Below are positions 1-64,000 of a DNA stretch of 64,000 nucleotides, piece by piece (within the stretch, counting starts at the first letter, position 1; every line of letters starts with the position of its first letter). Position numbers and translations under genes: made by a program. The notes beneath the pieces are model-generated. The model did no database searches. It was not told the origin of the DNA and saw only the letters and a list, made by a program, of their open reading frames with translations. The stretch comes from Alphaproteobacteria bacterium (GTDB lineage Bacteria > Pseudomonadota > Alphaproteobacteria > JAAEOK01): the NCBI GenBank assembly GCA_024244705.1, contig JAAEOK010000053.1, positions 1 through 64,000 of the forward strand, in the 5' to 3' direction.

Positions 1-46
1 AAATCGCATCTGGATGGGAAAACGAAACAACTCTATCCTCGTACAT
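1..46 (-). CDS. 5' end of a gene running off the left edge
   Basis: On the minus strand an ATG at 46 is preceded, six bases upstream, by the purine-rich stretch GAAGGAAGGA, a good ribosome binding site. The 15 codons inside the window read MYEDRVVSFSHPDAI and are open to the edge. No family can be assigned from so little sequence. It lies in the same orientation as the GFA-like gene ending at 177, so it could be the next gene of the same transcript. The assignment rests only on the start signal. Confidence 0.4.
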   Translation of the reverse strand, partial: MYEDRVVSFSHPDAI

Positions 47-176
47 GGCGTATCCTTCCTTCTTGGAAATCGGCGACCTCAACATCGCCAGGATACGCCG
101 CCTCTACATCACGCCATCACCAAGATTCGGTTATAGCTCGCCGGGCGAACGGGAAATCTCAACCAGAGAGAATTCT

Positions 177-614
177 TCAGGCTGACTGCGGCCAGACAAA
201 TTCCGGGCGAAGCCCTTCGCATACGGGACGCCCGTCATCGGGCGCCGGGGCACCGCTGGCCGGATCATAGAAGGCATGATAGGTCGCCGGCAGGCTATCC
301 GGATCAAAACCCATCAGGTTCGGCACGATCGCTCGGATGCGACCTTGTTTGTCGTCGAGCATGATCGGTGTGCCACAGGTTGCGCAGGTGCATAGTTCCA
401 ATGGCCCGTCCGGGTTTTGGTCATTGAACGGCTGACGGTTCAAGCCGTCGGAATTGTCGACGGCCAGGTCGCCGTGATTGAAAAAAACGACATGCGTCGT
501 GTCCTGCCCGGTAACACGCTTACAGACAGAGCAGTGGCAGGTATGGTTGTCGATCGGCTCGTTGTCAGCGTGGCTGTGTATATGATCACACCCGCCAGCA
601 TATTTATGCGTCAT
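177..614 (-). CDS. GFA-family (CENP-V/GFA fold) protein, divergent type
   Basis: A 145-aa protein of the glutathione-dependent formaldehyde-activating enzyme fold, a small cysteine-rich zinc domain usually annotated as binding glutathione adducts. The central CHCSVCKRVTG and the CTCATCGTPIM motif match the second and third cysteine clusters of the family. The first cluster, normally GsCxCG, is here GGCDHIHSHA, so one Cys ligand is replaced in a His/Asp-rich stretch. GGAGGG lies directly upstream of the ATG. Another GFA protein of the canonical type lies just upstream in the same orientation (139-base gap). Substrate unknown; the family name does not prove formaldehyde activity. Confidence 0.75.
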   Translation of the reverse strand: MTHKYAGGCDHIHSHADNEPIDNHTCHCSVCKRVTGQDTTHVVFFNHGDLAVDNSDGLNRQPFNDQNPDGPLELCTCATCGTPIMLDDKQGRIRAIVPNLMGFDPDSLPATYHAFYDPASGAPAPDDGRPVCEGLRPEFVWPQSA

Positions 615-753
615 GTCTCCCTCCTTGCCAATTCTTCGAACGGATCCTCCCTCGAGGATCCTGACAGTACCCGGTCTTGCTCGTTCACACTATACGACGG
701 CCGCTTGCGATGGCGAAATTTTGTGCGCACCGTACCGGTCCCGTTGGCCGACC

Positions 754-1215
754 TCACTTCGTCTCGAGGACCCGGGCATAGGACCGCGCGGCGTTCTCCG
801 GGCTGACCTCGCCGTGGAGCGGGATGTCGCCCGCCAGGGCGAACCAGCCCGGCCGCTGGTCATACCAGACGACCTCGCTCGGCGGGTAGGCGTCGGGATC
901 GTCGAGCGTCGCCGCCGCCACGTAGAGCGTGGGCTCGACCGCCTCGAAGGCCGGGTCGCGGCCATAGGTCAGGGTCGTCCCGCAGCGCTCGCAGAAACCC
1001 CGGAGCACGCCTTCGGACGAGGCGTGGACCCGCGGCGCACCGGAGAGGAACCGCACCCGGTCCGGCGGGAACCCGACCCAGACGATATAGGGCGTTCCGG
1101 CGGCCCGGGCGCAGTCGCGACAGCAACAGCCGGCAGACCAGATGGCCGCTCCGGATACCGCATAGCGCATGGCGCCGCACTGGCAGCCACCGGAATGTTC
1201 GTCGGCTCCCGTCAT
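754..1215 (-). CDS. GFA-family protein, canonical type
   Basis: A 153-aa member of the same zinc-binding fold with all three cysteine clusters intact: GGCQCGAMRY near residue 9, CCCRDC near 30, and FCERCGTTLTY near 70. I chose the ATG at 1215 because GAGGGAGA sits about six bases upstream; an in-frame ATG at 1236 would place that site inside the gene. These proteins are commonly annotated as aldehyde detoxification or glutathione S-adduct lyases, but substrates are rarely known. It shares little sequence with the neighbour at 177-614 beyond the metal ligands, so the pair is not a recent duplication. Confidence 0.8.
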   Translation of the reverse strand: MTGADEHSGGCQCGAMRYAVSGAAIWSAGCCCRDCARAAGTPYIVWVGFPPDRVRFLSGAPRVHASSEGVLRGFCERCGTTLTYGRDPAFEAVEPTLYVAAATLDDPDAYPPSEVVWYDQRPGWFALAGDIPLHGEVSPENAARSYARVLETK

Positions 1216-1384
1216 TCGAATTTCTCCCTCTGTCATCGCCGCGCGCGGTCGGTGCCGCCCATACACACTATCACTGAAAGCACCCGTTTCGGCCCCGCTT
1301 GCGGGAATGGCGATCGATTCGATACCGGGACCTTCCGCCGCCATGCGCCATCGGCGCTGGCCGGTTGCGGCGCCCCGCTCGGCG

Positions 1385-1804
1385 CTAAAGAATGATCGTC
1401 ACCCGACCGTGGGGGCGCAGCGCATCGTGGTCGAGGATCGCCCGCCGGCGAAGGTAGCGGAGTTCCCCGCCGTCGCGTTTGAGGACATGGTGGTAGGCGC
1501 CGACGAAGGTATCGACGAGACCCTTGCGCGCCTGGGTGACGAGAAAATTCGCCTTGACCTCGATCAGGCCGTCGCCGGTCGCCGCGGCCTGGACGTTGGA
1601 GACGAAGTGCCGGGTCTTCGACTGCGGGCTCTCGGAATAGGCGTGGACGCTCTTCAGCCGGGTGACCCGTCCGCTCAGGATCTGCAGATCGTCGGCGACG
1701 ATGAACAAATCCTCGCCGCTGCGGGCGGCGGCGACGTCGGTGGCCACCGGCCGGCGGCACAATCGCTTTGACGGCGGCCCGGATGCCGTCCACCATATCG
1801 TCAA
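1385..1804 (-). pseudogene. truncated aromatic-ring-hydroxylating dioxygenase beta subunit
   Basis: About 110 residues match the C-terminal two thirds of the small (beta) subunit of ring-hydroxylating dioxygenases: an FIVADDLQILSGRVTRLKS stretch, then TRHFVSNVQ, then the family's closing strands. Beta subunits are usually about 160-180 aa and start with a helix carrying FLYREA..LD..R..EW; none of this is present. The first ~25 codons of the open frame (from a TTG at 1804) look non-native, and the other frames upstream are interrupted by stops before typA begins at 1954. No alpha subunit is nearby. I read it as a decayed 5'-truncated remnant; a short functional SnoaL-like protein is less likely. 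Confidence 0.6.
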
Positions 1805-1953
1805 GCCGTTCGGTTTCCGCGAGCTACTGGCTCGCCTGCGCTATGGTCCGTCGGCGCGGGTGGAAATCGCCATCGATTGTTCCCATATCCCTGACGGCGG
1901 CGGCCGGAGCGATCCGGCGGCGCCTTTTGTTTGGCTTAGGTTCGAGTTGTCCC

Positions 1954-3789
1954 ATGGAATTGCGCAACATCGCGATCATCGCCCATGTCGATCATGGCAA
2001 GACGACGCTGGTCGATTGCATGCTGCGGCAAAGCGGCACCTTCCGCGACAACCAGCAGGTCGCCGAGCGGGCACTCGATTCGAACGATCTGGAGCGCGAG
2101 CGGGGCATCACCATCCTGGCGAAATGCACCTCGATCGTGTGGCGGGGCGTGCGCATCAACATCGTCGACACGCCGGGCCATGCAGATTTCGGCGGCGAAG
2201 TGGAGCGCGTCCTCAGCATGGTGGACGGCATCGTGGTGCTGGTCGATGCCGCCGAAGGGCCCATGCCGCAGACGAAGTTCGTGCTCGGCAAGGTACTCAA
2301 GCTGGGGCTCAAGCCGATCGTTCTGATCAATAAGGTCGACCGGCCCGACCAGCGCGCCCACGCCGTCCACGACGAAGTGTTCGACCTGTTCTCGGTACTC
2401 GACGCGACCGACGAGCAGCTCGACTTTCCGACCCTGTTCGCCTCGGCCAAGCAGGGTTGGGCGGCGGCCGAGCCGAGGGACGCGGGCGACGGCATGGAGC
2501 CGCTCTTCGAGCTGATCTGCCGTCACGTGCCGCCGCCGCAAGCCGATGACGGCGGGCCGTTCGCGATGCTGGCGACGACGCTCGAGGCCGACCCCTTTCT
2601 CGGCCGGCTGCTGACCGGCAAAATCAGCTCGGGCACGCTGCGGACCAATATGACGGTCAAGGCCTTGGCCCGCGACGGCGCGGTGATCGAGCACACCCGT
2701 ATCACCAAGCTTCTGGCGTTCCGCGGCCTCGAGCGCGTAGCCGTCGACCATGCCCGGGCCGGCGATATCGTGGCGGTGGCGGGAATGCAGCGGGCCACGG
2801 TCGCCGACACGATCTGCGATCCGACGGTGACCGACGCGATTGCCGCTCAGCCGATCGATCCCTCGACGCTGGCGATGACCTTCTCGATCAACGATTCGCC
2901 GCTCGGCGGGCAGGAGGGCAACAAAGTCACCTCGCGCATGATCTGGGATCGTTTGCGGCGCGAGGCCGAGGGCAACGTGGCGATCCGCGTCAGCGAAACC
3001 GGTCAGAAGAACGTATTCGAGGTGGCCGGCCGCGGTGAGCTGCAGCTGTCGGTGCTGATCGAACAGATGCGCCGCGAAGGCTACGAGCTTTCAATCAGCC
3101 GCCCGCGGGTCCTGTTCCGGGTCAACCCGGAAACCGGCCGGCGCGAGGAGCCCATCGAAGAAGTGGTGATCGACGTCGATGAGGAGCATTCCGGCGCAGT
3201 GGTCGAAAAGCTGAGCCAGCGCAAGGGCGAACTCACCCTGTTGCGGCCTTCGGGGGGCGGCAAGCAGCGGCTCGAATTCCTGGTGCCGTCGCGCGCGCTG
3301 ATCGGCTATCACGGCGAGTTCATGACCGATACCCGCGGGACCGGCGTGATGAACCGCCTGTTCCATTCCTACGCCCCCTACAAGGGAGCGATCGCGACCC
3401 GTCACAACGGCGTGCTGGTCTCGATCGCCGCCGGCAAGTCGGTGCCCTACGCGTTGTGGAGCCTGGAGGAACGGGGCCCGATGTTCATCGGCGCCGGTGA
3501 AAAGGTTTACCCCGGGATGATCATCGGCAAGCACACCCGAGGCCGCGATATCGACGTCAACCCGCTCAAGACCAAGCAGTTGACGAATATTCGCGCCTCG
3601 GGGACCGACGAGGCAGTGGTTCTAACGCCGCCCATCCGCATGACATTGGAGAAGGCGATCGCCTATATCGCCGAAGACGAATTGGTCGAGGTCACACCCC
3701 GGTCCATCCGGTTGCGAAAACGCAATCTCGATCCGGTCCAGCGCAAACGCGAAGCGAGGCGCGCCGAGGCTGTCGAGAGCGTGGTTTAG
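1954..3789 (+). CDS. typA: translational GTPase TypA/BipA
   Basis: A 611-aa ribosome-associated GTPase, the usual length for TypA/BipA. It binds the 70S/50S ribosome and helps 50S assembly and stress or low-temperature growth. G1 is AHVDHGKTT (residues 10-18), G2 lies in the ERERGITI segment, G3 is DTPGHADFGGEVERV, G4 is NKVDRPD and G5 is SAKQGW. EF-G-like domains III and V and the TypA-specific C-terminal domain follow (GRGELQLSVLIEQMRREG; RNTHTRGRD-like basic loop near residue 530). The frame is open upstream of the ATG, but similarity starts at MELRNIAI. It is the only clear housekeeping gene in the window and stands alone. Confidence 0.97.
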   Translation: MELRNIAIIAHVDHGKTTLVDCMLRQSGTFRDNQQVAERALDSNDLERERGITILAKCTSIVWRGVRINIVDTPGHADFGGEVERVLSMVDGIVVLVDAAEGPMPQTKFVLGKVLKLGLKPIVLINKVDRPDQRAHAVHDEVFDLFSVLDATDEQLDFPTLFASAKQGWAAAEPRDAGDGMEPLFELICRHVPPPQADDGGPFAMLATTLEADPFLGRLLTGKISSGTLRTNMTVKALARDGAVIEHTRITKLLAFRGLERVAVDHARAGDIVAVAGMQRATVADTICDPTVTDAIAAQPIDPSTLAMTFSINDSPLGGQEGNKVTSRMIWDRLRREAEGNVAIRVSETGQKNVFEVAGRGELQLSVLIEQMRREGYELSISRPRVLFRVNPETGRREEPIEEVVIDVDEEHSGAVVEKLSQRKGELTLLRPSGGGKQRLEFLVPSRALIGYHGEFMTDTRGTGVMNRLFHSYAPYKGAIATRHNGVLVSIAAGKSVPYALWSLEERGPMFIGAGEKVYPGMIIGKHTRGRDIDVNPLKTKQLTNIRASGTDEAVVLTPPIRMTLEKAIAYIAEDELVEVTPRSIRLRKRNLDPVQRKREARRAEAVESVV

Positions 3790-3943
3790 CCATCGGCCGG
3801 TCAACCAGCCGGTCCCCGTCCCATTCCGATTCGGAAACTACGCGACCCACAGGATCCGTAGTAGGGTGGACCACCGGTTCCAGATGGCGGATGTGTGACC
3901 ACGGTACCGGAGCCAGGTTTGTGCAAGCGTGAGGTGAGCCAAA

Positions 3944-4804
3944 ATGCTCGGCGGTGCAATGTTGGTCTGGTTCGGCCTCACGGCCGCGAGCCTGATTTTC
4001 GTCATCTGGGATTCGGTGACCAACGGCGTTACCAGCTGGGTGCAAAGACTGGCTTGGATATTGGTCACCGCATATACCGGACCCGTAGGTGCCTTCTTTT
4101 ATCTGCTCGGATGCCGGCGACCATTTCCGGGTGGCCATGACCGCTTCACGAAGCCGATCTGGAAGCAAAGCCTGAACAGCGAGATGCACTGTCTCGCCGG
4201 CGACGCCACCGGCATCCTTTTGGCGGCCTCCGTGGTCCCGGCGCTTGGGCTCAGCAACGGTTGGGACGCGATCGTCGAGTACCTCGCCGGTTTCGTGTGC
4301 GGTCTGTTCGTCTTCCAGGCGTTGATGATGCTCGCCATGTACAACGGCGATTATTTGTTGGCGGTGCGCAAGACGTTGTTCGCCGAGACTGTGTCGATGA
4401 ATTTCGTGATGGCGGGAATGATCCCGACCATGGTCGTCCTCGAGTCGATTTGGCAGGGTTCGGACAGTCCCCTGACGGCGACCTTCTGGTTTCGTATGTG
4501 CCTGGCGTCGATTGTCGGCGGCGCCTTCGCCTATCCGATCAATTATTGGCTGGTCAAGAACCATCTCAAGCACGGCTGCATGACCCTGCCCAACGCCGAC
4601 GGTCCGGCGCCCGGCTTGGGCCATGCATCACCCGAGCCCGCCGACGGGGAACAAATGGCCGGTCACGGCGGTCACGCCATGGCGATGAAGAGCCTGTCGA
4701 TGCGCGAGGCCGCGTTCTGGGTGCTGGTATCGTTCGCCGTGCTCTTGATCGCCCTACTGGTCACCGACCTGTGGGTTCCGATCCGCTTCGCCGTCACCGG
4801 CTGA
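3944..4804 (+). CDS. DUF4396 domain membrane protein
   Basis: A 286-aa polytopic membrane protein. Helices are visible near residues 5-25, 33-55, 80-105, 110-135, 150-170 and 185-205. The segment KQSLNSEMHCLAGDATG is typical of the DUF4396 family, in which it precedes a short helical core. A polar, His-rich loop around residues 225-250 (GEQMAGHGGHAM) leads to a final helix and a short C terminus. The function of the family is unknown; some members sit beside metal or copper genes, but no such neighbour is seen here. GTGAGGTGAG upstream of the ATG can serve as ribosome binding site. Confidence 0.75.
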   Translation: MLGGAMLVWFGLTAASLIFVIWDSVTNGVTSWVQRLAWILVTAYTGPVGAFFYLLGCRRPFPGGHDRFTKPIWKQSLNSEMHCLAGDATGILLAASVVPALGLSNGWDAIVEYLAGFVCGLFVFQALMMLAMYNGDYLLAVRKTLFAETVSMNFVMAGMIPTMVVLESIWQGSDSPLTATFWFRMCLASIVGGAFAYPINYWLVKNHLKHGCMTLPNADGPAPGLGHASPEPADGEQMAGHGGHAMAMKSLSMREAAFWVLVSFAVLLIALLVTDLWVPIRFAVTG

Positions 4805-4849
4805 GAAGTGGGCGGGACTCGTACCGTGGCGGAGCGCCTGCGGTAGCCG

Positions 4850-5272
4850 TCAGTCGGTCGAGAAGCCTTTGTTTTCCGGCGTCTCGCCTTCGGACCAGCT
4901 GTGCTGCCACATGTGGTGCTCGTAGACCATCTCGCCGCGGAGGAAGAACAACTCGGCGCCGCGCTCACGCATCACCTTTCCGGTCTCCGGGTTGGTGTAG
5001 CGGCTCTCCCAGGTGCCGGCGATGCAGTCGCCGTGATGACCGCGATAGGTCTTGTTGATGTGCAGATCCTTGGCATAGGCGAACCAGGCCGCGGGCCAGT
5101 TTCGCAACGCTTCGCCCCGATGGGCCTGCCCCTGGCCGTAATAGACGACGGCGTCATCGGTGTAGGCGGCGGCGGCGGCCCGACCGTCGCGGGCCTGCCA
5201 GACCTTTTCGACCTCGCGGACAAAGGCAACGGGATCGACCGTCAAAGTGGCGTCATCTTCGTCGGCACTCAT
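4850..5272 (-). CDS. SnoaL/NTF2-like protein
   Basis: A 140-aa single-domain protein of the cone-shaped NTF2-like fold. The arrangement AFVREVEKVWQARDGRAAAAAYTDDAVVYYG, a hydrophobic TWESRYTNPETGK strand and ELFFLRGEMVYEHHMWQHSW fits the polyketide-cyclase/ketosteroid-isomerase-like group. GGAGG lies eight bases upstream of the ATG at 5272, which settles the start inside a longer open frame. It follows the glutamine-synthetase-like gene by 37 bases on the same strand and probably closes that transcript. Such proteins can be isomerases, dehydratases or ligand-binding accessories; the substrate here is presumably the product of the neighbouring pathway. Confidence 0.75.
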   Translation of the reverse strand: MSADEDDATLTVDPVAFVREVEKVWQARDGRAAAAAYTDDAVVYYGQGQAHRGEALRNWPAAWFAYAKDLHINKTYRGHHGDCIAGTWESRYTNPETGKVMRERGAELFFLRGEMVYEHHMWQHSWSEGETPENKGFSTD

Positions 5273-5309
5273 ACTCACAACCTCCGTGATTTCCGGCAAT
5301 CCGAGCCGG

Positions 5310-6662
5310 TCAAATATCGAGCAACAGCAGTCGCCGCTCGACATCCGTGACCTTGGTGTCGAAGGCGCCGGCGGTTTGCCGCCCGAAATTGGCGTAGTGC
5401 GCCTGGACATCCGCCGTAAACGCCGCCGCCACCACCTCGGAATCGGCGAAGGCGGCGGTCGCTTCCACAAGATCGGCGGGGATCGGCGCCCCGCTGTCCT
5501 GGGCATAGGCATTGCCGTCCTGCGGTGCGTCCTCGAGCGCCAGTTTTTGCTCGATCCCGCTGATGCCTGCCGCAAGCATGGCGGCATAAGCCAGATAGGG
5601 ATTGACGTCGGCGCCCGGTATCCGGTTCTCGATCCGCTTCGCCGTACCTCGGCCGATGACCCTGAGGGCGACGGTTCGGTTGTCGATTGCCCACCCCAAA
5701 CGGGCCGGGGCGAAGGTGTTGGGTATCAGGCGCTTGTATGAATTCGTCGTCGGCGCGAAGAGGAGGAAAAAGTCGCGCCCATATTTGAGGATGCCGGCGA
5801 CGAACGAGCGCATGGTCTCGCTCATGCTGCCGTCGCCGTCGTCAAACGCCGAGGCGCCGGATCCATCGAGCATCGACATGTGCACATGGCAGCTGCTGCC
5901 GCCCAAATCATGGCTCACTTTGGCCATGAAGGTCGCGACCAGGCCCTGTTGCAAAGCGATCTCCTTGGCCGCGGTCTTGAGCAGCATGTGGGCGTCGGCC
6001 GCCGCCAATGCGTCGTCGTACCGCAGGTTGACCTCCATCTGACCCGGCGAGTATTCGGCCTTGACCAACTCGACCAGGACATCAGACTGCGCCAGGGCGC
6101 CACGCAGGGTCTGGGCGAAGTCTTCGTCCTCGGAGGTGCGCATCACGGTTTCCGGATGCATGGCGTGGTGGCGCGGCCGAATATTGACGAAGCCCTTTTC
6201 ATGCAAGGAATCGGGGCTTTCGCGAAGCAAGAAGAACTCGAGCTCCGAGGCGCACTTGGGATGGAGCCCCAAGGCCTCGCAACGGTCCAGCTGGCGCCGC
6301 AGCATGACCCGCGGCGACACGTCGACCGCTTCTCCCTCGAGCGACCGGGCATCGGCGAGGACCAGCGCGGTGCGCGGATGCCATCCGCAAGACCGCAACG
6401 TCGATAGGATGGGAACAGAGATCATATCCGGGTAGCCGGTATCCCAACCGGTGAACCGATAGCCCGGATCGAGCGCATGGTCCTGGCCCCAGCCGAGAAC
6501 CACCGAGCAGGTGCCGACGCCGTCCTTCCCAACCTCGAGAAAGTGGCGTCCCGACAGACGCTTGCCATAGAGGCGGCCTTGCATGTCCGTATCGGCAACG
6601 ACGACGGTGTCGATCTCTCCCGACTCGATCTGCGCTGTGAGGTCATCCAACGAAAGGGACAT
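5310..6662 (-). CDS. glutamine-synthetase-like gamma-glutamyl ligase (PuuA type)
   Basis: A 450-aa protein of the glutamine synthetase superfamily, of the type that ligates glutamate to amines (gamma-glutamylpolyamine or similar) using ATP. Visible catalytic-domain motifs are SELEFFLL, the metal-binding SPGQMEVNLRYDDAL, GSSCHVHMSM with its conserved His, NSYKRLIPN and RIENRIPGADVNPYLAYAAM. The N-terminal beta-grasp segment includes VADTDMQGRLYGKRL. It is shorter than GlnA (~470 aa) and lacks a GlnA adenylylation-loop context. It sits between the Ldh-type dehydrogenase and the SnoaL-like gene, so an amine or amino acid made in this cluster is the likely acceptor. A second, unrelated-looking family member is at 20903. 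Confidence 0.85.
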   Translation of the reverse strand: MSLSLDDLTAQIESGEIDTVVVADTDMQGRLYGKRLSGRHFLEVGKDGVGTCSVVLGWGQDHALDPGYRFTGWDTGYPDMISVPILSTLRSCGWHPRTALVLADARSLEGEAVDVSPRVMLRRQLDRCEALGLHPKCASELEFFLLRESPDSLHEKGFVNIRPRHHAMHPETVMRTSEDEDFAQTLRGALAQSDVLVELVKAEYSPGQMEVNLRYDDALAAADAHMLLKTAAKEIALQQGLVATFMAKVSHDLGGSSCHVHMSMLDGSGASAFDDGDGSMSETMRSFVAGILKYGRDFFLLFAPTTNSYKRLIPNTFAPARLGWAIDNRTVALRVIGRGTAKRIENRIPGADVNPYLAYAAMLAAGISGIEQKLALEDAPQDGNAYAQDSGAPIPADLVEATAAFADSEVVAAAFTADVQAHYANFGRQTAGAFDTKVTDVERRLLLLDI

Positions 6663-6819
6663 GGTCGCGTTCCATGGAAAACTCTTGGCTCGGTGAGGTC
6701 AGGATAGTCATCGCCCGCCGAGGCGTGAAGAGACATTCGCGACCTATGTTCGGCAACCGCGGACGCGTTCGGCCGCGCCGCTCATGCCGAACGCGGCGGA
6801 GATTCCATGGCAGCGTCGA

Positions 6820-7827
6820 TCAGAGCAGCGCTTCGATCTTGCTCCTGGTCGCAGGATCAACCGCGATGCCCTTGCGATCGGACCGCCGCCGCGCCGCCTT
6901 GCGGCCCTGACCCTGAAGCCGGACTCCGGGCTGGTCGGTGATCGCTTGAACCAGTTCCGCGATGGTCGACGCGAAGCCGTCCCCGGCGAACGCCGCGGGG
7001 TCGATGGCGATAAAGAACTGTCCGGTCCGCGGCGGCCCGCCTTTCGTCCCCGAGAACGGGCTGGCGTTGATGTCGAGTGTCGCGCCCGAGAGGGCAGCCG
7101 CCATGATCTCGACGAACAGCGCCATGCCGACGCCCTTGTAGCCGCCGGCCGGGCTCATCGATCCCTGCAGGGCCAGATCGGGATCCGTGGTCGGAAACCC
7201 ATCCGGCCCGAGCGCCCATCCCTCGGGGATCGGACGGCCGTCCCGCGCGTGTTTCATGATCTCGCTCTTGGCGACGACGCTGGCGCTTTGGTCGATGAGG
7301 ATGACCGATCCGTCCTCGCCATCGGGGACCGCGACCGAGATCGGGTTGGTGCCGACGACGGGGCTGCGGCCATTGACCGGTGCGATCGACGCCGGCGCAT
7401 TGGTGAAGCCGATGCCGAGCAGGCCGGCCGTGGCGAGGCGTTCGGTGTGATAGCCGAGGACGCCGCAATTATACGAATTGCGGATGCCGAGCCCGGCGAT
7501 GCCGTTTTCACGCGCCGCCTCGATAAGCGCCGGGAACCCCAACTCTATGGCGGGATGGGCGAACCCGGTCTGCGCGTCGACGATCAGGCTGCCCGGGCTT
7601 TGCCGATGGAGCTCGGGTACGGCACGGCCGTCGACCTTGCCGCACCTGACATGCTCGCAGTAGGTCGCCAGATACATCAGGCCGTGACTGGGGATTCCGT
7701 CCCGCTCGGAGGTCGCGACCGCCCGTGCCAGCGGCGCCGCGTTCGATTCGAGCGTCCCCGACTCGATCAGCGCCGCGAGCGCCAACGCCTCGATCTCGGC
7801 AACACTCATTTGGATCTGGTCGCCCAC
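6820..7827 (-). CDS. Ldh-family (type 2 malate/lactate) NAD(P)-dependent oxidoreductase
   Basis: A 335-aa member of the type-2 malate/L-lactate dehydrogenase family, which reduces or oxidises 2-oxo/2-hydroxy or imino acids with NAD(P). Family hallmarks are SERDGIPSHGLMYL (catalytic His region), VVGTNPISVAVP, and GGYKGVGMALFVEIMAAALSGA. The GTG at 7827 is preferred because GGGGGCGA lies seven bases upstream; an ATG at 7809 is the alternative. It starts 26 bases after the DUF3726 gene, implying one transcript. Members of this family include delta-1-piperideine-2-carboxylate, ureidoglycolate and sulfolactate dehydrogenases, so sequence alone does not fix the substrate. Confidence 0.85.
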   Translation of the reverse strand: MGDQIQMSVAEIEALALAALIESGTLESNAAPLARAVATSERDGIPSHGLMYLATYCEHVRCGKVDGRAVPELHRQSPGSLIVDAQTGFAHPAIELGFPALIEAARENGIAGLGIRNSYNCGVLGYHTERLATAGLLGIGFTNAPASIAPVNGRSPVVGTNPISVAVPDGEDGSVILIDQSASVVAKSEIMKHARDGRPIPEGWALGPDGFPTTDPDLALQGSMSPAGGYKGVGMALFVEIMAAALSGATLDINASPFSGTKGGPPRTGQFFIAIDPAAFAGDGFASTIAELVQAITDQPGVRLQGQGRKAARRRSDRKGIAVDPATRSKIEALL

Positions 7828-7853
7828 GGCTTCGCCCCCGTTTTCTGTTGAAA

Positions 7854-8516
7854 TCAGTCGTTATCCGTCGTCCCGGCACCGGCGCCACGGATTCGCGATT
7901 CGGTGCTCGCCGGCACATAGGTTCGGGCCGCCAAGCGTTTCAGCCGGGCCCAATCCTCCGGCGCCATCTCGATACTGTCCGCCAGCGCCGACGACGAGCG
8001 TGCATCGGGATCGTCCGGCAAACATTCGACCACGACATTCTCCGCCCGATCGGTCTCGATCGCGCTCGTGTCCCCGGTTTCGACCCGGAGACCGCCGGCG
8101 CGGCATTGAATGACAACGCCGGGCCAGCGGACCTCGAACACAGTGTCTGTCGACCGGGCCGCGCGGCCGAGAAACGCACAAAGCAGGGCGGGGTACGCCA
8201 CCGACGACAGGGTTAGCGGGCGCCCCGGCGCCAGGTCGCGCGCGCGATCGCTCAATGCGGCGCCGGCGATCACCGGACAGATATCCCGCGACCGGGCCGA
8301 CCATTCGGCTCCTGAAATTTTCGGCGCCACCTCAGCGTAGGGCACGCCATCGTAGCGTTCCAGGTGACGGGCAATGAGGGCCCCGCCGGGCCATCCGCGG
8401 ACGGCCAGCCAGCGCATCGCTTTGCCGGCGTCTTCGGCCAGGCCCCAGGTCAGCCCGGCACCGCGCGACGCGCGCCGGGTCAGCGCCTCGAGTTCGTTGA
8501 CCGAGCACGCGATCAT
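7854..8516 (-). CDS. DUF3726 domain protein
   Basis: A 220-aa protein whose N terminus (SVNELEALTRRASRGAG followed by LTWGLAEDAGKAMRWLA) matches the uncharacterised DUF3726 family. The rest is mostly beta-rich with no catalytic signature I recognise. The ATG at 8516 overlaps the stop of the upstream 565-aa gene as ATGA, which indicates translational coupling and probably a complex or sequential steps. DUF3726 genes are known mostly from alphaproteobacterial catabolic clusters; the link here to Ldh, a glutamyl ligase and a BCCT carrier supports a catabolic rather than structural role. Function unknown. Confidence 0.7.
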   Translation of the reverse strand: MIACSVNELEALTRRASRGAGLTWGLAEDAGKAMRWLAVRGWPGGALIARHLERYDGVPYAEVAPKISGAEWSARSRDICPVIAGAALSDRARDLAPGRPLTLSSVAYPALLCAFLGRAARSTDTVFEVRWPGVVIQCRAGGLRVETGDTSAIETDRAENVVVECLPDDPDARSSSALADSIEMAPEDWARLKRLAARTYVPASTESRIRGAGAGTTDND

Positions 8517-10210
8517 CGCGCGGCCGCCATCGGATAGGCCCAATCGTCTGCCGCGACGCGATCGATTTCATCGGGAAAGGGCGCGTCCTGGTACATCGTG
8601 ATGCGGACCCAGCGGTCGGATCGGGGGTCGAATTTGGTGGCGCCGAAGAAGGACAGCTTGCACCGCAACAGGTCGATGGCGCGCAGATCGGCGCTGATCA
8701 CATTGTCGCGGATTTCGGCATAAGGGTGCGCGCCGACGATCTGGGCGCGCCGCGCCAAATGCCGGTATTGGGGATGGGCGAGCAGGAACGCGGCCAGCTT
8801 TTCGTTCCGGTCGAAGGCGCCGAGCGCGTCGTGGAAACGCCGCATGTCGCGTGCAATCGCCAACGGCTCCTCGAGTTCGCTGCCAGCTTCCAGGTCCCGT
8901 TCGCCGAGGCGCGGCTCGAGCTTTTCTTCGGAGACATACCAGAACCGGGCGCTCTCGTGAGGCAGGTCGAAGTCGATCGACAGGGCCCAGGCATAGTCGT
9001 GCGCGACGAGCGACTTCATTTCGCCGACGCTGATCGAGCCGCCGATCGGAAACGCTGCCTCCTCGTCGACGCTCATCCGCACCGTCAGATCGTCGACCAG
9101 ATCGGCGTGGGGTTCGATGAGCAGTGTCACGGTCATCTCCTGTCCCTCCAGGGACAGGTTCTCCTCGGCCCAGCGATAGAGCGAATCCCAGGGCTGTACG
9201 GCCGACAAGGCGCCGGCATCGACATGGGCCGCGAGGGCCGTGAGATCGGCCTGCAGGGCGATGATTCGGTCGGCCTGCCGCGCGTCGCCGGTCTGCCACT
9301 CTTCGGCCAGATGGCGCGCGCGCGCAAGGGTTGCCGTGAAGACGGCGGTCGCGTCATTCGTCGCTTCGACGAGGGACCGAACGCGCGCCAGAGCGGTCTC
9401 GCGAGCCTCGATCCAACTGTTGATCAGCGTCGGATGATTGACCAGGAAGGGCGCCATGCCGAGGCCGGTCGAGTTGCCGACGCCGAGGCGGCGGCGGATG
9501 GCCGGGTCGAGCGCGACCGCCTGCGACCCGCCGCGTTCGCGCGCTATATGCTCGGCGAGATCGACAGTGAAGTTGCGGATCAGCCAAACCGTCAGCATCT
9601 CGGCGCGAAACGGGCCTGCCACTTCGGGCCGCGCGGCGATAACATCGCGATCGGCAATACCGAATTTGCCGTTTCCGTAGACGGCGGTGGTTCGCATCAA
9701 ATAGCCGACCGCCTCGACCTGTTCCACATCCGGCTGCCTCCCCTCGGCGAGCCGCGACACGACATGCTCGAACAGCCTGACGCTCTTGTTGGCCCGCGAC
9801 AGCACGAGCTCGCTCGAGAGATAGCGTCCGGCTTCCTGCTTGGGCACGTTATGAGCCAGCCGTTCGATATCGGCTTCGCTGGGTATGCCGTCGAACAAGG
9901 CGTAGGTGGAATCCCAGGCCTCGGCGATGACGCGGTCGGTGCGCAGCTCGGGGGGGAGTTCGTGCCCATAGGCGATTAGGCTGTAGACATGGTGGGGCGC
10001 TTGCGCCGTATACACCGCGACCCCGACGCCGTTTTCGTCGATCCGCCATACCGGCCGCTCGAAGCGCCAGCGTTCGCGCTTGACCCGGCGCATCAAGGCA
10101 CGCATGAAGCTGAGCCGGGTCTGGTGGAAGCTACCCAACCGATCGAGCCGCATGACGAGCGATGGATCGCGCAATTGGATTTTGGCCTCATGGCCGGCAT
10201 TTTCGTTCAT
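8513..10210 (-). CDS. conserved-looking protein of unknown function, 565 aa
   Basis: I do not recognise the family. The protein is soluble, with no signal peptide or membrane helix. The first ~380 residues are helical and arginine/aspartate-rich (LDRLGSFHQTRLSFMRALM near 20; VGYLMRTTAVYGNGKFG near 175; LRARHLAEEW-like helices near 320). The last ~180 residues look beta-rich (GGSISVGEMKSLVAHDYAWA) and end in WVRITMYQDAPFPDE. The start is placed at the ATG at 10210, which follows GACCTCTTGAGG; the longer frame upstream runs through the BCCT 3' region. It overlaps the DUF3726 gene by four bases, so the two products probably act together. Confidence 0.7.
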   Translation of the reverse strand: MNENAGHEAKIQLRDPSLVMRLDRLGSFHQTRLSFMRALMRRVKRERWRFERPVWRIDENGVGVAVYTAQAPHHVYSLIAYGHELPPELRTDRVIAEAWDSTYALFDGIPSEADIERLAHNVPKQEAGRYLSSELVLSRANKSVRLFEHVVSRLAEGRQPDVEQVEAVGYLMRTTAVYGNGKFGIADRDVIAARPEVAGPFRAEMLTVWLIRNFTVDLAEHIARERGGSQAVALDPAIRRRLGVGNSTGLGMAPFLVNHPTLINSWIEARETALARVRSLVEATNDATAVFTATLARARHLAEEWQTGDARQADRIIALQADLTALAAHVDAGALSAVQPWDSLYRWAEENLSLEGQEMTVTLLIEPHADLVDDLTVRMSVDEEAAFPIGGSISVGEMKSLVAHDYAWALSIDFDLPHESARFWYVSEEKLEPRLGERDLEAGSELEEPLAIARDMRRFHDALGAFDRNEKLAAFLLAHPQYRHLARRAQIVGAHPYAEIRDNVISADLRAIDLLRCKLSFFGATKFDPRSDRWVRITMYQDAPFPDEIDRVAADDWAYPMAAAR

Positions 10211-10323
10211 AAGCACCTCAAGAGGTCGACGAGCCGAATTGTAGACCGCTTCGATGGGAGAGTCCGGGCGGATCGGAGAGACGGCCGCCGGCAGCCGCCT
10301 CTCCGCCCGAAGCGTTGTGCCGG

Positions 10324-11900
10324 CTAGGCGGCGCTGGGTGCCGCCAGCCTGGCCTCCTTGCCCGACGCCAGCGTGATCCGCAGCGCGTCCCAAAGCGACG
10401 GCAACAGGATCAGCGATACCGGCACCGCGGTCACCACGATGAACGATTGCAGCTTCGAGACCCGGCCGAGCCGACGGAGATCAATATCAACGCCATCGCG
10501 CCCATCGCCACGCCCCAGAACACACGCACCGGGGTCGACGGGTTGTCGGAGCTCGACATGGCCACGGCGATGACATAGGTCATCGAGTCGCCGGTGGTCG
10601 CCACAAACACCGTGGTCAGGATCAGGAACAGGATCGAGATCAGGAACCCGGCCGGCAGCCCCTGTGTGATGGCGAGCAGTGCGGCGGGCAAATTGAAGCC
10701 CTCGAAAGCGGCGGAGATGGTGCCGGGATCGGCGAGTTCCAGTGCCAAGCCCGTGCCGCCGACGATGGTAGACCAGAAATTGGTCACGATCGGAGCGACG
10801 ATCGAAAGCATGATGACGATCGCACGGATCGAGCGGCCGCGGGAAACGCGCGCAATGAACATCGCCATCAGCGGCCCATAGCCGAGGAACCAGCCCCAGA
10901 AGAAGACAGTCCACCAGCCGAGCCATCCGGGTTCGCCGAACAGCCCCGAATCGCCGCGATAAAGCGCCATTCCGAAGAAGTTGGACACATAGGTGCCAAG
11001 ACCGCCGAAGAAGCCATCGAAGATAAACAGGGTTGGCCCTGCGACCAGCATGAAGGCGAGCAGGGCGAAGCCGAGGATGATATTGAAACGGCTCAAGAAC
11101 TGGATGCCCTTGTTGATGCCGGTGATCGCCGAAATCGTGTAAATGGCGACGAGACCGGCGATGACGAGGGCTTGAGTGGTAAAGCCGTCGGGAACACTGA
11201 ACAGGGCATTGAGGCCGTAGCTGACCTGAAGGCCGAGGAAACCGATCGGCCCGACCGTGCCGGCCACCACCGCGATGATGCAGGCCGCATCGGCGACTCA
11301 GCCAATCGGCCCGTTGATCGCCCGGTCGCCAAATACCGGATAGAGCAACGTGCGCGGCGCCAGCGGCAGACCCTTGTCGTAGTGGTAATGCATCAGCATG
11401 ACCGTGGTCAGGCTGCCGAGAATCGCCCACGCCAGGAAGCCCCAATGCATGAAGGATTGCGCCAGCGCCGGATAGGCCGCCTCGGCGGTCTGGCCTTCAA
11501 TGCCGAAATAGGGTGGCGCCGATACGAAATGCGCCATCGGTTCGCCGGCGGCCCAGAACACGCCGCCACCGGCCAACAAGGTGCACATGATCATCGAGCC
11601 CCATTGGAAAACCGTAAACTCGGGCTTTGCAAGGCCGCCGAGAACGGCCTTCCCGCCGGGTAGGGCCGCAATCAGCAGGCCGATGAGGAATGTCGCCAGC
11701 AACAAGAACTGCCAGTAAAGGCCGAAGTATTTCGCCGACCAGGCAAAGCCCGCGTCGACGATCGCCTGGAGGGTGTCGAGGTCGGCCAGGGCGAGAAGGC
11801 AGAAGAGAGCGATAAACCCACCGGTCATCGCAAAAATGGGGATTTTGACGCCGTCAAATCCACTGGCCCGTGTTCCCGGACCTGCCGGTATGTCTGTCAT
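10324..11900 (-). pseudogene. BCCT-family betaine/carnitine/choline carrier, disrupted twice
   Basis: The three-part reading gives a protein of about 525 aa, the normal BCCT size. Part one (from ATG 11900) covers helices 1-5 and stops at an in-frame TGA at 11298-11300. Reading continues in the same frame with VADAACIIAVVAGTVGPIGF, and later includes GWWTVFFWGWFLGYGPLMAMF, the Trp-rich helix of the BCCT substrate site. Near 10455-10485 the frame shifts; the last segment (SKLQSFIVVTAVPVSLILLP) lies one frame over and ends at 10324. Gly-Trp is expected at the TGA, so TGG to TGA is the simplest cause. It lies between the dipeptidase-like and 565-aa genes and would have imported the cluster's substrate. 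Confidence 0.8.
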
Positions 11901-11949
11901 GTTGAAGTCTCCCTTTCGAGTATTGCCCGCGTGACGTCACACGTGACGG

Positions 11950-12981
11950 TCAGGCGTTCGACTCTGCGGCCAGCTTTTCTTTCGGAACGAAGTTGCGGTC
12001 GAAGAACGTCAGCCAATTTTCTCCCAGGACCTTCGCGGCCTCTTGTTCGGAAAAGCCGGTGTCGCGCAATCCGCGCGCGATGTTGGAAAAGTCGCGATTG
12101 TCCCGGAACCATTCCGGTTGGGGCGGAAATCCGGCGTTGGCCTTGGATCCTTCGCCATAATCGATGTCCTTGGTCCAGCGGCCCGTGCGCATCCATTCGA
12201 CCACGCTGTCGGGATGGCCCTGGCACAGGTCGGAGCCGATGCCGAGCTGGTCGACACCGACAATCTCGGCGGTTCGCGCGGCCATTTCGCAGAATTCTTC
12301 AAGCGTGCAATCGGTGGCGCCTTTCAGGTGGTGGGGATAGAGCGAGAGGCCGAGCATTCCGCCCGACGCCGACAGCGCCTTCAGAATCGCGTCCGATTTA
12401 TTGCGCCGGGCCGGGTGCCAGAACGCCGGATTGGCATGGGTGATCGCGATCGGGCGCTCCGAGATCTCGATCGCCTCGAGGGTCGAGCGCTCGGCCGAAT
12501 GCGACATGTCGACGACCAGCCCGACGCGATTCATCTCTTTGATCGCCTCGCGCCCCATGCGCGTGATTCCCGGGTCCTCGACTTCGTAGCAGCCGGTCGC
12601 CAGCAAGGATTGGTTGTTGTAGCTGAGCTGCATAAAGCGCGCACCGAGAGCGTGCACGATCTCGATCAGGCCGATATCGTCCTCGATCGAGCTGCAATTC
12701 TGGAAGCCAAAAAAGATCGCCGTGCGGCCGCTCCGTCGCGCTTCGTGAACATCGCTCGCCCAGCGCCCCGGCATGATCAGGTCGGGGTGCCGCTCGAACA
12801 ACCGGTTCCACGATTCGATATTGGTTACCGTTTCGCGAAACAATTCGTGATAGCTGATCGTGACGTGGACGGCATCGACGCCGCCCTCGCGCATTTGCCG
12901 AAAGATCGTCTCCGACCAATTACAGTATTGCAGGCCGTCGATGACGATCGGGCGGTCGGGTGATGTGTCGGACGCCGTCAT
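11950..12981 (-). CDS. M19 (renal/membrane dipeptidase) family hydrolase
   Basis: A 343-aa amidohydrolase-fold protein of peptidase family M19, zinc enzymes that cleave dipeptides or related amides. DMSHSAERST and ITHANPAFWHPARRN carry the two conserved His ligands, and LGIGSDLCQGH the distal Asp. The first ligand pair, normally DgHnD, is DGLQYCNW here, so the usual HxD is missing and metal binding may be mononuclear or altered. The ATG overlaps the aldehyde dehydrogenase stop as ATGA, and the BCCT gene follows after 49 bases. In catabolic clusters such proteins are often mis-named dipeptidases; an amide or lactam substrate is possible. Confidence 0.82.
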   Translation of the reverse strand: MTASDTSPDRPIVIDGLQYCNWSETIFRQMREGGVDAVHVTISYHELFRETVTNIESWNRLFERHPDLIMPGRWASDVHEARRSGRTAIFFGFQNCSSIEDDIGLIEIVHALGARFMQLSYNNQSLLATGCYEVEDPGITRMGREAIKEMNRVGLVVDMSHSAERSTLEAIEISERPIAITHANPAFWHPARRNKSDAILKALSASGGMLGLSLYPHHLKGATDCTLEEFCEMAARTAEIVGVDQLGIGSDLCQGHPDSVVEWMRTGRWTKDIDYGEGSKANAGFPPQPEWFRDNRDFSNIARGLRDTGFSEQEAAKVLGENWLTFFDRNFVPKEKLAAESNA

Positions 12982-14429
12982 GCCGGCACACCCGCACTGA
13001 CATAGGACGTCTTGACGGTGGTGTAGAATTCGGCCGCGTAGCGGCCCTGTTCTCGCGGACCGAAGCTCGAATCACCGCGCCCGCCGAAGGGGACGTGGTA
13101 GTCGGTTCCCGCCGTCGGCAGATTGACCATGACGCAGCCGGTCTTCGAGTTGCGCCGGAAATGGCTGGCCCGCGCCAGCGATGAGGTGACGATGCCGGAG
13201 GTCAACCCGAAGCTGGTATCGTTGGCGGCGGCCAGCGCCTCTTCGTAGGCACCGACCTTGATGACGCAGGCGATCGGCGCAAACATCTCCTCCCGATTGA
13301 CGCGCTGGTCATTGCGGGTGCCGGCGAACAGGGCCGGCGCCATGTAGTAGCCGTCGCTCTCGAACTCGAGCCGCTCGCCGCCGAGAATATGCTCGGCGCC
13401 CTCGTCGATCGCGAGCCGCACGTATCCGAGGTTCGCTTCGAGCTGCTCCGCGCTGACCACCGGCCCGATCTGCGTGCCCTCGGCCAGCGCGTGGCCGACC
13501 CGGAGCGCGCGGACCGCCGCCGCCAGCTTCTCGACGAAGGCGTCATGCACTGTTTCGTGTACGATCAGTCTCGACGATGCGGTGCATTTCTGGCCGGTCC
13601 CGCCATAGGCGCCGTTGGCGGCGCACTGCACGGCGATATCGATGTCGGCGTCGTCCATCACCACCAGCGGGTTCTTGGAGCCCATCTCGAGTTGCACCTT
13701 GGTCATGTTGGCGATCGCGGAGGCCGCGATACCGCGGCCGACAGCGACCGAACCGGTAAACGAGATGGCGTCGATCAAGGGGCTCTCGATCAGGCGCTGG
13801 CCGATCTCCCGGCCGGACCCCATGACCAGATTGAAAAGTCCGTCCGGCAGGCCCTGGCGCGAGATGATCTCGCTCAACGCCCAGGCCGAGGCGGGGGTCA
13901 GGTTCGCGGGCTTCCACGCGACCGCGTTGCCGAAGGCGAGGGCCGGCGCGATTTTCCATGCCGCGGTGGCGACCGGGAAATTCCACGGCGAGATGATGGC
14001 GACGACGCCGACGGGTTCGCGGCGAACGTCAATCTCGATGCCGTCACGTACCGAATCGGCCGTATCGCCGATTTGCCGCAGCACCTCGGCGGCGAAATAG
14101 GTGAAGAACTGCCCCGCCCGAAATACCTCTCCAACGCCCTCGGCGCGCGGCTTGCCTTCCTCTCGCGACAGCAGCTCGCCAAGTTCGGCGCGGCGGCCCT
14201 TGAGCTCCTCGCCGATCGCCATGAGCGCGGCGTAGCGATTCTCCAGGCCGCTCTTGGCCCAGGTCGCCTGCGCCTCGCGCGCAGCGGCGAGCGCGTGCTC
14301 GAGCTGTTCGCCGGTCGCCTGGGCGTAATGGCCGATGACATCTGACCGATCGGACGGGCTGCGATTCTCGATCGCGCCGTCGGACCCGGCCCAATCGCCG
14401 GCGATATAGTTCCTGAAAATGTTCGACAC
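12978..14429 (-). CDS. NAD(P)-dependent aldehyde dehydrogenase
   Basis: A 483-aa aldehyde dehydrogenase oxidising an aldehyde to its acid. The catalytic Cys is C282 in GQKCTASSR and the general base is E248 in LEMGSKNP; the cofactor loop ISPWNFP is at 147-153. The sequence resembles the 2,5-dioxovalerate/succinate-semialdehyde group, but aldehyde specificity cannot be read off. A GTG start follows TGAGGT. It heads the long minus-strand gene string and is divergent from a LysR regulator, so it is the likely first target of that regulator. It overlaps the next gene by four bases. Confidence 0.9.
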   Translation of the reverse strand: MSNIFRNYIAGDWAGSDGAIENRSPSDRSDVIGHYAQATGEQLEHALAAAREAQATWAKSGLENRYAALMAIGEELKGRRAELGELLSREEGKPRAEGVGEVFRAGQFFTYFAAEVLRQIGDTADSVRDGIEIDVRREPVGVVAIISPWNFPVATAAWKIAPALAFGNAVAWKPANLTPASAWALSEIISRQGLPDGLFNLVMGSGREIGQRLIESPLIDAISFTGSVAVGRGIAASAIANMTKVQLEMGSKNPLVVMDDADIDIAVQCAANGAYGGTGQKCTASSRLIVHETVHDAFVEKLAAAVRALRVGHALAEGTQIGPVVSAEQLEANLGYVRLAIDEGAEHILGGERLEFESDGYYMAPALFAGTRNDQRVNREEMFAPIACVIKVGAYEEALAAANDTSFGLTSGIVTSSLARASHFRRNSKTGCVMVNLPTAGTDYHVPFGGRGDSSFGPREQGRYAAEFYTTVKTSYVSAGVPA

Positions 14430-14460
14430 CCGACCTCACTCGGTATCTTGCGCGCTGTCA

Positions 14461-14487
14461 CCGCGGCCATCGTGGCCATGGCCGCGG
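14461..14487. repeat. GC-rich perfect hairpin between aldehyde dehydrogenase and lysR
   Basis: Nine bases at 14461-14469 (CCGCGGCCA) are the exact reverse complement of 14479-14487, with a nine-base loop. On the plus strand it is followed by GTTTTTGAC, which has terminator shape, but no plus-strand gene precedes it. On the minus strand it would lie in the leader of the aldehyde dehydrogenase message, about 30 bases before the start codon, and could affect its translation or insulate the two divergent promoters. Confidence 0.5.
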
Positions 14488-14490
14488 TTT

Positions 14491-14535
14491 TTGACAAACT
14501 GAAATTATTTGATCATATTTCAATATTTCTGAAAT
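14491..14535 (+). promoter_or_regulatory. probable LysR operator and lysR promoter
   Basis: TGAAAT at 14500-14505 and ATTTCA at 14517-14522 are separated by 11 bases and form a perfect inverted repeat of the T-N11-A type bound by LysR regulators. A second small palindrome, ATTTC-T-GAAAT, is at 14525-14535. TTGACA (14491-14496) and CATATT (14514-14519), 17 bases apart, make a plausible -35/-10 for lysR, so the regulator would sit on its own promoter. This is strikingly AT-rich for the region. Confidence 0.6.
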
Positions 14536-14547
14536 AGCGGTGAAGTC

Positions 14548-15426
14548 ATGGTTGTCAGGGTCGAAGCGTTGCGCACCTTCGTCACCGTCGCCGAGGCCGG
14601 CAACATAACCGACGCCGCCGACCGGCTCGGGCGCACGCCGTCGGCGGTCTCGATGACTTTGAAGCGATTGGAGGAACATCTCGGACGGCCGCTATTCGAA
14701 GGCGACCGCAAGTCACGCCTGACCGGTCTCGGCGCCTATGTGCTCGATCAAGCGCGGCGCGAGGTCGAACAGTTTACCCAGACCGTCCGGTCGATAGAGA
14801 GCTACGCGCGCAACGAAATGGGCCAAATTTCGGTGGCCTGCGTGCCGTCCTTCGCGACGCTTGTCCTACCGCTTGCGCTTCAGACTTATCTCGCCCGCTG
14901 GCCCGGCATCGAGGTCGATATCCGGGACATGGACTCGCGGACCGTGCGCCGTTTCGTCGACCAGGGCCGGGTCGACATTGGCATTGCGACGGTCCCGGGG
15001 CGCCAGGTCGGATTGAACGTCTCGCCGCTGATGATCGACGCCTTCGGCGTCGTGTGCCCGGTCGGCCATCCGCTGACCAACCTGGATCGACCGCTCTCCT
15101 GGGCCGACCTCGATGGACATTCTTTGATCGCGAATGGCATCTGTGCGTTGATCGAGGCCCCGGAATTTCAGGCGGTCCTGGGCCGATCGCGACTGATGGT
15201 GCGCAATACGACGTCGATCTTGGCTCTCGTCGCGGCGGGTGTCGGGATCACCGTTCTGCCCCGTCTTGCCGTGCCGCTGGACACCGACAAGGCGTGCTTT
15301 CTGCCGTTGCGATACGCCGATGTGCGCCGCCCACTTCACATCCTGACACGGTCGAATAGCGCACTGACTCCGGCCTCCGAAGCCTTCATCGATACGCTCA
15401 TGGAATCGGTCCCGCCGAACGGCTAG
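14548..15426 (+). CDS. LysR-family transcriptional regulator
   Basis: A 292-aa regulator with an N-terminal winged helix-turn-helix (LRTFVTVAEAGNITDAADRL, then TPSAVSMTLKRLEEHLG, residues 6-58) and a periplasmic-binding-protein-like effector domain from about residue 90. It is transcribed away from the aldehyde dehydrogenase gene and has a T-N11-A palindrome in the shared 118-base gap, the classic arrangement for a LysR activator of the divergent operon. The effector is probably the substrate or first intermediate of the 4.8-14.4 kb pathway. Confidence 0.93.
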   Translation: MVVRVEALRTFVTVAEAGNITDAADRLGRTPSAVSMTLKRLEEHLGRPLFEGDRKSRLTGLGAYVLDQARREVEQFTQTVRSIESYARNEMGQISVACVPSFATLVLPLALQTYLARWPGIEVDIRDMDSRTVRRFVDQGRVDIGIATVPGRQVGLNVSPLMIDAFGVVCPVGHPLTNLDRPLSWADLDGHSLIANGICALIEAPEFQAVLGRSRLMVRNTTSILALVAAGVGITVLPRLAVPLDTDKACFLPLRYADVRRPLHILTRSNSALTPASEAFIDTLMESVPPNG

Positions 15427-15530
15427 GAATCGAGCACGGCCGCATCACACGCGGTCGCTATCCGGCACCAGGGTGCTCGTTGTGCTATGGTGAACGGAGG
15501 GAGTTCGAAACCGTTACGACATGATTGGCC

Positions 15531-16259
15531 ATGAGCACGGTGAGCAACAATCTTGACGGTATCAGGTGCCTGGAGGCGTTGCCGCAAAACGTAAGGGATG
15601 TGGTTGCCCGGTCATGCGCTTGGCGGACCTACGGCGCCGGCGAGATCGTCGTCGGCGAGTCCGATGGGACGACGGACGTCTTCTTTATCGTTGGTGGAAC
15701 GGTCCGGGTCGTCATCTATTCGGAGGAGGGCAAGGAGGTCATTTTTCGCGACCTCCCCGCCGGCAGCATATTTGGCGAGCTGTCCGCGATCGATGATCAA
15801 CCCCGGTCGGCATCGGTTGTCGCGGTCATCGAATCGCACTTGGCGTCGATCACGTCACGGCAGTTCTGGCAACTCGCCGCCGAACATCCGGAGTTTACCG
15901 CGGCCATCCTTCGGCACTTGACCGCGAACATCCGCTCGCTGACCGAACGCGTGTTCGAATTCAGCACGTTGGCGGTTCGAAACCGGATTCATGCCGAACT
16001 CCTCCGACTGGCGCTCGAGGGTAATATCGAAGGGGGCGCGGCGGTGGTTGCCCCGGCGCCGACCCACGCCGATATCGCGAGCCGGGTCAGCACCCACCGC
16101 GAGGCGGTCACCCGCGAGCTGTCCAGCCTGGCCCGGAACGGCGTGATCCGTCGGGAGCGGGGTCGTATCGTCGTCCCCGACATTCGCCTGCTGCACAAGA
16201 TGGTCGCGGATGTTCTCGGCGATGACGTCAAATTTGTCGACGAGGGCGGCGATCCGTGA
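15531..16259 (+). CDS. Crp/Fnr-family transcriptional regulator
   Basis: A 242-aa protein with an N-terminal cyclic-nucleotide-binding beta-roll (about residues 15-125, including FRDLPAGSIFGELSAIDDQPRSASVVA) and a C-terminal Crp-type helix-turn-helix (THADIASRVSTHREAVTRELSSL, residues ~178-200). The beta-roll keeps the GE.....R.A pattern of the cAMP phosphate-binding cassette, so a cyclic nucleotide ligand is plausible. No N-terminal Cys cluster is present, so it is not an Fnr iron-sulfur sensor. An ATG at 15531 is chosen over a TTG two codons upstream. Targets are not evident. Confidence 0.9.
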   Translation: MSTVSNNLDGIRCLEALPQNVRDVVARSCAWRTYGAGEIVVGESDGTTDVFFIVGGTVRVVIYSEEGKEVIFRDLPAGSIFGELSAIDDQPRSASVVAVIESHLASITSRQFWQLAAEHPEFTAAILRHLTANIRSLTERVFEFSTLAVRNRIHAELLRLALEGNIEGGAAVVAPAPTHADIASRVSTHREAVTRELSSLARNGVIRRERGRIVVPDIRLLHKMVADVLGDDVKFVDEGGDP

Positions 16260-16331
16260 CGCCTGCCGCCGCGAATTGCGGATCTAGTCCGAGGCGGTCA
16301 TAGACGTCATGCGCTCGCGGAATGGTTTCAG

Positions 16332-16910
16332 TCAATCCTCGGTCCGCGGTTTGATGGTCGGCTTGTGCCACACCAGTTTCTGCACCTCGGCGTCGAGCGG
16401 CGTGCCCGCGATCGAGTTGGTGTAATTGCTGAGCACCTTGGTCGCGATTCCCAACACCACTTCGAGCGCCTGTTGCGGTTCCCAGCCGGCGTCGAAGAAC
16501 GCCGCCAAATCGCTCTCGGCGATCTTGCCCTTGGTCCGAATCACCGCCTGGCTGTACACGCGGAGGGCCTCCAGCTTCGGATCGCCAAGCCGGCCGCCGG
16601 CGCGCAGCGCGGCGACGTCTTCGGGATCCATCTTGGCCTGCCTGGAAAGCAGGGTGTGCCACGGGACACAATAATCGCACTCGTTTTCGAAGTTGGCGGT
16701 CTGATAGACGACCTGCCGCTCGACCGGCGAAAACGACGTTTCGTCGAACAGGTCCCACAGCGCGCCATAGCCTTTGAGAAGGGGCGGGGCCAGCGCCATG
16801 GTTCCCTCCAGATTGGGAATCATGCCGAACTCCTCGCGCGTCGCGGTCAGTTGTTCGAGCGCGGCGTCCGGCGCGTTGCTTTCATCGTGGATGGGAAATC
16901 GATCGGCCAT
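16332..16910 (-). CDS. carboxymuconolactone decarboxylase/AhpD-like protein
   Basis: A 192-aa helical protein of the CMD/AhpD superfamily. The motif NECDYCVPWHTLLSRQA contains the C-x2-C-x3-H arrangement of the peroxidase-type active site, so it is more likely a peroxidase or thiol reductase than a decarboxylase. It is monocistronic and converges with the Crp/Fnr gene (72-base gap). The 194 bases between its start and the flavin-reductase gene hold one of the shared TetR-type operators, but that site is nearer to the other gene. Confidence 0.82.
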   Translation of the reverse strand: MADRFPIHDESNAPDAALEQLTATREEFGMIPNLEGTMALAPPLLKGYGALWDLFDETSFSPVERQVVYQTANFENECDYCVPWHTLLSRQAKMDPEDVAALRAGGRLGDPKLEALRVYSQAVIRTKGKIAESDLAAFFDAGWEPQQALEVVLGIATKVLSNYTNSIAGTPLDAEVQKLVWHKPTIKPRTED

Positions 16911-17017
16911 GGCTCACTTCCTCTTTCATGTACGCGGTGGTGTCCCGAATTCCGGATCGACTGCACCGGGCTGACGATCGTACTCAAATGACCGGCCACA
17001 ACCGGCCCCTACCATAA

Positions 17018-17043
17018 TATTGATTGATCGATTAATTAGATCA
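17018..17043. promoter_or_regulatory. TetR-type operator, site A
   Basis: The sequence TTGATCGATTAATTAGA at 17024-17040 matches the motif TTRAYCGATTAATYAA also found at 19619, 19892 (one half) and 20667. It lies about 65 bases upstream of the flavin-reductase start, in a promoter position. An AT-rich palindrome of this kind in otherwise GC-rich DNA is unlikely by chance when seen four times next to one tetR gene. Confidence 0.65.
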
Positions 17044-17104
17044 ATGCCAAGGGCGGCGGTCGGAGGACAGACCGGCCCGGTCACGGATGGAGGTTACGGA
17101 ATCT

Positions 17105-17809
17105 ATGAGCGACAAGATCCCCGATTGGTCGAGCGACGACGGCCGCAAGCGCGTACTGATCCTGAGTTCGACGCCGCGCGTCGAGGGCAATTCGCAGCGT
17201 CTCGCCGAGGCGACGCGCGACGGCGCCCTGGAAGCGGGCCACGAGGTCCATTTGGTCCGTCTCGTCGATCATCAACGGGAGATGCTCCGCGATTGCCGCA
17301 AATGCAGAACTGCCGACGGCCAATGTAGCATCGAGGACGGTCACCGGCGGATATTCCTCGATCTTTTCCTGACCGCCGATACCGTCGTCTACGCCACGCC
17401 GATCTGGTGGTACGGCATATCCGCGCAGCTCAAGGCGTTTCTCGATCGCACGTTCTGCTATGTCGCGGCCTCCTATCCGGATGCCGAACGGGTCGCGGCA
17501 GCGATTCCGGGAAAGCGCGCGGCGCTCCTGCTCAGCGCCGAGGAGAGCAATTTCGCCGCCCGCCTCGGGATCACCACGCAGATGAGCGAGATGTGCCGTT
17601 ACCTCCACCATGATTTCGTCGGTATCGTGGTTGGGATCGGCAATTCGCGGTCCGAGGTCGGCGACGATCCGGGCGACCCGCTCGAATCGGCGCGCGCCCT
17701 GGGTGCGCGCCTTTTCGATATCCGCCAGACCGATTACCAATTGGACACCGCTCGCTCGCCCCGCGTGTGGGATGGCAACAACGATCCGTTCCCGGCGCAG
17801 TGGCGATAA
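17105..17809 (+). CDS. flavodoxin-fold NAD(P)H-dependent FMN reductase/quinone reductase
   Basis: A 234-aa flavodoxin-fold oxidoreductase. LILSSTPRVEGNSQRLAEA forms the FMN-phosphate loop at the N terminus and TVVYATPIWWYGISAQLK the second flavin loop; CRKCRTADGQC between them is typical of the iron-sulfur-flavoprotein-like/NADPH-dependent FMN reductase group. The ATG at 17105 is preceded by GGAGG at 17088; an upstream in-frame ATG at 17087 would include that site. Operator A lies upstream. Its likely job is to supply reduced flavin or reduce a quinone or azo-like compound within the TetR island. Confidence 0.85.
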   Translation: MSDKIPDWSSDDGRKRVLILSSTPRVEGNSQRLAEATRDGALEAGHEVHLVRLVDHQREMLRDCRKCRTADGQCSIEDGHRRIFLDLFLTADTVVYATPIWWYGISAQLKAFLDRTFCYVAASYPDAERVAAAIPGKRAALLLSAEESNFAARLGITTQMSEMCRYLHHDFVGIVVGIGNSRSEVGDDPGDPLESARALGARLFDIRQTDYQLDTARSPRVWDGNNDPFPAQWR

Positions 17810-17828
17810 CGTTGGCCGAATTATCCGG

Positions 17829-18209
17829 CTATTCGAGCTTGATCCGACGGGTCAGGCGCAGGCGCATGGGCTGGGCGGCGTCAATCCGAGGCGTCGCGAC
17901 GATCATAAAAACGTCCCGGTCGACATTGGCGTCGAGCGTCGCCGAGACCGCGAATTCCACGTCTTGAGCTTGGCCCCAGGTCGGCTCCGGGTCGCCGGCG
18001 TAGTGGGTGACGGTCATGTCGCCGGTGAGCCGGTAGTCCTCGATGGTATAGGCGCCGGCGATGAAATGGCGGTCGTCGCCTCCCAGAATGCGCCCGGCCT
18101 CGAAAAAATCCCCGAAGGCGCGCTGTGCCTGGAAAAACATGATGCCGACCGGCGCCCCGGTGACGCCTTCGGGCGGCAGAATTTCCGCCGACCACAACGA
18201 TTGAAGCAA
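17829..18209 (-). CDS. GrlR-like small beta-rich protein
   Basis: About 126 aa. LWSAEILPPEGVTGAPVGIM, a GRILGGDDRHFIAGAYTIED segment and MTVTHYAGDPEPTWGQ follow the pattern of GrlR-fold proteins (lipocalin-like small proteins first known as a negative regulator in enteropathogens). The start is uncertain: TTG at 18209 or GTG at 18233, since the frame is open far upstream without an ATG. It follows the DUF1116 gene on the same strand after about 130 bases and converges with the flavin reductase. In environmental bacteria GrlR-like proteins have no known function. Confidence 0.5.
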   Translation of the reverse strand: MLQSLWSAEILPPEGVTGAPVGIMFFQAQRAFGDFFEAGRILGGDDRHFIAGAYTIEDYRLTGDMTVTHYAGDPEPTWGQAQDVEFAVSATLDANVDRDVFMIVATPRIDAAQPMRLRLTRRIKLE

Positions 18210-18337
18210 CGTTCTTTTCTTGCTACCGAACACCAGCCCAATCCAGCCAAATTGCCGTGCGCCGGGGCGAACATGTTCGCACCGAAACGGGTCAAAGGTA
18301 CGCCCGGACGGCGGCGATGGCGACCAACGATTTGCTC

Positions 18338-19597
18338 CTAGACGGCCCCGTATTTGGCAATATAGGCGGCCTTGGCCGCGGTGAAGCACGGCATCGAGGC
18401 GCGCACCACGCCGGCGCCGATCTGACCGCCGTCGCGGCCGGCGACACCGATGTCCATGGCGGGGAGGATGCCGGTCTCGATGACGCGGAAGATATCGATG
18501 CCGGTCGGCGTGCCCCGATAGCCCAGGGCGGGGATCTGGTAGTCGGGGTTCTCGCCCAGCGTGATTTCGTAGAGTTCCCGATTGCGCTCGATCATCGCCT
18601 CGGCCGATCCGCCTTGATAGCGCTGCAGCGGAAACGCCGCTGCTTGCGCGAAACCGCCGAGACCGATGGTTTCGGTAATCGTGCTTTCGCCCCCCATCCA
18701 GGTGATCTCGTCTTCGCTGTGGCCGTCGAAGAGCTTGGCTTGGACCTCGGCATGTGGACCGATGAACCAGGTGTCCCCGAGACCACTCACGCGAATCGCG
18801 AAATTTCGGCAATTGAAGGCCATGGCCGTGACCATCGACGAGCCGTCGACGCCGCGGGCGGCGTCTGCGGTCGCTTTCGCCGCCGCCATCGAGAGGCGCA
18901 GGAAGAAATAGTGGTCTTCGGTCAGGGCGGCGATCGTCTGCTGCACCTGTTCGCGCTGGCGGTCGGCGATGTCGATCATGAAGGGTACGATCTCGCGGAA
19001 GAAAATCAGCGCGGCGGCCGTGCTCCGGCTGTGCAACTCGTCGCCCATATGGAGCGCGCGTTTCATAATCGGCTTCAGCGGAATTCCACCGGCCCGCCGG
19101 ATCGCGTCGCCGACGATCCGCGCGACGACGTCGTTGACGAACAACAGCCGCTCGCGCACGCCGTCGTCGTAAACGCCATAATTCAAGCGACGCGGGTTTG
19201 TGCCTTCGTACATGTTGCAGAAGCCGCTATTGCCGTGCGCCGCATTGGTGACGACGAAGACCGGCATCGATGCCGTATAGATGCCGGCGAGCGATCCGAC
19301 GGCGCTATAATCATGGCACCCGCCGACGACGATATCACCATCGTCCAGTCGTCGTATCGCCCCGTCCCGGTCGGCGGCCAAGCCTTCGAATAGGGCGCCG
19401 CCGATGATCGCTTCGCGTTGCCCGCCGTCATAGTCGGGCCACGGCATCGGTGGGCCCGAGGTCAGCACCGTCGTTTTGGTCATTCCGGGCAGGACATCGA
19501 TCGCCGGCCTGACATCGGTCAGAACCGGATCCGCCGCGCAGAGCCGGGTCCAGGCTTCGCGATTGGCGTCTTCCATCAAGGCGCTGGTTTCGGCCAC
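18338..19597 (-). CDS. DUF1116 (AllG/YlbE-like) protein
   Basis: A 419-aa protein of the DUF1116 family, whose E. coli members include AllG, a component of the oxamate carbamoyltransferase of allantoin breakdown. Conserved-looking segments are MGDELHSRSTAAALIFFREI near 195 and MAFNCRNFAIRVSGLGDTWF near 265. The GTG at 19597 is chosen because GGGAGG lies six bases upstream. The usual partners AllF (FdrA-like) and AllH (DUF2877) are absent from this window. It starts just beside operator B and is divergent from tetR, so it belongs to that regulon. A carbamoyl- or amide-transfer role is an inference from the family. Confidence 0.82.
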   Translation of the reverse strand: MAETSALMEDANREAWTRLCAADPVLTDVRPAIDVLPGMTKTTVLTSGPPMPWPDYDGGQREAIIGGALFEGLAADRDGAIRRLDDGDIVVGGCHDYSAVGSLAGIYTASMPVFVVTNAAHGNSGFCNMYEGTNPRRLNYGVYDDGVRERLLFVNDVVARIVGDAIRRAGGIPLKPIMKRALHMGDELHSRSTAAALIFFREIVPFMIDIADRQREQVQQTIAALTEDHYFFLRLSMAAAKATADAARGVDGSSMVTAMAFNCRNFAIRVSGLGDTWFIGPHAEVQAKLFDGHSEDEITWMGGESTITETIGLGGFAQAAAFPLQRYQGGSAEAMIERNRELYEITLGENPDYQIPALGYRGTPTGIDIFRVIETGILPAMDIGVAGRDGGQIGAGVVRASMPCFTAAKAAYIAKYGAV

Positions 19598-19614
19598 GCT
19601 GTCCCTCCCTGCTA

Positions 19615-19637
19615 TCAATTAATCGATTAATCAATTA
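19615..19637. promoter_or_regulatory. TetR-type operator, site B
   Basis: TCAATTAATCGATTAATCAA starts at 19615. Its core TTAATCGATTAA (19619-19630) is a perfect 12-base palindrome, and the flanks extend the symmetry imperfectly. It lies about 20 bases upstream of the DUF1116 ribosome binding site, where a bound repressor would block transcription. It is the most symmetrical of the four copies and is probably the closest to the consensus. Confidence 0.7.
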
Positions 19638-19890
19638 TGATCGAAAGCAAATCCGCGGTGCAAGGGCCGCGCGCAGGGCGGATTGGTCGACGCGGACGGA
19701 TGGAGCCGATGTCGGAACCGATAACGATCGAGTTAGAGTGTCGACGAACGGCGCGTTATGGGAAAATGTGGACATCAAGGCACCTTCGGCTATTTTCGAT
19801 AAGGTGGCACCAGGCAGGATCAATTGAGCGAACATGCGGGAACGGCGGATTGGCCCGCAACAGTCGCATCGAATCGCCCAGGTGAGGAGC
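19638..19890. other. non-coding divergent control region between DUF1116 gene and tetR
   Basis: About 250 bases between operators B and C. A short open frame exists on the plus strand from 19637, but its composition (Arg/Ser/Cys-rich, no ribosome binding site) argues against coding. The stretch probably holds the divergent promoters of the DUF1116 gene and tetR. GGTGAGGAG at 19881-19889 is the ribosome binding site for the tetR TTG start. Confidence 0.4.
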
Positions 19891-19891
19891 C

Positions 19892-19902
19892 CGATTAATT
19901 GA
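19892..19902. promoter_or_regulatory. TetR-type operator half, site C, over the tetR start codon
   Basis: CGATTAATTGA at 19892-19902 is the exact reverse complement of the left half of site B (TCAATTAATCG). The other half is not conserved. It spans the spacer between the tetR ribosome binding site and the TTG codon at 19899, so binding here would autoregulate tetR weakly. Confidence 0.5.
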
Positions 19903-20606
19903 CCCCCCGCATCAAAAAATCAGGTCGTCCCCGACCGCGGACCAAGGGCCGTCCCGACGGCGAGGTTCATCGCATGCCACCGCTCGGCCGCGAGGCTCAA
20001 TTGAAGGCCGCCGCACTCGACTTGTTCGCCGAGCGAAACTTTGCATCCGTCACGATCAAGGACATCGCGCGGGCGACGGGCGTCAATACGGCGCTGATCT
20101 ACTACTACTTCGAAAGCAAGGACGATCTGTTTCGCGCGGTCATAGAAAACGCGGTCGACCAAGCGTTTGAGAACTTCCGCAAACTTCGCGAGCGGCATGA
20201 AAATCCGGCCGAGATCATCGACGACTGGCTCAACAACCATGTCCAACTCTTCGAACCGATCCACAAGCTGGTCAAAGTCAGTCTCGACTATTCCGGTACC
20301 CGTGACCGGATCGCTTCGATCGACCGATCGATTCGCCAGTTCTACGAGGAGGAATCCCGCATGCTGTCGAATTGCATTCGTCAGGGTATCGCGGAAGGAC
20401 GATTCCGGCCCGTCGATGCCGAGCAACTGGCGTTGTTCATTTCGACCTATTTGGATGGGGTCATGGTGCGCTCGGTCATATTGCCCGATTTGGATCTGGA
20501 AACGGTCGTTGATTATCTGCGCCAGCAGGTGTGGAGCATCCTCGGCTACGAATACGACATCGGCAACCGATCGAAGGCGCCGTCGCCCTCTGCTTCGACG
20601 GGGTAA
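19899..20606 (+). CDS. TetR/AcrR-family transcriptional regulator
   Basis: A 235-aa regulator with a TetR helix-turn-helix (AALDLFAERNFASVTIKDIA, then ATGVNTALIYYYFESKDDLF, about residues 33-77) and an alpha-helical ligand domain. A TTG at 19899 follows GGTGAGGAG; the basic N-terminal tail (PRIKKSGRPRPRTKGRP) would be lost if the ATG at 19974 were used. The four matching palindromes upstream of the flavin reductase, the DUF1116 gene, tetR itself and the ligase operon make it the probable local regulator of this island, most likely a repressor released by the pathway substrate. Confidence 0.92.
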   Translation: MTPRIKKSGRPRPRTKGRPDGEVHRMPPLGREAQLKAAALDLFAERNFASVTIKDIARATGVNTALIYYYFESKDDLFRAVIENAVDQAFENFRKLRERHENPAEIIDDWLNNHVQLFEPIHKLVKVSLDYSGTRDRIASIDRSIRQFYEEESRMLSNCIRQGIAEGRFRPVDAEQLALFISTYLDGVMVRSVILPDLDLETVVDYLRQQVWSILGYEYDIGNRSKAPSPSASTG

Positions 20607-20661
20607 TCCCACCCTCGCGTATCGGGGTCACAGGCAGCGTCGGGGGTTCTCGATCCATGGC

Positions 20662-20695
20662 ACTAATTGACCGATTAATTAATTTAGGGCAGAAT
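20662..20695 (+). promoter_or_regulatory. TetR-type operator, site D, overlapping a promoter
   Basis: TTGACCGATTAATTAAT at 20667-20683 is a full match to the shared motif. TTGACC (20667-20672) and CAGAAT (20690-20695), 17 bases apart, form a fair -35/-10 pair, so the operator covers the -35 box and the spacer of the ligase operon promoter. The remaining ~200 bases to the ligase start would be leader; I see no riboswitch-like structure in it. Confidence 0.65.
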
Positions 20696-20902
20696 GCCTG
20701 AATGCGAATAAGAATGGTTCCATGTCGGCATTGGATCCGGCGCGGACGCTAGGCAACCGGTCGCCCGACTTCGGGCGGGATCGATCGGAGCGACAGGGGG
20801 AGGCGAGGTTATCCTTTCCGCAATTTGGAATTTGCGATGCCGCGACGGGCGAGCAAAAGAAACAACCGTCGTCTGCGTGCATAGCGGCAAAGAGGACACA
20901 AT

Positions 20903-22339
20903 ATGGCGCCAAGAGCGAAATCGAGCCGGCACAAAACAGCCACCCGCAAGGCGACGACGCCGACTCGCGACAGCCTCGAGAAATCTGGCGTCAAATACTG
21001 TTTTTCGTCCTATGTCGACGCCCACGGCGTGGCCAAGGGGAAAGCGGTTCCGATCGATCATTTCGACCGCATGATGCGCGGTTCGGAGCTGTTCACCGGC
21101 GCCGCCCTCGACGGCCTCGGCCAGGGACCCCACGACGACGAACTCGCGGTTCACCCGGACCCGGGCGCAGTCGTCCAATTGCCGTGGCGACCGGAAGTGG
21201 CGTGGGCGCCGGGGTTCCTCAAATACCACGACGAGCCGTGGCCGATGTGTTCGCGTACGGTGTTGCAGCGTCAGATCGACCGCGCCGCGGCGCTCGGCTT
21301 GCAATTCAATCTCGGTATTGAATGCGAGGTCTATATCGTGCGCCGAAACGGCCGCGAGATCGAGCCCAACAACCCCTTCGACGATATTGCCAAGGCCGCC
21401 TACGACGTCCAGCTCACGCTTGAGAATTACGACTTTCTCAACGAATGCGTGAGCGCCATGAATGCGCTCGGCTGGGAGGTCCATTCGTTCGACCACGAAG
21501 ACGCCAACGGCCAGTTCGAGTTCGATTTCGCCTATGCCGACGTGATGACCATGGCCGACCGGTTCGTGCTGTGGCGCCTGATGATGAAGGAGATCGCCCG
21601 CAAGTATGGCTGGGAGGCGACCTTCATGCCCAAGCCGTACGCCAATCGCACCGGCAGCGGGGCTCATTTCAACATGTCGCTGTCGAGCACCAAGACCGGC
21701 CGCAATATCAGCGGTGACGCCAAGGACCCAAGGGGTTGTGGGCTCTCGAAAATCGCCTACCAATTCCTCGGCGGCATCAAGAAGCATGCCGAAGCGATCG
21801 TCGCGGTCACCTGCCCGACGGTGAATTCCTACAAACGCCTGATCAAGACCGGGTCGATGACCGGCTACACCTGGGCGCCGGTATTCATCTCCTACGGCGG
21901 CAACAACCGGACCCATATGCTTCGCGTGCCCAAGCTGCGTCCCCAGGTTGAAGGCAAGGCATCGCCCAATTCGTCCACCTATCTATCGGCGGCGCGCTGG
22001 GAATGCCGTGCCGTCGATCCTTGCGTCAATCCATACCAGGGCGCGGCAATGATGCTGGCGGCCGGCCTCGATGGCATCGAGAACGCATTGGATCCGGGGG
22101 ATCCGATCGATGTCAACATGTACGAGTTGAGCGACCGGGAGCTTGCCAAGCGCGGCGTCAAGTTGCTGCCGGCAACCCTGCTCCACTCTGTCCAGGCCTT
22201 CGCCGCCGACCCGATGAGCCGGCAAGTCATGGGCGACGATTTGTATGATTCCTTTGTCGATCTAAAGACCGCGGAGTGGTGGGACTACCACAACCATGTC
22301 TCCGATTGGGAAATCGACAACTACCTCACAAAGTACTGA
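20903..22339 (+). CDS. glutamine-synthetase-like ligase (type III/GlnT group)
   Basis: A 478-aa glutamine synthetase superfamily member, ATP-dependent, joining glutamate (or another acid) to ammonia or an amine. Motifs: LGIECEVYIVRRNG, EDANGQFEFDFAYADV (metal site), RTGSGAHFNMSLS, TVNSYKRLIKTGSMTGYTWA and ARWECRAVDPCVNPYQGAAM. A basic, Lys/Arg-rich 20-residue N-terminal tail is unusual. AGAGGA precedes the ATG. It is followed by the phosphatase gene after 14 bases and shares operator D as promoter control. The closest characterised relatives by pattern are GlnT and gamma-glutamylmethylamide synthetase; with an APC permease next door an imported amine is the likely acceptor. Confidence 0.87.
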   Translation: MAPRAKSSRHKTATRKATTPTRDSLEKSGVKYCFSSYVDAHGVAKGKAVPIDHFDRMMRGSELFTGAALDGLGQGPHDDELAVHPDPGAVVQLPWRPEVAWAPGFLKYHDEPWPMCSRTVLQRQIDRAAALGLQFNLGIECEVYIVRRNGREIEPNNPFDDIAKAAYDVQLTLENYDFLNECVSAMNALGWEVHSFDHEDANGQFEFDFAYADVMTMADRFVLWRLMMKEIARKYGWEATFMPKPYANRTGSGAHFNMSLSSTKTGRNISGDAKDPRGCGLSKIAYQFLGGIKKHAEAIVAVTCPTVNSYKRLIKTGSMTGYTWAPVFISYGGNNRTHMLRVPKLRPQVEGKASPNSSTYLSAARWECRAVDPCVNPYQGAAMMLAAGLDGIENALDPGDPIDVNMYELSDRELAKRGVKLLPATLLHSVQAFAADPMSRQVMGDDLYDSFVDLKTAEWWDYHNHVSDWEIDNYLTKY

Positions 22340-22353
22340 GGCGGGACCGCACC

Positions 22354-23334
22354 ATGTTCTGGAAGAAGAAGAAAACCGAAACCGGCGACAAGGTTGTGAT
22401 CTTCTTCGCTTCCGACCTTCACGGATCCAATGTCTGTTTCAAGAAATTCGTAAATGGCGCCAAGTTTTATGGCGCCAACGTCTTGGTGATGGGCGGTGAC
22501 CTCACCGGCAAGGCGGTGATCCCGGTTTGCGAGCAGGCGGATCGCTCGTATCTGGCTTTTCAGACCGGCTCGACGATCACGCTCAACGGCCAGGAAGAGG
22601 TTGACGATTTCATCAAGAGCAACGGCAACAAGGGGTTCTATCCGCAGATCATGACGGAAGCGGAATTCCAGGCGCTCAAATCCGATCCGGACGCCCAGGA
22701 CGAGTTGTTCAAGAATCTCGTCTGCGACCGCGTCCGAGAGTGGTGCGATTATGCCGGTCAGCTTTTGGCGGATACCGATATTCCGCTGATCACGGCGCCG
22801 GGCAACGATGATTTTTTCGAGATCGACGAGGTTCTCAACGACTCGCCGCACGTTCAATATCATGAAATGGAGGTCACCGAGCTGCACCGTTACGAGATGC
22901 TGCATTGCGGCGGATCGACCAAGACGCCCTGGGACACCGAGCGCGAGTTCACCGAGGAAGAATACCAGGCAAAGTTCGAGGAGCTGATTCCCCAGGTCAA
23001 GGATATGGCCGGTTGCATTTTCAACGTGCATGTGCCGCCCCACGGCACGGTCCTCGACCAATGCCCGAAGCTTGATGACAACCTGCAGGTCGTTTTCGAT
23101 ATGGGCAATCCGGTCAGCATGCACGCCGGCAGCTCGACACTGACCGAGACAATCAAACAGCATCAGCCCTTGCTTGGCCTTCACGGCCACATCCACGAAG
23201 GCCGCGGCAATATCAAGATCGGGAATACGGTCTGCGTTAATCCCGGCAGTGTCTACCCCGAGGGAATTCTTCAGGGTGTTCTAACCACATTGCAGGGCGG
23301 CGAAGTCCGCAGCGTTCAACTCACCCAAGGCTAG
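22354..23334 (+). CDS. calcineurin-like metallophosphatase/phosphodiesterase
   Basis: A 326-aa soluble metallophosphoesterase. The two-metal motif order is intact: ASDLHGS (DxH), MGGDLTG (GDxx), APGNDD (GNxx, the usual His replaced by Asp), FNVHVPPHG and LHGHIHEGRGN (GHxH), then NPGSVYPEG. GND instead of GNH means the catalytic His is missing or supplied elsewhere. The start at MFWKKKKTETG follows the ligase stop by 14 bases. A phosphatase embedded between a glutamyl ligase and a permease is unusual; it may cleave a phosphorylated intermediate or a nucleotide adduct. Confidence 0.85.
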   Translation: MFWKKKKTETGDKVVIFFASDLHGSNVCFKKFVNGAKFYGANVLVMGGDLTGKAVIPVCEQADRSYLAFQTGSTITLNGQEEVDDFIKSNGNKGFYPQIMTEAEFQALKSDPDAQDELFKNLVCDRVREWCDYAGQLLADTDIPLITAPGNDDFFEIDEVLNDSPHVQYHEMEVTELHRYEMLHCGGSTKTPWDTEREFTEEEYQAKFEELIPQVKDMAGCIFNVHVPPHGTVLDQCPKLDDNLQVVFDMGNPVSMHAGSSTLTETIKQHQPLLGLHGHIHEGRGNIKIGNTVCVNPGSVYPEGILQGVLTTLQGGEVRSVQLTQG

Positions 23335-23373
23335 ATTGGGAACGCACCCGCCCAGAGCAAAGGGAGACGTTCG

Positions 23374-24990
23374 ATGAGTATTACGGATTCTGGCGGTGAA
23401 CAGAGAATCTTTCTCCGCAAGGCTTCCGGCCTAATACGAACTGCGGGAGGCCTGGATACCTTTATCTACAACCTTGGGCTCGTAAGTGTTGGCCTCGGCG
23501 TCGCCAGCATCATGTTCTACGGCCCGGCCTATTACCCGGGTGGGAACCTTCTGTGGGCGTGCCTGTTGGCCGGCGTGTGCATGGCGCTTATCGCCTTCGG
23601 GTTCATAACTTGGACCGTAACCCTGCCGCGTTCGGGCGGCATCTATGTCTTCGGCTCGCGCATCCTGCCGCCGTCGCTGGCCCTTACCATGAGCTTGGTG
23701 GAAATCACCGCATGGCTCTTCTATTGCGCCATCGCCGCCTATTGGATCGTGTTGCTGGGTCTGTCGCCCGCGCTCACGCTCGTCGGCTATTTGACTGGGA
23801 GCGACGGTTTCGTCGCCGCCGGCGCGTGGGTCATCGAACCGTGGCCAATGTTCTTGATCGGCTCGGCCATCTTGATCCTGTCGGGGATCATCCTGTCCGC
23901 CGGCATGAAGTTCTACCTGATGACCCAGAAGATTGTCTTCACCACGGCGCTGCTCGGTTCTTTGCTGCTGATCGTTGTTCTGCTCAGTGGTTCAAACGCG
24001 GAATTCATCGTCAACTTCAACGAACTCATGGGACCGATCCTGGGCGTTGAAAACCCCTATCAGGCGGTCATCGCGTCGGGGCGGGAAAACGGGTGGAGCT
24101 GGGATGGCGAAACCGACTGGGTGCAAACCTGGCTGGTCTCGAACTGGCCGTTCCTGCCGCTGGTCGGCGCCGCGTTTTCGATCGCCATCGGCGGCGAGAT
24201 CAAGTCCGTTGAGCGATCGCAGACCTATGGCATGCTGGGCGCCGTCTTCGGCGCGGTGGTCATCTGGCTGATCACGATTTCGTTGTGCAACTCGGTGTTC
24301 GGCTACGAGTTCCTGGGAACCGCCGCGTTCAATTTGCTTGAAGGCGTCGGTGTCCAGACCGATCCGACGATCACCTTGTTGGCGGGCGTGCTCACCGGTT
24401 CACCGCTGATCTGCATCCTGGTTTCCATCGGCTTCATGTTCTGGATGTGGATGTGGATCCCCGGCATGCACACCTTTGGCGTGCGCGCCATCGTTGCCTG
24501 GTCCTTCGACCGCGTGGCGCCGGCGCCGTGGGGCAAGATATCGCCGACCCGGCACACGCCGATCGTCGCCATCGTATTCACCATGTGCCTCAACATCATC
24601 TTCATGGCGCTGTTCGTGTTCTCGTCGTTTTTCTCGGCCATCGTGATCCTGATCGAGGCGGCGGTGCTGGCCTGGAGCGTGGTGCTCGGGGCGGGGATCT
24701 TCTTCCCCTACATGCGGCCTCAGATCTACGAGAAATCACCGATCGCAAAGCGGAATATCCTTGGACTGCCGATGATGACGGTGGCATGCACCCTCGGCTT
24801 TATCGCCTGTCAGTTCTATTTTTGGACGCTGTGGTCCGATCCGGTCGCCGCCGGGCACGATCCGCAGCAGCTGGCGATCGTCGCCGGAATATTCGTGATC
24901 GGATTTGCCTTCTATTTCATCATGAAGGCGATTCGCAAATCGCAGGGCGTAGACGTAACCCTCGCGTTCAAGGAAATCCCCATCGAATAA
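23374..24990 (+). CDS. APC-superfamily amino acid/amine permease
   Basis: A 538-aa inner-membrane carrier with about 12 hydrophobic helices. RTAGGLDTFIYNLGLVSVGL near residue 22 and LPRSGGIYVFGSRILPPSLA near 85 match the first helix and the GG-containing helix 2-3 loop of the amino acid/polyamine/organocation superfamily. The long extracytoplasmic loop near 225-255 is Trp-rich (GWSWDGETDWVQTW). GGGAG lies upstream of the ATG. It is probably the importer of the TetR island's substrate and is followed by a strong terminator, so it closes the ligase-phosphatase-permease operon. Confidence 0.9.
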   Translation: MSITDSGGEQRIFLRKASGLIRTAGGLDTFIYNLGLVSVGLGVASIMFYGPAYYPGGNLLWACLLAGVCMALIAFGFITWTVTLPRSGGIYVFGSRILPPSLALTMSLVEITAWLFYCAIAAYWIVLLGLSPALTLVGYLTGSDGFVAAGAWVIEPWPMFLIGSAILILSGIILSAGMKFYLMTQKIVFTTALLGSLLLIVVLLSGSNAEFIVNFNELMGPILGVENPYQAVIASGRENGWSWDGETDWVQTWLVSNWPFLPLVGAAFSIAIGGEIKSVERSQTYGMLGAVFGAVVIWLITISLCNSVFGYEFLGTAAFNLLEGVGVQTDPTITLLAGVLTGSPLICILVSIGFMFWMWMWIPGMHTFGVRAIVAWSFDRVAPAPWGKISPTRHTPIVAIVFTMCLNIIFMALFVFSSFFSAIVILIEAAVLAWSVVLGAGIFFPYMRPQIYEKSPIAKRNILGLPMMTVACTLGFIACQFYFWTLWSDPVAAGHDPQQLAIVAGIFVIGFAFYFIMKAIRKSQGVDVTLAFKEIPIE

Positions 24991-25010
24991 GACGAGTCTG
25001 GGTATCTCCC

Positions 25011-25053
25011 CGGGAAGGTTCGAGATAGTATCTCGGCCTTCCCGACTTTTTTG
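25011..25053 (+). terminator. rho-independent terminator after the permease gene
   Basis: CGGGAAGG (25011-25018) pairs with CCTTCCCG (25037-25044), and an inner stem CGAGATA/TATCTCG extends the helix to 15 pairs with two small mismatches. ACTTTTTT follows at once. It separates the permease from the nucleotidyltransferase-like gene 31 bases downstream, which therefore depends on read-through or its own promoter. Confidence 0.9.
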
Positions 25054-25083
25054 TCGAGAGTGGTGCCGGCGATGGAAGGTCTA

Positions 25084-25863
25084 ATGACGGACAAAAATCT
25101 TCACCTGGAATTCGTCGACGAGGCGCTGCGTCTCGTTCGTGATGCGGAGGAGCGCGGCATTCAGCTGCGCATCCTGGGGTCGATCGCTTACCGCCTGCAA
25201 TGCCCCAAGAATCTACATCTTTTCGATGACATGGCGCGGGTGCTGACCGATGTCGATTTCGGCGCCATGAAGCGGCAAAACAATGATATCCGCCAATTCA
25301 TGATCAGCCAGGGCTATCAGCCCGACGAAGGCGTATACGTCGCCTCCGAGGGCTCTCGCCACATCTACCTGCATCCCGAAACCAAGCTCAATGTCGACGT
25401 CTTTGCCGACGAGTTATACTTCTGCCACTGCGTGCCGTTCCGCGGTCGCCTTGGCATCGACACGCCGACAATCTCGACCACCGATCTGTTGCTCGAGAAG
25501 ATGCAGATCGTCGAGATCAACCTCAAGGATTTCAAGGATACGCTGGTCCTGATGCTCGAGCATCCGCTCGGCAGCGCGGCCGACAGCAACAAGCATATCG
25601 ATGCCGATTATGTTGTCGATATCATGTCCAAGGACTGGGGCTTCTACTACACGTTCACCACCAATCTCCGGCGCGTACCCGATTACATACCGGAATTTCC
25701 CGCGATCACCGAGGACGAGGGCAAGATCATCAGGGCACGGATCGACGACCTGCTGAACTTGATCGAGAGCGCGCCCAAATCATTGAAGTGGAAGGTGCGC
25801 GCGAAGGTCGGCACACGGAAATTATGGTACCAGGAAGTGACCGAGAAATCGGACCAGTATTAG
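25084..25863 (+). CDS. nucleotidyltransferase-fold protein
   Basis: A 259-aa protein. LRILGSIAYRLQCP (GS loop), LTDVDFGAM (first acidic pair) and KLNVDVFADE (third acidic strand) form the pattern of a minimal polymerase-beta-type nucleotidyltransferase, as in AbiEii-like or aminoglycoside-type enzymes. The C-terminal half is helical and basic. GGAAGG stands four bases before the ATG at 25084; an ATG at 25072 is the alternative. It follows the permease terminator in the same orientation. Partner antitoxin genes are absent, so a toxin role has no support here; a metabolic nucleotidyl transfer linked to the ligase and phosphatase is possible. Confidence 0.65.
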   Translation: MTDKNLHLEFVDEALRLVRDAEERGIQLRILGSIAYRLQCPKNLHLFDDMARVLTDVDFGAMKRQNNDIRQFMISQGYQPDEGVYVASEGSRHIYLHPETKLNVDVFADELYFCHCVPFRGRLGIDTPTISTTDLLLEKMQIVEINLKDFKDTLVLMLEHPLGSAADSNKHIDADYVVDIMSKDWGFYYTFTTNLRRVPDYIPEFPAITEDEGKIIRARIDDLLNLIESAPKSLKWKVRAKVGTRKLWYQEVTEKSDQY

Positions 25864-25917
25864 ATCTCGCCAATGCGCGTGGCTGCGCAACCACTCATGT
25901 CGCTCCCTCTACGCAAA

Positions 25918-25946
25918 GCGGCCGCGTTGTGGGTCAACGCGGCCGC
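25918..25946 (+). terminator. 12-bp perfect hairpin after the nucleotidyltransferase gene
   Basis: GCGGCCGCGTTG (25918-25929) pairs perfectly with 25935-25946 around a TGGGT loop, about 55 bases after the stop codon. No T-run follows on either strand, so it is either a rho-assisted or 3'-end-stabilising structure. It also lies between genes of opposite orientation, where it could serve both transcripts. Confidence 0.55.
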
Positions 25947-26077
25947 CCTGGTTGTCGTCGAGTGGTGGCAACAAGGGATTAGTTACCGAGGCCGAGAATA
26001 GTGCGGCTCCGATCGGTCCCGCAACCTACCCGAACGGGTAGTAAACCTGGCCTGGAAAGCCATGTTCAAGCCCCGGC

Positions 26078-26725
26078 CTAGATTTGTAGGCCCCAGCCCA
26101 ACGCCTTGCGGACGGCTTGGGTCCGCCGGGAGACATCCAGTTTTCGGTACACGTTCTTGAGATGAAAGGCGACCGTGACATCGCTCGATCCGAGCGCACG
26201 GGCGATCTCCTTGTTGGCCAGCCCTCGGACGAGTTGCACCAGCACTTCGAACTCGCGTGCGGTCAGGTCGTTGAGGGGACTGTCGGTGGTGAGTCCCACT
26301 CTCTGATCGTCGACCGCCGACATGTTGCTTGCGGAAAGCGCGGCTTCGGGGATATATGGCTCGCCCGCGAGAATGAGCTCGAGCGCCGATAGCATCGCCT
26401 TGCCGCTCAAGTTCTTGGGAATGAATCCCGCCGCGCCGCTATCCAAGGCGTCGCGCATCTGACGCCCATCCGCATTCCCAGAAATGATGACGACTGGAAT
26501 GTCGGGGAACGCCGCGCACATCTTGCGCAATCCGCTCGTTCCGTCCATTCCGGGCATGTGAAGATCGAGAATAACCAGATCGATCGAAGCGGTGCCGGAC
26601 ACCAACTTCAGGGCCTCGCCGAAACTCGTACCGCGCAGCATTTCGATTCCCGGTCGAAGCTGCGTCAGGTAGGAGCCCAGCGCTTCGGCCACCATAAGAT
26701 GGTCATCGGCGAGCAAGATCTTCAT
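26078..26725 (-). CDS. NarL/FixJ-type response regulator
   Basis: A 215-aa two-domain response regulator. The receiver domain has the acidic pair in LLADDH, the phosphoacceptor D54 in VILDLHMPGMDG and the conserved Lys in GFIPKNLSG. The LuxR-type helix-turn-helix is LTAREFEVLVQLVRGLANKE and the following recognition helix (residues ~150-205). The ATG at 26725 is the start of similarity; the frame extends upstream but without family sequence. It is divergent from the large hybrid kinase gene, and the two probably form one phosphorelay. Confidence 0.93.
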   Translation of the reverse strand: MKILLADDHLMVAEALGSYLTQLRPGIEMLRGTSFGEALKLVSGTASIDLVILDLHMPGMDGTSGLRKMCAAFPDIPVVIISGNADGRQMRDALDSGAAGFIPKNLSGKAMLSALELILAGEPYIPEAALSASNMSAVDDQRVGLTTDSPLNDLTAREFEVLVQLVRGLANKEIARALGSSDVTVAFHLKNVYRKLDVSRRTQAVRKALGWGLQI

Positions 26726-27265
26726 CGATGACCCCGCCCGTTTGCCAACCTGGACGCGGCGCAAAACGCTCCGACTGTTTGACCGCCGCGGAACAAGCGC
26801 GAACCGGCGTCCAAACCGTTTTCCAGCTTGCCCTCGATCGAGCATGCAATGATCGAGCTTCTCACTTTCTCACACCCCCACCATCCCGCCCTTCGTGGTG
26901 GCTTTTGGATGGCTCTTTCCTTCAGGTGTATGCCGACCGCCCCATCGAATCTCTATCGCCGTTCGATTTTGGTTGGTCACGGGGATTATAGCATCGCGGG
27001 CGGCAGCGAAGACAGCCTAAAGCGGATCCCTCATGTCGCTAAACACGCAAGAATTGGGCGGCCGACCCGACTTCCGATACCGTTCATGGTATGCTCTCAT
27101 ATACCTCGTCAAACGTGCCACCGGGGCGCCGATAATCGGTGCCGCGGGAAAAGCGGTGGGCGGTGCGGATCGGGCGCATTCGATCATAGGCCTGAGTGTG
27201 TTCGATGCCTCGAATGCGCCGCGTACCGCTTGCAATGTCGGAAACTCGAACCAGGGGGTCGGCCC
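26726..27265. other. 540-base gap between response regulator and hybrid kinase
   Basis: The kinase frame is open through most of this gap, but the translation is Arg/His/Cys-rich without any domain similarity, so I treat it as non-coding. No clear promoter, terminator or repeat was recognised by eye. The length is unusual for this compact window and leaves room for the two divergent promoters and perhaps an unseen small RNA. Confidence 0.3.
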
Positions 27266-30200
27266 ATGCGGAAGCGGGCAGATGGACAATCCGAAATCGA
27301 GAGGTTGTGGCTTCGCGTATCCGAATTGGAGCAGGAAAACCTGGCGCTGTGCGATGCGGCGCGGTCGGCCGCGGAGACCCAAGCGGCGAGTTCGGCAGTG
27401 GGGTGTTCGGGTCCGCAGGGCGATGGCATGGATGTGTGCGAGCAGGTTCAGGCATTCGCCAAATCTTTGCCGCTGGCGGTCGCCTATGGCGACCGAGACC
27501 GGCGATGCCGTTTCTACAACGAACCCTTTGCCGCGCTCTACCAATTGAACGGCGAGCCTCCGGTAGAATGTCCCATGGCGGATATCGTCGGTCCGGACGC
27601 CTATTCCGAAATCGAGTCCGGCATCCGATCGGCTCTCGCCGGCGAGGCTGTCGAATTCCAGCACGAGCTGCCGACCAACGGCGGCCGCGAGAAAATCAAG
27701 GCACACTATATTCCGCATGGCTCCGCCGGCGGGTCCGCCCACGGCTTTTTCATCGTGCTGCCCGATCATACCGAAACACGGCGGACCCGGGACGCATTGC
27801 ACGCCAGCCAGGCACGGCTGCAGGCATTCCTCGACAACATGCCGTGTGAGATGGGGATCAAGGACCTGGAGGGCCGCTATGTATTGATCAATCGCTTCGC
27901 CGAGAAGCTGTACGGCCGTACCTCCGATGAAATTCGGGGACTGACCCCACACGACCTGTTTCCCGCCGATGTTGCCGATCAACTTGCCGCCCAAGATGGC
28001 AATGTCCTGGATACGGGCGAGGTCCTGACGGAAGAAGTCGAAGCCAAGATCGATGGCGCGGCGCAAACCTTTCTGGCGACCGAATTTCCCATTCTGAACG
28101 ATGCCGGAGAAATTTCCGCGCTCGGTTCGGTCGCCACCGATGTCTCGCACCAAAAGCGACAAGAGGAGGCACTTCGCAAGACCGAGGCGATGTACAAGAA
28201 ATCGGAACGCTTGGCGGGACTCGGACATTGGGAATGGGACGAGGTCGACGATCGGTGCGTTTATTGCTCCGAGGAGCTGGCTCGATTGCACGGTTATGGG
28301 GTCGATGCGTGCCTCCGGAATCTCGCTCACACGCCTGAGAATATCGAGGCCGTTCATCCCCGCGATCGTGAGAAATATCGGCAGGCGGTGACGAAGCTCC
28401 GCGAGCAGAAGGTGGGCTTCAAGATCGATTATCGCCTGTTGCGTCCGGATGGAACCTGCATCGACGTGCGCCGGGTAGCCGAGCCGGTGCTCGACGATCG
28501 GGGGGTGCTGGTGCGATCGGTCGGCTACGTCCAGGACGTGACCGGCCAAATGAGGACGGAACGAGCGCTTCGGGAGAGCGAGCGTCGATTCAGGGATTTC
28601 GCCGATGCTTCGTCCCACTGGCTGTGGGAGACCGATTCCGATTCCCGATTCACCTATGTTTCGGATGACATCTCGAAAATCGGCGGAGAAGACCCATCCG
28701 AACTTGTCGGCAAGAAAATGTGGGATACCTTTCGCAGCCGATCGTCTGATTCGGCGGACCGGCCGGCACCGCCAATCGAAATTGAGCAGTGCGAACGGTT
28801 CGAGGAATTTGACGTCGGATGGAAAGACGGTACGGGAGACATCGGAGTCCTTAGCCTGAGTGCGACACCGGTGTTCGACGATGAAGGCGAGTTCGTCGGT
28901 TACCGAGGGACGGCGCGCGACATTACCGAGCAGCGGCGTGCCGTCGAGGAATTGCAGCAGAGCGAAACCTTGCTGCGGCAGGCGGCTCAGATGGCCGATC
29001 TGGGCCATTGGGTTTGGGACGAAATTGAGGACAAGTGTGCTTATTGTTCGGAAGAACTGGCCCATTTGGATGGCATGGCAGTCGAGGAGTGCCTTGACCG
29101 ATTCCGTACCATCGGCGATGTGTTCTCCGTTCTTCATCCTGACGATCGCGACCAATACGAACGAGTCGTTTCGGAAGCGAGGACAAGCCGCCAACCATAC
29201 GAGGTAGAATACCGATACCGGGCCAACAGCGCCGAATATCGTCATGTTCGAGAACGTGGCGAGCCCGTATTCGACGCCGACGGGACACTGATCCGCACGA
29301 TCGGGATCGTCCAGGACATCTCCAAGAGCAAGCGAACCGAGGAGACGCTGCGAAAGAGCCAAGCCGATTTGGCCGAGGCACAGCGCATGGCCAAGATCGG
29401 CCATTGGTACTGGTCCATCGAGACCGATGAGCTGGTTTCCTGCTCCGAGGAATACGCGCGAATCCATGGCGTCTCACCAGATCGAATAAAAAGCCATCTG
29501 GCAAAGCAGATGGAGGAAATCGTGCACCCGGAGGACCGCGATCGCGTTCGCAAGGCATTCAAGGAGGCGGATGACGAGGGGCGCGACTACGAAATCGGAT
29601 ATCGCATTATTCGCCCCGATGGCGAGGTCCGCCATGTTCACGAAATCGGCGAAGCGGTGCGCGACGAAAACGGCCGTCCGATCGCTCATGCCGGAACGAT
29701 ACAGGATGTGACCGAGCAAAAACTTATCGAGGAAGCCTTACGCCGCAGCGAGGAGAAATTCCGCGCTCTTATCGAGGGATCGATTCAGGGCATTGTCGTC
29801 CATCAGGACTGGAAGCCCGTGTTCGCGAATCAAGCGAGCGTCGATATCTTCGGCTACGACCGGATAGACGAGTTGACCGCGATCGAAGATATCGAGCGAC
29901 ACATCGCCCCCCATGAACGGAAGCGCCTTGCGGGTTACCGGAAAGCGCGCCTCTTGAACCGGGAGGCACCCACCCGCTACACCGCTGAATATCTGCGCAA
30001 GGACGGATCCAGCGTGTGGCTGGAAAGCGTCGCTACGGTCGTTGAATGGGACGGCGGGACGGCCATCCAATCGACGTTTCTCGATGTCACCGAGCGCAGG
30101 AAAGCCGAGGAATCTCTGCAAGAGGCCAAGCGCGAACTCGAACGTCGCGTCGAGGAGCGAACGCGAGAGTTATCGGCGGCCAATGCGGCACTTCAGGTCG

Positions 30201-32122
30201 AGATCGAGGAGCATCGCTCGACTGAACATGCCTTGCGCGAAAGCGAAAAACGTATCCGCGCCATCACCGATGCCTTCCCCTCGCAGATCGCCTACGTCGA
30301 CCGCGATCGCAAATATCGCTTCAACAATGCCGCCTATAAGGAATGGTTCGGTGTTTCCGGCGAGGAATGCCTTGGCCGGCACGTAAGCGAGGTTGTCGGG
30401 AAGGACAACTACAAGAAAATTCGGCCACACATCGATCGAGCATTGTCGGGCGAGAAGGTGCACTACGAATATCTGACCGCGCAGGGACGGTACGCCGAGG
30501 TCAACTACATGCCTGATTTCGATGATGGCGGAAACGTTCGGGGATTCTATGGCCTGGTTCACGACATCAGCGAGGCAAAAGCGGCAGAAATGGCCTTGAC
30601 CGAAAGCCGCGAGTTGCTGCGCGCTATCCTCGATGTTGTGCCGGTTGCGATAAGCGTTAAGGATTCGCAGTTTCGCTATGTCTTCATGAATCGGTACGTG
30701 GCGACGAGTTGGGCCATCGATTCGGATGACGCCGTCGGCTGCACGCTGGACGAACTCGTTGCTGAAGAACTCGCGAGCTCCGTTTCTGAACGCGATCGTG
30801 CTGTTCGCGAGTCGGGTCATCCTTCGCCGCAATATGAACGCAATGTCACCGACGCAGGCGGTCGTGAGCGGAGTTGGCTGACCACCAAGATCCCGATCAA
30901 AAGCGAGGACGGCGCGCTGCGCCACATCGTCACCGTTTCGCTCGACATTACGGATCTGAAGGCCCGTGAAGAGGAGTTGAGGCACGTCCAGAAAATGGAA
31001 GCAGTCGGCAAGCTCACCGGCGGCATAGCGCACGATTTCAACAATCTGCTGTTCGTGATCTGCGGTAACCTCGCCTTGCTCGAGAAAGAGATCGAAGGCA
31101 ATGAACGGGCCGGCGAAATCAGCGAAACCATTGGAGCGGCCACGGCACTTGGCGCCGATCTGACGCGTAGCCTGCTGACTTTTTCCCGGCAGCAGCCATT
31201 GAAACCGACACTGGTCGATCTCCGCGATACAATACAGGGGACGATCGCGACGTTGCTGCGGACGCTGGGGGAAGCGGTCCACATCGAACTGTCCTGTGGC
31301 GATCTATTGTGGCCCGTCTTGGTCGACCGCGGCATGCTCGAGAACTGCCTGCTGAATCTGGCTCTGAATGCCCGGGACGCGATGCCGGACGGCGGCACGC
31401 TCAGCGTATCGGTCGCGAATGTGGACCGTCGCACCGGCTCCAACGGGGCCGAATCATTGCCGCGAGATACCGACTACGTCGAAATCAGGGTCAGCGATAC
31501 CGGCACCGGCATGACCAAGGAAATCGTCGAGCAATGCTTCGAACCTTTCTTCTCCACCAAACCCCCCGGTTCGGGCACGGGCCTCGGCCTTAGCATGGTT
31601 TACGGTATCGTCACGCAGTCTGGAGGCGACGTCGCGATCGACAGCGAAGTCGGCAAGGGCACAGCGATACAGCTCTTTCTCCCACGGGCGAAGGACGCCC
31701 CTTCCGAGCAGGCGGCGCCCGGTCGCGCCGCCGCCCCAGTGGCTCGGGGCGTGGAAACCATCCTCGTGGCCGAGGACGACGATGCGGTGCGTCGGGTCGC
31801 GGTCAATCTGTTGCGGGATCTGGGTTATCGAACCCGGGAGGCCGCGGATGCGGAGGAGGCGCTCACCGTATTGGAGGATGAGCCGGGGATTGACCTGCTG
31901 TTCACCGATATTGTGCTGCCCGGAAAACTCAACGGCCCCCAATTGGCGAGCCAAGCGCGCGAGCGGCGTCCACGGGTCAAGGTGCTGTTCACGACCGGGC
32001 ATTCGACGCCCGCGGCGATGCGGGACCTCGAGGCGTGGAGCGACACCAAGCTTCTCATGAAACCCTACGGACCCGAGGAGCTGGCGAAAGAGGTTCGCGT
32101 CGAACTCGATAGCGCCACTTAG
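27266..32122 (+). CDS. soluble hybrid histidine kinase with nine PAS domains and a receiver
   Basis: A 1618-aa cytoplasmic kinase (no membrane segment or signal peptide). A short N-terminal coiled coil is followed by nine PAS/PAC units; those beginning GHWEWDEVDD, GHWVWDEIED and GHWYWSIETD are close copies. A long coiled coil (ELERRVEERTRELSAANAAL) separates PAS7 from PAS8. Then come the phosphoacceptor helix (GGIAHDFNNLL), the ATPase domain (NLALNARDAM, DTGTGM, GSGTGLGLSMVYG) and a C-terminal receiver (EDDDAVRR, LLFTDIVLP, LLMKPYGP). The ATG at 27266 follows GGGGGT and starts the helical MRKRADGQSEIERLW segment. Divergent from the NarL regulator. The PAS ligands cannot be told from sequence. 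Confidence 0.92.
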   Translation: MRKRADGQSEIERLWLRVSELEQENLALCDAARSAAETQAASSAVGCSGPQGDGMDVCEQVQAFAKSLPLAVAYGDRDRRCRFYNEPFAALYQLNGEPPVECPMADIVGPDAYSEIESGIRSALAGEAVEFQHELPTNGGREKIKAHYIPHGSAGGSAHGFFIVLPDHTETRRTRDALHASQARLQAFLDNMPCEMGIKDLEGRYVLINRFAEKLYGRTSDEIRGLTPHDLFPADVADQLAAQDGNVLDTGEVLTEEVEAKIDGAAQTFLATEFPILNDAGEISALGSVATDVSHQKRQEEALRKTEAMYKKSERLAGLGHWEWDEVDDRCVYCSEELARLHGYGVDACLRNLAHTPENIEAVHPRDREKYRQAVTKLREQKVGFKIDYRLLRPDGTCIDVRRVAEPVLDDRGVLVRSVGYVQDVTGQMRTERALRESERRFRDFADASSHWLWETDSDSRFTYVSDDISKIGGEDPSELVGKKMWDTFRSRSSDSADRPAPPIEIEQCERFEEFDVGWKDGTGDIGVLSLSATPVFDDEGEFVGYRGTARDITEQRRAVEELQQSETLLRQAAQMADLGHWVWDEIEDKCAYCSEELAHLDGMAVEECLDRFRTIGDVFSVLHPDDRDQYERVVSEARTSRQPYEVEYRYRANSAEYRHVRERGEPVFDADGTLIRTIGIVQDISKSKRTEETLRKSQADLAEAQRMAKIGHWYWSIETDELVSCSEEYARIHGVSPDRIKSHLAKQMEEIVHPEDRDRVRKAFKEADDEGRDYEIGYRIIRPDGEVRHVHEIGEAVRDENGRPIAHAGTIQDVTEQKLIEEALRRSEEKFRALIEGSIQGIVVHQDWKPVFANQASVDIFGYDRIDELTAIEDIERHIAPHERKRLAGYRKARLLNREAPTRYTAEYLRKDGSSVWLESVATVVEWDGGTAIQSTFLDVTERRKAEESLQEAKRELERRVEERTRELSAANAALQVEIEEHRSTEHALRESEKRIRAITDAFPSQIAYVDRDRKYRFNNAAYKEWFGVSGEECLGRHVSEVVGKDNYKKIRPHIDRALSGEKVHYEYLTAQGRYAEVNYMPDFDDGGNVRGFYGLVHDISEAKAAEMALTESRELLRAILDVVPVAISVKDSQFRYVFMNRYVATSWAIDSDDAVGCTLDELVAEELASSVSERDRAVRESGHPSPQYERNVTDAGGRERSWLTTKIPIKSEDGALRHIVTVSLDITDLKAREEELRHVQKMEAVGKLTGGIAHDFNNLLFVICGNLALLEKEIEGNERAGEISETIGAATALGADLTRSLLTFSRQQPLKPTLVDLRDTIQGTIATLLRTLGEAVHIELSCGDLLWPVLVDRGMLENCLLNLALNARDAMPDGGTLSVSVANVDRRTGSNGAESLPRDTDYVEIRVSDTGTGMTKEIVEQCFEPFFSTKPPGSGTGLGLSMVYGIVTQSGGDVAIDSEVGKGTAIQLFLPRAKDAPSEQAAPGRAAAPVARGVETILVAEDDDAVRRVAVNLLRDLGYRTREAADAEEALTVLEDEPGIDLLFTDIVLPGKLNGPQLASQARERRPRVKVLFTTGHSTPAAMRDLEAWSDTKLLMKPYGPEELAKEVRVELDSAT

Positions 32123-32135
32123 GTTTCTGACTGCT

Positions 32136-33169
32136 TCAGTCGGGATTCGCGGCCTCGGTTTCCGCCTCGATCAATTTCCGGATCAACTTGCGCGCCGCTT
32201 CCCCGCCGACATCGCCGGACAGATCGATCTTCGCGGCTTCCGGATCGAGATCGATGTTGGCCTGTTGCGCCTCGAAGACGTCTTTGTCCTCCAAGAACGC
32301 GGTCTTGACCTGATCGACCAATATGTCGGAGACCGCATTGTCGTCGACGTCGAAATCGTGCGCCTGCGCCCAATAGTAATGAGTCGTCTTGGCCGTCTCC
32401 GGGGTTATCGCGTTCAGGTTGCGCATGCCGATTCCGCCGCTTCGATTGCCCTCGGGCGCCCCGTTCCGGCGTCGCAGGCACCGACATCGAGACGGACATA
32501 GCAGGGCGGTGTGAAATCGATAATCTGCCAACGGTCTACGTTTCCGGTAAAACCGCCGGCCTTGACATAGGTCGGCGGCGGCACGATGTCGCGCATCCAT
32601 CGGGTGACCAATATATTTTCGGCGCCGCGGCGATGTGAAACGTCGGCCTGCTCGGCCACCGCATCATTGCCGATGGTCGAACGGTGAACGTAGGCGAGGT
32701 GGGTGAGGTCGAGCAGATTGTCGATGATGAGCCGGTAATCGCAGTTGACATGGAAACGAGTTCCCGTGGCGCCCCAGTCGGGGTCATCGAGCCAATGGAA
32801 ATCCGGGATCAGTGATTCGTCGGCGTCCGCCGGGTCGCCCATCCACACCCATACCCAAGTATGGCGCTCGACCGCCGGGTAAGCTGTCACCCGCGCCGCC
32901 GGCGGGATGTTTTTCTGCCACCGGATGTCGACGCAAACTCCCGATTCGTCATAGACCATGCCATGGAAGCCGCACTGGATGCGGTCGCCGGTCAAGGTGC
33001 CGCGGGACAGCGGGAAATGACGGTGACAGCAACGGTCCGCGAGGGCCACCACGACGCCATCCATCTTGCGATAGAATACGATTGGCTCGCCCAGGATTAT
33101 ACGCCGCAACGGGGTGCGGTCGATCTCGTGATCCCAGGCCGCGACGTACCAAGCACGCCGGATGAACAT
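32136..33169 (-). pseudogene. VanA-type Rieske oxygenase, frameshifted near the C terminus
   Basis: The product resembles vanillate O-demethylase oxygenase subunits, which oxidatively demethylate aromatic ethers. The Rieske cluster ligands are C47, H49, C66 and H69 (CCHRHFPLSRG and QCGFHGM), and the mononuclear iron site is DNLLDLTHLAYVH. At a run of four C (32459-32462 on the plus strand) the frame breaks; adding one base joins RLDVGACDAGTG to APEGNRSGGIGMRNLNAIT and a normal C terminus ending at 32136. As written, translation from 33169 would stop at 32414 with an altered tail and lose about 85 residues. The full gene would be ~345 aa. A homopolymer sequencing error is as likely as a real mutation. 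No VanB reductase gene is adjacent. Confidence 0.8.
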
Positions 33170-33357
33170 TCCCGCCCTCTCTCGAATGTCGGACCAATGG
33201 TCCGATGGAGGGTAATCATGGGTTCGGGCGCACGGCGGCGCAAATCGGCGCCTGCCGAGGGTTTCAAAGAGCGCGCCATCGCCTTTGGCCCGGACCACGG
33301 AAGGTAAGTTCGGCCTGCCGCGCGTTTGTGCTTGCCGGTCCCGTAAACGCGGGCCAA

Positions 33358-33385
33358 GATCCGGCCGTTTCACTTAGGCCGGATC
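33358..33385 (+). promoter_or_regulatory. leader hairpin over the ribosome binding site of the FAD oxidoreductase gene
   Basis: GATCCGGCC (33358-33366) pairs perfectly with GGCCGGATC (33377-33385), closing a ten-base loop. The 3' arm contains the only purine-rich stretch (GGAT) in front of the ATG at 33392. If formed in the mRNA it would hide the ribosome binding site, suggesting translational control or simply weak initiation. No ligand-binding riboswitch fold was recognised. Confidence 0.45.
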
Positions 33386-33391
33386 GCTACC

Positions 33392-35824
33392 ATGGAATTC
33401 CCCTCTCACGCTCAGGCCGTCGTCATCGGCGGCGGTGTCGTTGGCTGCTCGGTTCTCTATCACCTGACCAAGGCCGGGTGGCGCGACGTCGTATTGCTCG
33501 AGCGCGCCGAGCTGACTTCGGGCTCGACGTGGCACGCCGCGGGCGGCATGCATACGCTCAACGGCGACCCCAACGTCGCCAAGCTGCAGCAATATACGAT
33601 CGGGCTCTACAAGGAGATCGAGGAAATCTCGGGCCAGGCATGCGGCGTCCACCTGACCGGCGGGGTGATGATGGCGGGCACCCCGGAGCGCATGGATTGG
33701 CTCAAGATGGCCCATGCGCGTGGACGCTATCTCGGCATGGAGACCGAAATCATCTCATCGCGCGAGGCGGCCGAGATCATGCCGCTTCTCGATCCCGACC
33801 AGTTCGTCGGTGCGATGTGGGACCCGATGGAGGGCCACCTCGACCCGTCGGGGGTGACCCATGCCTACGCCAAATCGGCACGCACCAACGGTGCCACCGT
33901 CATCCGCCAGACCAGGGTCGAGGACCTGGTGCAGAACGCCGATGGGTCGTGGCGCGTGATCACCGCCGGCGGCGAGATCCACACTCAGCACGTGGTGAAT
34001 GCCGGCGGCCTGTGGGCGCGCGAGGTCGGACGCATGACCGGCCTCGAACTGCCGATCCTGGCGATGGAGCACATGTACCTCTTCACCGATGACATGGCCG
34101 AGGTCGTCGCCTTCAACGAAACCGCCGGCAAGGAGGTGCCCCACTGTATCGACTTCGAGGGCGAGCTCTATTTGCGCCAGGAACGGCGCGGTATGCTGAT
34201 GGGCACCTACGAGCGTGCCGGCAAACCATGGTCGGCAGAGGAAACGCCGTGGGATTTCGATACCGAACTGCTCGAACCCGACCTCGACCGCATCGCGCCG
34301 TCCCTCGAAGTGGGGTTCCAGCATTTCCCCGCGTTTCAGAACGCCGGCATCAAGCAGATCATCAACGGCCCGTTCACCTTCGCGCCCGACGGCAATCCGC
34401 TGATCGGGCCGATCCGCGGCCTGCCCAACTATTGGGTCGCTTGTGGCGTCATGGCCGGATTCAGCCAGGGCGGCGGCGTCGGCTTGGCGTTGTCGAATTG
34501 GATGGTCGACGGTGATCCCGGGTTCGACGTTTGGGCGATGGATGTCGCGCGGTTCGGCGACTGGGCGACGATGGCCTATACCAATGCCAAGGTACGGGAG
34601 AACTACTCGCGGCGTTTCCGCATCCAATTCCCCAACGAGGAATTGCCGGCGGCGCGACCGCTCAAGGCGACGGCGATATATGACCGCCTCAAAGAACGCG
34701 GCGCGGTGTTCGGCTCGGCCTGGGGTCTGGAGGCGGCGCTGTGGTATGCGCGATCCGGCGAAGACGCGCGCGACGTGTTCTCGTTCCGCCGATCGAACGA
34801 TTTCGCGGCGGTCGGCGAGGAATGCCATGCGGTCCGCGACGGGGTCGGCGTGTTCGAGATCTCGGCCTATGCCAACTACGAGGTTACCGGTCCGGACGCC
34901 GCCGATTGGCTCGACCGTCTGTTGCCAAACCGGCTGCCCAAGGTTGGCCGCATGGTGCTGACACCGATGCTGAACGCCGGCGGCATGCTGATCGGCGATT
35001 TCACCCTGGCGCGGGCGGCCGAGGACCGCTTCTACCTGATCGGGTCGGGGGTGGCGGAGCAGTACCACATGCGCTGGTTCCTCCAGCATCTTACCACATC
35101 CGGCGTGGCGCTGCGGGCGATCAGCTTGGACATGCAGGGCCTGCAAATCGCTGGGCCGAAATCCCGCGACCTGCTGCAAGGGCTTACGCGCCGCGATGTC
35201 TCCGCCGACGCATTCAAGTTCATGGCATTCGACGAGTTCGACGTCGGCACGATCCCGGCCCGCGTCGGCCGGGTGTCGTTCACCGGCGGCTTGGGTTACG
35301 AGATCTGGGTGCGCCCGGAATATCTGAGCGCCTTGTTCGATCTGCTGGTCGACGCGGGGCAGGGAATGGGCCTCCGCCCGTTCGGCAGCCGCGCCCTCAA
35401 CTCGCTGCGGCTGGAGAAGAACTGGGGCACGTGGGCGCGCGAGTACCGGCCCATCTATACGCCGTTCGAGGCCGGCCTGGGCCGGTTCGTGGCGATGCAG
35501 AAGGAGGATTTCATCGGCCGCGCGGCGGCGATCGCGGCACGGGATGCGGGACCGGCGCGTACCCTCACCACCCTCGTCGTCGAGGCCGACGGTGCCGATG
35601 TCATTTCCGACGAGCCGATTTGGCGAAATGGCGAGGTCGTCGGCTGGGTGACGTCCGGCGGCTACGCCCACTGGTCGCGGCGATCGGTTGCCATGGGCTA
35701 TGTCCGCCGCGACGCGATCGATGTCGATGCTGGGTACGAAGTCGAGATCATCGGCGATCGGCGTTCGGCTCGGATTCAGGCCGAGCCGCTGTTCGATCCC
35801 GCCGGCAAGGTGATGCGCGGCTGA
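33392..35824 (+). CDS. dimethylglycine/sarcosine dehydrogenase-like FAD oxidoreductase with GcvT domain
   Basis: An 810-aa two-part enzyme. Residues 8-400 form a DAO-type FAD domain: dinucleotide motif VVIGGGVVGC and SGSTWHAAG, whose His48 matches the covalently flavinylated His of mitochondrial dimethylglycine and sarcosine dehydrogenases. Residues ~440-805 are a GcvT/aminomethyltransferase-like domain that in the family binds tetrahydrofolate and captures the released one-carbon unit (ALNSLRLEKNWGTWAREYRP near 670). It stands alone behind a structured leader, beside the VanA-like gene. The N-methyl or secondary amine substrate is unknown. It is a paralogue of the genes at 45393 and 47851. 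Confidence 0.9.
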   Translation: MEFPSHAQAVVIGGGVVGCSVLYHLTKAGWRDVVLLERAELTSGSTWHAAGGMHTLNGDPNVAKLQQYTIGLYKEIEEISGQACGVHLTGGVMMAGTPERMDWLKMAHARGRYLGMETEIISSREAAEIMPLLDPDQFVGAMWDPMEGHLDPSGVTHAYAKSARTNGATVIRQTRVEDLVQNADGSWRVITAGGEIHTQHVVNAGGLWAREVGRMTGLELPILAMEHMYLFTDDMAEVVAFNETAGKEVPHCIDFEGELYLRQERRGMLMGTYERAGKPWSAEETPWDFDTELLEPDLDRIAPSLEVGFQHFPAFQNAGIKQIINGPFTFAPDGNPLIGPIRGLPNYWVACGVMAGFSQGGGVGLALSNWMVDGDPGFDVWAMDVARFGDWATMAYTNAKVRENYSRRFRIQFPNEELPAARPLKATAIYDRLKERGAVFGSAWGLEAALWYARSGEDARDVFSFRRSNDFAAVGEECHAVRDGVGVFEISAYANYEVTGPDAADWLDRLLPNRLPKVGRMVLTPMLNAGGMLIGDFTLARAAEDRFYLIGSGVAEQYHMRWFLQHLTTSGVALRAISLDMQGLQIAGPKSRDLLQGLTRRDVSADAFKFMAFDEFDVGTIPARVGRVSFTGGLGYEIWVRPEYLSALFDLLVDAGQGMGLRPFGSRALNSLRLEKNWGTWAREYRPIYTPFEAGLGRFVAMQKEDFIGRAAAIAARDAGPARTLTTLVVEADGADVISDEPIWRNGEVVGWVTSGGYAHWSRRSVAMGYVRRDAIDVDAGYEVEIIGDRRSARIQAEPLFDPAGKVMRG

Positions 35825-35948
35825 TCGAGAACCAGCACTGCCGCCAATATTCAAGGAATCGGTTCGTTCGCGACGCGACCGGTCGTATCACGGAACCGGT
35901 TGCCCGAGGTCTTCGGCTTCAGCGCGATTGTCTTCTGTGCCGCTTCCC

Positions 35949-35972
35949 GACCAAAGTTAGCCCCCTTTGGTC
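35949..35972. terminator. possible bidirectional hairpin between convergent genes
   Basis: GACCAAAG (35949-35956) and CTTTGGTC (35965-35972) pair perfectly around an eight-base loop. It touches the stop codon of the DUF4254 gene and follows the FAD oxidoreductase by about 125 bases. No T-run is present, so the call rests on the position between convergent genes. The rest of the 146-base gap shows nothing else. Confidence 0.35.
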
Positions 35973-36654
35973 AGTCGGCCTTTTCGCGTCGCGAACCCCG
36001 GAGCTGCGGGTTCAAGTCGGGATCGTTGTACATCTTGAATTGGCGGTAGACGCGAAAGCCGCGTGATCCGGTATTGAAATCATCGAAAAGCCGGGCCAGG
36101 GCGGCGGCGAGATCGCGGCGCTGCGCTTCGATGACCGAAAGTTTGGCCGCGCATGCCGATCGGTGTTCGGCGTCGGCGTCCTCGCGCCGCGCCTGTTCGT
36201 CCATGTGGTAGGCCTTGAGGGCCAGGATCGACAGTCGGTCGATGATCATTCCGGGCGTTTCCGAATTCACCGCGCGGTCGTCTTCGAACGGGCCGGCGGC
36301 CCCCAGGATCGCGTCGTCGATCCGCTCGATGAGGTCGTTGCGTTGCTGGTTGTAGCGATCGATGGCGCGCTTGGCCCGGTACACGTGCTCGAACCCCCTG
36401 TCCTCGCGCCGTGCCTGGTCCTCCTCGTGCCAGAGATCGAAATTTCGTCGGTGGTTCTGCTCGACGAGACCGAGCAAGCCGTCGCTCGTTTCCAGCGGCG
36501 CGTCGGCGTGCCAGCCGACGGTTTGCCGGTCTTGCAGGGCGGTTATTTCCTCGACATCCAGTTCAAGCATCGACCATATCGCGTGCTGCAGGACCGCCGA
36601 TTGCCGACGCTCCATCCGTGAGCGCAGAGTGGACGAAATCGACAGGTCCGACAA
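35971..36654 (-). CDS. DUF4254 domain protein
   Basis: A 227-aa, highly charged all-helical protein. NHRRNFDLWHEEDQARRED, AKRAIDRYNQQRNDLIERID and SETPGMIIDRLSILALKAYH match the DUF4254 family, known mainly from glycan/O-antigen or lipopolysaccharide-linked loci of Gram-negative bacteria, with no biochemical role established. The start is a TTG at 36654 or, less likely, an ATG at 36615. It follows the flavodoxin gene by 15 bases on the same strand, but no glycan genes are near, so the pairing is unexplained. Confidence 0.78.
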   Translation of the reverse strand: MSDLSISSTLRSRMERRQSAVLQHAIWSMLELDVEEITALQDRQTVGWHADAPLETSDGLLGLVEQNHRRNFDLWHEEDQARREDRGFEHVYRAKRAIDRYNQQRNDLIERIDDAILGAAGPFEDDRAVNSETPGMIIDRLSILALKAYHMDEQARREDADAEHRSACAAKLSVIEAQRRDLAAALARLFDDFNTGSRGFRVYRQFKMYNDPDLNPQLRGSRREKAD

Positions 36655-36669
36655 GGCCGGCCCGGACGA

Positions 36670-37137
36670 TCAGAAGACCCCCGCTTCCAACCCGGCGGCG
36701 ACCAGCGTGCCGAGCTCCTCGCACGCCGGCACGAAGGATTGTTGAAACTCGCCGCGGCATATCAGTGGCTCTTGTATTGGCCGCCAGCGCAAACCGGTGA
36801 CGATGGTCTCGATTCCGCGCCGCGTCCCGGTGCCGTCGTGCCCGGCGCGGATGTACAATGCATAAGGCAGTCCCTGGGTTTCTTCGAGGCAGGGATAGTA
36901 GATGCGGTCGAAGAAATCTTTCAGCGCACCGCTCATGTAGCCGAGGTTTTCGGTGGTACCCAGAATGATCGCGTGGGCGGCGCGGACGTCGTCTGGTCCG
37001 GTATCGAACGGGCTGAGGGCGCGCGCCGCGACACCCTCGATTTCCGGCGCGCCCGCGCCGGCCACGACGGCATCGCGCAGAGCCTGCGTATTCGGGGACG
37101 GGGCGTGGGCGACGATGAGTAGCCGTTTGTCGGTCAT
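36670..37137 (-). CDS. flavodoxin-family protein
   Basis: A 155-aa flavodoxin-fold protein. LLIVAHAPSPNTQALRDAVV holds the phosphate-binding loop; HAIILGTTENLGYMSGALKD is the second FMN loop. It resembles NAD(P)H-dependent oxidoreductases of the short-flavodoxin type. It is divergent from the HpaB-like monooxygenase gene with a 191-base gap, so it might supply reduced flavin to that enzyme, although a genuine HpaC-type reductase has a different fold. It is followed by the DUF4254 gene. Confidence 0.8.
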   Translation of the reverse strand: MTDKRLLIVAHAPSPNTQALRDAVVAGAGAPEIEGVAARALSPFDTGPDDVRAAHAIILGTTENLGYMSGALKDFFDRIYYPCLEETQGLPYALYIRAGHDGTGTRRGIETIVTGLRWRPIQEPLICRGEFQQSFVPACEELGTLVAAGLEAGVF

Positions 37138-37328
37138 GGTCTATTGCCGTTGGTCGCGATGCGATGCGTTCGTTCTCGAGCGGCAGGATATCTATAACAC
37201 TTCGCCATCCGGGCCAAACGCCGCATCGGCGACGACCGTTCGCGGAAATCGAGGTTCCCGGCGCGGCCCCGCCTCGGCTAGTATTCACCGGCGTTCGCGT
37301 CGGTCGGCCTCATCGGGAGTGCAGCAGC

Positions 37329-38813
37329 ATGATCAGAACGGGGGACGAATACCGCGCCTCGATCCGCGACGGACGCGAGGTCTACATCAACGGCGAAAAG
37401 GTCGACGACGTCACCGTCTATCCGGCGTTCAAGCCGATCGTCGACGCCCGAGCGCGCATCTACGACATGGCCCACGAAGAAGCCTATCGCGATGTCATGT
37501 CGTATGCCGCCGATGGCGGCGAGGAGCGCAACCCGACCGGGTTCAAGCCGCCGCGCACCCGTGACGATTGGTACGACAAGCGCGCCGCGGTGGATGCGGT
37601 CCTGCACGATCTCGGCGGGGTCGTCATCCGGGTCGGCGACGAGACGGTCGGCGAAATGTGGTCGCTCTATGACGGCCAGGACGTCTTGAACGCGGTCGAC
37701 CCCCAGTTCTCCGAAAACATCAAGCGCCATATCGACGAGGTCACGCGTAGCGATACCTTCCATGTCTCCGGCAATACCGACCCCAAGGGCGACCGCTCGA
37801 AGCCGCCCCAGGAGCAGGATCCGGACATGCTGCTGCATGTGGTCAAGGAGACCGACGCCGGCATCGTCGTCCGCGGCGCCAAGTACGAAACCGCGTCGGC
37901 CTACGCCAACCAGGCCTTCGTCAAGCCGACCATCGGCGGCTGGTCGCAGAACGAGAAGCTTTCGGACTATGCGGTCGGGTTCATCTCCCCGATGAACGCG
38001 CCAGGCATGAAGCATATCTGCCGCACCGGGTTCGCCGGCCGCGCGCCCGAGGGCGACTACCCGATCGCCAACCGCTTCGACGAGGTCGACAGCCTGATCA
38101 TCTTCGACAACGTGCTGGTGCCGTGGGAGGACGTATTGTTCTACCGCCACACCGAAGCGGCGGCGTTCATTCGCGCCACGCTGCACCGTTACAGCGCGTT
38201 CGCCTTCGTCCAGCGCATCCTCTACGTCGCCGACATGATGATCGGCGCCGCCCTGTTCAATGCCCGTCAGACCGGGCTCGACAAGAACCCGGCGGTGCGC
38301 GAGAAGCTGGCGGCCTTGGCGGTCTATCGCGAAGGCATCAACGCGCATTTGACGGTGGCGATCGCCACCGCGGAGGAAAGCCCAGGCGGGCTGCTGATGC
38401 CCAACCAGTCGCTGCTCTACACCGGGCGGGTACATGCCTGCGCCAACCTGCCGGCGATGATGCACATCGCGCGCGAACTGTGCGGCGGCCAGATCTGCAT
38501 CACGCCGGACACCGCCGCCTTCCTGCATGAGGTGTCCGGACCGTGGCTGGAGAAGTTCTACACCATCAACGAAGACTGGTCGGGACAGGATCGCCGCCGC
38601 CTGCTCGCCTTCGCCCGCGACCTATTGAATTCGGACTATGCGGGGCACCGGCTGACCTTCCAACTCTTCGCCCAGTCGCCGCCCTTCGCCCACTTGAACG
38701 CGGTCTACAACAATTTCGATTTTTCGGTGCCGCTCGAATTCGTCAAGAAGTCGGCTCATCTGTCCGACGCCGTCATGGGCGGGGGCGGCAAGGCGAAAGG
38801 TACCGCAAGCTGA
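37329..38813 (+). CDS. HpaB-family flavin-dependent monooxygenase, large component
   Basis: A 494-aa member of the 4-hydroxyphenylacetate 3-monooxygenase (HpaB/PheA) family, which uses free FADH2 to hydroxylate aromatic compounds; some relatives are isomerase/dehydratases of the acyl-CoA dehydrogenase fold. Features are the N-terminal RTGDEYRASIRDGREVYING, the AGMKH-like region NAPGMKHICRTGFAGRAPEG, FDNVLVPWEDVLFYRH, and ELCGGQICITPDTA. GGGAG precedes the ATG at 37329. Its stop overlaps the RidA start as TGATG, so translation is coupled. The aromatic substrate is unknown; no HpaC homologue lies in the window. Confidence 0.88.
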   Translation: MIRTGDEYRASIRDGREVYINGEKVDDVTVYPAFKPIVDARARIYDMAHEEAYRDVMSYAADGGEERNPTGFKPPRTRDDWYDKRAAVDAVLHDLGGVVIRVGDETVGEMWSLYDGQDVLNAVDPQFSENIKRHIDEVTRSDTFHVSGNTDPKGDRSKPPQEQDPDMLLHVVKETDAGIVVRGAKYETASAYANQAFVKPTIGGWSQNEKLSDYAVGFISPMNAPGMKHICRTGFAGRAPEGDYPIANRFDEVDSLIIFDNVLVPWEDVLFYRHTEAAAFIRATLHRYSAFAFVQRILYVADMMIGAALFNARQTGLDKNPAVREKLAALAVYREGINAHLTVAIATAEESPGGLLMPNQSLLYTGRVHACANLPAMMHIARELCGGQICITPDTAAFLHEVSGPWLEKFYTINEDWSGQDRRRLLAFARDLLNSDYAGHRLTFQLFAQSPPFAHLNAVYNNFDFSVPLEFVKKSAHLSDAVMGGGGKAKGTAS

Positions 38814-39232
38814 TGGTCCACACCCGCCTGCACAGGTTCAACACCAAGGACACCTATCCGGAACAGGACCTCGACAACGATTTGTGCCAGGTGGTGCGGG
38901 CCGGCAACATGGTTTTCGTGCGCGGCCAGGTCGGGCAGAATCTCGACACCGGCGAATCGGTCGGTATCGGCGACGCCGCCGCCCAGGCCGAGCAGGCCAT
39001 GGCCAACGTCAAGATGCTGCTCGAGGAAGCCGGGTCGTGCCTCGACCATATCTGCAAGATTACGATCTATATCGTCGATCCGCGTTACCGCGAGGCGGTC
39101 TATCGGGTCGTCGGCCGTTGGCTCAAGGGCGTCTACCCGGTGTCGACCGGGCTGGTCATCGACGGTCTGGCGCGAGCCGAATGGGTGATGGAAATCGATG
39201 TCATCGCGGTCGTGCCGGAGGGCGGCGATTAG
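38813..39232 (+). CDS. RidA/YjgF-family protein
   Basis: A 139-aa RidA-superfamily protein; these trimers hydrolyse reactive enamines/imines or act as pathway-specific deaminases. GNMVFVRGQVGQNLDTGESV, AQAEQAMANVKMLLEEAG and ITIYIVDPRYREAVYR are typical. The catalytic Arg of canonical RidA, in an Rx(EV)E-type position, appears as RAEWVMEIDVIAV. The ATG shares its first base with the stop codon of the HpaB-like gene (TGATG). Coupling to a monooxygenase suggests it clears an imine or lactam-type product of that enzyme. Its stop overlaps the convergent EamA gene by four bases. Confidence 0.9.
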   Translation: MVHTRLHRFNTKDTYPEQDLDNDLCQVVRAGNMVFVRGQVGQNLDTGESVGIGDAAAQAEQAMANVKMLLEEAGSCLDHICKITIYIVDPRYREAVYRVVGRWLKGVYPVSTGLVIDGLARAEWVMEIDVIAVVPEGGD

Positions 39233-40107
39233 AGCCAAAGCCGATCGTGGCTCGACAGGACGACGATACCGGCGAAGACGAGCACGATCCCCAACCATTG
39301 CAGTGCGTTGATCCGCTCGCGCAGGATCGACCACGCGAGCAGCACGGTGACGACGCCGAACGTCGATGCGGTGACGGCGGCGACGCCGGCGTCGTCGCCA
39401 TGGCTGCCGGCGAACAGGGCGACATAGCCGCCGGCATCGAGCAAGCCTTGGGCGGCGAGGAACGGCCACCACCGCATCGGCATGTGGGGCGCCCGCCGCT
39501 GCATCGCGAAGATCAGCATCAGGGTGGTGACGCTGAACAGCCTGCCCATCCACAGCGTCTGAATCTCGCCGAAAACAGGTGCCGCCGATTGGCCGGCGAT
39601 GACGAGGACGGCATAGGCGAGGCTCGACAGCGCGGCGATCAGAATCGTGACGTGAAAGAACTTTCGGTCATGGTGTTCGCTATCCGCCTCGGGCTCAGCG
39701 CTCCGCGCGACCACGGCCGCACCGATCAGGGTCACGGCCATCGCCGTCCACTCGATTGCCGTCGGCCGAACGCCCCAGGCCGCGGCATAGAACAGCGTGA
39801 CGAGGACCGGGTGGGCGGCGACGATCGGCGCCACCACGCTGACCGGGCCGCGGGCGAGGCCCCAGTAAAGAAGCAGGGTCATGACGGTTGTCGCGATCCC
39901 GTTGAGCACCGACCACCAGATCTTGTCGCCGTCCCAAACGAGATGCGTGCCGGAAAGCCAGACCCACAGCGAGGCCAGGATGGCGCTGCTGAGCAGCATG
40001 CCGAGGAGCGCGTTATGGGGCCCGATGGCGCGACTCGAGAACCGGCCCATGAAATCGGCCGACCCGAGGCCGAGCGCGCACACGCTGCCGAATAGCGCCG
40101 CGTTCAT
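39229..40107 (-). CDS. EamA/DMT-family transporter
   Basis: A 292-aa inner-membrane protein with about ten hydrophobic helices arranged as two EamA repeats (residues ~5-135 and ~150-290). LLYWGLARGPVSVVAPIVAA and the second-repeat equivalent near residue 240 carry the P/G pattern of drug/metabolite transporters. Most such proteins export amino acids or metabolites. It is convergent with ridA, overlapping by four bases, and separated by a 255-base gap from the divergent amidohydrolase gene. No substrate hint beyond the neighbours. Confidence 0.87.
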   Translation of the reverse strand: MNAALFGSVCALGLGSADFMGRFSSRAIGPHNALLGMLLSSAILASLWVWLSGTHLVWDGDKIWWSVLNGIATTVMTLLLYWGLARGPVSVVAPIVAAHPVLVTLFYAAAWGVRPTAIEWTAMAVTLIGAAVVARSAEPEADSEHHDRKFFHVTILIAALSSLAYAVLVIAGQSAAPVFGEIQTLWMGRLFSVTTLMLIFAMQRRAPHMPMRWWPFLAAQGLLDAGGYVALFAGSHGDDAGVAAVTASTFGVVTVLLAWSILRERINALQWLGIVLVFAGIVVLSSHDRLWL

Positions 40108-40362
40108 GCGCTATCGCCGCGGGGCGATGAAACGGTCTGCTGTAGAAAATCCATCGGTCCCGTCCCGGCCAGTCAACCCTGGGCGTTTGCCGCTCTTGCC
40201 GCCGCTCGGCGCCGCCTCTGCGCGACGCCGAAATTCGATATCACGCCCACCGGCCGCGAGAAATGCATAATCGACGGCCATCTGGCGTGTCTCCAAACTA
40301 TAATCCACGAGCGTCGGACGGTTTCGGTGGCGCGCCAGGGCTCATTTTCGGGGAGCAATCAC

Positions 40363-41892
40363 ATGACTGACTCGATCATCGTGCGCGGCCGTTGGGTGGT
40401 CGCCGGTGCCGACGAACCGGTGATCCATGACGGTGCGGTTTTTGTCGAGGACGGGACCGTGCGGGAGGTGGGGCCATGGAACCGGCTCCGTGGCGCCCAT
40501 CCCGATGCCAGTGTGCTGGGTTCGGACAACGTCGCCGTGATACCCGGCTTGATCAATGCGCACCACCACAGCGCCGGTGTCACCGGTCCGCAGCACGGCA
40601 TCCCCGATCTTTTGCTCGAATCCTGGATCCTGGCCCGCGCCGGGAGGCGTCCCACCGATATCTACTTGGAGACGCTGATCAGCGCGGCCCGCCTCCTCGG
40701 ATCCGGCGTCACCAGCGTCGTCGACGTCCACAGCGGGGGCGGCGATACCGAAACCTACTCGGATGAGATCGGCCAGGCGCTTGCCGCTTATGACGAGGCC
40801 GGCATCCGGGTCGCCTTCGCCGCCGGCATCTCGACACAAAGTTTCATCGTTTCGGGCGCCGGCGAGGACAGCCGGTTTCTCGATGCGCTGCCGGCCGATC
40901 TGCGCGCCGACGCGGAGGCGCTGCTGCCGGAGCCGGGGCGAATCGACGAGCGCGACTATCTCGCGGTGATGGATTTGCTGTGCAAAGGCTATGCCAACCA
41001 CCCCACCATCGACATTTGGTACGGTCCGCCCGGGCCACAATGGGTCTCGGACGCGTTCCTTCTGGACATCGCCGCCGCAGCTGCGCGGCACGGTACGGGA
41101 ATCCAGACCCATGTCGAAGAATCGTTCTATGAAAAACTTCACGGGCCCCGCGACTACGGCAAGCCGACCGTTTTCCACCTGCGGGATCTTGGCGTCCTCG
41201 GTCCGCGATTCTCGATTGCCCATGGCGTGTGGCTGACCGAACCGGAAATCGCGGTGATGGCGGAAACCGGCGCCGCGCTCAGCCACAATCCGAGCTCCAA
41301 TCTTCGCCTGCGCGCGGGAATCGCTCCGTTGAGCGCAATGCTCGAGGCGGGGATGACCGTCGCCCTCGGCATGGATGGCACGGCCCTGAATGATGATGAG
41401 GACATGTTCGCCGAAATGCGGCTGGCGCTTCGCCTCGCCCGCGCCCCGCATTACGGCGTCGATGCGCCGTCACCGGCCGGCCTGTTCGGATTGGCGACCC
41501 TCGGCGGCGCCCGTTTGCTCGGCAAGGAGAATAGTTTGGGCCGCCTTGCGCCGGGCTATGCCGCCGATCTGGTGCTGATCGATCTCAGCCAGGTTGCATG
41601 GCCGTGGGTCGCGCCCGAGGCCGACCCGCTCGAACTCCTGGTCATGCGGGCCAAGGCCGGCGACGTGACGACCGTGCTGGTCGGCGGAGAGATCGTCTAT
41701 CGCGACGGGATGCCGACCGGCTTCGACCTCGCCGCCGCGGCAAGCGAAATCGCCGACCGCCTCGAAACCGAACCGTTTCCCGCCGAGGCGGCGGCCCGCG
41801 CCGAGAGATTGCGGCCTCATGTCGAGGCTTATTACCAAGGTTGGGACCTGCCCGATCTCGATCCCTATACTCGATACAATGCCCGCCGCTAA
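40363..41892 (+). CDS. amidohydrolase-superfamily deaminase/hydrolase
   Basis: A 509-aa metal-dependent hydrolase of the ATZ/TRZ-like subgroup. GLINAHHHS supplies the HxH pair (H67/H69) on strand 1; GIQTHVEES, RFSIAHGVWL and LGMDGTALNDDED give the strand 5, 6 and 8 ligands. The N- and C-terminal beta-sandwich composite domain is complete (VIPGLINAHH and YAADLVLIDLSQ). GGGGAG precedes the ATG. It is followed after 42 bases by a DUF1989 gene and then a methyltransferase, probably in one transcript. Relatives deaminate guanine, cytosine, triazines or methylthioadenosine; the substrate here is likely an N-heterocycle or guanidino compound (inference). Confidence 0.87.
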   Translation: MTDSIIVRGRWVVAGADEPVIHDGAVFVEDGTVREVGPWNRLRGAHPDASVLGSDNVAVIPGLINAHHHSAGVTGPQHGIPDLLLESWILARAGRRPTDIYLETLISAARLLGSGVTSVVDVHSGGGDTETYSDEIGQALAAYDEAGIRVAFAAGISTQSFIVSGAGEDSRFLDALPADLRADAEALLPEPGRIDERDYLAVMDLLCKGYANHPTIDIWYGPPGPQWVSDAFLLDIAAAAARHGTGIQTHVEESFYEKLHGPRDYGKPTVFHLRDLGVLGPRFSIAHGVWLTEPEIAVMAETGAALSHNPSSNLRLRAGIAPLSAMLEAGMTVALGMDGTALNDDEDMFAEMRLALRLARAPHYGVDAPSPAGLFGLATLGGARLLGKENSLGRLAPGYAADLVLIDLSQVAWPWVAPEADPLELLVMRAKAGDVTTVLVGGEIVYRDGMPTGFDLAAAASEIADRLETEPFPAEAAARAERLRPHVEAYYQGWDLPDLDPYTRYNARR

Positions 41893-41934
41893 CGATTATA
41901 CTCCTCGCCCGAAATTGCGACCGAGCATGAGGCG

Positions 41935-42576
41935 ATGACGATGCCTGACGATCTGCCGCCCGGCGCCGCCGTGATCGAGGATTACGTCGTGCCGGCCTGT
42001 GCGCCGTGGAGCGGACGAATCGCCAAGGGCGATGTCTTGCGGCTGGTCGATCTCGAAGGCCAGCAGGCGATCGACTTTCTCTGCTACAATGCCGACGACC
42101 CGGAGGAACGCTATCACGCGCCGAACACGATCAAGATCCCCGGCAATATCTATCTCGGCATGGGATCGATACTGTATTCGGTGCGGGCGCGTCCGATGAT
42201 GACGATCGTGGCCGATAGCTGCGGCGGCCATGACACCATATTCGGCTGCTGCTCGTTCGCGCTTGACGAGGTCCGCTATGGCCAGACCAACGCCGAATGC
42301 TGCCAGCGCAATTTCGAACGGGAGCTCGCCGGACATGGCATGGGATCGCGCGATGTCGTTGCCAACGCGAATTTCTTCATGCGGGTTCCGGTTGGTCCGG
42401 ACGGCTCAGCCGCCATCGTCGACGGTTCATCCAAGCCCGGGGATTTTGTCGACCTGCGCGCGGATATGGACGTCCTGGCAGTGCTGTCGAACTGTCCCGA
42501 GGCGCTCAATCCGGCGACCGGCGGAGGGCCGACGCCGATCCGGGTCATCGTCTATGGAACAACAGGGAGCGCCTGA
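41935..42576 (+). CDS. DUF1989 (urea-carboxylase-associated) protein
   Basis: A 213-aa member of the DUF1989 family, first noticed beside urea/guanidine carboxylase genes. Typical segments are GDVLRLVDLEGQQAIDFLCY, DTIFGCCSFALDEVRYGQTN and VVANANFFMRVPVGPDG. The family is thought to bind a small nitrogen compound and metal through conserved Cys/His; the exact reaction is unresolved. There is no carboxylase here, but the upstream amidohydrolase fits a nitrogen-compound breakdown route. Confidence 0.85.
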   Translation: MTMPDDLPPGAAVIEDYVVPACAPWSGRIAKGDVLRLVDLEGQQAIDFLCYNADDPEERYHAPNTIKIPGNIYLGMGSILYSVRARPMMTIVADSCGGHDTIFGCCSFALDEVRYGQTNAECCQRNFERELAGHGMGSRDVVANANFFMRVPVGPDGSAAIVDGSSKPGDFVDLRADMDVLAVLSNCPEALNPATGGGPTPIRVIVYGTTGSA

Positions 42577-42606
42577 CCGAAATCCCGGTGGGCGGAAAAG
42601 CGTGTG

Positions 42607-43260
42607 ATGGCCAAGAAATCGTCGGGAAACGATCCCGGGAAGACATCCGAAGAATTCCTCAAGCGGGCTTACGGGCTGGATGGCCTGTCGGATGCCTTGG
42701 AGTTCTACGGCGCCTGCGCGGACGACTATGATGAACAGATGGAGCAGGGGCTGGGCTATCTGGCGCCGCGAATGATCGCCCAATGTTTCGCCGCCCATCT
42801 CGCCGACCGCACGGCGGCCGTGTTGGACATCGGCTGCGGCACCGGATTGACCAGCCACTACCTTGCCGAGCACGGGTTCTCGGTGTTCGACGGCATCGAC
42901 ATAACGCCGGAAATGATCGCGCGTGCGCGGCAACGCGGCATCTACCGCAATCTGCTGCACGCCGATATCACCAATCCCTTGGACGTGCCCGACGCGACCT
43001 ACGGCGGCGCGATATCGTCGGGCACGTTTACCGTCGGCCATGTCGGTTCGGAACCGTTGGATGAAATCGCGCGCGTTCTGAGGCCGGGTGGGATTCTGGC
43101 CTGTTCGATCCACCGCGATATTTGGGAGCCGAAGGGGTTCGCCGCGAAGTTTGCCGCGTTGAATCGCCAAGGTATCCTCAAACAGCGCGACATGATTCGC
43201 GGCGCATTCTTCGAGGGTCATGAAGAGAGCGCGATGTACTGCGTCTTTGAAAGGACCTAA
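42607..43260 (+). CDS. class I SAM-dependent methyltransferase
   Basis: A 217-aa methyltransferase with motif I AVLDIGCGTGLTSHYLAEHG (residues ~70-90), an acidic IDITPEMIARA post-I and a GGILACSIHRDIW motif III. A UbiE/Coq5-like small-molecule type is likely. GTG at 42604 and ATG at 42607 are adjacent; the ATG is used. It follows the DUF1989 gene by 30 bases and ends the amidohydrolase-DUF1989-methyltransferase run. Acceptor unknown. Confidence 0.85.
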   Translation: MAKKSSGNDPGKTSEEFLKRAYGLDGLSDALEFYGACADDYDEQMEQGLGYLAPRMIAQCFAAHLADRTAAVLDIGCGTGLTSHYLAEHGFSVFDGIDITPEMIARARQRGIYRNLLHADITNPLDVPDATYGGAISSGTFTVGHVGSEPLDEIARVLRPGGILACSIHRDIWEPKGFAAKFAALNRQGILKQRDMIRGAFFEGHEESAMYCVFERT

Positions 43261-43339
43261 CGGCGGCCGCGGCTTGTGTCAAATTCGGGGCACGGGAACA
43301 GGGATTCCGGTGGCTCGGATGTCCGGCTATAGTCGGTCG

Positions 43340-43588
43340 ATGTTCTGGCGTGCGCCGCTTCCACTCATTGCGCTCTTCGCTTTGGCGGGATGCTCTGTCG
43401 TCTCGACGGCCGGGTCGGTGGTGGGAACAGGCGTTGAAATCGTTGGTGATATCGTCGGAACCGCCGTCGATGTCACGACCGACGCCATCGCCGGCGATGA
43501 TGCCGATGACGACAGCGATGACCGAGCCCCGGAGGTCCAACCGGTCGACCGGGACGATCAAAAGCCGCCGGACGGACCCGGTGAATAA
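43340..43588 (+). CDS. small acidic lipoprotein
   Basis: An 82-aa protein. MFWRAPLPLIALFALAGC is a lipoprotein signal with the lipobox LAGC, placing the mature N-terminal Cys at residue 18. The mature part begins with a Ser/Gly/Val-rich segment (VVSTAGSVVGTGVEIVGDIV) and ends in an Asp/Pro-rich disordered tail. Similar tiny lipoproteins are common in alphaproteobacteria and unnamed. The start could also be an ATG at 43319. Confidence 0.65.
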   Translation: MFWRAPLPLIALFALAGCSVVSTAGSVVGTGVEIVGDIVGTAVDVTTDAIAGDDADDDSDDRAPEVQPVDRDDQKPPDGPGE

Positions 43589-43810
43589 CATTTTGCCGTT
43601 GGGAAACGGGCAACGACACTGCATGATTCCGATTGATTTTTTCGGCGACCCGGTCCATATCACATCCATCAGTTTGCGGCGATCCGGCGTATCCTGCTTT
43701 GTCACGCCGACCTAGCGACCATACACCCTGGAATTCGACGAGCTGAGACCCAACCTGCCATGTGGCGGGCTGGTTAGCATTTACGGCAACAAAACGACTA
43801 GGAAACCAAC

Positions 43811-44020
43811 ATGACCAAAGGAACCGTGAAGTGGTTCAACCCCGTCAAGGGCTATGGCTTTATCAGCCCGGAAGACGGATCGAAAGACGCCTTCGTACAT
43901 ATTTCGGCTGTCGAGCGCGCCGGCCTATCGAGCCTTGAAGAAGGCCAGATCGTGCAGTTCGAATTGCAACCGGGACGCGACGGCAAATCTTCGGCGGAGA
44001 ATCTGACGCTCGTCGACTGA
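43811..44020 (+). CDS. cold-shock-domain protein
   Basis: A 69-aa CspA-family OB-fold RNA/DNA chaperone. The RNP1 motif is KGYGFIS and RNP2 is DAFVHIS; the start MTKGTVKWFN is canonical. The 222 bases upstream contain no gene and a small hairpin around 43756-43784 (AACC...GGTT arms), in keeping with the long structured leaders of csp mRNAs. A strong terminator follows. Confidence 0.96.
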   Translation: MTKGTVKWFNPVKGYGFISPEDGSKDAFVHISAVERAGLSSLEEGQIVQFELQPGRDGKSSAENLTLVD

Positions 44021-44044
44021 CGCCAGGATCATACGTCTTGAGTG

Positions 44045-44075
44045 GGGGCCCGCCTTGTGCGGGCCCCTTGCTTTT
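44045..44075 (+). terminator. rho-independent terminator of the cold-shock gene
   Basis: GGGGCCCGC (44045-44053) pairs with GCGGGCCCC (44059-44067) around CTTGT and is followed by TTGCTTTT. It lies 24 bases after the cold-shock stop codon. Confidence 0.92.
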
Positions 44076-44147
44076 GGTGCGATGGGACGAGACACGATGT
44101 CCGGTGGCGCATTTAACCGCAGAGGCAGTCGCCCTAATCTCGTTTGG

Positions 44148-44161
44148 TGAAACCGGTTTCA
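44148..44161. promoter_or_regulatory. LacI-type operator 1
   Basis: TGAAACCGGTTTCA is a perfect 14-base palindrome with the central CG step typical of LacI/GalR-family operators. It is 120 bases upstream of the lacI-type regulator start. Confidence 0.7.
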
Positions 44162-44252
44162 TGCCACCATGGTGGAGCTCATCCGAAATTTGGGGTTTTT
44201 TCTCGCCTCGATTGGTGATAAATGCGACTTGGAAGGTCCGAACTGAGTTTTT

Positions 44253-44269
44253 GCGTAACCGGTTACAAA
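44253..44269. promoter_or_regulatory. LacI-type operator 2
   Basis: GCGTAACCGGTTACAAA contains the perfect palindrome GTAACCGGTTAC (44255-44266), sharing the AACCGGTT core with operator 1. It lies just 15 bases before the regulator's TTG start, so it would repress the whole downstream operon. The two centres are about 106 bases apart (roughly ten helical turns), suitable for looping. Confidence 0.75.
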
Positions 44270-44281
44270 TAGAGAAAAGCC

Positions 44282-45391
44282 TTGGTCTCGCCGCTTTCGA
44301 AGACCGTCAACCGCCGCCGCGCGACACAAATGGGCATTCGCGACGTCGCTCGTGCGGCCGGCGTATCGATCGCCACCGTATCGCGCGCCTTCAATCAACC
44401 GGACACCGTAAATGAAACCACCCGCAGCCGCGTCGTCGAGGCGGCGCGACGTCTCAGCTACATTCCCGATGGCGCGGCGCGGGCGCTGTCCTCGCAGCGC
44501 AACTTCCGCATCGGCGCGCTTATTCCGACCATCGACGATTCCATTTTCGCCCGCTTCATAACCGCGTTGCAGCGCCGTCTCGGCGACGACGGATATCGCC
44601 TCTTGGTCGGAATCAGTGAATCCGACCCACGCCTTGAGATGACCGAGATCCGCAGCCTCATCGAAGGCGGCGTCGACGCCTTGGTGCTGTGCGGGGAAAA
44701 GCGCTCGGAGGAGATTTACGACCTGATCCGGGCCCGTGATCTGGCCTACGTCGTCACCCACATCTACCGACCCGAAAGCCCGCATGCGACGATCGGCTAC
44801 GACAACCGGGAAGGCGCCCTGAACGCGACGCGCTACCTGCTCGAACTGGGTCATCGCGCCATCGGTATTATCGACAATCCGATCCGCCTGAACGACCGCG
44901 CCGAGTGGCGTCTCGAGGGCGTCAGCGTCGCGCTGGCGGAGCGCGGTCTCGACTTGCCGCCGTCACGGCATATCGAGCGCCCCTTCAGCATCGAGGATGG
45001 GCGGCTCGGGTTGCGCACGTTGCTGGAACAGAATTCGGGACTCACCGGAATCATCTGCGGCAACGACGTCCTCGCCACGGGCGTGCTGTTCGAGGCGCGC
45101 GCACGGGGCGTCTCGGTACCGGAGGATCTGTCGATCATCGGCTTCGACGACCTTGAACTGGCGGCCCAAGTCTCGCCCGCACTGACCACGATCCACGTGC
45201 CAAGCGGCGAAATGGGAACGCGGACCGCCGAAACGCTGCTTTTGAAACTTGCCGAAAAGCCGCATCCGCATGCGACCAAGATCGGGACCAACCTCGTCAT
45301 TCGGGGCACCACGGGACCGATTCCGCACCGTGCCCCGGGCGGGGTCGGAGTCGTCGCGCCGGACCGGCGGGAAAACGTTGGGAGGAATTGA
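44282..45391 (+). CDS. LacI-family transcriptional regulator
   Basis: A 369-aa regulator: helix-turn-helix GIRDVARAAGVSIATVSRAF with hinge helix (VVEAARRLSYIPDGAARALS), then a periplasmic-binding-protein-like effector domain from residue ~75 (IGALIPTIDDSIFARFITAL; IICGNDVLATGVLFEARARG; SIIGFDDLELAAQVSPALTT). A TTG at 44282 after AGAGAAAAG is preferred because the NRRRATQ extension is typical; the ATG at 44330 has no ribosome binding site. The dehydrogenase gene begins one base after its stop, so regulator and enzymes share one transcript, controlled by the two palindromes upstream. Confidence 0.92.
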   Translation: MVSPLSKTVNRRRATQMGIRDVARAAGVSIATVSRAFNQPDTVNETTRSRVVEAARRLSYIPDGAARALSSQRNFRIGALIPTIDDSIFARFITALQRRLGDDGYRLLVGISESDPRLEMTEIRSLIEGGVDALVLCGEKRSEEIYDLIRARDLAYVVTHIYRPESPHATIGYDNREGALNATRYLLELGHRAIGIIDNPIRLNDRAEWRLEGVSVALAERGLDLPPSRHIERPFSIEDGRLGLRTLLEQNSGLTGIICGNDVLATGVLFEARARGVSVPEDLSIIGFDDLELAAQVSPALTTIHVPSGEMGTRTAETLLLKLAEKPHPHATKIGTNLVIRGTTGPIPHRAPGGVGVVAPDRRENVGRN

Positions 45392-45392
45392 A

Positions 45393-47834
45393 ATGGCCGA
45401 ACTGCCAAGCACGGCACGGGTTGTCATTATCGGCGGCGGGGCCGTCGGTTGCTCAGGCCTGTATCATCTGGCGAAGATGGGATGGACCGACTGCGTTCTG
45501 TTGGAAAAGAACGAGCTCACCTCCGGATCGACGTGGCACGCCGCCGGTAACTGCCCCAACTTTTCGGGGTCGTGGTCGGTCATGAAGCTGCAGGCCTATT
45601 CGACCGCCCTCTATCGCGAGCTCGGCGATGCCGTCGACTATCCGATCAACTACCACGTCAACGGGGCGGTGCGGCTGGCTCACACGGTCGAGCGCATGCG
45701 CGAATTCGAACACGTCGTTTCGATGGCACGGTACCAGGGGATCGAGTTCGAGATGCTCGAGCTCAGCGATATCAAGGAGCGCTATCCGTTCATCGAGACC
45801 CATGACCTGGTCGGTGGATCGTGGGATCCGCTCGACGGCGATATCGACCCGGCCCAGCTCACTCAGGCGCTGGCGCGCGGCGCCCGTGACCTGGGGGCGA
45901 AGATCATCCGGTTCTGTCCGGTTACCGGAGTGCGCCGAGAAAACGGTGAATGGGTGGTCGAAACCGAGAACGGCGAAATCCGCTGCGAGTACGTGGTCAA
46001 CGCGGCTGGATATCACGCGCAGGAAGTCGGCCGTTGGTTCGGTCGCGAAATTCCCCAGGTCACGCTGGCCCATCAATACCTCATCACCGAGGAGATCCCC
46101 GAGCTTGCCGAGCGCAACCACAAGGTGCCGCTGCTGCGCGATCCGGATACCTCCTACTACCTGCGCCAGGAAAAGAACGGGTTGCTGCTCGGACCCTATG
46201 AGCGCGGCTGCAAGGCGCATTGGATGACCGCGGACGACCCGATGCCCGACGATTTCTCCTTCCAGCTCTATCCCGACGACCTCGAGCGGCTGGAATGGTA
46301 CATCGAGGATGCCTGCGCGCGGGTGCCGCTCCTCGGTTCGGTCGGTCTGACCCGCGTCGTCAACGGCCCGATCCCCTATGCGCCCGACGGCAACCCGCTC
46401 ATCGGCCCCATGCCCGGCGTGCCGAACGCCTTCGAGGCCTGCGTCTTCACCTTCGGCATCGTCCAGGGCGGGGGCGCCGGCAAGGTGCTCGCGGAATGGG
46501 TCGTCGAGGGCGAGACCGAGTGGGACATGTGGTCGGTCGACCCGCGGCGGTTCACCTCGTTCGCCGACCAGGACTATGCCGACAACAAGGGGATCGAGAT
46601 CTATTCGCACGAATACGCCATTCAGTTTCCCCATTACGAGTGGCCGGCCGCACGAGACAAGCGGCTGTCCGCGCTTCATGAGCGCATCAAGGGATTGGGC
46701 GCGCAATTCACCGCCTCCGCCGGATGGGAGCGCGCCGCCTGGTTTGCCGGTCCCGGCGACGATATGTCGCTAGAAGCCTGCGAGACCTATGACCGAAAGG
46801 GGCCCTGGTACGAGGCGGTTCGCGCCGAATGCCTGGCCGTTCGCGACGCCTGTGGGGTGTGCAATTTGCCCGGCTTCTCGCGCTTCGAGGTTTCCGGGAC
46901 CGGCGCCGCCGACTGGCTGCGCGGATTGATCACCGGCGCGATGCCGAAAGTCGGCCGCATCGGCCTGGTCTATTTCGCCGATGATAGCGGCCGCATCCTC
47001 AGCGAAATGACAGTGCTGCGGCTGGAACAGGATCGCTTTCAGTTGCTGGCCGCGGCCGGTGCCGAATGGCATGACCGCGATTGGCTTAATACGCATCTTC
47101 CCGAAGGCGCGCCGATCGTCATCGATAATCTGACCGACGATATCGATACCTTGGTCGTTGCCGGGCCGAAATCCCGCGATGTCTTGAGCCAAATTTGCGA
47201 TCTCGATCTTTCGTCGGGTGCGTTTCCGTGGCTCACCCATCAGCCGATCGAGATCGCCGGCAAGACCGGCCGCGCGGTCCGCGTTTCCTATGTCGGCGAA
47301 CTGGGCTGGGAACTGCATATGACCCACGCGGACATGCCGGAGGTCTTCGAGGCGGTGTGGGCCGCCGGTGAGCCCCACGGCCTGCGCCCCTTCGGCATGT
47401 ATGCGATGGATTCGCTGCGGCTCGAGAAGTGCTATCGGTCGTGGAAGCAGGACCTGTCGACCGACTACACGATCTTGGGCGGCGGACTCGATCGCTTCGT
47501 CAAGCTCGACAAGCCGGATTTCGTCGGTAAGACGGCGATCGCCGCCGAGCGGGAAATGGGCGCCAAGGAAAGATTCGCGCCGCTGATCGTCGAGACCGAC
47601 GGCCTCGATGCGCCCTACCTCGCGACGGTGTGGAAGGGCGACGAGCGCGTCGGGTTGGTGACCTCGGGCGGTTATGGCCATCGCGTCGAAAAGGCGATCG
47701 CGCTCAGCGTGATCAGGACCGACCTCGCGTCGGTCGGCGCCGAAGTCGAGGTCGAGATCTTCGGCCGCCGCTGTCCGGCGGTGGTCGCGCAAGAGCCGCT
47801 CTACGACCCCGACAACGCGAGATTGAAGGCATGA
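45393..47834 (+). CDS. dimethylglycine-dehydrogenase-like FAD/GcvT oxidoreductase, first copy
   Basis: An 813-aa DAO-plus-GcvT enzyme. VVIIGGGAVGC is the FAD motif and SGSTWHAAG places His49 at the covalent flavin position. The GcvT-like half starts near residue 430; it keeps SYVGELGWELHMTHADMP and the DSLRLEKCYRSW segment expected to line the folate site. GGAGG at 45381 overlaps the end of the LacI gene. In the family an N-methyl group is oxidised and passed to tetrahydrofolate, with electrons going to an ETF-like carrier. It is followed by a paralogue after 16 bases; the two are clearly different in sequence and probably act on successive substrates. Confidence 0.9.
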   Translation: MAELPSTARVVIIGGGAVGCSGLYHLAKMGWTDCVLLEKNELTSGSTWHAAGNCPNFSGSWSVMKLQAYSTALYRELGDAVDYPINYHVNGAVRLAHTVERMREFEHVVSMARYQGIEFEMLELSDIKERYPFIETHDLVGGSWDPLDGDIDPAQLTQALARGARDLGAKIIRFCPVTGVRRENGEWVVETENGEIRCEYVVNAAGYHAQEVGRWFGREIPQVTLAHQYLITEEIPELAERNHKVPLLRDPDTSYYLRQEKNGLLLGPYERGCKAHWMTADDPMPDDFSFQLYPDDLERLEWYIEDACARVPLLGSVGLTRVVNGPIPYAPDGNPLIGPMPGVPNAFEACVFTFGIVQGGGAGKVLAEWVVEGETEWDMWSVDPRRFTSFADQDYADNKGIEIYSHEYAIQFPHYEWPAARDKRLSALHERIKGLGAQFTASAGWERAAWFAGPGDDMSLEACETYDRKGPWYEAVRAECLAVRDACGVCNLPGFSRFEVSGTGAADWLRGLITGAMPKVGRIGLVYFADDSGRILSEMTVLRLEQDRFQLLAAAGAEWHDRDWLNTHLPEGAPIVIDNLTDDIDTLVVAGPKSRDVLSQICDLDLSSGAFPWLTHQPIEIAGKTGRAVRVSYVGELGWELHMTHADMPEVFEAVWAAGEPHGLRPFGMYAMDSLRLEKCYRSWKQDLSTDYTILGGGLDRFVKLDKPDFVGKTAIAAEREMGAKERFAPLIVETDGLDAPYLATVWKGDERVGLVTSGGYGHRVEKAIALSVIRTDLASVGAEVEVEIFGRRCPAVVAQEPLYDPDNARLKA

Positions 47835-47850
47835 GGAAGGGGCCGCGACG

Positions 47851-50322
47851 ATGAGCGATATCCCCAAACACGCCCGGGCGGTCATCATCGGCGGCGGCGT
47901 CATCGGCTGTTCGGTCGCCTACCATCTCGCCAAACTCGGCTGGACCGACATCGTGCTGCTCGAACGCAAGCAGCTGACCTGCGGTACGACGTGGCACGCG
48001 GCAGGCCTCATCGGTCAGCTTCGCGCCACCAAGAACATGACCCAGCTCGCCAAGTATTCGGCCGAGCTCTACGCAAATCTCGAGGCCGAGACCGAGGTCG
48101 CCACCGGGTTCAAGCAAAACGGATCGCTTTCGCTGGCGCTCTCGGAGGCGCGGTTCGAGGAGCTGAAACGCGGCGCCTCGATGGCCAAGACCTTCGGTCT
48201 CGAGGTCCGGGTGCTGAGCCCGGGCGAGTGTCGAGAGATGCATTCCATGATCAATCTCGACGGTGTCGTCGGCGGCGTCTTTCTGCCCAAGGACGGTCAG
48301 GCCGATCCGGCCAACATCGCGCTTGCCCTGGCCAAGGGAGCGCGCCAGCAGGGCGCCAGGATCTTCGAGCACACCAAGGTGACGGCGGTCCATCGCGACC
48401 GCGGCCGTGTCACCGGCGTCGCCACCGATAACGGCGACATCGCCGCCGACTATGTCGTCAATTGTGCCGGTATGTGGGGCCGCGACGTCGGCGCGATGGC
48501 CGGCGTCAATGTGCCGCTTCAGGCCTGCGAGCATTTCTATATCGTGACCGAGGGTATCCCCGACCTCCCGCGCGACTTGCCGGTGCTGCGGGTGCCCGAC
48601 GAATGCGCCTATTACAAGGAGGACGCCGGGAAAATCCTGCTCGGGGCGTTTGAGCCGGACGCCAAGCCGTGGGGCATGAACGGCATTCCCGAGGATTTCT
48701 GCTTCGACCAACTGCCCGAGGATTTCGAGCATTTCGAGCCGATCCTCGAGGCGGCCGTCGGCAGGATGCCGATCCTCGAGACCGCGGGCATCCACACCTT
48801 CTTCAACGGGCCGGAAAGTTTCACGCCGGACGACCGTTTCCTCCTCGGCGAGGCGCCGGAGCTGCGCAATTTCTATGTCGCGACAGGGTTCAATTCGATC
48901 GGCATTCAATCGGCCGGCGGCGCCGGTAAGGCGCTGGCCGCCTGGATGGATGCCGGCGAGCCGCCGTTCGATCTGTGGGACGTCGACATTCGGCGCATGC
49001 AACCGTTTCAGGGTACGAAGCGCTACCTGGTCGAGCGCTCGAAAGAGACCCTGGGTCTGCTCTACGCGGACCACTTCCCCTACCGGCAATTCGCCACCGC
49101 ACGCGGCGTGCGCATGTCTCCGCTGCACGAACGCCTGGCGGCGAGCGGCGCCTGCTTCGGCGAGGTCGCCGGCTGGGAGCGGGCCAACTGGTTTCTGCCC
49201 GCCGACCGAGCCGCCGCCGGCGAGCGGTCCGAATACCGCTACAGCTGGCAACGCCAGAATTGGTTCGACTATGCCGCCGCCGAGCACAAGGCGGTGCGCG
49301 AGGCGGTGGGGCTGTTCGACATGTCGTCCTTCGCCAAGTTTCGGGTCGAGGGGCGCGACGCCGAATCGGTGCTGCAGACGGTTTCGGCCAACAATGTCGC
49401 GGTCGAGCCGGGGCGCATTGTCTATACGCAATGGCTCAACAAGCATGGCGGCGTCGAGGCCGACCTGACGATTACCCGCTTGTCCGAGACCGTCTTTCTC
49501 GTCGTCACGGCGGCGGCCAACGCGGTCCGCGATCTGGCCTGGCTCAGACGGCACGTTCCCGACGACGCCCATTGCGTGATCACCGATGTCACCAGCAGCG
49601 AGGCGGTGATCGCGGTGATGGGACCGAAATCGCGCGCCTTGCTCCAGCCGCTCGTCGACGTCGACCTCGACAGCGACGCCTTCCCGTTCGCCACGGCGCG
49701 CGAGATCGAGTTGGGCATGGCTCCAATTCGCGCGCACCGCATCACCTATGTCGGCGAACTCGGGTGGGAGCTCTATGTTCCCGCCGACATGGCGCGCTAC
49801 GTGTTCGACCAAGTCGTGGAACACGGCGATGCCCACGGCCTTCGCCTGTGCGGCATGCACACCCTGGATTCGTGCCGAATAGAAAAGGCTTACCGTCACT
49901 TCGGCCATGACATCACCGACGAGGACCATGTCCTCGAGGCCGGGCTCGGCTTCGCGGTCAAGGCCGATAAGCCGCCGTCCCGGCTTGGTGACTTCACCGG
50001 CCGCGAGGCGGTGCTCAACATGCGGCAGCAAGGTCTGACCAAGCGGTTGCTGCAATTCAGGCTCGAAGACCCGGAGCCGCTGCTCTACCACAACGAGCCG
50101 ATCCGCCGCGGTGGCGAGATCGTCGGCTATCTGCGGTCAGGCAATTACGGCCATCACCTCGGCGCCGCGATCGGCCTCGGTTATGTCTCTTGTACGCCGG
50201 AGCAGAGCGCCGCCGATGTGGTCGCCGCGCGCTACGAGATCGAGATCGCCGGCGACTGCTTTCCGGCCGAAGCCAGTTTGCAACCGCTCTACGATCCAAA
50301 ATCGGAACGCGTGCGCGTTTAG
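47851..50322 (+). CDS. dimethylglycine-dehydrogenase-like FAD/GcvT oxidoreductase, second copy
   Basis: An 823-aa paralogue with VIIGGGVIGC, His49 in CGTTWHAAG and a GcvT half (TYVGELGWELYVPADMARY; MHTLDSCRIEKAYRHFGHDI). Of the three family members in this window it looks closest in pattern to true dimethylglycine dehydrogenase (TTWHAAGLIGQLRATKNMTQ segment). It is placed between the first copy and the MttB-type methyltransferase gene (36-base gap). A cascade of demethylation from a tri- or dimethylated compound through this operon is a reasonable inference. Confidence 0.92.
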   Translation: MSDIPKHARAVIIGGGVIGCSVAYHLAKLGWTDIVLLERKQLTCGTTWHAAGLIGQLRATKNMTQLAKYSAELYANLEAETEVATGFKQNGSLSLALSEARFEELKRGASMAKTFGLEVRVLSPGECREMHSMINLDGVVGGVFLPKDGQADPANIALALAKGARQQGARIFEHTKVTAVHRDRGRVTGVATDNGDIAADYVVNCAGMWGRDVGAMAGVNVPLQACEHFYIVTEGIPDLPRDLPVLRVPDECAYYKEDAGKILLGAFEPDAKPWGMNGIPEDFCFDQLPEDFEHFEPILEAAVGRMPILETAGIHTFFNGPESFTPDDRFLLGEAPELRNFYVATGFNSIGIQSAGGAGKALAAWMDAGEPPFDLWDVDIRRMQPFQGTKRYLVERSKETLGLLYADHFPYRQFATARGVRMSPLHERLAASGACFGEVAGWERANWFLPADRAAAGERSEYRYSWQRQNWFDYAAAEHKAVREAVGLFDMSSFAKFRVEGRDAESVLQTVSANNVAVEPGRIVYTQWLNKHGGVEADLTITRLSETVFLVVTAAANAVRDLAWLRRHVPDDAHCVITDVTSSEAVIAVMGPKSRALLQPLVDVDLDSDAFPFATAREIELGMAPIRAHRITYVGELGWELYVPADMARYVFDQVVEHGDAHGLRLCGMHTLDSCRIEKAYRHFGHDITDEDHVLEAGLGFAVKADKPPSRLGDFTGREAVLNMRQQGLTKRLLQFRLEDPEPLLYHNEPIRRGGEIVGYLRSGNYGHHLGAAIGLGYVSCTPEQSAADVVAARYEIEIAGDCFPAEASLQPLYDPKSERVRV

Positions 50323-50358
50323 GGACCAAAGGAAACGTGTCGGCCAAGGAGACGTCAC

Positions 50359-51924
50359 ATGAAAAACGCTGAGCTACGGGAGCGCGGTGGCCGCCGTGGT
50401 GGCCGGGAGGCACGCCGTGCGCTTCGCGCCGCTCCTATTCCGCGCGACCAGGCGCCGATCCGCGGCGGTCTCGAAGGCGGTCGTTTCGCGCCGCTGAGTA
50501 CCGCCGACATCGCCGGTATCCACGAGGCGGTGTTGGTCGTCCTGGAAGAGATCGGCTTCGCCGATGCGATTCCGAGCTGCGTAAAGGCGGTGACCGACGC
50601 CGGCGGCTACGTCGGCGACGACGGCCGGCTGAAGTTCCCGCGCGCGCTGGTCGAGGATACCATCGCCAAGGCGGCGCGCCATTTCACCCTGCACGGGCAG
50701 GCGCCGCAGCACGACCTGCAACCGATGGGCCGGAAGGTCTATTACGGCACCGCGGGCGCGGCGGTCCATGTGGTCGATGTCGAGAAGCGGGAATATCGCG
50801 AGTCGTTTCTCGCCGACATCTACGACGCGGCGCGGATCGTCGATACCCTCGACAATATCCATTTCTTCCAGCGCCCGATGGTCGCCCGAGATATGGAAAG
50901 CTCGCGCGACCTCGACATCAACACCGCCTATGCCTGCCTCTCGGGCACGACCAAGCATGTCGGCACCAGCTTCATCAAGCCGGAACACGTCGACGAGATC
51001 GTCGAAATGTGCCACCTCGTCGCCGGCGGCGAAGAGGCATGGCGCGCGCGCCCCTTCATATCGATGTCGAATTGCTTCGTCGTTCCGCCGCTGAAATTCG
51101 CCGAGGACGCCTGTCGTTGCCTCGAAGCCGGCGTCTGGGCCGGAATGCCGATCCTGTTGCTGTCGGCAGGCCAAGCCGGCGCGACGGCGCCGGCGGCGAT
51201 CGCCGGTACCATCGTCCAAGCGACGGCGGAGGTGTTGGGCGGCCTGGTCTATGTGAACGCGCTCAAGCCCGGACATCCGGCGATCTTCGGCACCTGGCCG
51301 TTCGTCTCCGACCTGCGCACCGGCGCCATGTCCGGCGGCTCCGGCGAACAGGCGCTGCTGACCGCGGGCTGCGCCCAGATGGCACAGTTCTACGACCTGC
51401 CCGGCGGGTCGGCGGCCGGCATCTCGGATTCCAAGCTGCCCGACTATCAAGCCGGCTATGAACGCGGCATCACCGACGTACTCGCCGGCCTCGCCGGCTT
51501 GAACCTGGCCTATGAAGCGGCCGGCATGCACGCCTCCTTGCTCGGCTTCTGCCTCGAAAGCCTGATCATCGACGACGACACGTTGGGCCAGGCGATGCGC
51601 TGTGTGCGCGGCATCGAGGTGACCGGCGAAGCGTTATCGGTCGAGGCCATTCGCCAGGTTTGCATCGAAGGTCCCGGCCACTTCCTCGGTCACGAACAGA
51701 CCCTGTCGTTGATGCAGAGCGAGTACGTCTATCCGTCCATCGCCGACCGCACCAGCCCGAAGGAGTGGGAAGCGCTCGACCGGCCCGACCTGATCGAAAG
51801 GGCGGTGGCCAAGAAACGCGAGATCCTGGCCACCCACCACCCGCAGCATGTCGGCGCCGACATCGATGCCGCGATTCGCGACAAGTTCGATATCAAACTG
51901 CCACCCGAGGCGATGGGTCGTTAG
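50359..51924 (+). CDS. MttB-family (non-pyrrolysine) methyltransferase
   Basis: A 521-aa TIM-barrel protein of the trimethylamine methyltransferase superfamily. No in-frame TAG occurs, so it belongs to the non-pyrrolysine group that includes the glycine-betaine methyltransferase MtgB. Recognisable stretches are STADIAGIHEAVLVVLEEIG, TKHVGTSFIKPEHVDEI, AGQAGATAPAAIAGTIVQAT and GPGHFLGHEQTL near the C terminus. The Arg-rich N-terminal 30 residues are common in alphaproteobacterial members. These enzymes normally hand the methyl group to a corrinoid protein, but no cobalamin-binding protein is in the window. The final gene of the LacI operon. Confidence 0.9.
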   Translation: MKNAELRERGGRRGGREARRALRAAPIPRDQAPIRGGLEGGRFAPLSTADIAGIHEAVLVVLEEIGFADAIPSCVKAVTDAGGYVGDDGRLKFPRALVEDTIAKAARHFTLHGQAPQHDLQPMGRKVYYGTAGAAVHVVDVEKREYRESFLADIYDAARIVDTLDNIHFFQRPMVARDMESSRDLDINTAYACLSGTTKHVGTSFIKPEHVDEIVEMCHLVAGGEEAWRARPFISMSNCFVVPPLKFAEDACRCLEAGVWAGMPILLLSAGQAGATAPAAIAGTIVQATAEVLGGLVYVNALKPGHPAIFGTWPFVSDLRTGAMSGGSGEQALLTAGCAQMAQFYDLPGGSAAGISDSKLPDYQAGYERGITDVLAGLAGLNLAYEAAGMHASLLGFCLESLIIDDDTLGQAMRCVRGIEVTGEALSVEAIRQVCIEGPGHFLGHEQTLSLMQSEYVYPSIADRTSPKEWEALDRPDLIERAVAKKREILATHHPQHVGADIDAAIRDKFDIKLPPEAMGR

Positions 51925-51943
51925 GGGGCGCCGGTCGGCGCGA

Positions 51944-52582
51944 TCATGCGGCGCGGGAACCCGCCTTCGTAATGCGATAGGCACAGCGGCGGGCACCGGC
52001 GAGGATGTGGTCCGTCCGTTCCACGGTGACGCCGTCGCCGAGTACGGTTTCGAACAATTCGAGCTCGGCCTTGCATAGGCCGGTGCAGGCACGGGCGGCG
52101 GCGCATATCGGACAATGGTTTTCGACCAATAGGAATCCATCGCCGTCCTTCATTGCCGCGGCCATATAGCCCTCCGCATTGCGAATCTCGACCAGCCGCC
52201 GGACCCGCCGCGCCACGGTCCGGTCCTTGGCCATGCGATCCCGATAGGCATCGATCTGGTCACGGAGGCGGATGTCGATGATCTTGTCCAAGCCCGATTG
52301 GCCGAAGGCGTGCGCCATCGAGGACAGCAATTCCGCTGTCAGCTCCGCATAGCCATGGGGAAAAAAGACATCGGCCGCCGGCGTCAGGTGCCACTGCTTG
52401 GCGGGGCGGCCGACGCCGTTCGGATCGGCCGTTGAAGCAACCACGCCTTCCGCTGCCAGAGCGTAGAGGTGCTGGCGAACGGCCATGGCGGATACTCCCA
52501 ATTCGCTCGCCAGCGCGGCGGCATCCTGGGCGCCGTCCCGTTTGAGAAGCTCAATGATCTGTCGTCGCGTGGGCGTGTCCAA
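51944..52582 (-). CDS. helix-turn-helix regulator with Cys-rich sensor domain (SufR-like)
   Basis: A 212-aa winged-helix repressor-type protein. The DNA-binding part is TRRQIIELLKRDGAQDAAAL followed by LGVSAMAVRQHLYALAAEG (residues 5-45). The C-terminal domain carries NHCPICAAARACTGLC and a later GARRC, four or five Cys spaced as in SufR-like iron-sulfur or redox-sensing regulators. The start is a TTG at 52582, with no better candidate. It converges with the MttB gene (19-base gap) and is divergent from the Rieske fusion gene, with paired repeats in the 107-base gap. Iron-sulfur or redox sensing fits its neighbour's Rieske cluster. Confidence 0.82.
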   Translation of the reverse strand: MDTPTRRQIIELLKRDGAQDAAALASELGVSAMAVRQHLYALAAEGVVASTADPNGVGRPAKQWHLTPAADVFFPHGYAELTAELLSSMAHAFGQSGLDKIIDIRLRDQIDAYRDRMAKDRTVARRVRRLVEIRNAEGYMAAAMKDGDGFLLVENHCPICAAARACTGLCKAELELFETVLGDGVTVERTDHILAGARRCAYRITKAGSRAA

Positions 52583-52614
52583 GGTCGCATACCATGGTTG
52601 TGGCCGTTAATTTC

Positions 52615-52676
52615 TAAAGGTATATCTTGATAAATTCAAGCGGCGACGTTATTATTTTTAAAGTTATATCTTTTGA
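52615..52676. promoter_or_regulatory. AT-rich direct repeats in the divergent promoter region
   Basis: TAAAGGTATATCTTGA (52615-52630) and TAAAGTTATATCTTTTGA (52659-52676) share TAAAGNTATATCTT, 44 bases apart (about four helical turns). Each copy is itself a near-palindrome of AAGNTATA type. They lie between the Cys-rich regulator and the Rieske fusion gene, in a gap otherwise far lower in GC than the surroundings. They are probable binding sites of that regulator. Confidence 0.65.
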
Positions 52677-52689
52677 AACGGAGTGTGCC

Positions 52690-54282
52690 GTGGCGATCGC
52701 CCGTGCCGACTGGACCGAGGTATTTTCCGCCGCCGAATTGGCAACGCGGGGCAAGGCGGTCGTCAAACCGGGTGGCCGACAGATCCTGTTGTGGCGGAGC
52801 GGCGATGCCATCTATGCCTGCAACAACCGCTGCCCGCACGAGGGCTATCCCCTGGCCGAAGGCACCTTGGCCGATGGCTGCGTTTTGACTTGCAATTGGC
52901 ACAACTGGAAATTCGATCTGGCGAGCGGCGAAACCATCGTCGGTGGGGATGCGCTGCGGCGATATCCGGTCAAGACGGACGGCGACGCGATTCTCCTCGA
53001 TCTCGCCGACCCGCCGGCGGTGGAGGTCCGGGCGCGGGCGCTGGCCGGCCTCGAGGAGGCCCTTGCGGACCACGACTACGAGCGTATGGCTCGGGAGATG
53101 GCACGGTTCGAGGCCACCGGTGCCGATCTGCCCGACGCACTCGACGCCGCGTTCGGCTGGGCTGCCGACCGTTACGAGTTCGGCATGACCCATGCCCAGG
53201 CGGCGGCCAGAGATTGGCTTGCTCTGCGGGCCTCGTTACCAATCGACGCGGCCGCCGATCGCCTGGTCCCGGTTCTCGAGATTATCGGACATTTATCCTG
53301 GGACGCACGGGGCGAGCGCGACCGGTTCCCATTTGCCGGGGGACGCGCCGACGTCTTCGACGGCGCAGCACTGGAGGACGCCATCGAACGGGAAGACGAG
53401 GCGATCGCCGTCGGACTCGTCCGTGCCGCGATCGAGGACCGGGAGTTGGTGCCGCTGCGCCGCTCGCTGGAACGTGTCGCCTTGCGTCACTATCAAGGCT
53501 TCGGCCATCCGCCGATTTATGTCGAAAAGACCTTCGCGCTGCTGGCCGTGCTCGGCCCGGTGGCGACGGAAGCGCTCCTTTTCCCGTTGGTGCGAAACTT
53601 CTGCATGGGCGCGCGTGAAGACCTGATTCCGGAGTTCCGCGCCTACGCGCCGGCGCTTCAAAGTTGGGATCCCAGCGGCACGGACGTCCCCGACCCGAGC
53701 GCCGTCCGCGGTGCCGGTGTGAGCCAGTGCCTGGACCTGATTGCGGCCGGGGGCGGCCAGGTCGGCAATCTCTACGACACGGTCCTGTTCGCCGCCGCCG
53801 ATGCGATGCTCCATTACGATGCGCGTTTTCGCGCCCATGTCGACAAGCCGGTCCAGCAGAACGTCGATTGGCTCGACTTCACCCACGCCATCACCCACCT
53901 CAATTCCGCCCGCAAGATCTGCGCGCGCCAGCCCGATTTGTGGTCCAACGCGCTGCTCCAGTCCGGCTGCTTCCTAGGGCGCAATGCGGCCTTCGTCGAC
54001 TGGGACCAGGACGTAGCGCAATGGACGGTCGACGATCCCGGTGAATTTTTCGACGCTATCTTCGACGGTCTTCTCGATCACGGCGAGCCGCTCTACATCT
54101 ATTCGGCCCACACCCTCAAGCTCGCGACGGCTATTCGCGAGGAGGTCGACCGCGACCCTGGAGCGGCGTGGGTGCCCGTTCTGCTCGCCGCGCTCAACCG
54201 GTTCGTTCACGAGCCGCCGAAGAAAAAGCACGCGCGTCGCGTCGCCCACCAGGCGCTGAGTTTCGTTCGCGCACAGGGGTAG
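52690..54282 (+). CDS. Rieske [2Fe-2S] domain fused to a large uncharacterised helical domain
   Basis: A 530-aa protein. The first ~115 residues are a Rieske ferredoxin-like domain: CPHEGYPLAEG supplies C48/H50 and CNWHNWKF C68/H71. The remaining ~415 residues are alpha-helical and rich in His/Asp pairs (HYQGFGHPPIYVEKTF; YDARFRAHVDKPVQQNVDW; DFTHAITHLNSARKI), faintly like the questin-oxidase (DUF4243) fold, though I am not sure. No mononuclear-iron D/E-x-x-H motif of ring hydroxylases is seen. A GTG at 52690, six bases after ACGGAG, is chosen; a TTG at 52627 would put coding sequence over the operator repeats. Likely an iron-dependent oxygenase with its own electron-entry domain. Confidence 0.78.
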   Translation: MAIARADWTEVFSAAELATRGKAVVKPGGRQILLWRSGDAIYACNNRCPHEGYPLAEGTLADGCVLTCNWHNWKFDLASGETIVGGDALRRYPVKTDGDAILLDLADPPAVEVRARALAGLEEALADHDYERMAREMARFEATGADLPDALDAAFGWAADRYEFGMTHAQAAARDWLALRASLPIDAAADRLVPVLEIIGHLSWDARGERDRFPFAGGRADVFDGAALEDAIEREDEAIAVGLVRAAIEDRELVPLRRSLERVALRHYQGFGHPPIYVEKTFALLAVLGPVATEALLFPLVRNFCMGAREDLIPEFRAYAPALQSWDPSGTDVPDPSAVRGAGVSQCLDLIAAGGGQVGNLYDTVLFAAADAMLHYDARFRAHVDKPVQQNVDWLDFTHAITHLNSARKICARQPDLWSNALLQSGCFLGRNAAFVDWDQDVAQWTVDDPGEFFDAIFDGLLDHGEPLYIYSAHTLKLATAIREEVDRDPGAAWVPVLLAALNRFVHEPPKKKHARRVAHQALSFVRAQG

Positions 54283-54294
54283 GGTGGCGGGCGG

Positions 54295-55529
54295 TCAGCC
54301 GGCGGCTGCGGCCTCCGCAATCGCCTCGCGCAGGATGGCGGCGATCGTGCGGCAATCGTCCTCCGACAACGACAGCGGTATTCGCATGTCGCACAAACCG
54401 TCGAGGACCCGCCGCGAGCTGCGGAGCTCGGGGGTCGCTTCGATGTAGCGCCAGTGTTCGTAGGAACTGGTGAAGCCGACCGGCTCGCGCCCGCCGAACC
54501 ACTTCACGTGAATGCCCTGACGCTCGCAGATCGCGATGAAATCCTCGATCTGGTCGGCGCGGAGGCCGGTGACCGAGAACTGGATCGAGCTCGGCACCGC
54601 GTCCTCCTTGGCCGGGCGCTCGGGGACCGCGATATGGTCGATGGCGCGCAACAGGTCGGCGAGGCGGCGATAATTCGTCCGCCAGCTCGCCGTGCGTTCG
54701 TCCATCAACGCCAATTGCGGGCGCAGCACGGCGGCGACCAGGTTGGACATCCGCATGCTGAAATTGGGCGTCGTATATTTGTACTTCTCGAACACCTCGA
54801 TCGGCGGTCGGGCGGCGTTCTGGCCATAGAGCCAATAGGCGCCGGACATGATGATCGCGCGGGCCGCGAGGTCGTCGTCGTCGGTTGCCAGCAAACCGCC
54901 TTCGCCCGAGTTTATGTGCTTGAAGGTCTGGGTGCTGAAACACCCGGCGGCGCCGAAGGTGCCAGTCATGCGCCCGTCCCATCCGGCCCCCATGGTATGG
55001 GCGCAGTCCTCGATCAAGGTCAGCTCGTGCCGCTGGCAGACCTCGCCGACCCGGTCCATGTCGGGGACATGGCCGCGCGTATAGGAAAGCAGAAAATAGC
55101 GCGCGCCACTGGTCGCCGCCTTGCGTTCGAGGTCGTCGAGATCGACGACGTAATTCTCCGTGATGTCGACCAGGATCGACTCGGCCCCGGCGTGGGCGAC
55201 CGCGCCCGGCACCGGCGCCAGGGTGAAGGCGTTGACCAGGACCTTGTCGCCGGGGCCGACTCCGGCCGCCTTGAGGGCGAGGAAAATGGCGCAGCCGCCG
55301 GAATTGACGCCGACCACGTAGCGGATGCCAAGATAGGCGGCGAACTCCTGCTCCAGGAGCGCGGCCTCGGGCAGCCCGGCGCGGTCTTCGCCGTAGCGAA
55401 ACAGGCGGCCGTCGCGCATCAGCCGGGTCGCCGTTTCTATGCCGGCTTCCGGTATCGGATCGGGCGTGCTGAGATCGATGTCGAGCGCCGCGCGGTTCGG
55501 CGTTTGCGGCGCCCGCTTGCCCGCCGCCA

Positions 55530-55530
<1 letters not shown>
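54295..55530 (-). CDS. DegT/DnrJ/EryC1-type PLP aminotransferase
   Basis: A 411-aa fold-type I PLP enzyme. K204 in FSTQTFKHINSGEGG is the Schiff-base lysine, and TLIEDCAHTMGAGWDG holds the Asp that contacts the pyridine ring. VNSGGCAIFLALKAAGVGPG is the phosphate-binding start of the cofactor site. The family mostly makes amino sugars, but some members act on scyllo-inosose or other ketones. The GTG start overlaps the stop of the HisD-like gene (TAGTG). No sugar-nucleotide genes are present, so an amino-sugar role is doubtful; a keto intermediate made by the HisD-like enzyme is the natural candidate. Confidence 0.87.
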
Positions 55531-56858
<1,328 letters not shown>

Positions 56859-56961
56859 TTACCTGCTTGGCGCGATACCCGCGACACATCCCGACAGTAT
56901 CGGCATGAAAGCGCTATTCTCGTGTTGCAATAGCATCGCTGCCTTTGAAGGACACTAGGAA

Positions 56962-58188
56962 ATGATCGAAAAACGGCCGGACGTACCAACATTCGTGACC
57001 CACCTGGAATGCTCGATGACCGGCAAGCGCTACGACGCCGATCGGGTCCACGGTCTGTCCGAGGCCGGGCGTCCGATCCTCGTGCGCTACGATCTCGATG
57101 CTCTCGCCCAAGCCATCGACAAGGAAACGCTCGCCCGCCGGACAGAGGGGTTCTGGCGCTATCGCGAATTCCTGCCGGTGCGCCGGCCCGAAAACGTGGT
57201 CAGCCTGGGCGAGGTGGTGACGCCGCTGATCCGCCTGCCGCGCCTCGAGGAAAGAGATGGCTGCCTGGTGGTCAAGGACGAGGGTCGGCTGCCAACGGGC
57301 TCGTTCAAGGCGCGCGGACTGGCCCTCGCGGTGGCGATGGCCAAGGAGCTCGGCCTTGACCACTTGGCGATGCCGACCAACGGCAATGCCGGCGCCGCGA
57401 TGGCGGCATACGCCACCTCGGCGGGCCTCAAGAGCACCGTGTTCTGTCCCGACGATACGCCGGAGATCAACATCTCCGAGATCGAGCTCCAGGGCGCCAC
57501 CGTCTACCGCGTCAACGGGCTGATCAACGATTGCGGCAAGTTGGTCGGCGACGGCAAGGCGGCGGCCGGCTGGTTTGACCTATCGACCCTCAAGGAGCCC
57601 TATCGGATCGAGGGCAAAAAAACCATGGGATTGGAGCTCGCCGAGCAGCTCGGGTGGGAGTTGCCCGACGTGATCTTCTACCCGACCGGCGGCGGCACCG
57701 GCTTGATCGGCATGTGGAAGGCCTTTGCCGAGCTCGGCGAAATGGGCTGGATCGGCGATCATCGGCCGCGCATGGTCGCGGTTCAGGCCGAGGGCTGCGC
57801 ACCGATCGTCAAGGCCTACGAGGCGGGGGAAGAGCACGCGCCGCTATGGCAGGACGCCCATACCGTGGCCGCCGGCATCCGTGTGCCGATTGCGGTCGGC
57901 GATTTTCTCATCCTGCGCGCGGTGCGCGAAAGCGGCGGCTTCGCCATCGCCGTTTCCGACGACGCGATCCTGGCTGGCCTCGATGAGGTCGCCCGCCAAG
58001 AAGGCTTGCTGCTCTGTCCCGAAGGCGCGGCCACTTATGCCGCCTACAAGCAGGCGCTGGCCGATGGCCGCGTCGCGCCCACGGACCGGGTCGTGCTTTA
58101 CAACTGCGCCACCGGTCTCAAATACCCGATGCCGCCGGTGACGCGGCGCCTCGACAAGGATGGCACCATCGATTTCGCAGCGCTGTAG
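56962..58188 (+). CDS. threonine-synthase-like PLP enzyme
   Basis: A 408-aa fold-type II PLP enzyme of the threonine synthase group. K116 in LPTGSFKARG is the Schiff-base lysine; GNAGAAMAAYA and the glycine loop YPTGGGTGLIGMWKAF bind the cofactor phosphate. The N terminus (THLECSMTGKRYDADRVHGL) has the remnants of the family's zinc-ribbon-like start with a single Cys. AGGA precedes the ATG. It is divergent from the HisD-like gene and away from any homoserine pathway genes, so a paralogue with another beta/gamma-replacement reaction, for example a cysteate-synthase-like one, is possible; ordinary threonine synthase remains the default. Confidence 0.85.
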   Translation: MIEKRPDVPTFVTHLECSMTGKRYDADRVHGLSEAGRPILVRYDLDALAQAIDKETLARRTEGFWRYREFLPVRRPENVVSLGEVVTPLIRLPRLEERDGCLVVKDEGRLPTGSFKARGLALAVAMAKELGLDHLAMPTNGNAGAAMAAYATSAGLKSTVFCPDDTPEINISEIELQGATVYRVNGLINDCGKLVGDGKAAAGWFDLSTLKEPYRIEGKKTMGLELAEQLGWELPDVIFYPTGGGTGLIGMWKAFAELGEMGWIGDHRPRMVAVQAEGCAPIVKAYEAGEEHAPLWQDAHTVAAGIRVPIAVGDFLILRAVRESGGFAIAVSDDAILAGLDEVARQEGLLLCPEGAATYAAYKQALADGRVAPTDRVVLYNCATGLKYPMPPVTRRLDKDGTIDFAAL

Positions 58189-58236
58189 GGGCCGGATTCT
58201 GGCAACACCACGCGCGAGGAGGAGGGCGCCAGTCCG

Positions 58237-59106
58237 CTAGGCCTTGCCCTTCCACGGCACCAAGACGCGCTCGACATAGCGCATCAGCAGGTCAAACATA
58301 TAGGCGATGGCGCCGATGACGACGATACCCATGATGACCACGTCGGTGACCAGGAACTCGGCGGCGTTCAAGACCATGTGGCCGAGCCCGGTCTCGGCGG
58401 CGACCATCTCGGCGGCGACCAGGGTCGTCCAGCCGAATCCGATGCCGATCCGCATGCCAGTCAGGATCTCGGGCATGGCGCCCTTCATGATGACGTGGAA
58501 GATGACCTGGGCCCGGGTCGCCCCCATCGAATAAGCGGCATGGATCTGCTCGATCTGGACCGAACGCACGCCGGCGCGGGCGGCCAGCGCCATCGGCGCG
58601 AACATGGCGAGGAAGATCAGCACGATCTTCTGTTCCTCGTCGATGCCGAGCCAGATGATCGTCAGCGGCAGATAGCCGAGCGGCGGGATCGGCCGATAGA
58701 ACTCGATCGGCGGATCGAAGATGCCGCGGGCGACTCGGTTGACGCCCATCGCGATGCCGACCGGGACGGCGGCGACGCAGGCGAGGAAGAAGGAGAAGAA
58801 GACGCGGTAGAGGCTCTGCCACGTATGCTGCCACAAGGTGCCGCCGGCGAATTCTTCGTTCGACACCTGCCAGAACCGGCCGATGACCGTTTCCGGCGAC
58901 GGCAGGAACAAGGGCTGGATCCAGCCCATGTTGGTCGTGAACCACCACAGGAACAGCAGGAAGATGGTGGTCGCTATGCTGATTGCCGTGCTGTTGCCGG
59001 CGCCCGGGGCGCCATAGGAATCGCCGGGCTTGACCGGCCCCGCCGAGAAGATGTTGGCGATCGCGTGCTTCAGGCCCGTCGGCCGCGGTGCAATTTGTTC
59101 AGCCAT
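58237..59106 (-). CDS. tauC: ABC transporter permease, taurine/sulfonate type
   Basis: A 289-aa inner-membrane permease with six or seven helices of the BPD type. The cytoplasmic EAA-like loop is [25 protein letters not shown] (here quoted only in part as [16 protein letters not shown]). GGAGG lies eight bases before the ATG at 59106, which overlaps the end of the ATPase gene by eight bases. It forms the translocation channel for the substrate handed over by TauA. Confidence 0.88.
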
Positions 59107-59899
59107 CGAGCGTTCCTCCGGCGACCTCGTCGCCATGAATGATGGCGAGGATCTTCTCGCGCATTTCGATGAAATCCGGTTCCGACTTGATCTTCCGCGC
59201 GTCCCGGTCGGCAAAGAACCGGTGGCAGAAATCGAGCTCGTATTCGTGGGTGATGCGGCCGGGCCGCGGGGACATGACGATCAGCCGGGTCGCCATGAAC
59301 AACGCCTCCTCGACGCTGTGGGTAATGAAGAAGACCATCTTGCTGGTCTGCCGCCAGACGTCGAGGATCAGTTCCTGCATCGATTCTCGGGTCAGCGCGT
59401 CGAGCGCGCCCAAGGGCTCGTCCATCAGCAGCGCCTCGGGGTCGCTGGTCAGCGCGCGGGCCAAGCCGACCCGTTGCTGCATGCCGCCGGACAGTTCGTA
59501 GATGCGATGGTTCTCGAAATCCTCGAGTCCGACCAGCTTGAGGTATTTGCGCGCCGTCTCCTGGCGCTGCTGCCGGCTCGCGCCCTGGAGCATCAGGCCA
59601 AAGGTGACGTTGTCGAGGACCTTGAGCCACGGCAGTAGGGCGTGCTTTTGGAACACGACGCCGCGGTCGGAACCGGGGCCGGTGACCTGGGCGCCATCGA
59701 GGCGGACCTCGCCACGGCTCGGTTGGATGAACCCGGCGAGCAGATTCAGCAGCGTCGTCTTGCCGCAGCCCGACGCGCCCAAGGCGACGACGAAATCGCC
59801 GCCATTGACGGTCAGATTGACCCCTTCCAGCGCATGGACCTCGCCGCCGCCGCGGGTCGGATAGATGACCGTGACTTCTTCGGCCTCGAGTGTCGGCAT
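59099..59899 (-). CDS. tauB: ABC transporter ATP-binding protein, taurine/sulfonate type
   Basis: A 266-aa ATPase. Walker A is GASGCGKTT (residues 41-49), the signature [15 protein letters not shown] and Walker [12 protein letters not shown]; the Q-loop is FQKHALLPW, all of the nitrate/sulfonate/taurine branch. The ATG at 59899 follows GGGAGGGG. A rho-independent terminator lies upstream of it (59982-60016), so it is expressed by read-through from tauA or its own promoter. Energises uptake with TauC. Confidence 0.92.
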
Positions 59900-59981
59900 C
59901 GCCCCCTCCCTTGTTGACGAAATAGTGTCACCGTTAACCGGCAACGGCAACCATGGGCAGGATCGCTTTAGTTGTTGCACA

Positions 59982-60016
59982 AAGAAAAAGGGCCCGGCCG
60001 TTTCCAGCCGGGCCCC
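59982..60016 (-). terminator. intra-operon terminator between tauA and tauB
   Basis: On the minus strand GGGCCCGGC and GCCGGGCCC (60008-60016 and 59991-59999) pair perfectly around a TGGAAACG loop, followed by CTTTTTCTTTG. It begins 18 bases after the tauA stop. It would favour high expression of the periplasmic binding protein over the membrane components. Confidence 0.9.
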
Positions 60017-60034
60017 AATCCGTCTTCGGGTTGG

Positions 60035-61057
60035 CTACATCCCGAGGGCTTTTTTCACCCACTCATCGGTAACCGTCGCGCCGTAGTCCGGCAACAGGGC
60101 GTCGATCTTGCCCTCGTCCTTGAGGAACACCGAGGTGTGGTAGAGCGCCTGCGCGGCGCCGCCATTGGCTCCGCCGCCGAGCCATAGGTCGGAAGCCTGC
60201 GCCTCGAGTGTCGGGAAGTCGTAAAGCGCCAGCACCAGCGGGACATCCTCGGCGTTGCCGCCGATCATCTTGACGATCGCCTTGACCGCGTCCGAGTCCG
60301 GGGTCCACGCTGCGGCGTTGTCGCGATAGGCGGCATCCGCAGCGGCAATGGTCTTGACGAAATTGACCATGAAGTCGGCATTTTCGGCGGCGAAGTCCGT
60401 GTTGACGACGAGGCCGTCGAAGGTCGCCTTGCCCCAGCTGCTGAGCAGGCCCGAGGTGACCAGCACCTTGCCGGTGTTCTTGATCCGGCCCAGCGCCGGA
60501 TCCCAGATGAACGCCGCATCGATATCGCCGCGTTCCCAGGCCGCGGCGATGGCGTTGGGTTGCATGTTGAGGACCTTGACCTCTTCCGGCTCGATGCCGA
60601 ATTGCTCGAGGGCGAACAGGGTGTGGAAATGTGTCGTCGAGACGAATGGTACGCCAAGCTTCTTACCCTTGAGGTCCTGCGGCGAATTAATTCCGGAACC
60701 GTTGCGCACCACCAATGCCTCGGCGGCGGCGATATCCTCGGTGATCCAGAACAGTTGGATCGGCAAGCCGCGACTGACGCCGGCGGCGATTGGGCTCGAA
60801 CCGGCGAGGGCGATGTGAACGTCGCCGGAGGCCATGGCGGTGATGACCTTCGATCCGGAATCGAAGCCCCGCCAGTTGATCTTGTAGCCGGTCGCCTTTT
60901 CGAACTCGCCGGCGGCGATGGCGACTTTCCAGGGGTTGTAGATCTGCTGGTAGCCGATCGTGACTTCGTTGTCGGCGGCCAAGGCCGTCCCGGAGACGCC
61001 GGCGGCGAGCCCCAGCATGGCCAGCGCGGCGACCGAATTGGTGACGAATTTCTGCAT
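60035..61057 (-). CDS. tauA: taurine-type ABC transporter substrate-binding protein
   Basis: A 340-aa periplasmic protein. A Sec signal peptide (MQKFVTNSVAALAMLGLAAG) ends at an ALA-A cleavage site before ADNEVTIGYQ. The mature part has the two-lobed NMT1/SsuA fold: YNPWKVAIAAGEFEKATGY, SGDVHIALAGSSPIAAGVSR and DIDAAFIWDPALGRIKN, the last two matching TauA. GGAGGAAA precedes the ATG. It binds taurine or a similar sulfonate and delivers it to TauBC. It lies downstream of the aminotransferase gene, and the 155-base gap between them may carry its promoter. Confidence 0.9.
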   Translation of the reverse strand: MQKFVTNSVAALAMLGLAAGVSGTALAADNEVTIGYQQIYNPWKVAIAAGEFEKATGYKINWRGFDSGSKVITAMASGDVHIALAGSSPIAAGVSRGLPIQLFWITEDIAAAEALVVRNGSGINSPQDLKGKKLGVPFVSTTHFHTLFALEQFGIEPEEVKVLNMQPNAIAAAWERGDIDAAFIWDPALGRIKNTGKVLVTSGLLSSWGKATFDGLVVNTDFAAENADFMVNFVKTIAAADAAYRDNAAAWTPDSDAVKAIVKMIGGNAEDVPLVLALYDFPTLEAQASDLWLGGGANGGAAQALYHTSVFLKDEGKIDALLPDYGATVTDEWVKKALGM

Positions 61058-61212
61058 TGGGTTTCCTCCTCTGATGTTCTCGTGCGCGCGGATGTGATGA
61101 TGGAAACACCACAATACGACATCGAAGTCGATGACGTCGCCGCATCATTTGTTTGGTTGTTCTACAGGATTCTATTTTTTGAAGCGATACCTCTCCTTTT
61201 CCGTCGATTCGG

Positions 61213-62523
61213 CTAATAGGACGACAGCACGTCCCGCAGTTTGCCGCAGATCTCATCGATGTGCTCGCGCTCGGCGATCAGCGGCGGCGCGACAATTCCC
61301 GAGTCGCCGGTGAACTTGACATGGAGGCCGGCGGCGAACAGCCGTTTGTTGACGTCGGTTCCGCGTGCCCCCGGCGCGTCGCCCGGCATGACGTCGATGC
61401 CCGCCAGCATGCCGTAGCCGCGGATGTCGGCGACGAGCGGTATGTCCTGCAGCGCGAACACAGCGTCGAGGAAGTAGTCCGACAATTCGGCGGCGCGGTC
61501 GAACAATCGCTCTTTGGCATAGATGTCGAGCGTCGCGAGGCCGGCCGCGCAGGCCGCGGGATGGGCGGAATAGGTGTAGCCGTGAAACAGCTCGACAGCG
61601 CCGGGCGGGGCGGCGTCGACGATGGTGTCGTGGATTCTCTCGTCGACGGCGACGGCGCCCATCGGTTGGGCACCGTTGGTCAACGCCTTGGCCATGGTCA
61701 TGATGTCCGGCGTTACCCCGAAGCTGTCCGCCCCGAAGGCCTTGCCGGTGCGACCGAAGCCGCAGATGACTTCGTCGAACACCAGCAGGATGCCGTTGGC
61801 GTCGCAAATCTCGCGCAACCGCTCGAGATATCCTTTCGGCGGGACCAGGACCCCGGTCGACCCGGCGATCGGCTCGACGAAGCAAGCCGCGATCGTATCG
61901 CCGCCATAGGTGTCGACTGCCCGCTGGAGATCGTCGGCAAGGTAGGCGCCTTCGTCCGGCTGGCCGCGGGTGAAGCGATTCTCCGCCAGCCAGGTGTGGC
62001 GCATATGCGTTACGCCCGGCATGACGGCCCCGAACGCCTGGCGGTTCTTAACCATCCCCGCGAGGGAGACGCCGCCGATATTGACGCCGTGATAGGACCG
62101 CTCGCGAGAGACGAACCGGGTGCGCTGGCCCTGGCCGCGGGCGACATGATAGGCGAGCGCGATCTTGATCGCCGAATCGATCGATTCGGAACCGGAATTG
62201 ACGAAGAAGATCCGGTTCAACCCCTCGGGCGTCAGCGCGGCGACGCGGCTGGCGAGTTCGAAGGCGATCGGGCTGCCGACCTGGAACGGTGGCGAATAAT
62301 CCATTTCGCGCAATTGCTGCGAGACCGCATCGGCGATCTCGACCCGCCCGTGGCCGGCGGCGCAGCAGAACAGCCCCGACGAGCCGTCGATCAGTTTTTC
62401 CGCCTTGTGATTCCAATAATAGACACCTTCGCCGCGCACCAGCAGCCGGGGATCGGCCTTGAAGTCCCGGTTTGCGGTAAACGGCATCCAATGGTGTTCG
62501 AGCGTATTGGTCATGAATTGCAT
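61213..62523 (-). CDS. class III omega-amino acid:pyruvate aminotransferase
   Basis: A 436-aa PLP aminotransferase. K279 in MTMAKALTNGAQPMGA is the cofactor lysine; FVNSGSESIDSAIKIALAYH and FDEVICGFGRTGK are the cofactor-binding motifs. HHWMPFTANRDFKADPRLLV matches beta-alanine:pyruvate and taurine:pyruvate aminotransferases. Its context (tauABC and a TauR-like regulator) favours taurine to sulfoacetaldehyde; beta-alanine or hypotaurine remain possible. Sulfoacetaldehyde acetyltransferase (Xsc) is not within the window. GGAGG is eight bases before the ATG at 62523. Confidence 0.88.
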   Translation of the reverse strand: MQFMTNTLEHHWMPFTANRDFKADPRLLVRGEGVYYWNHKAEKLIDGSSGLFCCAAGHGRVEIADAVSQQLREMDYSPPFQVGSPIAFELASRVAALTPEGLNRIFFVNSGSESIDSAIKIALAYHVARGQGQRTRFVSRERSYHGVNIGGVSLAGMVKNRQAFGAVMPGVTHMRHTWLAENRFTRGQPDEGAYLADDLQRAVDTYGGDTIAACFVEPIAGSTGVLVPPKGYLERLREICDANGILLVFDEVICGFGRTGKAFGADSFGVTPDIMTMAKALTNGAQPMGAVAVDERIHDTIVDAAPPGAVELFHGYTYSAHPAACAAGLATLDIYAKERLFDRAAELSDYFLDAVFALQDIPLVADIRGYGMLAGIDVMPGDAPGARGTDVNKRLFAAGLHVKFTGDSGIVAPPLIAEREHIDEICGKLRDVLSSY

Positions 62524-62613
62524 GAATCTTGCCTCCGACCTGAAAATCGGCGCGGGCGCCGACCTCATGGAACGGGCCGATGTCACGTCGCCACCCCAGG
62601 AATCAGTGGATCA

Positions 62614-62698
62614 GGGCCACTTGTGCCCGGGTAGCGAACAGCGTAGGCTCGATTTTGGACCCATTCTAGGGCCAATTCGATTCAACGCATGGGGCCAA
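62614..62698. promoter_or_regulatory. candidate MocR/TauR direct repeats
   Basis: GGGCCAA occurs at 62669-62675 and 62692-62698, 23 bases apart, with the variants GGGCCAC at 62614-62620 and TGGACCCA at 62656-62663, all in the 179-base divergent gap between the aminotransferase and the MocR gene. MocR regulators bind direct repeats spaced by about two turns. The nearest copy ends just before the regulator start, which allows autorepression. Confidence 0.45.
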
Positions 62699-62702
62699 AC
62701 TG

Positions 62703-64000
62703 ATGCGTGACACGTTGTTTCACCTGCAGCGGGTGAAGAATGTCAGCATTCAGGTGCAGATCCGCGAAATGATGGTCGCCGCAATCCTCAACGGCCAACT
62801 CCAGTCGGGGCAGCCGTTGCCGTCGAGTCGGAAGTTGGCCAAAGGTCTGGGGGTATCGCGCAATACCGTCGTTTTGGCCTATCAGGGGCTCGTCGACGAC
62901 GGCTATCTCATGGCCCGCGAGCGCAGCGGGTTCTACGTCAATCCCGAAATCCTCGAGGGCCGGACCGCGCCCCAGGATGAGGAGCGCGGCGCGGCGCGCC
63001 GGGCGCCCGATTGGCGGCGTCGCCTGCAGGTCCAGCCCAGCGGCCAAGCCAATATCGTCAAACCTTTGGATTGGCTGTCTTACCCCTATCCCTTCATCTA
63101 TGGCCAGGTCGATCAAAGCCTGTTCCCGCTGGCGGCCTGGCGCGAGTGCTCGCGGCAGGCTTTGGGGCGCCGCGAAATGGAGGCCTGGACCAACGATACC
63201 CACGGCCGCGACGACCCGATGCTGGTTGGCCAGGTCCGCACCCGACTACTGCCGCGCCGCGGCATTTCAGCGCAGGCCGATGAAATTCTGATCACCCTCG
63301 GCGCGCAACATGCGCTTTACCTCCTCGCCAGCCTGTTGGTCAGCCCGCGGACCGAGGTCGCGATCGAGGACCCCGGCTATCCGGATGTACGCAACATATT
63401 CCGGCTGAAGACCGATCATGTACGGGCGATCCCGGTCGATGACGGCGGCATCGTCGTCGACGAACGGCTCGATTCCTGCGACTACGTCTATGTCACGCCG
63501 AGCCATCAATTCCCGACCACCGTGACGATGCCGCTGGAACGGCGACAGGCCTTGCTCGAAAAGGCGGCGGCCGAGGACTTCCTCATCATCGAGGACGATT
63601 ACGAGTTCGAGACCAATTATGTGAGCGAGCCGACGCCGGCGCTGAAGTCGCTCGATCGCGAGGACCGGGTGATCTATGTCGGCAGTCTGTCGAAGACGAT
63701 ATTTCCCGGCTTGCGTCTCGGCTATCTGGTCGCTCCGACCGCCCTGCTTGCCGAGGCCAGGGCCCTGCGACGGCTTATGGTGCGGCACGCGCCGACCAAC
63801 AACCAGCGGACGACGGCGTTGTTTCTCTCGCTCGGTCACCACGACGCCCTGATCCATCGTTTGCATCGCGCCTACCGGTCACGGTGCGAGGAGATGGGCC
63901 GGACGCTGGCCAAATATTTGCCCCAGGCCAGCCAGGTCCCGACCTTCGGCGGCACCAGCTACTGGGTACGCGGGCCGCGCGGGCTGGATGCCGAAAAACT
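62703..64000 (+). CDS. tauR: MocR-family regulator (TauR-like), 3' end beyond the window
   Basis: The first 432 codons are inside the window and open to the edge. Residues ~12-75 are a GntR-type winged helix-turn-helix (SIQVQIREMMVAAILNGQLQ; LPSSRKLAKGLGVSRNTVVL). From ~110 a fold-type I aminotransferase domain follows, with the PLP lysine in YVGSLSKTIFPGLRLGYLV. MocR proteins of this type activate taurine or GABA catabolism; divergence from a taurine-type aminotransferase and importer makes TauR the best guess. About 30-60 residues are probably missing. Confidence 0.88.
   Translation, partial: MRDTLFHLQRVKNVSIQVQIREMMVAAILNGQLQSGQPLPSSRKLAKGLGVSRNTVVLAYQGLVDDGYLMARERSGFYVNPEILEGRTAPQDEERGAARRAPDWRRRLQVQPSGQANIVKPLDWLSYPYPFIYGQVDQSLFPLAAWRECSRQALGRREMEAWTNDTHGRDDPMLVGQVRTRLLPRRGISAQADEILITLGAQHALYLLASLLVSPRTEVAIEDPGYPDVRNIFRLKTDHVRAIPVDDGGIVVDERLDSCDYVYVTPSHQFPTTVTMPLERRQALLEKAAAEDFLIIEDDYEFETNYVSEPTPALKSLDREDRVIYVGSLSKTIFPGLRLGYLVAPTALLAEARALRRLMVRHAPTNNQRTTALFLSLGHHDALIHRLHRAYRSRCEEMGRTLAKYLPQASQVPTFGGTSYWVRGPRGLDAEK

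Follow-up and report, generated by a model that had tools for sequence, protein, structure and literature searches.

A conserved phosphoesterase–permease–nucleotidyltransferase cassette points to a possible, undescribed on/off switch for amine uptake

Why should the gene for a glutamyl ligase be followed, on the same strand, by genes for a phosphoesterase, a permease and a nucleotidyltransferase-fold protein? The question is raised by the 64 000-nucleotide stretch of alphaproteobacterial DNA analysed here (the window), in which a sequence-only reading had taken these genes (LIG, PHO, PER and NTA) for an undescribed set and offered, as one of two hypotheses, that reversible nucleotidylation controls the first enzyme. 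All four open reading frames were recovered on the plus strand (Table 1), and our literature search found no description of either the four-gene set or the PHO-PER-NTA cassette. The results below bear out the earlier view that the genes form an undescribed and non-random set, in which both the nucleotidyltransferase and the phosphoesterase are intact, but do not support the ligase as the target.

Table 1. Positions of genes and regulatory features in the window
Feature	Position	Strand	Assignment and context	Support
CMD (AhpD-like) gene	16332–16910	−	Divergent from operator copy 3; membership uncertain	CMD E 1e-5
Predicted operator copy 3	17021–17038	+	Between CMD gene (−) and flavodoxin-like gene (+)	2 mismatches
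Flavodoxin-like NAD(P)H oxidoreductase gene	17087–17809	+	Accessory, behind operator copy 3	Flavodoxin_2 E 2e-21
AllG-like gene	18338–19576	−	Accessory of ligase version, behind operator copy 2	Pfam AllG E 5e-73
Predicted operator copy 2	19620–19637	−	5′ of AllG-like gene	3 mismatches, itself palindromic
TetR-family regulator gene	19899–20606	+	Alphaproteobacterial version	Pfam TetR_N E 1.9e-16
Predicted operator copy 1	20664–20681	+	Between TetR gene and LIG	TAATTGACCGATTAATTA
LIG	20903–22339	+	Type III glutamine-synthetase-like gamma-glutamyl amide ligase, predicted amine ligase	TIGR03105; 9qur E 4e-97
PHO	22354–23334	+	Calcineurin-like metallophosphoesterase, cassette core	Metal-site residues and predicted fold
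PER	23374–24990	+	APC-superfamily permease, cassette core	AA_permease_2 E 3e-12
Terminator-like GC-rich hairpin with T run	25011–25052	+	PER-NTA gap	Read from sequence, folded
NTA	25084–25863	+	Nucleotidyltransferase-fold protein, cassette core; alternative in-frame ATG upstream at 25072	Invariant residues and model

PHO, PER and NTA as a conserved module

Among 80 loci fetched using PHO alone, with neighbours counted within 6 kb, PER and/or NTA accompany PHO in 77 and both do so in 56, while a ligase is present in only 13. The grouping is far beyond chance, but its conserved core consists of PHO, PER and NTA without the ligase, and a four-gene unit is ruled out by the absence of the ligase from most cassettes. 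In a sample of 150 genomes from one class, probed separately with NTA, PHO and PER, canonical NTA and PHO mark the identical set of 27 genomes, the remaining 123 having neither, and PER is confined to 25 of these 27. An independent test, ascertained with NTA, placed PHO or PER at most 1.5 kb from all 25 canonical NTA loci read in this sample. Linkage and co-occurrence of the three genes exceed chance when ascertained with different members. PHO, PER and NTA form a conserved module, to which LIG is a lineage-specific addition.

The linkage extends through alphaproteobacteria, actinobacteria, Chloroflexi and several archaeal groups, and includes named organisms (the cassette in Halobellus limi, PER-PHO in Thermomicrobium roseum). 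PHO-PER pairs with no adjacent NTA exist, as in T. roseum, and PHO-NTA pairs with no adjacent PER were also found. It is barely credible that the genes are mere neighbours that owe their co-occurrence to the common descent of genome segments. Several Anaerolineae loci do have unrelated neighbours in common (NADH-dehydrogenase-like genes); however, linkage persists across two domains while order and strand vary (PHO-PER-NTA, PER-PHO-NTA, NTA-PHO-PER and divergent forms), the 27 of 27 against 0 of 123 co-occurrence is hard to reconcile with this explanation, and some genomes harbour several cassette copies (for example G296 and G298). When paralogues were matched within genomes, PHO-PER was positive in seven of ten pairs and other pairings showed no trend. 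Distance matrices of the partners correlate at r 0.76–0.94, values confounded by species phylogeny. Flanking metabolic genes, among them those for amine and amide enzymes, change by lineage (MttB, choline kinase, acetamidase, nitrilase, AllG).

Active sites of NTA and PHO, and the candidate target

The sequence-only reading had singled out the acidic triad of NTA for checking by alignment. Across 60 aligned sequences the triad is intact and invariant (D56 and D58 of the DxD motif and the third Asp, D105), as are G32 of the GS/GG motif, K139, D149 and D152. The NTA model (pLDDT 93.7) is nearest to MenT1, its top structural match (E 1e-3), ANT(2″)-Ia and LnuA; it has the catalytic fold and acidic residues in common with these proteins and with NTP_transf_5, although the structural matches are partial or poorly superposed and the genomic partners differ. 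In profile searches NTA passed no Pfam or NCBIfam threshold, scoring 11.9 to 25.0 bits against NTP_transf_5 (PF14907; gathering threshold 31.2), and the Pfam domains of GlnE and GlnD are absent from this single-domain protein of 259 residues. A PDB sequence search gave no useful match for NTA or PER. From its conserved residues and modelled fold, NTA probably adds a nucleotide.

PHO conserves the metal ligands expected of an active calcineurin-like phosphoesterase (DxH, GD, GN, H and HxH; residues D21, H23, D49, N151, H226, H279 and H281). Its GND in place of GNH had been considered an oddity, but the GNDD motif does not vary among 58 PHO homologues; it is the family norm, which rules it out as a defect. 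The calcineurin-like fold is predicted with a pLDDT of 94.4 and matches 2yvt (E 2e-12), with 1uf3 and MPPED2 also among the closest folds. PHO has this predicted fold and the metal-site motifs in common with the calcineurin-like phosphodiesterases aq_1956, TT1561 and MPPED2, but identity is about 15%, the TM-score is about 0.5 and many invariant residues are specific to the PHO family. PHO could remove the nucleotide that NTA adds and, since both active sites are intact, the earlier suggestion of a reversible nucleotidylation pair is plausible.

What, then, might the pair act on? PER has a single Pfam domain match, AA_permease_2, over its length, and near-invariant cytosolic ends: FxRKA[ST]GL at the N-terminus and E[IL]PxE-stop at the C-terminus, where position 18 is Ser or Thr in 66 of 67 sequences and P536 is kept in 67 of 68. 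These motifs also occur in same-family permeases away from PHO, in genomes with PHO and NTA elsewhere, and are ruled out as a cassette-specific signature. Their presence outside cassettes, the two-gene pairs described above and the hairpin between PER and NTA are observations that count against a PHO-PER-NTA control module acting on PER.

We nonetheless favour, as possible rather than probable, a reading in which the module controls uptake of an amine or nitrogen compound through reversible nucleotidylylation of PER by NTA and PHO, with LIG downstream. NTA would transfer an NMP to PER, most likely to the cytosolic Ser/Thr of the N-terminal motif or else elsewhere at the termini; PHO, with its phosphodiesterase-like fold, would take the nucleotide off, so that the two enzymes jointly turn transport on or off. 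The pocket residues of NTA and PHO are invariant across lineages that differ in their flanking metabolic genes, a pattern more in keeping with one constant protein as target than with a substrate that varies. In its broad form the proposal is of a system, widespread in bacteria and archaea, whose permease is switched directly by reversible nucleotidylylation through a dedicated nucleotidyltransferase (NTA) and a calcineurin-type de-nucleotidylase (PHO), and which is coupled here to gamma-glutamyl amine assimilation; this strikes us as somewhat unlikely.

An unlikely alternative is a metabolic route rather than a control circuit. In such a route the imported small molecule, as such or once phosphorylated, would receive the nucleotide from NTA, and PHO would act by hydrolysis of a phosphoester intermediate. 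ANT(2″) and LnuA adenylylate hydroxyls of small molecules, and their place among the nearest structural relatives of NTA favours such chemistry, as do the amine and amide enzymes encoded nearby and a choline/ethanolamine-kinase-like gene lying between PER and NTA in four loci (L059, L068, L073 and L077). Yet this kinase-like gene is found in just 7 of the 80 loci, the NTA pocket residues are invariant although catabolic neighbours differ between lineages, and a cycle that forms a bond only to cut it again would be futile except as a means of regulation. The MenT1 match also admits the idea that NTA modifies RNA, as a MenT-like tRNA nucleotidyltransferase or toxin-like enzyme, or that NTA and PHO make and destroy a nucleotide signal sensed by the permease or a regulator. 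CBS-domain-like genes, annotated by eye, near L021, L026, L061 and L067 are consistent with a signal, but they accompany few cassettes, no antitoxin-like partner was seen, and PER has no recognisable nucleotide-binding domain; we regard this as improbable.

The ligase version and its probable regulation

In alphaproteobacteria and some actinobacteria the core has gained a glutamate–methylamine-ligase-like enzyme together with AllG-like, ureohydrolase-like and flavodoxin-like genes. LIG scores 532.9 bits against TIGR03105 (cut-off 469.6), the family of type III glutamate–ammonia ligase and glutamate–methylamine ligase/gamma-glutamylmethylamide synthetase (9qur, 7cql), and only 252 bits against NF045547, the PuuA equivalog for gamma-glutamylputrescine synthetase (cut-off 650). 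Its best solved relative, the glutamate–methylamine ligase 9qur, aligns over nearly the full length and has the TWAP motif near the active site in common with it; LIG differs in an insertion ahead of the RWECR motif and, from glutamate–methylamine ligase systems generally, in its operon partners PHO, PER and NTA. From these matches LIG is a predicted amine ligase, with an amine rather than ammonia as the predicted acceptor. In the favoured reading PER would supply a small amine that LIG traps as a gamma-glutamyl amide, and LIG would belong to downstream metabolism rather than being acted on by NTA. A functional role for the basic N-terminal tail pointed out in the sequence-only reading is rejected, as LIG orthologues do not conserve it.

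The original model, reversible nucleotidylation of the ligase by NTA and PHO on the pattern of GlnE and GlnA, draws on the ligases that do lie near cassettes, on the intact NTA and PHO active sites and on a Tyr (NMY) kept by LIG that aligns with the site where GlnA is adenylylated. That Tyr decides nothing, because glutamine synthetases that undergo no adenylylation commonly have it too, and NTA is not GlnE-like. Moreover, the ligase does not always accompany NTA: when 29 genomes with a cassette but no adjacent ligase were searched, one had a close LIG relative elsewhere (65% identity), and the others gave either no match or matches with 43% identity or less, ordinary GlnA among them. With most cassettes lacking a ligase, the model is disfavoured and we consider it highly unlikely.

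Where the sequence-only reading saw a single TetR operator, the window contains three copies. No site like copy 1 is expected in shuffles of the window. TetR orthologues lie 5′ of LIG in seven loci (L002, L003, L005, L007, L008, L009 and L011), four of which (L003, L008, L009 and L011) have an exact match to TAATTGACYRNTTAATTA 5′ of LIG. AllG-like relatives occur near LIG-PHO in 11 loci, with operator copies 5′ of AllG in L009 and L011 and a weaker one in L008; flavodoxin-like relatives are present in six (L007, L008, L009, L011, L013 and L015). The adjacent TetR protein probably controls the LIG operon, the AllG-like gene and the flavodoxin-like gene together, acting at a common TetR-type palindrome, the predicted operator. 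An additional candidate outside the window (C82) is left unclaimed, as sites with three mismatches are not commoner than in a reversed-pattern control. NTA may be only partly co-transcribed because of the terminator-like hairpin and T run that separate it from PER; a simple terminator scan did not pick up this hairpin, and strong hairpins of other sequence occupy the PER-NTA gap of the other loci where it is at least 90 bp.

Relation to known nitrogen-control and amine-assimilation systems

Gamma-glutamyl routes for amines are represented by the Puu pathway (PuuA) and by GlnA3/GlnA4 of S. coelicolor (PMC5403932, PMC6529630). The ligase version of the cassette resembles them in its predicted logic of amine import followed by trapping as a gamma-glutamyl amide. 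To our knowledge, neither NTA nor PHO is among the components of these routes. Glutamine synthetase and PII proteins are controlled by covalent nucleotidylation, but we know of no permease that is. If NTA and PHO act on PER, the cassette would place a transporter under such control; even if PER is not modified, the linkage offers one hypothesis on the function of three protein families that are poorly characterised and occur in both bacteria and archaea, and the named carriers make it testable. In pairing a nucleotidyltransferase with an opposing activity over nitrogen metabolism, the cassette recalls GlnE-GlnA and GlnD-PII. It differs from them in that NTA, with its single domain of 259 residues, belongs to another nucleotidyltransferase family, the opposing activity would reside in a protein of its own, the calcineurin-like PHO, and the conserved partner is a permease.

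Linkage of PHO, PER and NTA

The four neighbouring genes that a sequence-only reading had described were all found in place on the + strand (see table): a glutamyl amide ligase (LIG), a calcineurin-like phosphoesterase (PHO), an APC permease (PER) and a nucleotidyltransferase-fold protein (NTA). A PHO-only scan of genomes of 84,980 species returned 544 relatives, and 80 loci were kept; PER and/or NTA lay <6 kb from PHO in 77 and both in 56, with a ligase near PHO in 13. The four-gene unit originally proposed therefore holds for PHO, PER and NTA, but not for the ligase. By record titles, hosts of this cassette include alphaproteobacteria, actinobacteria, Chloroflexi, Nitrososphaeria, Thermoplasmata and Bathyarchaeota; in a plasmid collection, Halobellus limi carries all three genes, its NTA being labelled 'hypothetical protein', and Thermomicrobium roseum carries PER-PHO.

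The linkage was also sampled independently with NTA as the starting point, in 150 genomes from the class to which G299 belongs: all 25 canonical NTA loci read there had PHO or PER within 1.5 kb. Among 16 other genomes, preselected for presence of a PHO locus and in several cases holding two or three cassettes, 26 of 30 NTA genes had PHO no more than 5 kb away and 22 had PER nearby. Across the 150 genomes, canonical NTA and PHO were confined to the identical 27 (one, G396, holding an NTA fragment only), with PER in 25 of these and, by profile scores, none of the three in the remaining 123; nine genomes were left out as having degenerate NTA (sequences read in five, the others judged by score and reading-frame length), G449 was left out of the PHO count (a single weak partial match), and very divergent unlinked relatives may fall below cut-offs of profiles derived from cassette members. 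PHO, PER and NTA constitute a module; each of the three families is rare in alphaproteobacteria (PHO in 1/289 genomes, NTA in 2/289, PER in 1/115).

Five NTA relatives in the 150-genome sample (L153-L157) have lost the DxD motif, have neither PHO nor PER within 1.5 kb and are fused to an N-terminal domain weakly matching roadblock/LC7-like domains; they are possible non-catalytic descendants.

Features of the window
Feature	Coordinates	Strand	Basis or remark
LIG	20903-22339	+	scores above the curated threshold of the type III glutamate--ammonia ligase family
PHO	22354-23334	+	predicted structure, metal ligands
PER	23374-24990	+	AA_permease_2 member
NTA	25084-25863	+	predicted structure, acidic triad
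Multi-sensor histidine kinase, very long (frame of ~1,760 aa), beside LuxR-type response regulator	26078-32122		directly downstream of NTA
Second cluster: glutamine-synthetase-like ligase, dehydrogenase, dipeptidase-like gene, aldehyde dehydrogenase	5310-14429	-	by eye
Glutamine-synthetase-like ligase of that cluster	5310-6662	-	by eye
Betaine/carnitine-type transporter, apparently split over two frames (11298-11900, 10431-11270)	10324-11900		possibly frameshift or assembly error
Three stretches	33449-35818, 45414-47828, 47866-50316		resemble dimethylglycine/sarcosine-dehydrogenase-like protein adjoining the cassette in Chloroflexi

The ligase-bearing version

LIG, whose closest solved relative is glutamate--methylamine ligase 9qur, is a new but unexceptional representative of the type III ligase family. 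It adjoins the core in alphaproteobacteria and some actinobacteria, near AllG-like genes (11 loci), arginase-family ureohydrolases (9), alpha/beta hydrolases (9), flavodoxin-like genes (6) and occasionally glutaminase genes. In the window, the palindrome TAATTGACYRATTAATTA (<=3 mismatches) stands upstream of LIG, AllG-like and flavodoxin-like genes, with no copies expected in shuffles; exact copies precede LIG in L003, L008, L009 and L011, and related ones precede AllG in L009 and L011. The evident candidate for a regulator is the product of the TetR gene adjoining LIG. Between PER and NTA lies a hairpin followed by a T run, so that NTA may be made in smaller amounts.

Two actinobacterial loci, L015 (8622-19876, with a flavodoxin-like gene among the cassette neighbours) and L016 (97-10377), each carry two ligases, two AllG-like genes and ureohydrolase-like genes, all flanking the cassette on a single strand, and look like a complete pathway.

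Active sites and the candidate target

PHO and NTA had almost no library matches. Confident models built from alignments of 58 and 60 homologues (pLDDT 94.4 and 93.7, respectively) resemble aq_1956, TT1561 and MPPED2 for PHO and, weakly, MenT1, ANT(2'')-Ia and LnuA for NTA. The PHO metal ligands and NTA acidic triad are invariant or nearly so among these homologues, and the GND of PHO, initially noted in place of GNH, is no anomaly but belongs to the family norm, GNDD.

Most cassettes are ligase-less, and only 1 of 29 genomes with such a cassette encodes a close ligase at another site. This excludes the ligase as a general target of NTA, contrary to the GlnE-like control first suggested. The universal third partner of NTA and PHO is PER, near-invariant at its N-terminus (FxRKA[ST]GL) and extreme C-terminus (E[IL]PxE), both probably cytosolic given the usual APC permease topology. 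Metabolic neighbours vary by lineage (MttB, dimethylglycine-dehydrogenase-like, choline-kinase-like, acetamidase/formamidase, nitrilase, isochorismatase), and the NTA and PHO pocket residues are invariant despite this, which suggests one constant target. On these grounds we favour, with limited confidence, a model in which NTA and PHO would reversibly nucleotidylylate PER. The PER terminal motifs also occur in family members not adjoining PHO, in genomes holding PHO and NTA; this fits action in trans, yet weakens the argument for a permease target, to which nucleotidylation of a small molecule by NTA is a serious rival.

A search of mostly open-access literature found no counterpart of the PHO-NTA-PER module. 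With its chemistry inferred, the module may be likened to reversible modification in nitrogen metabolism.
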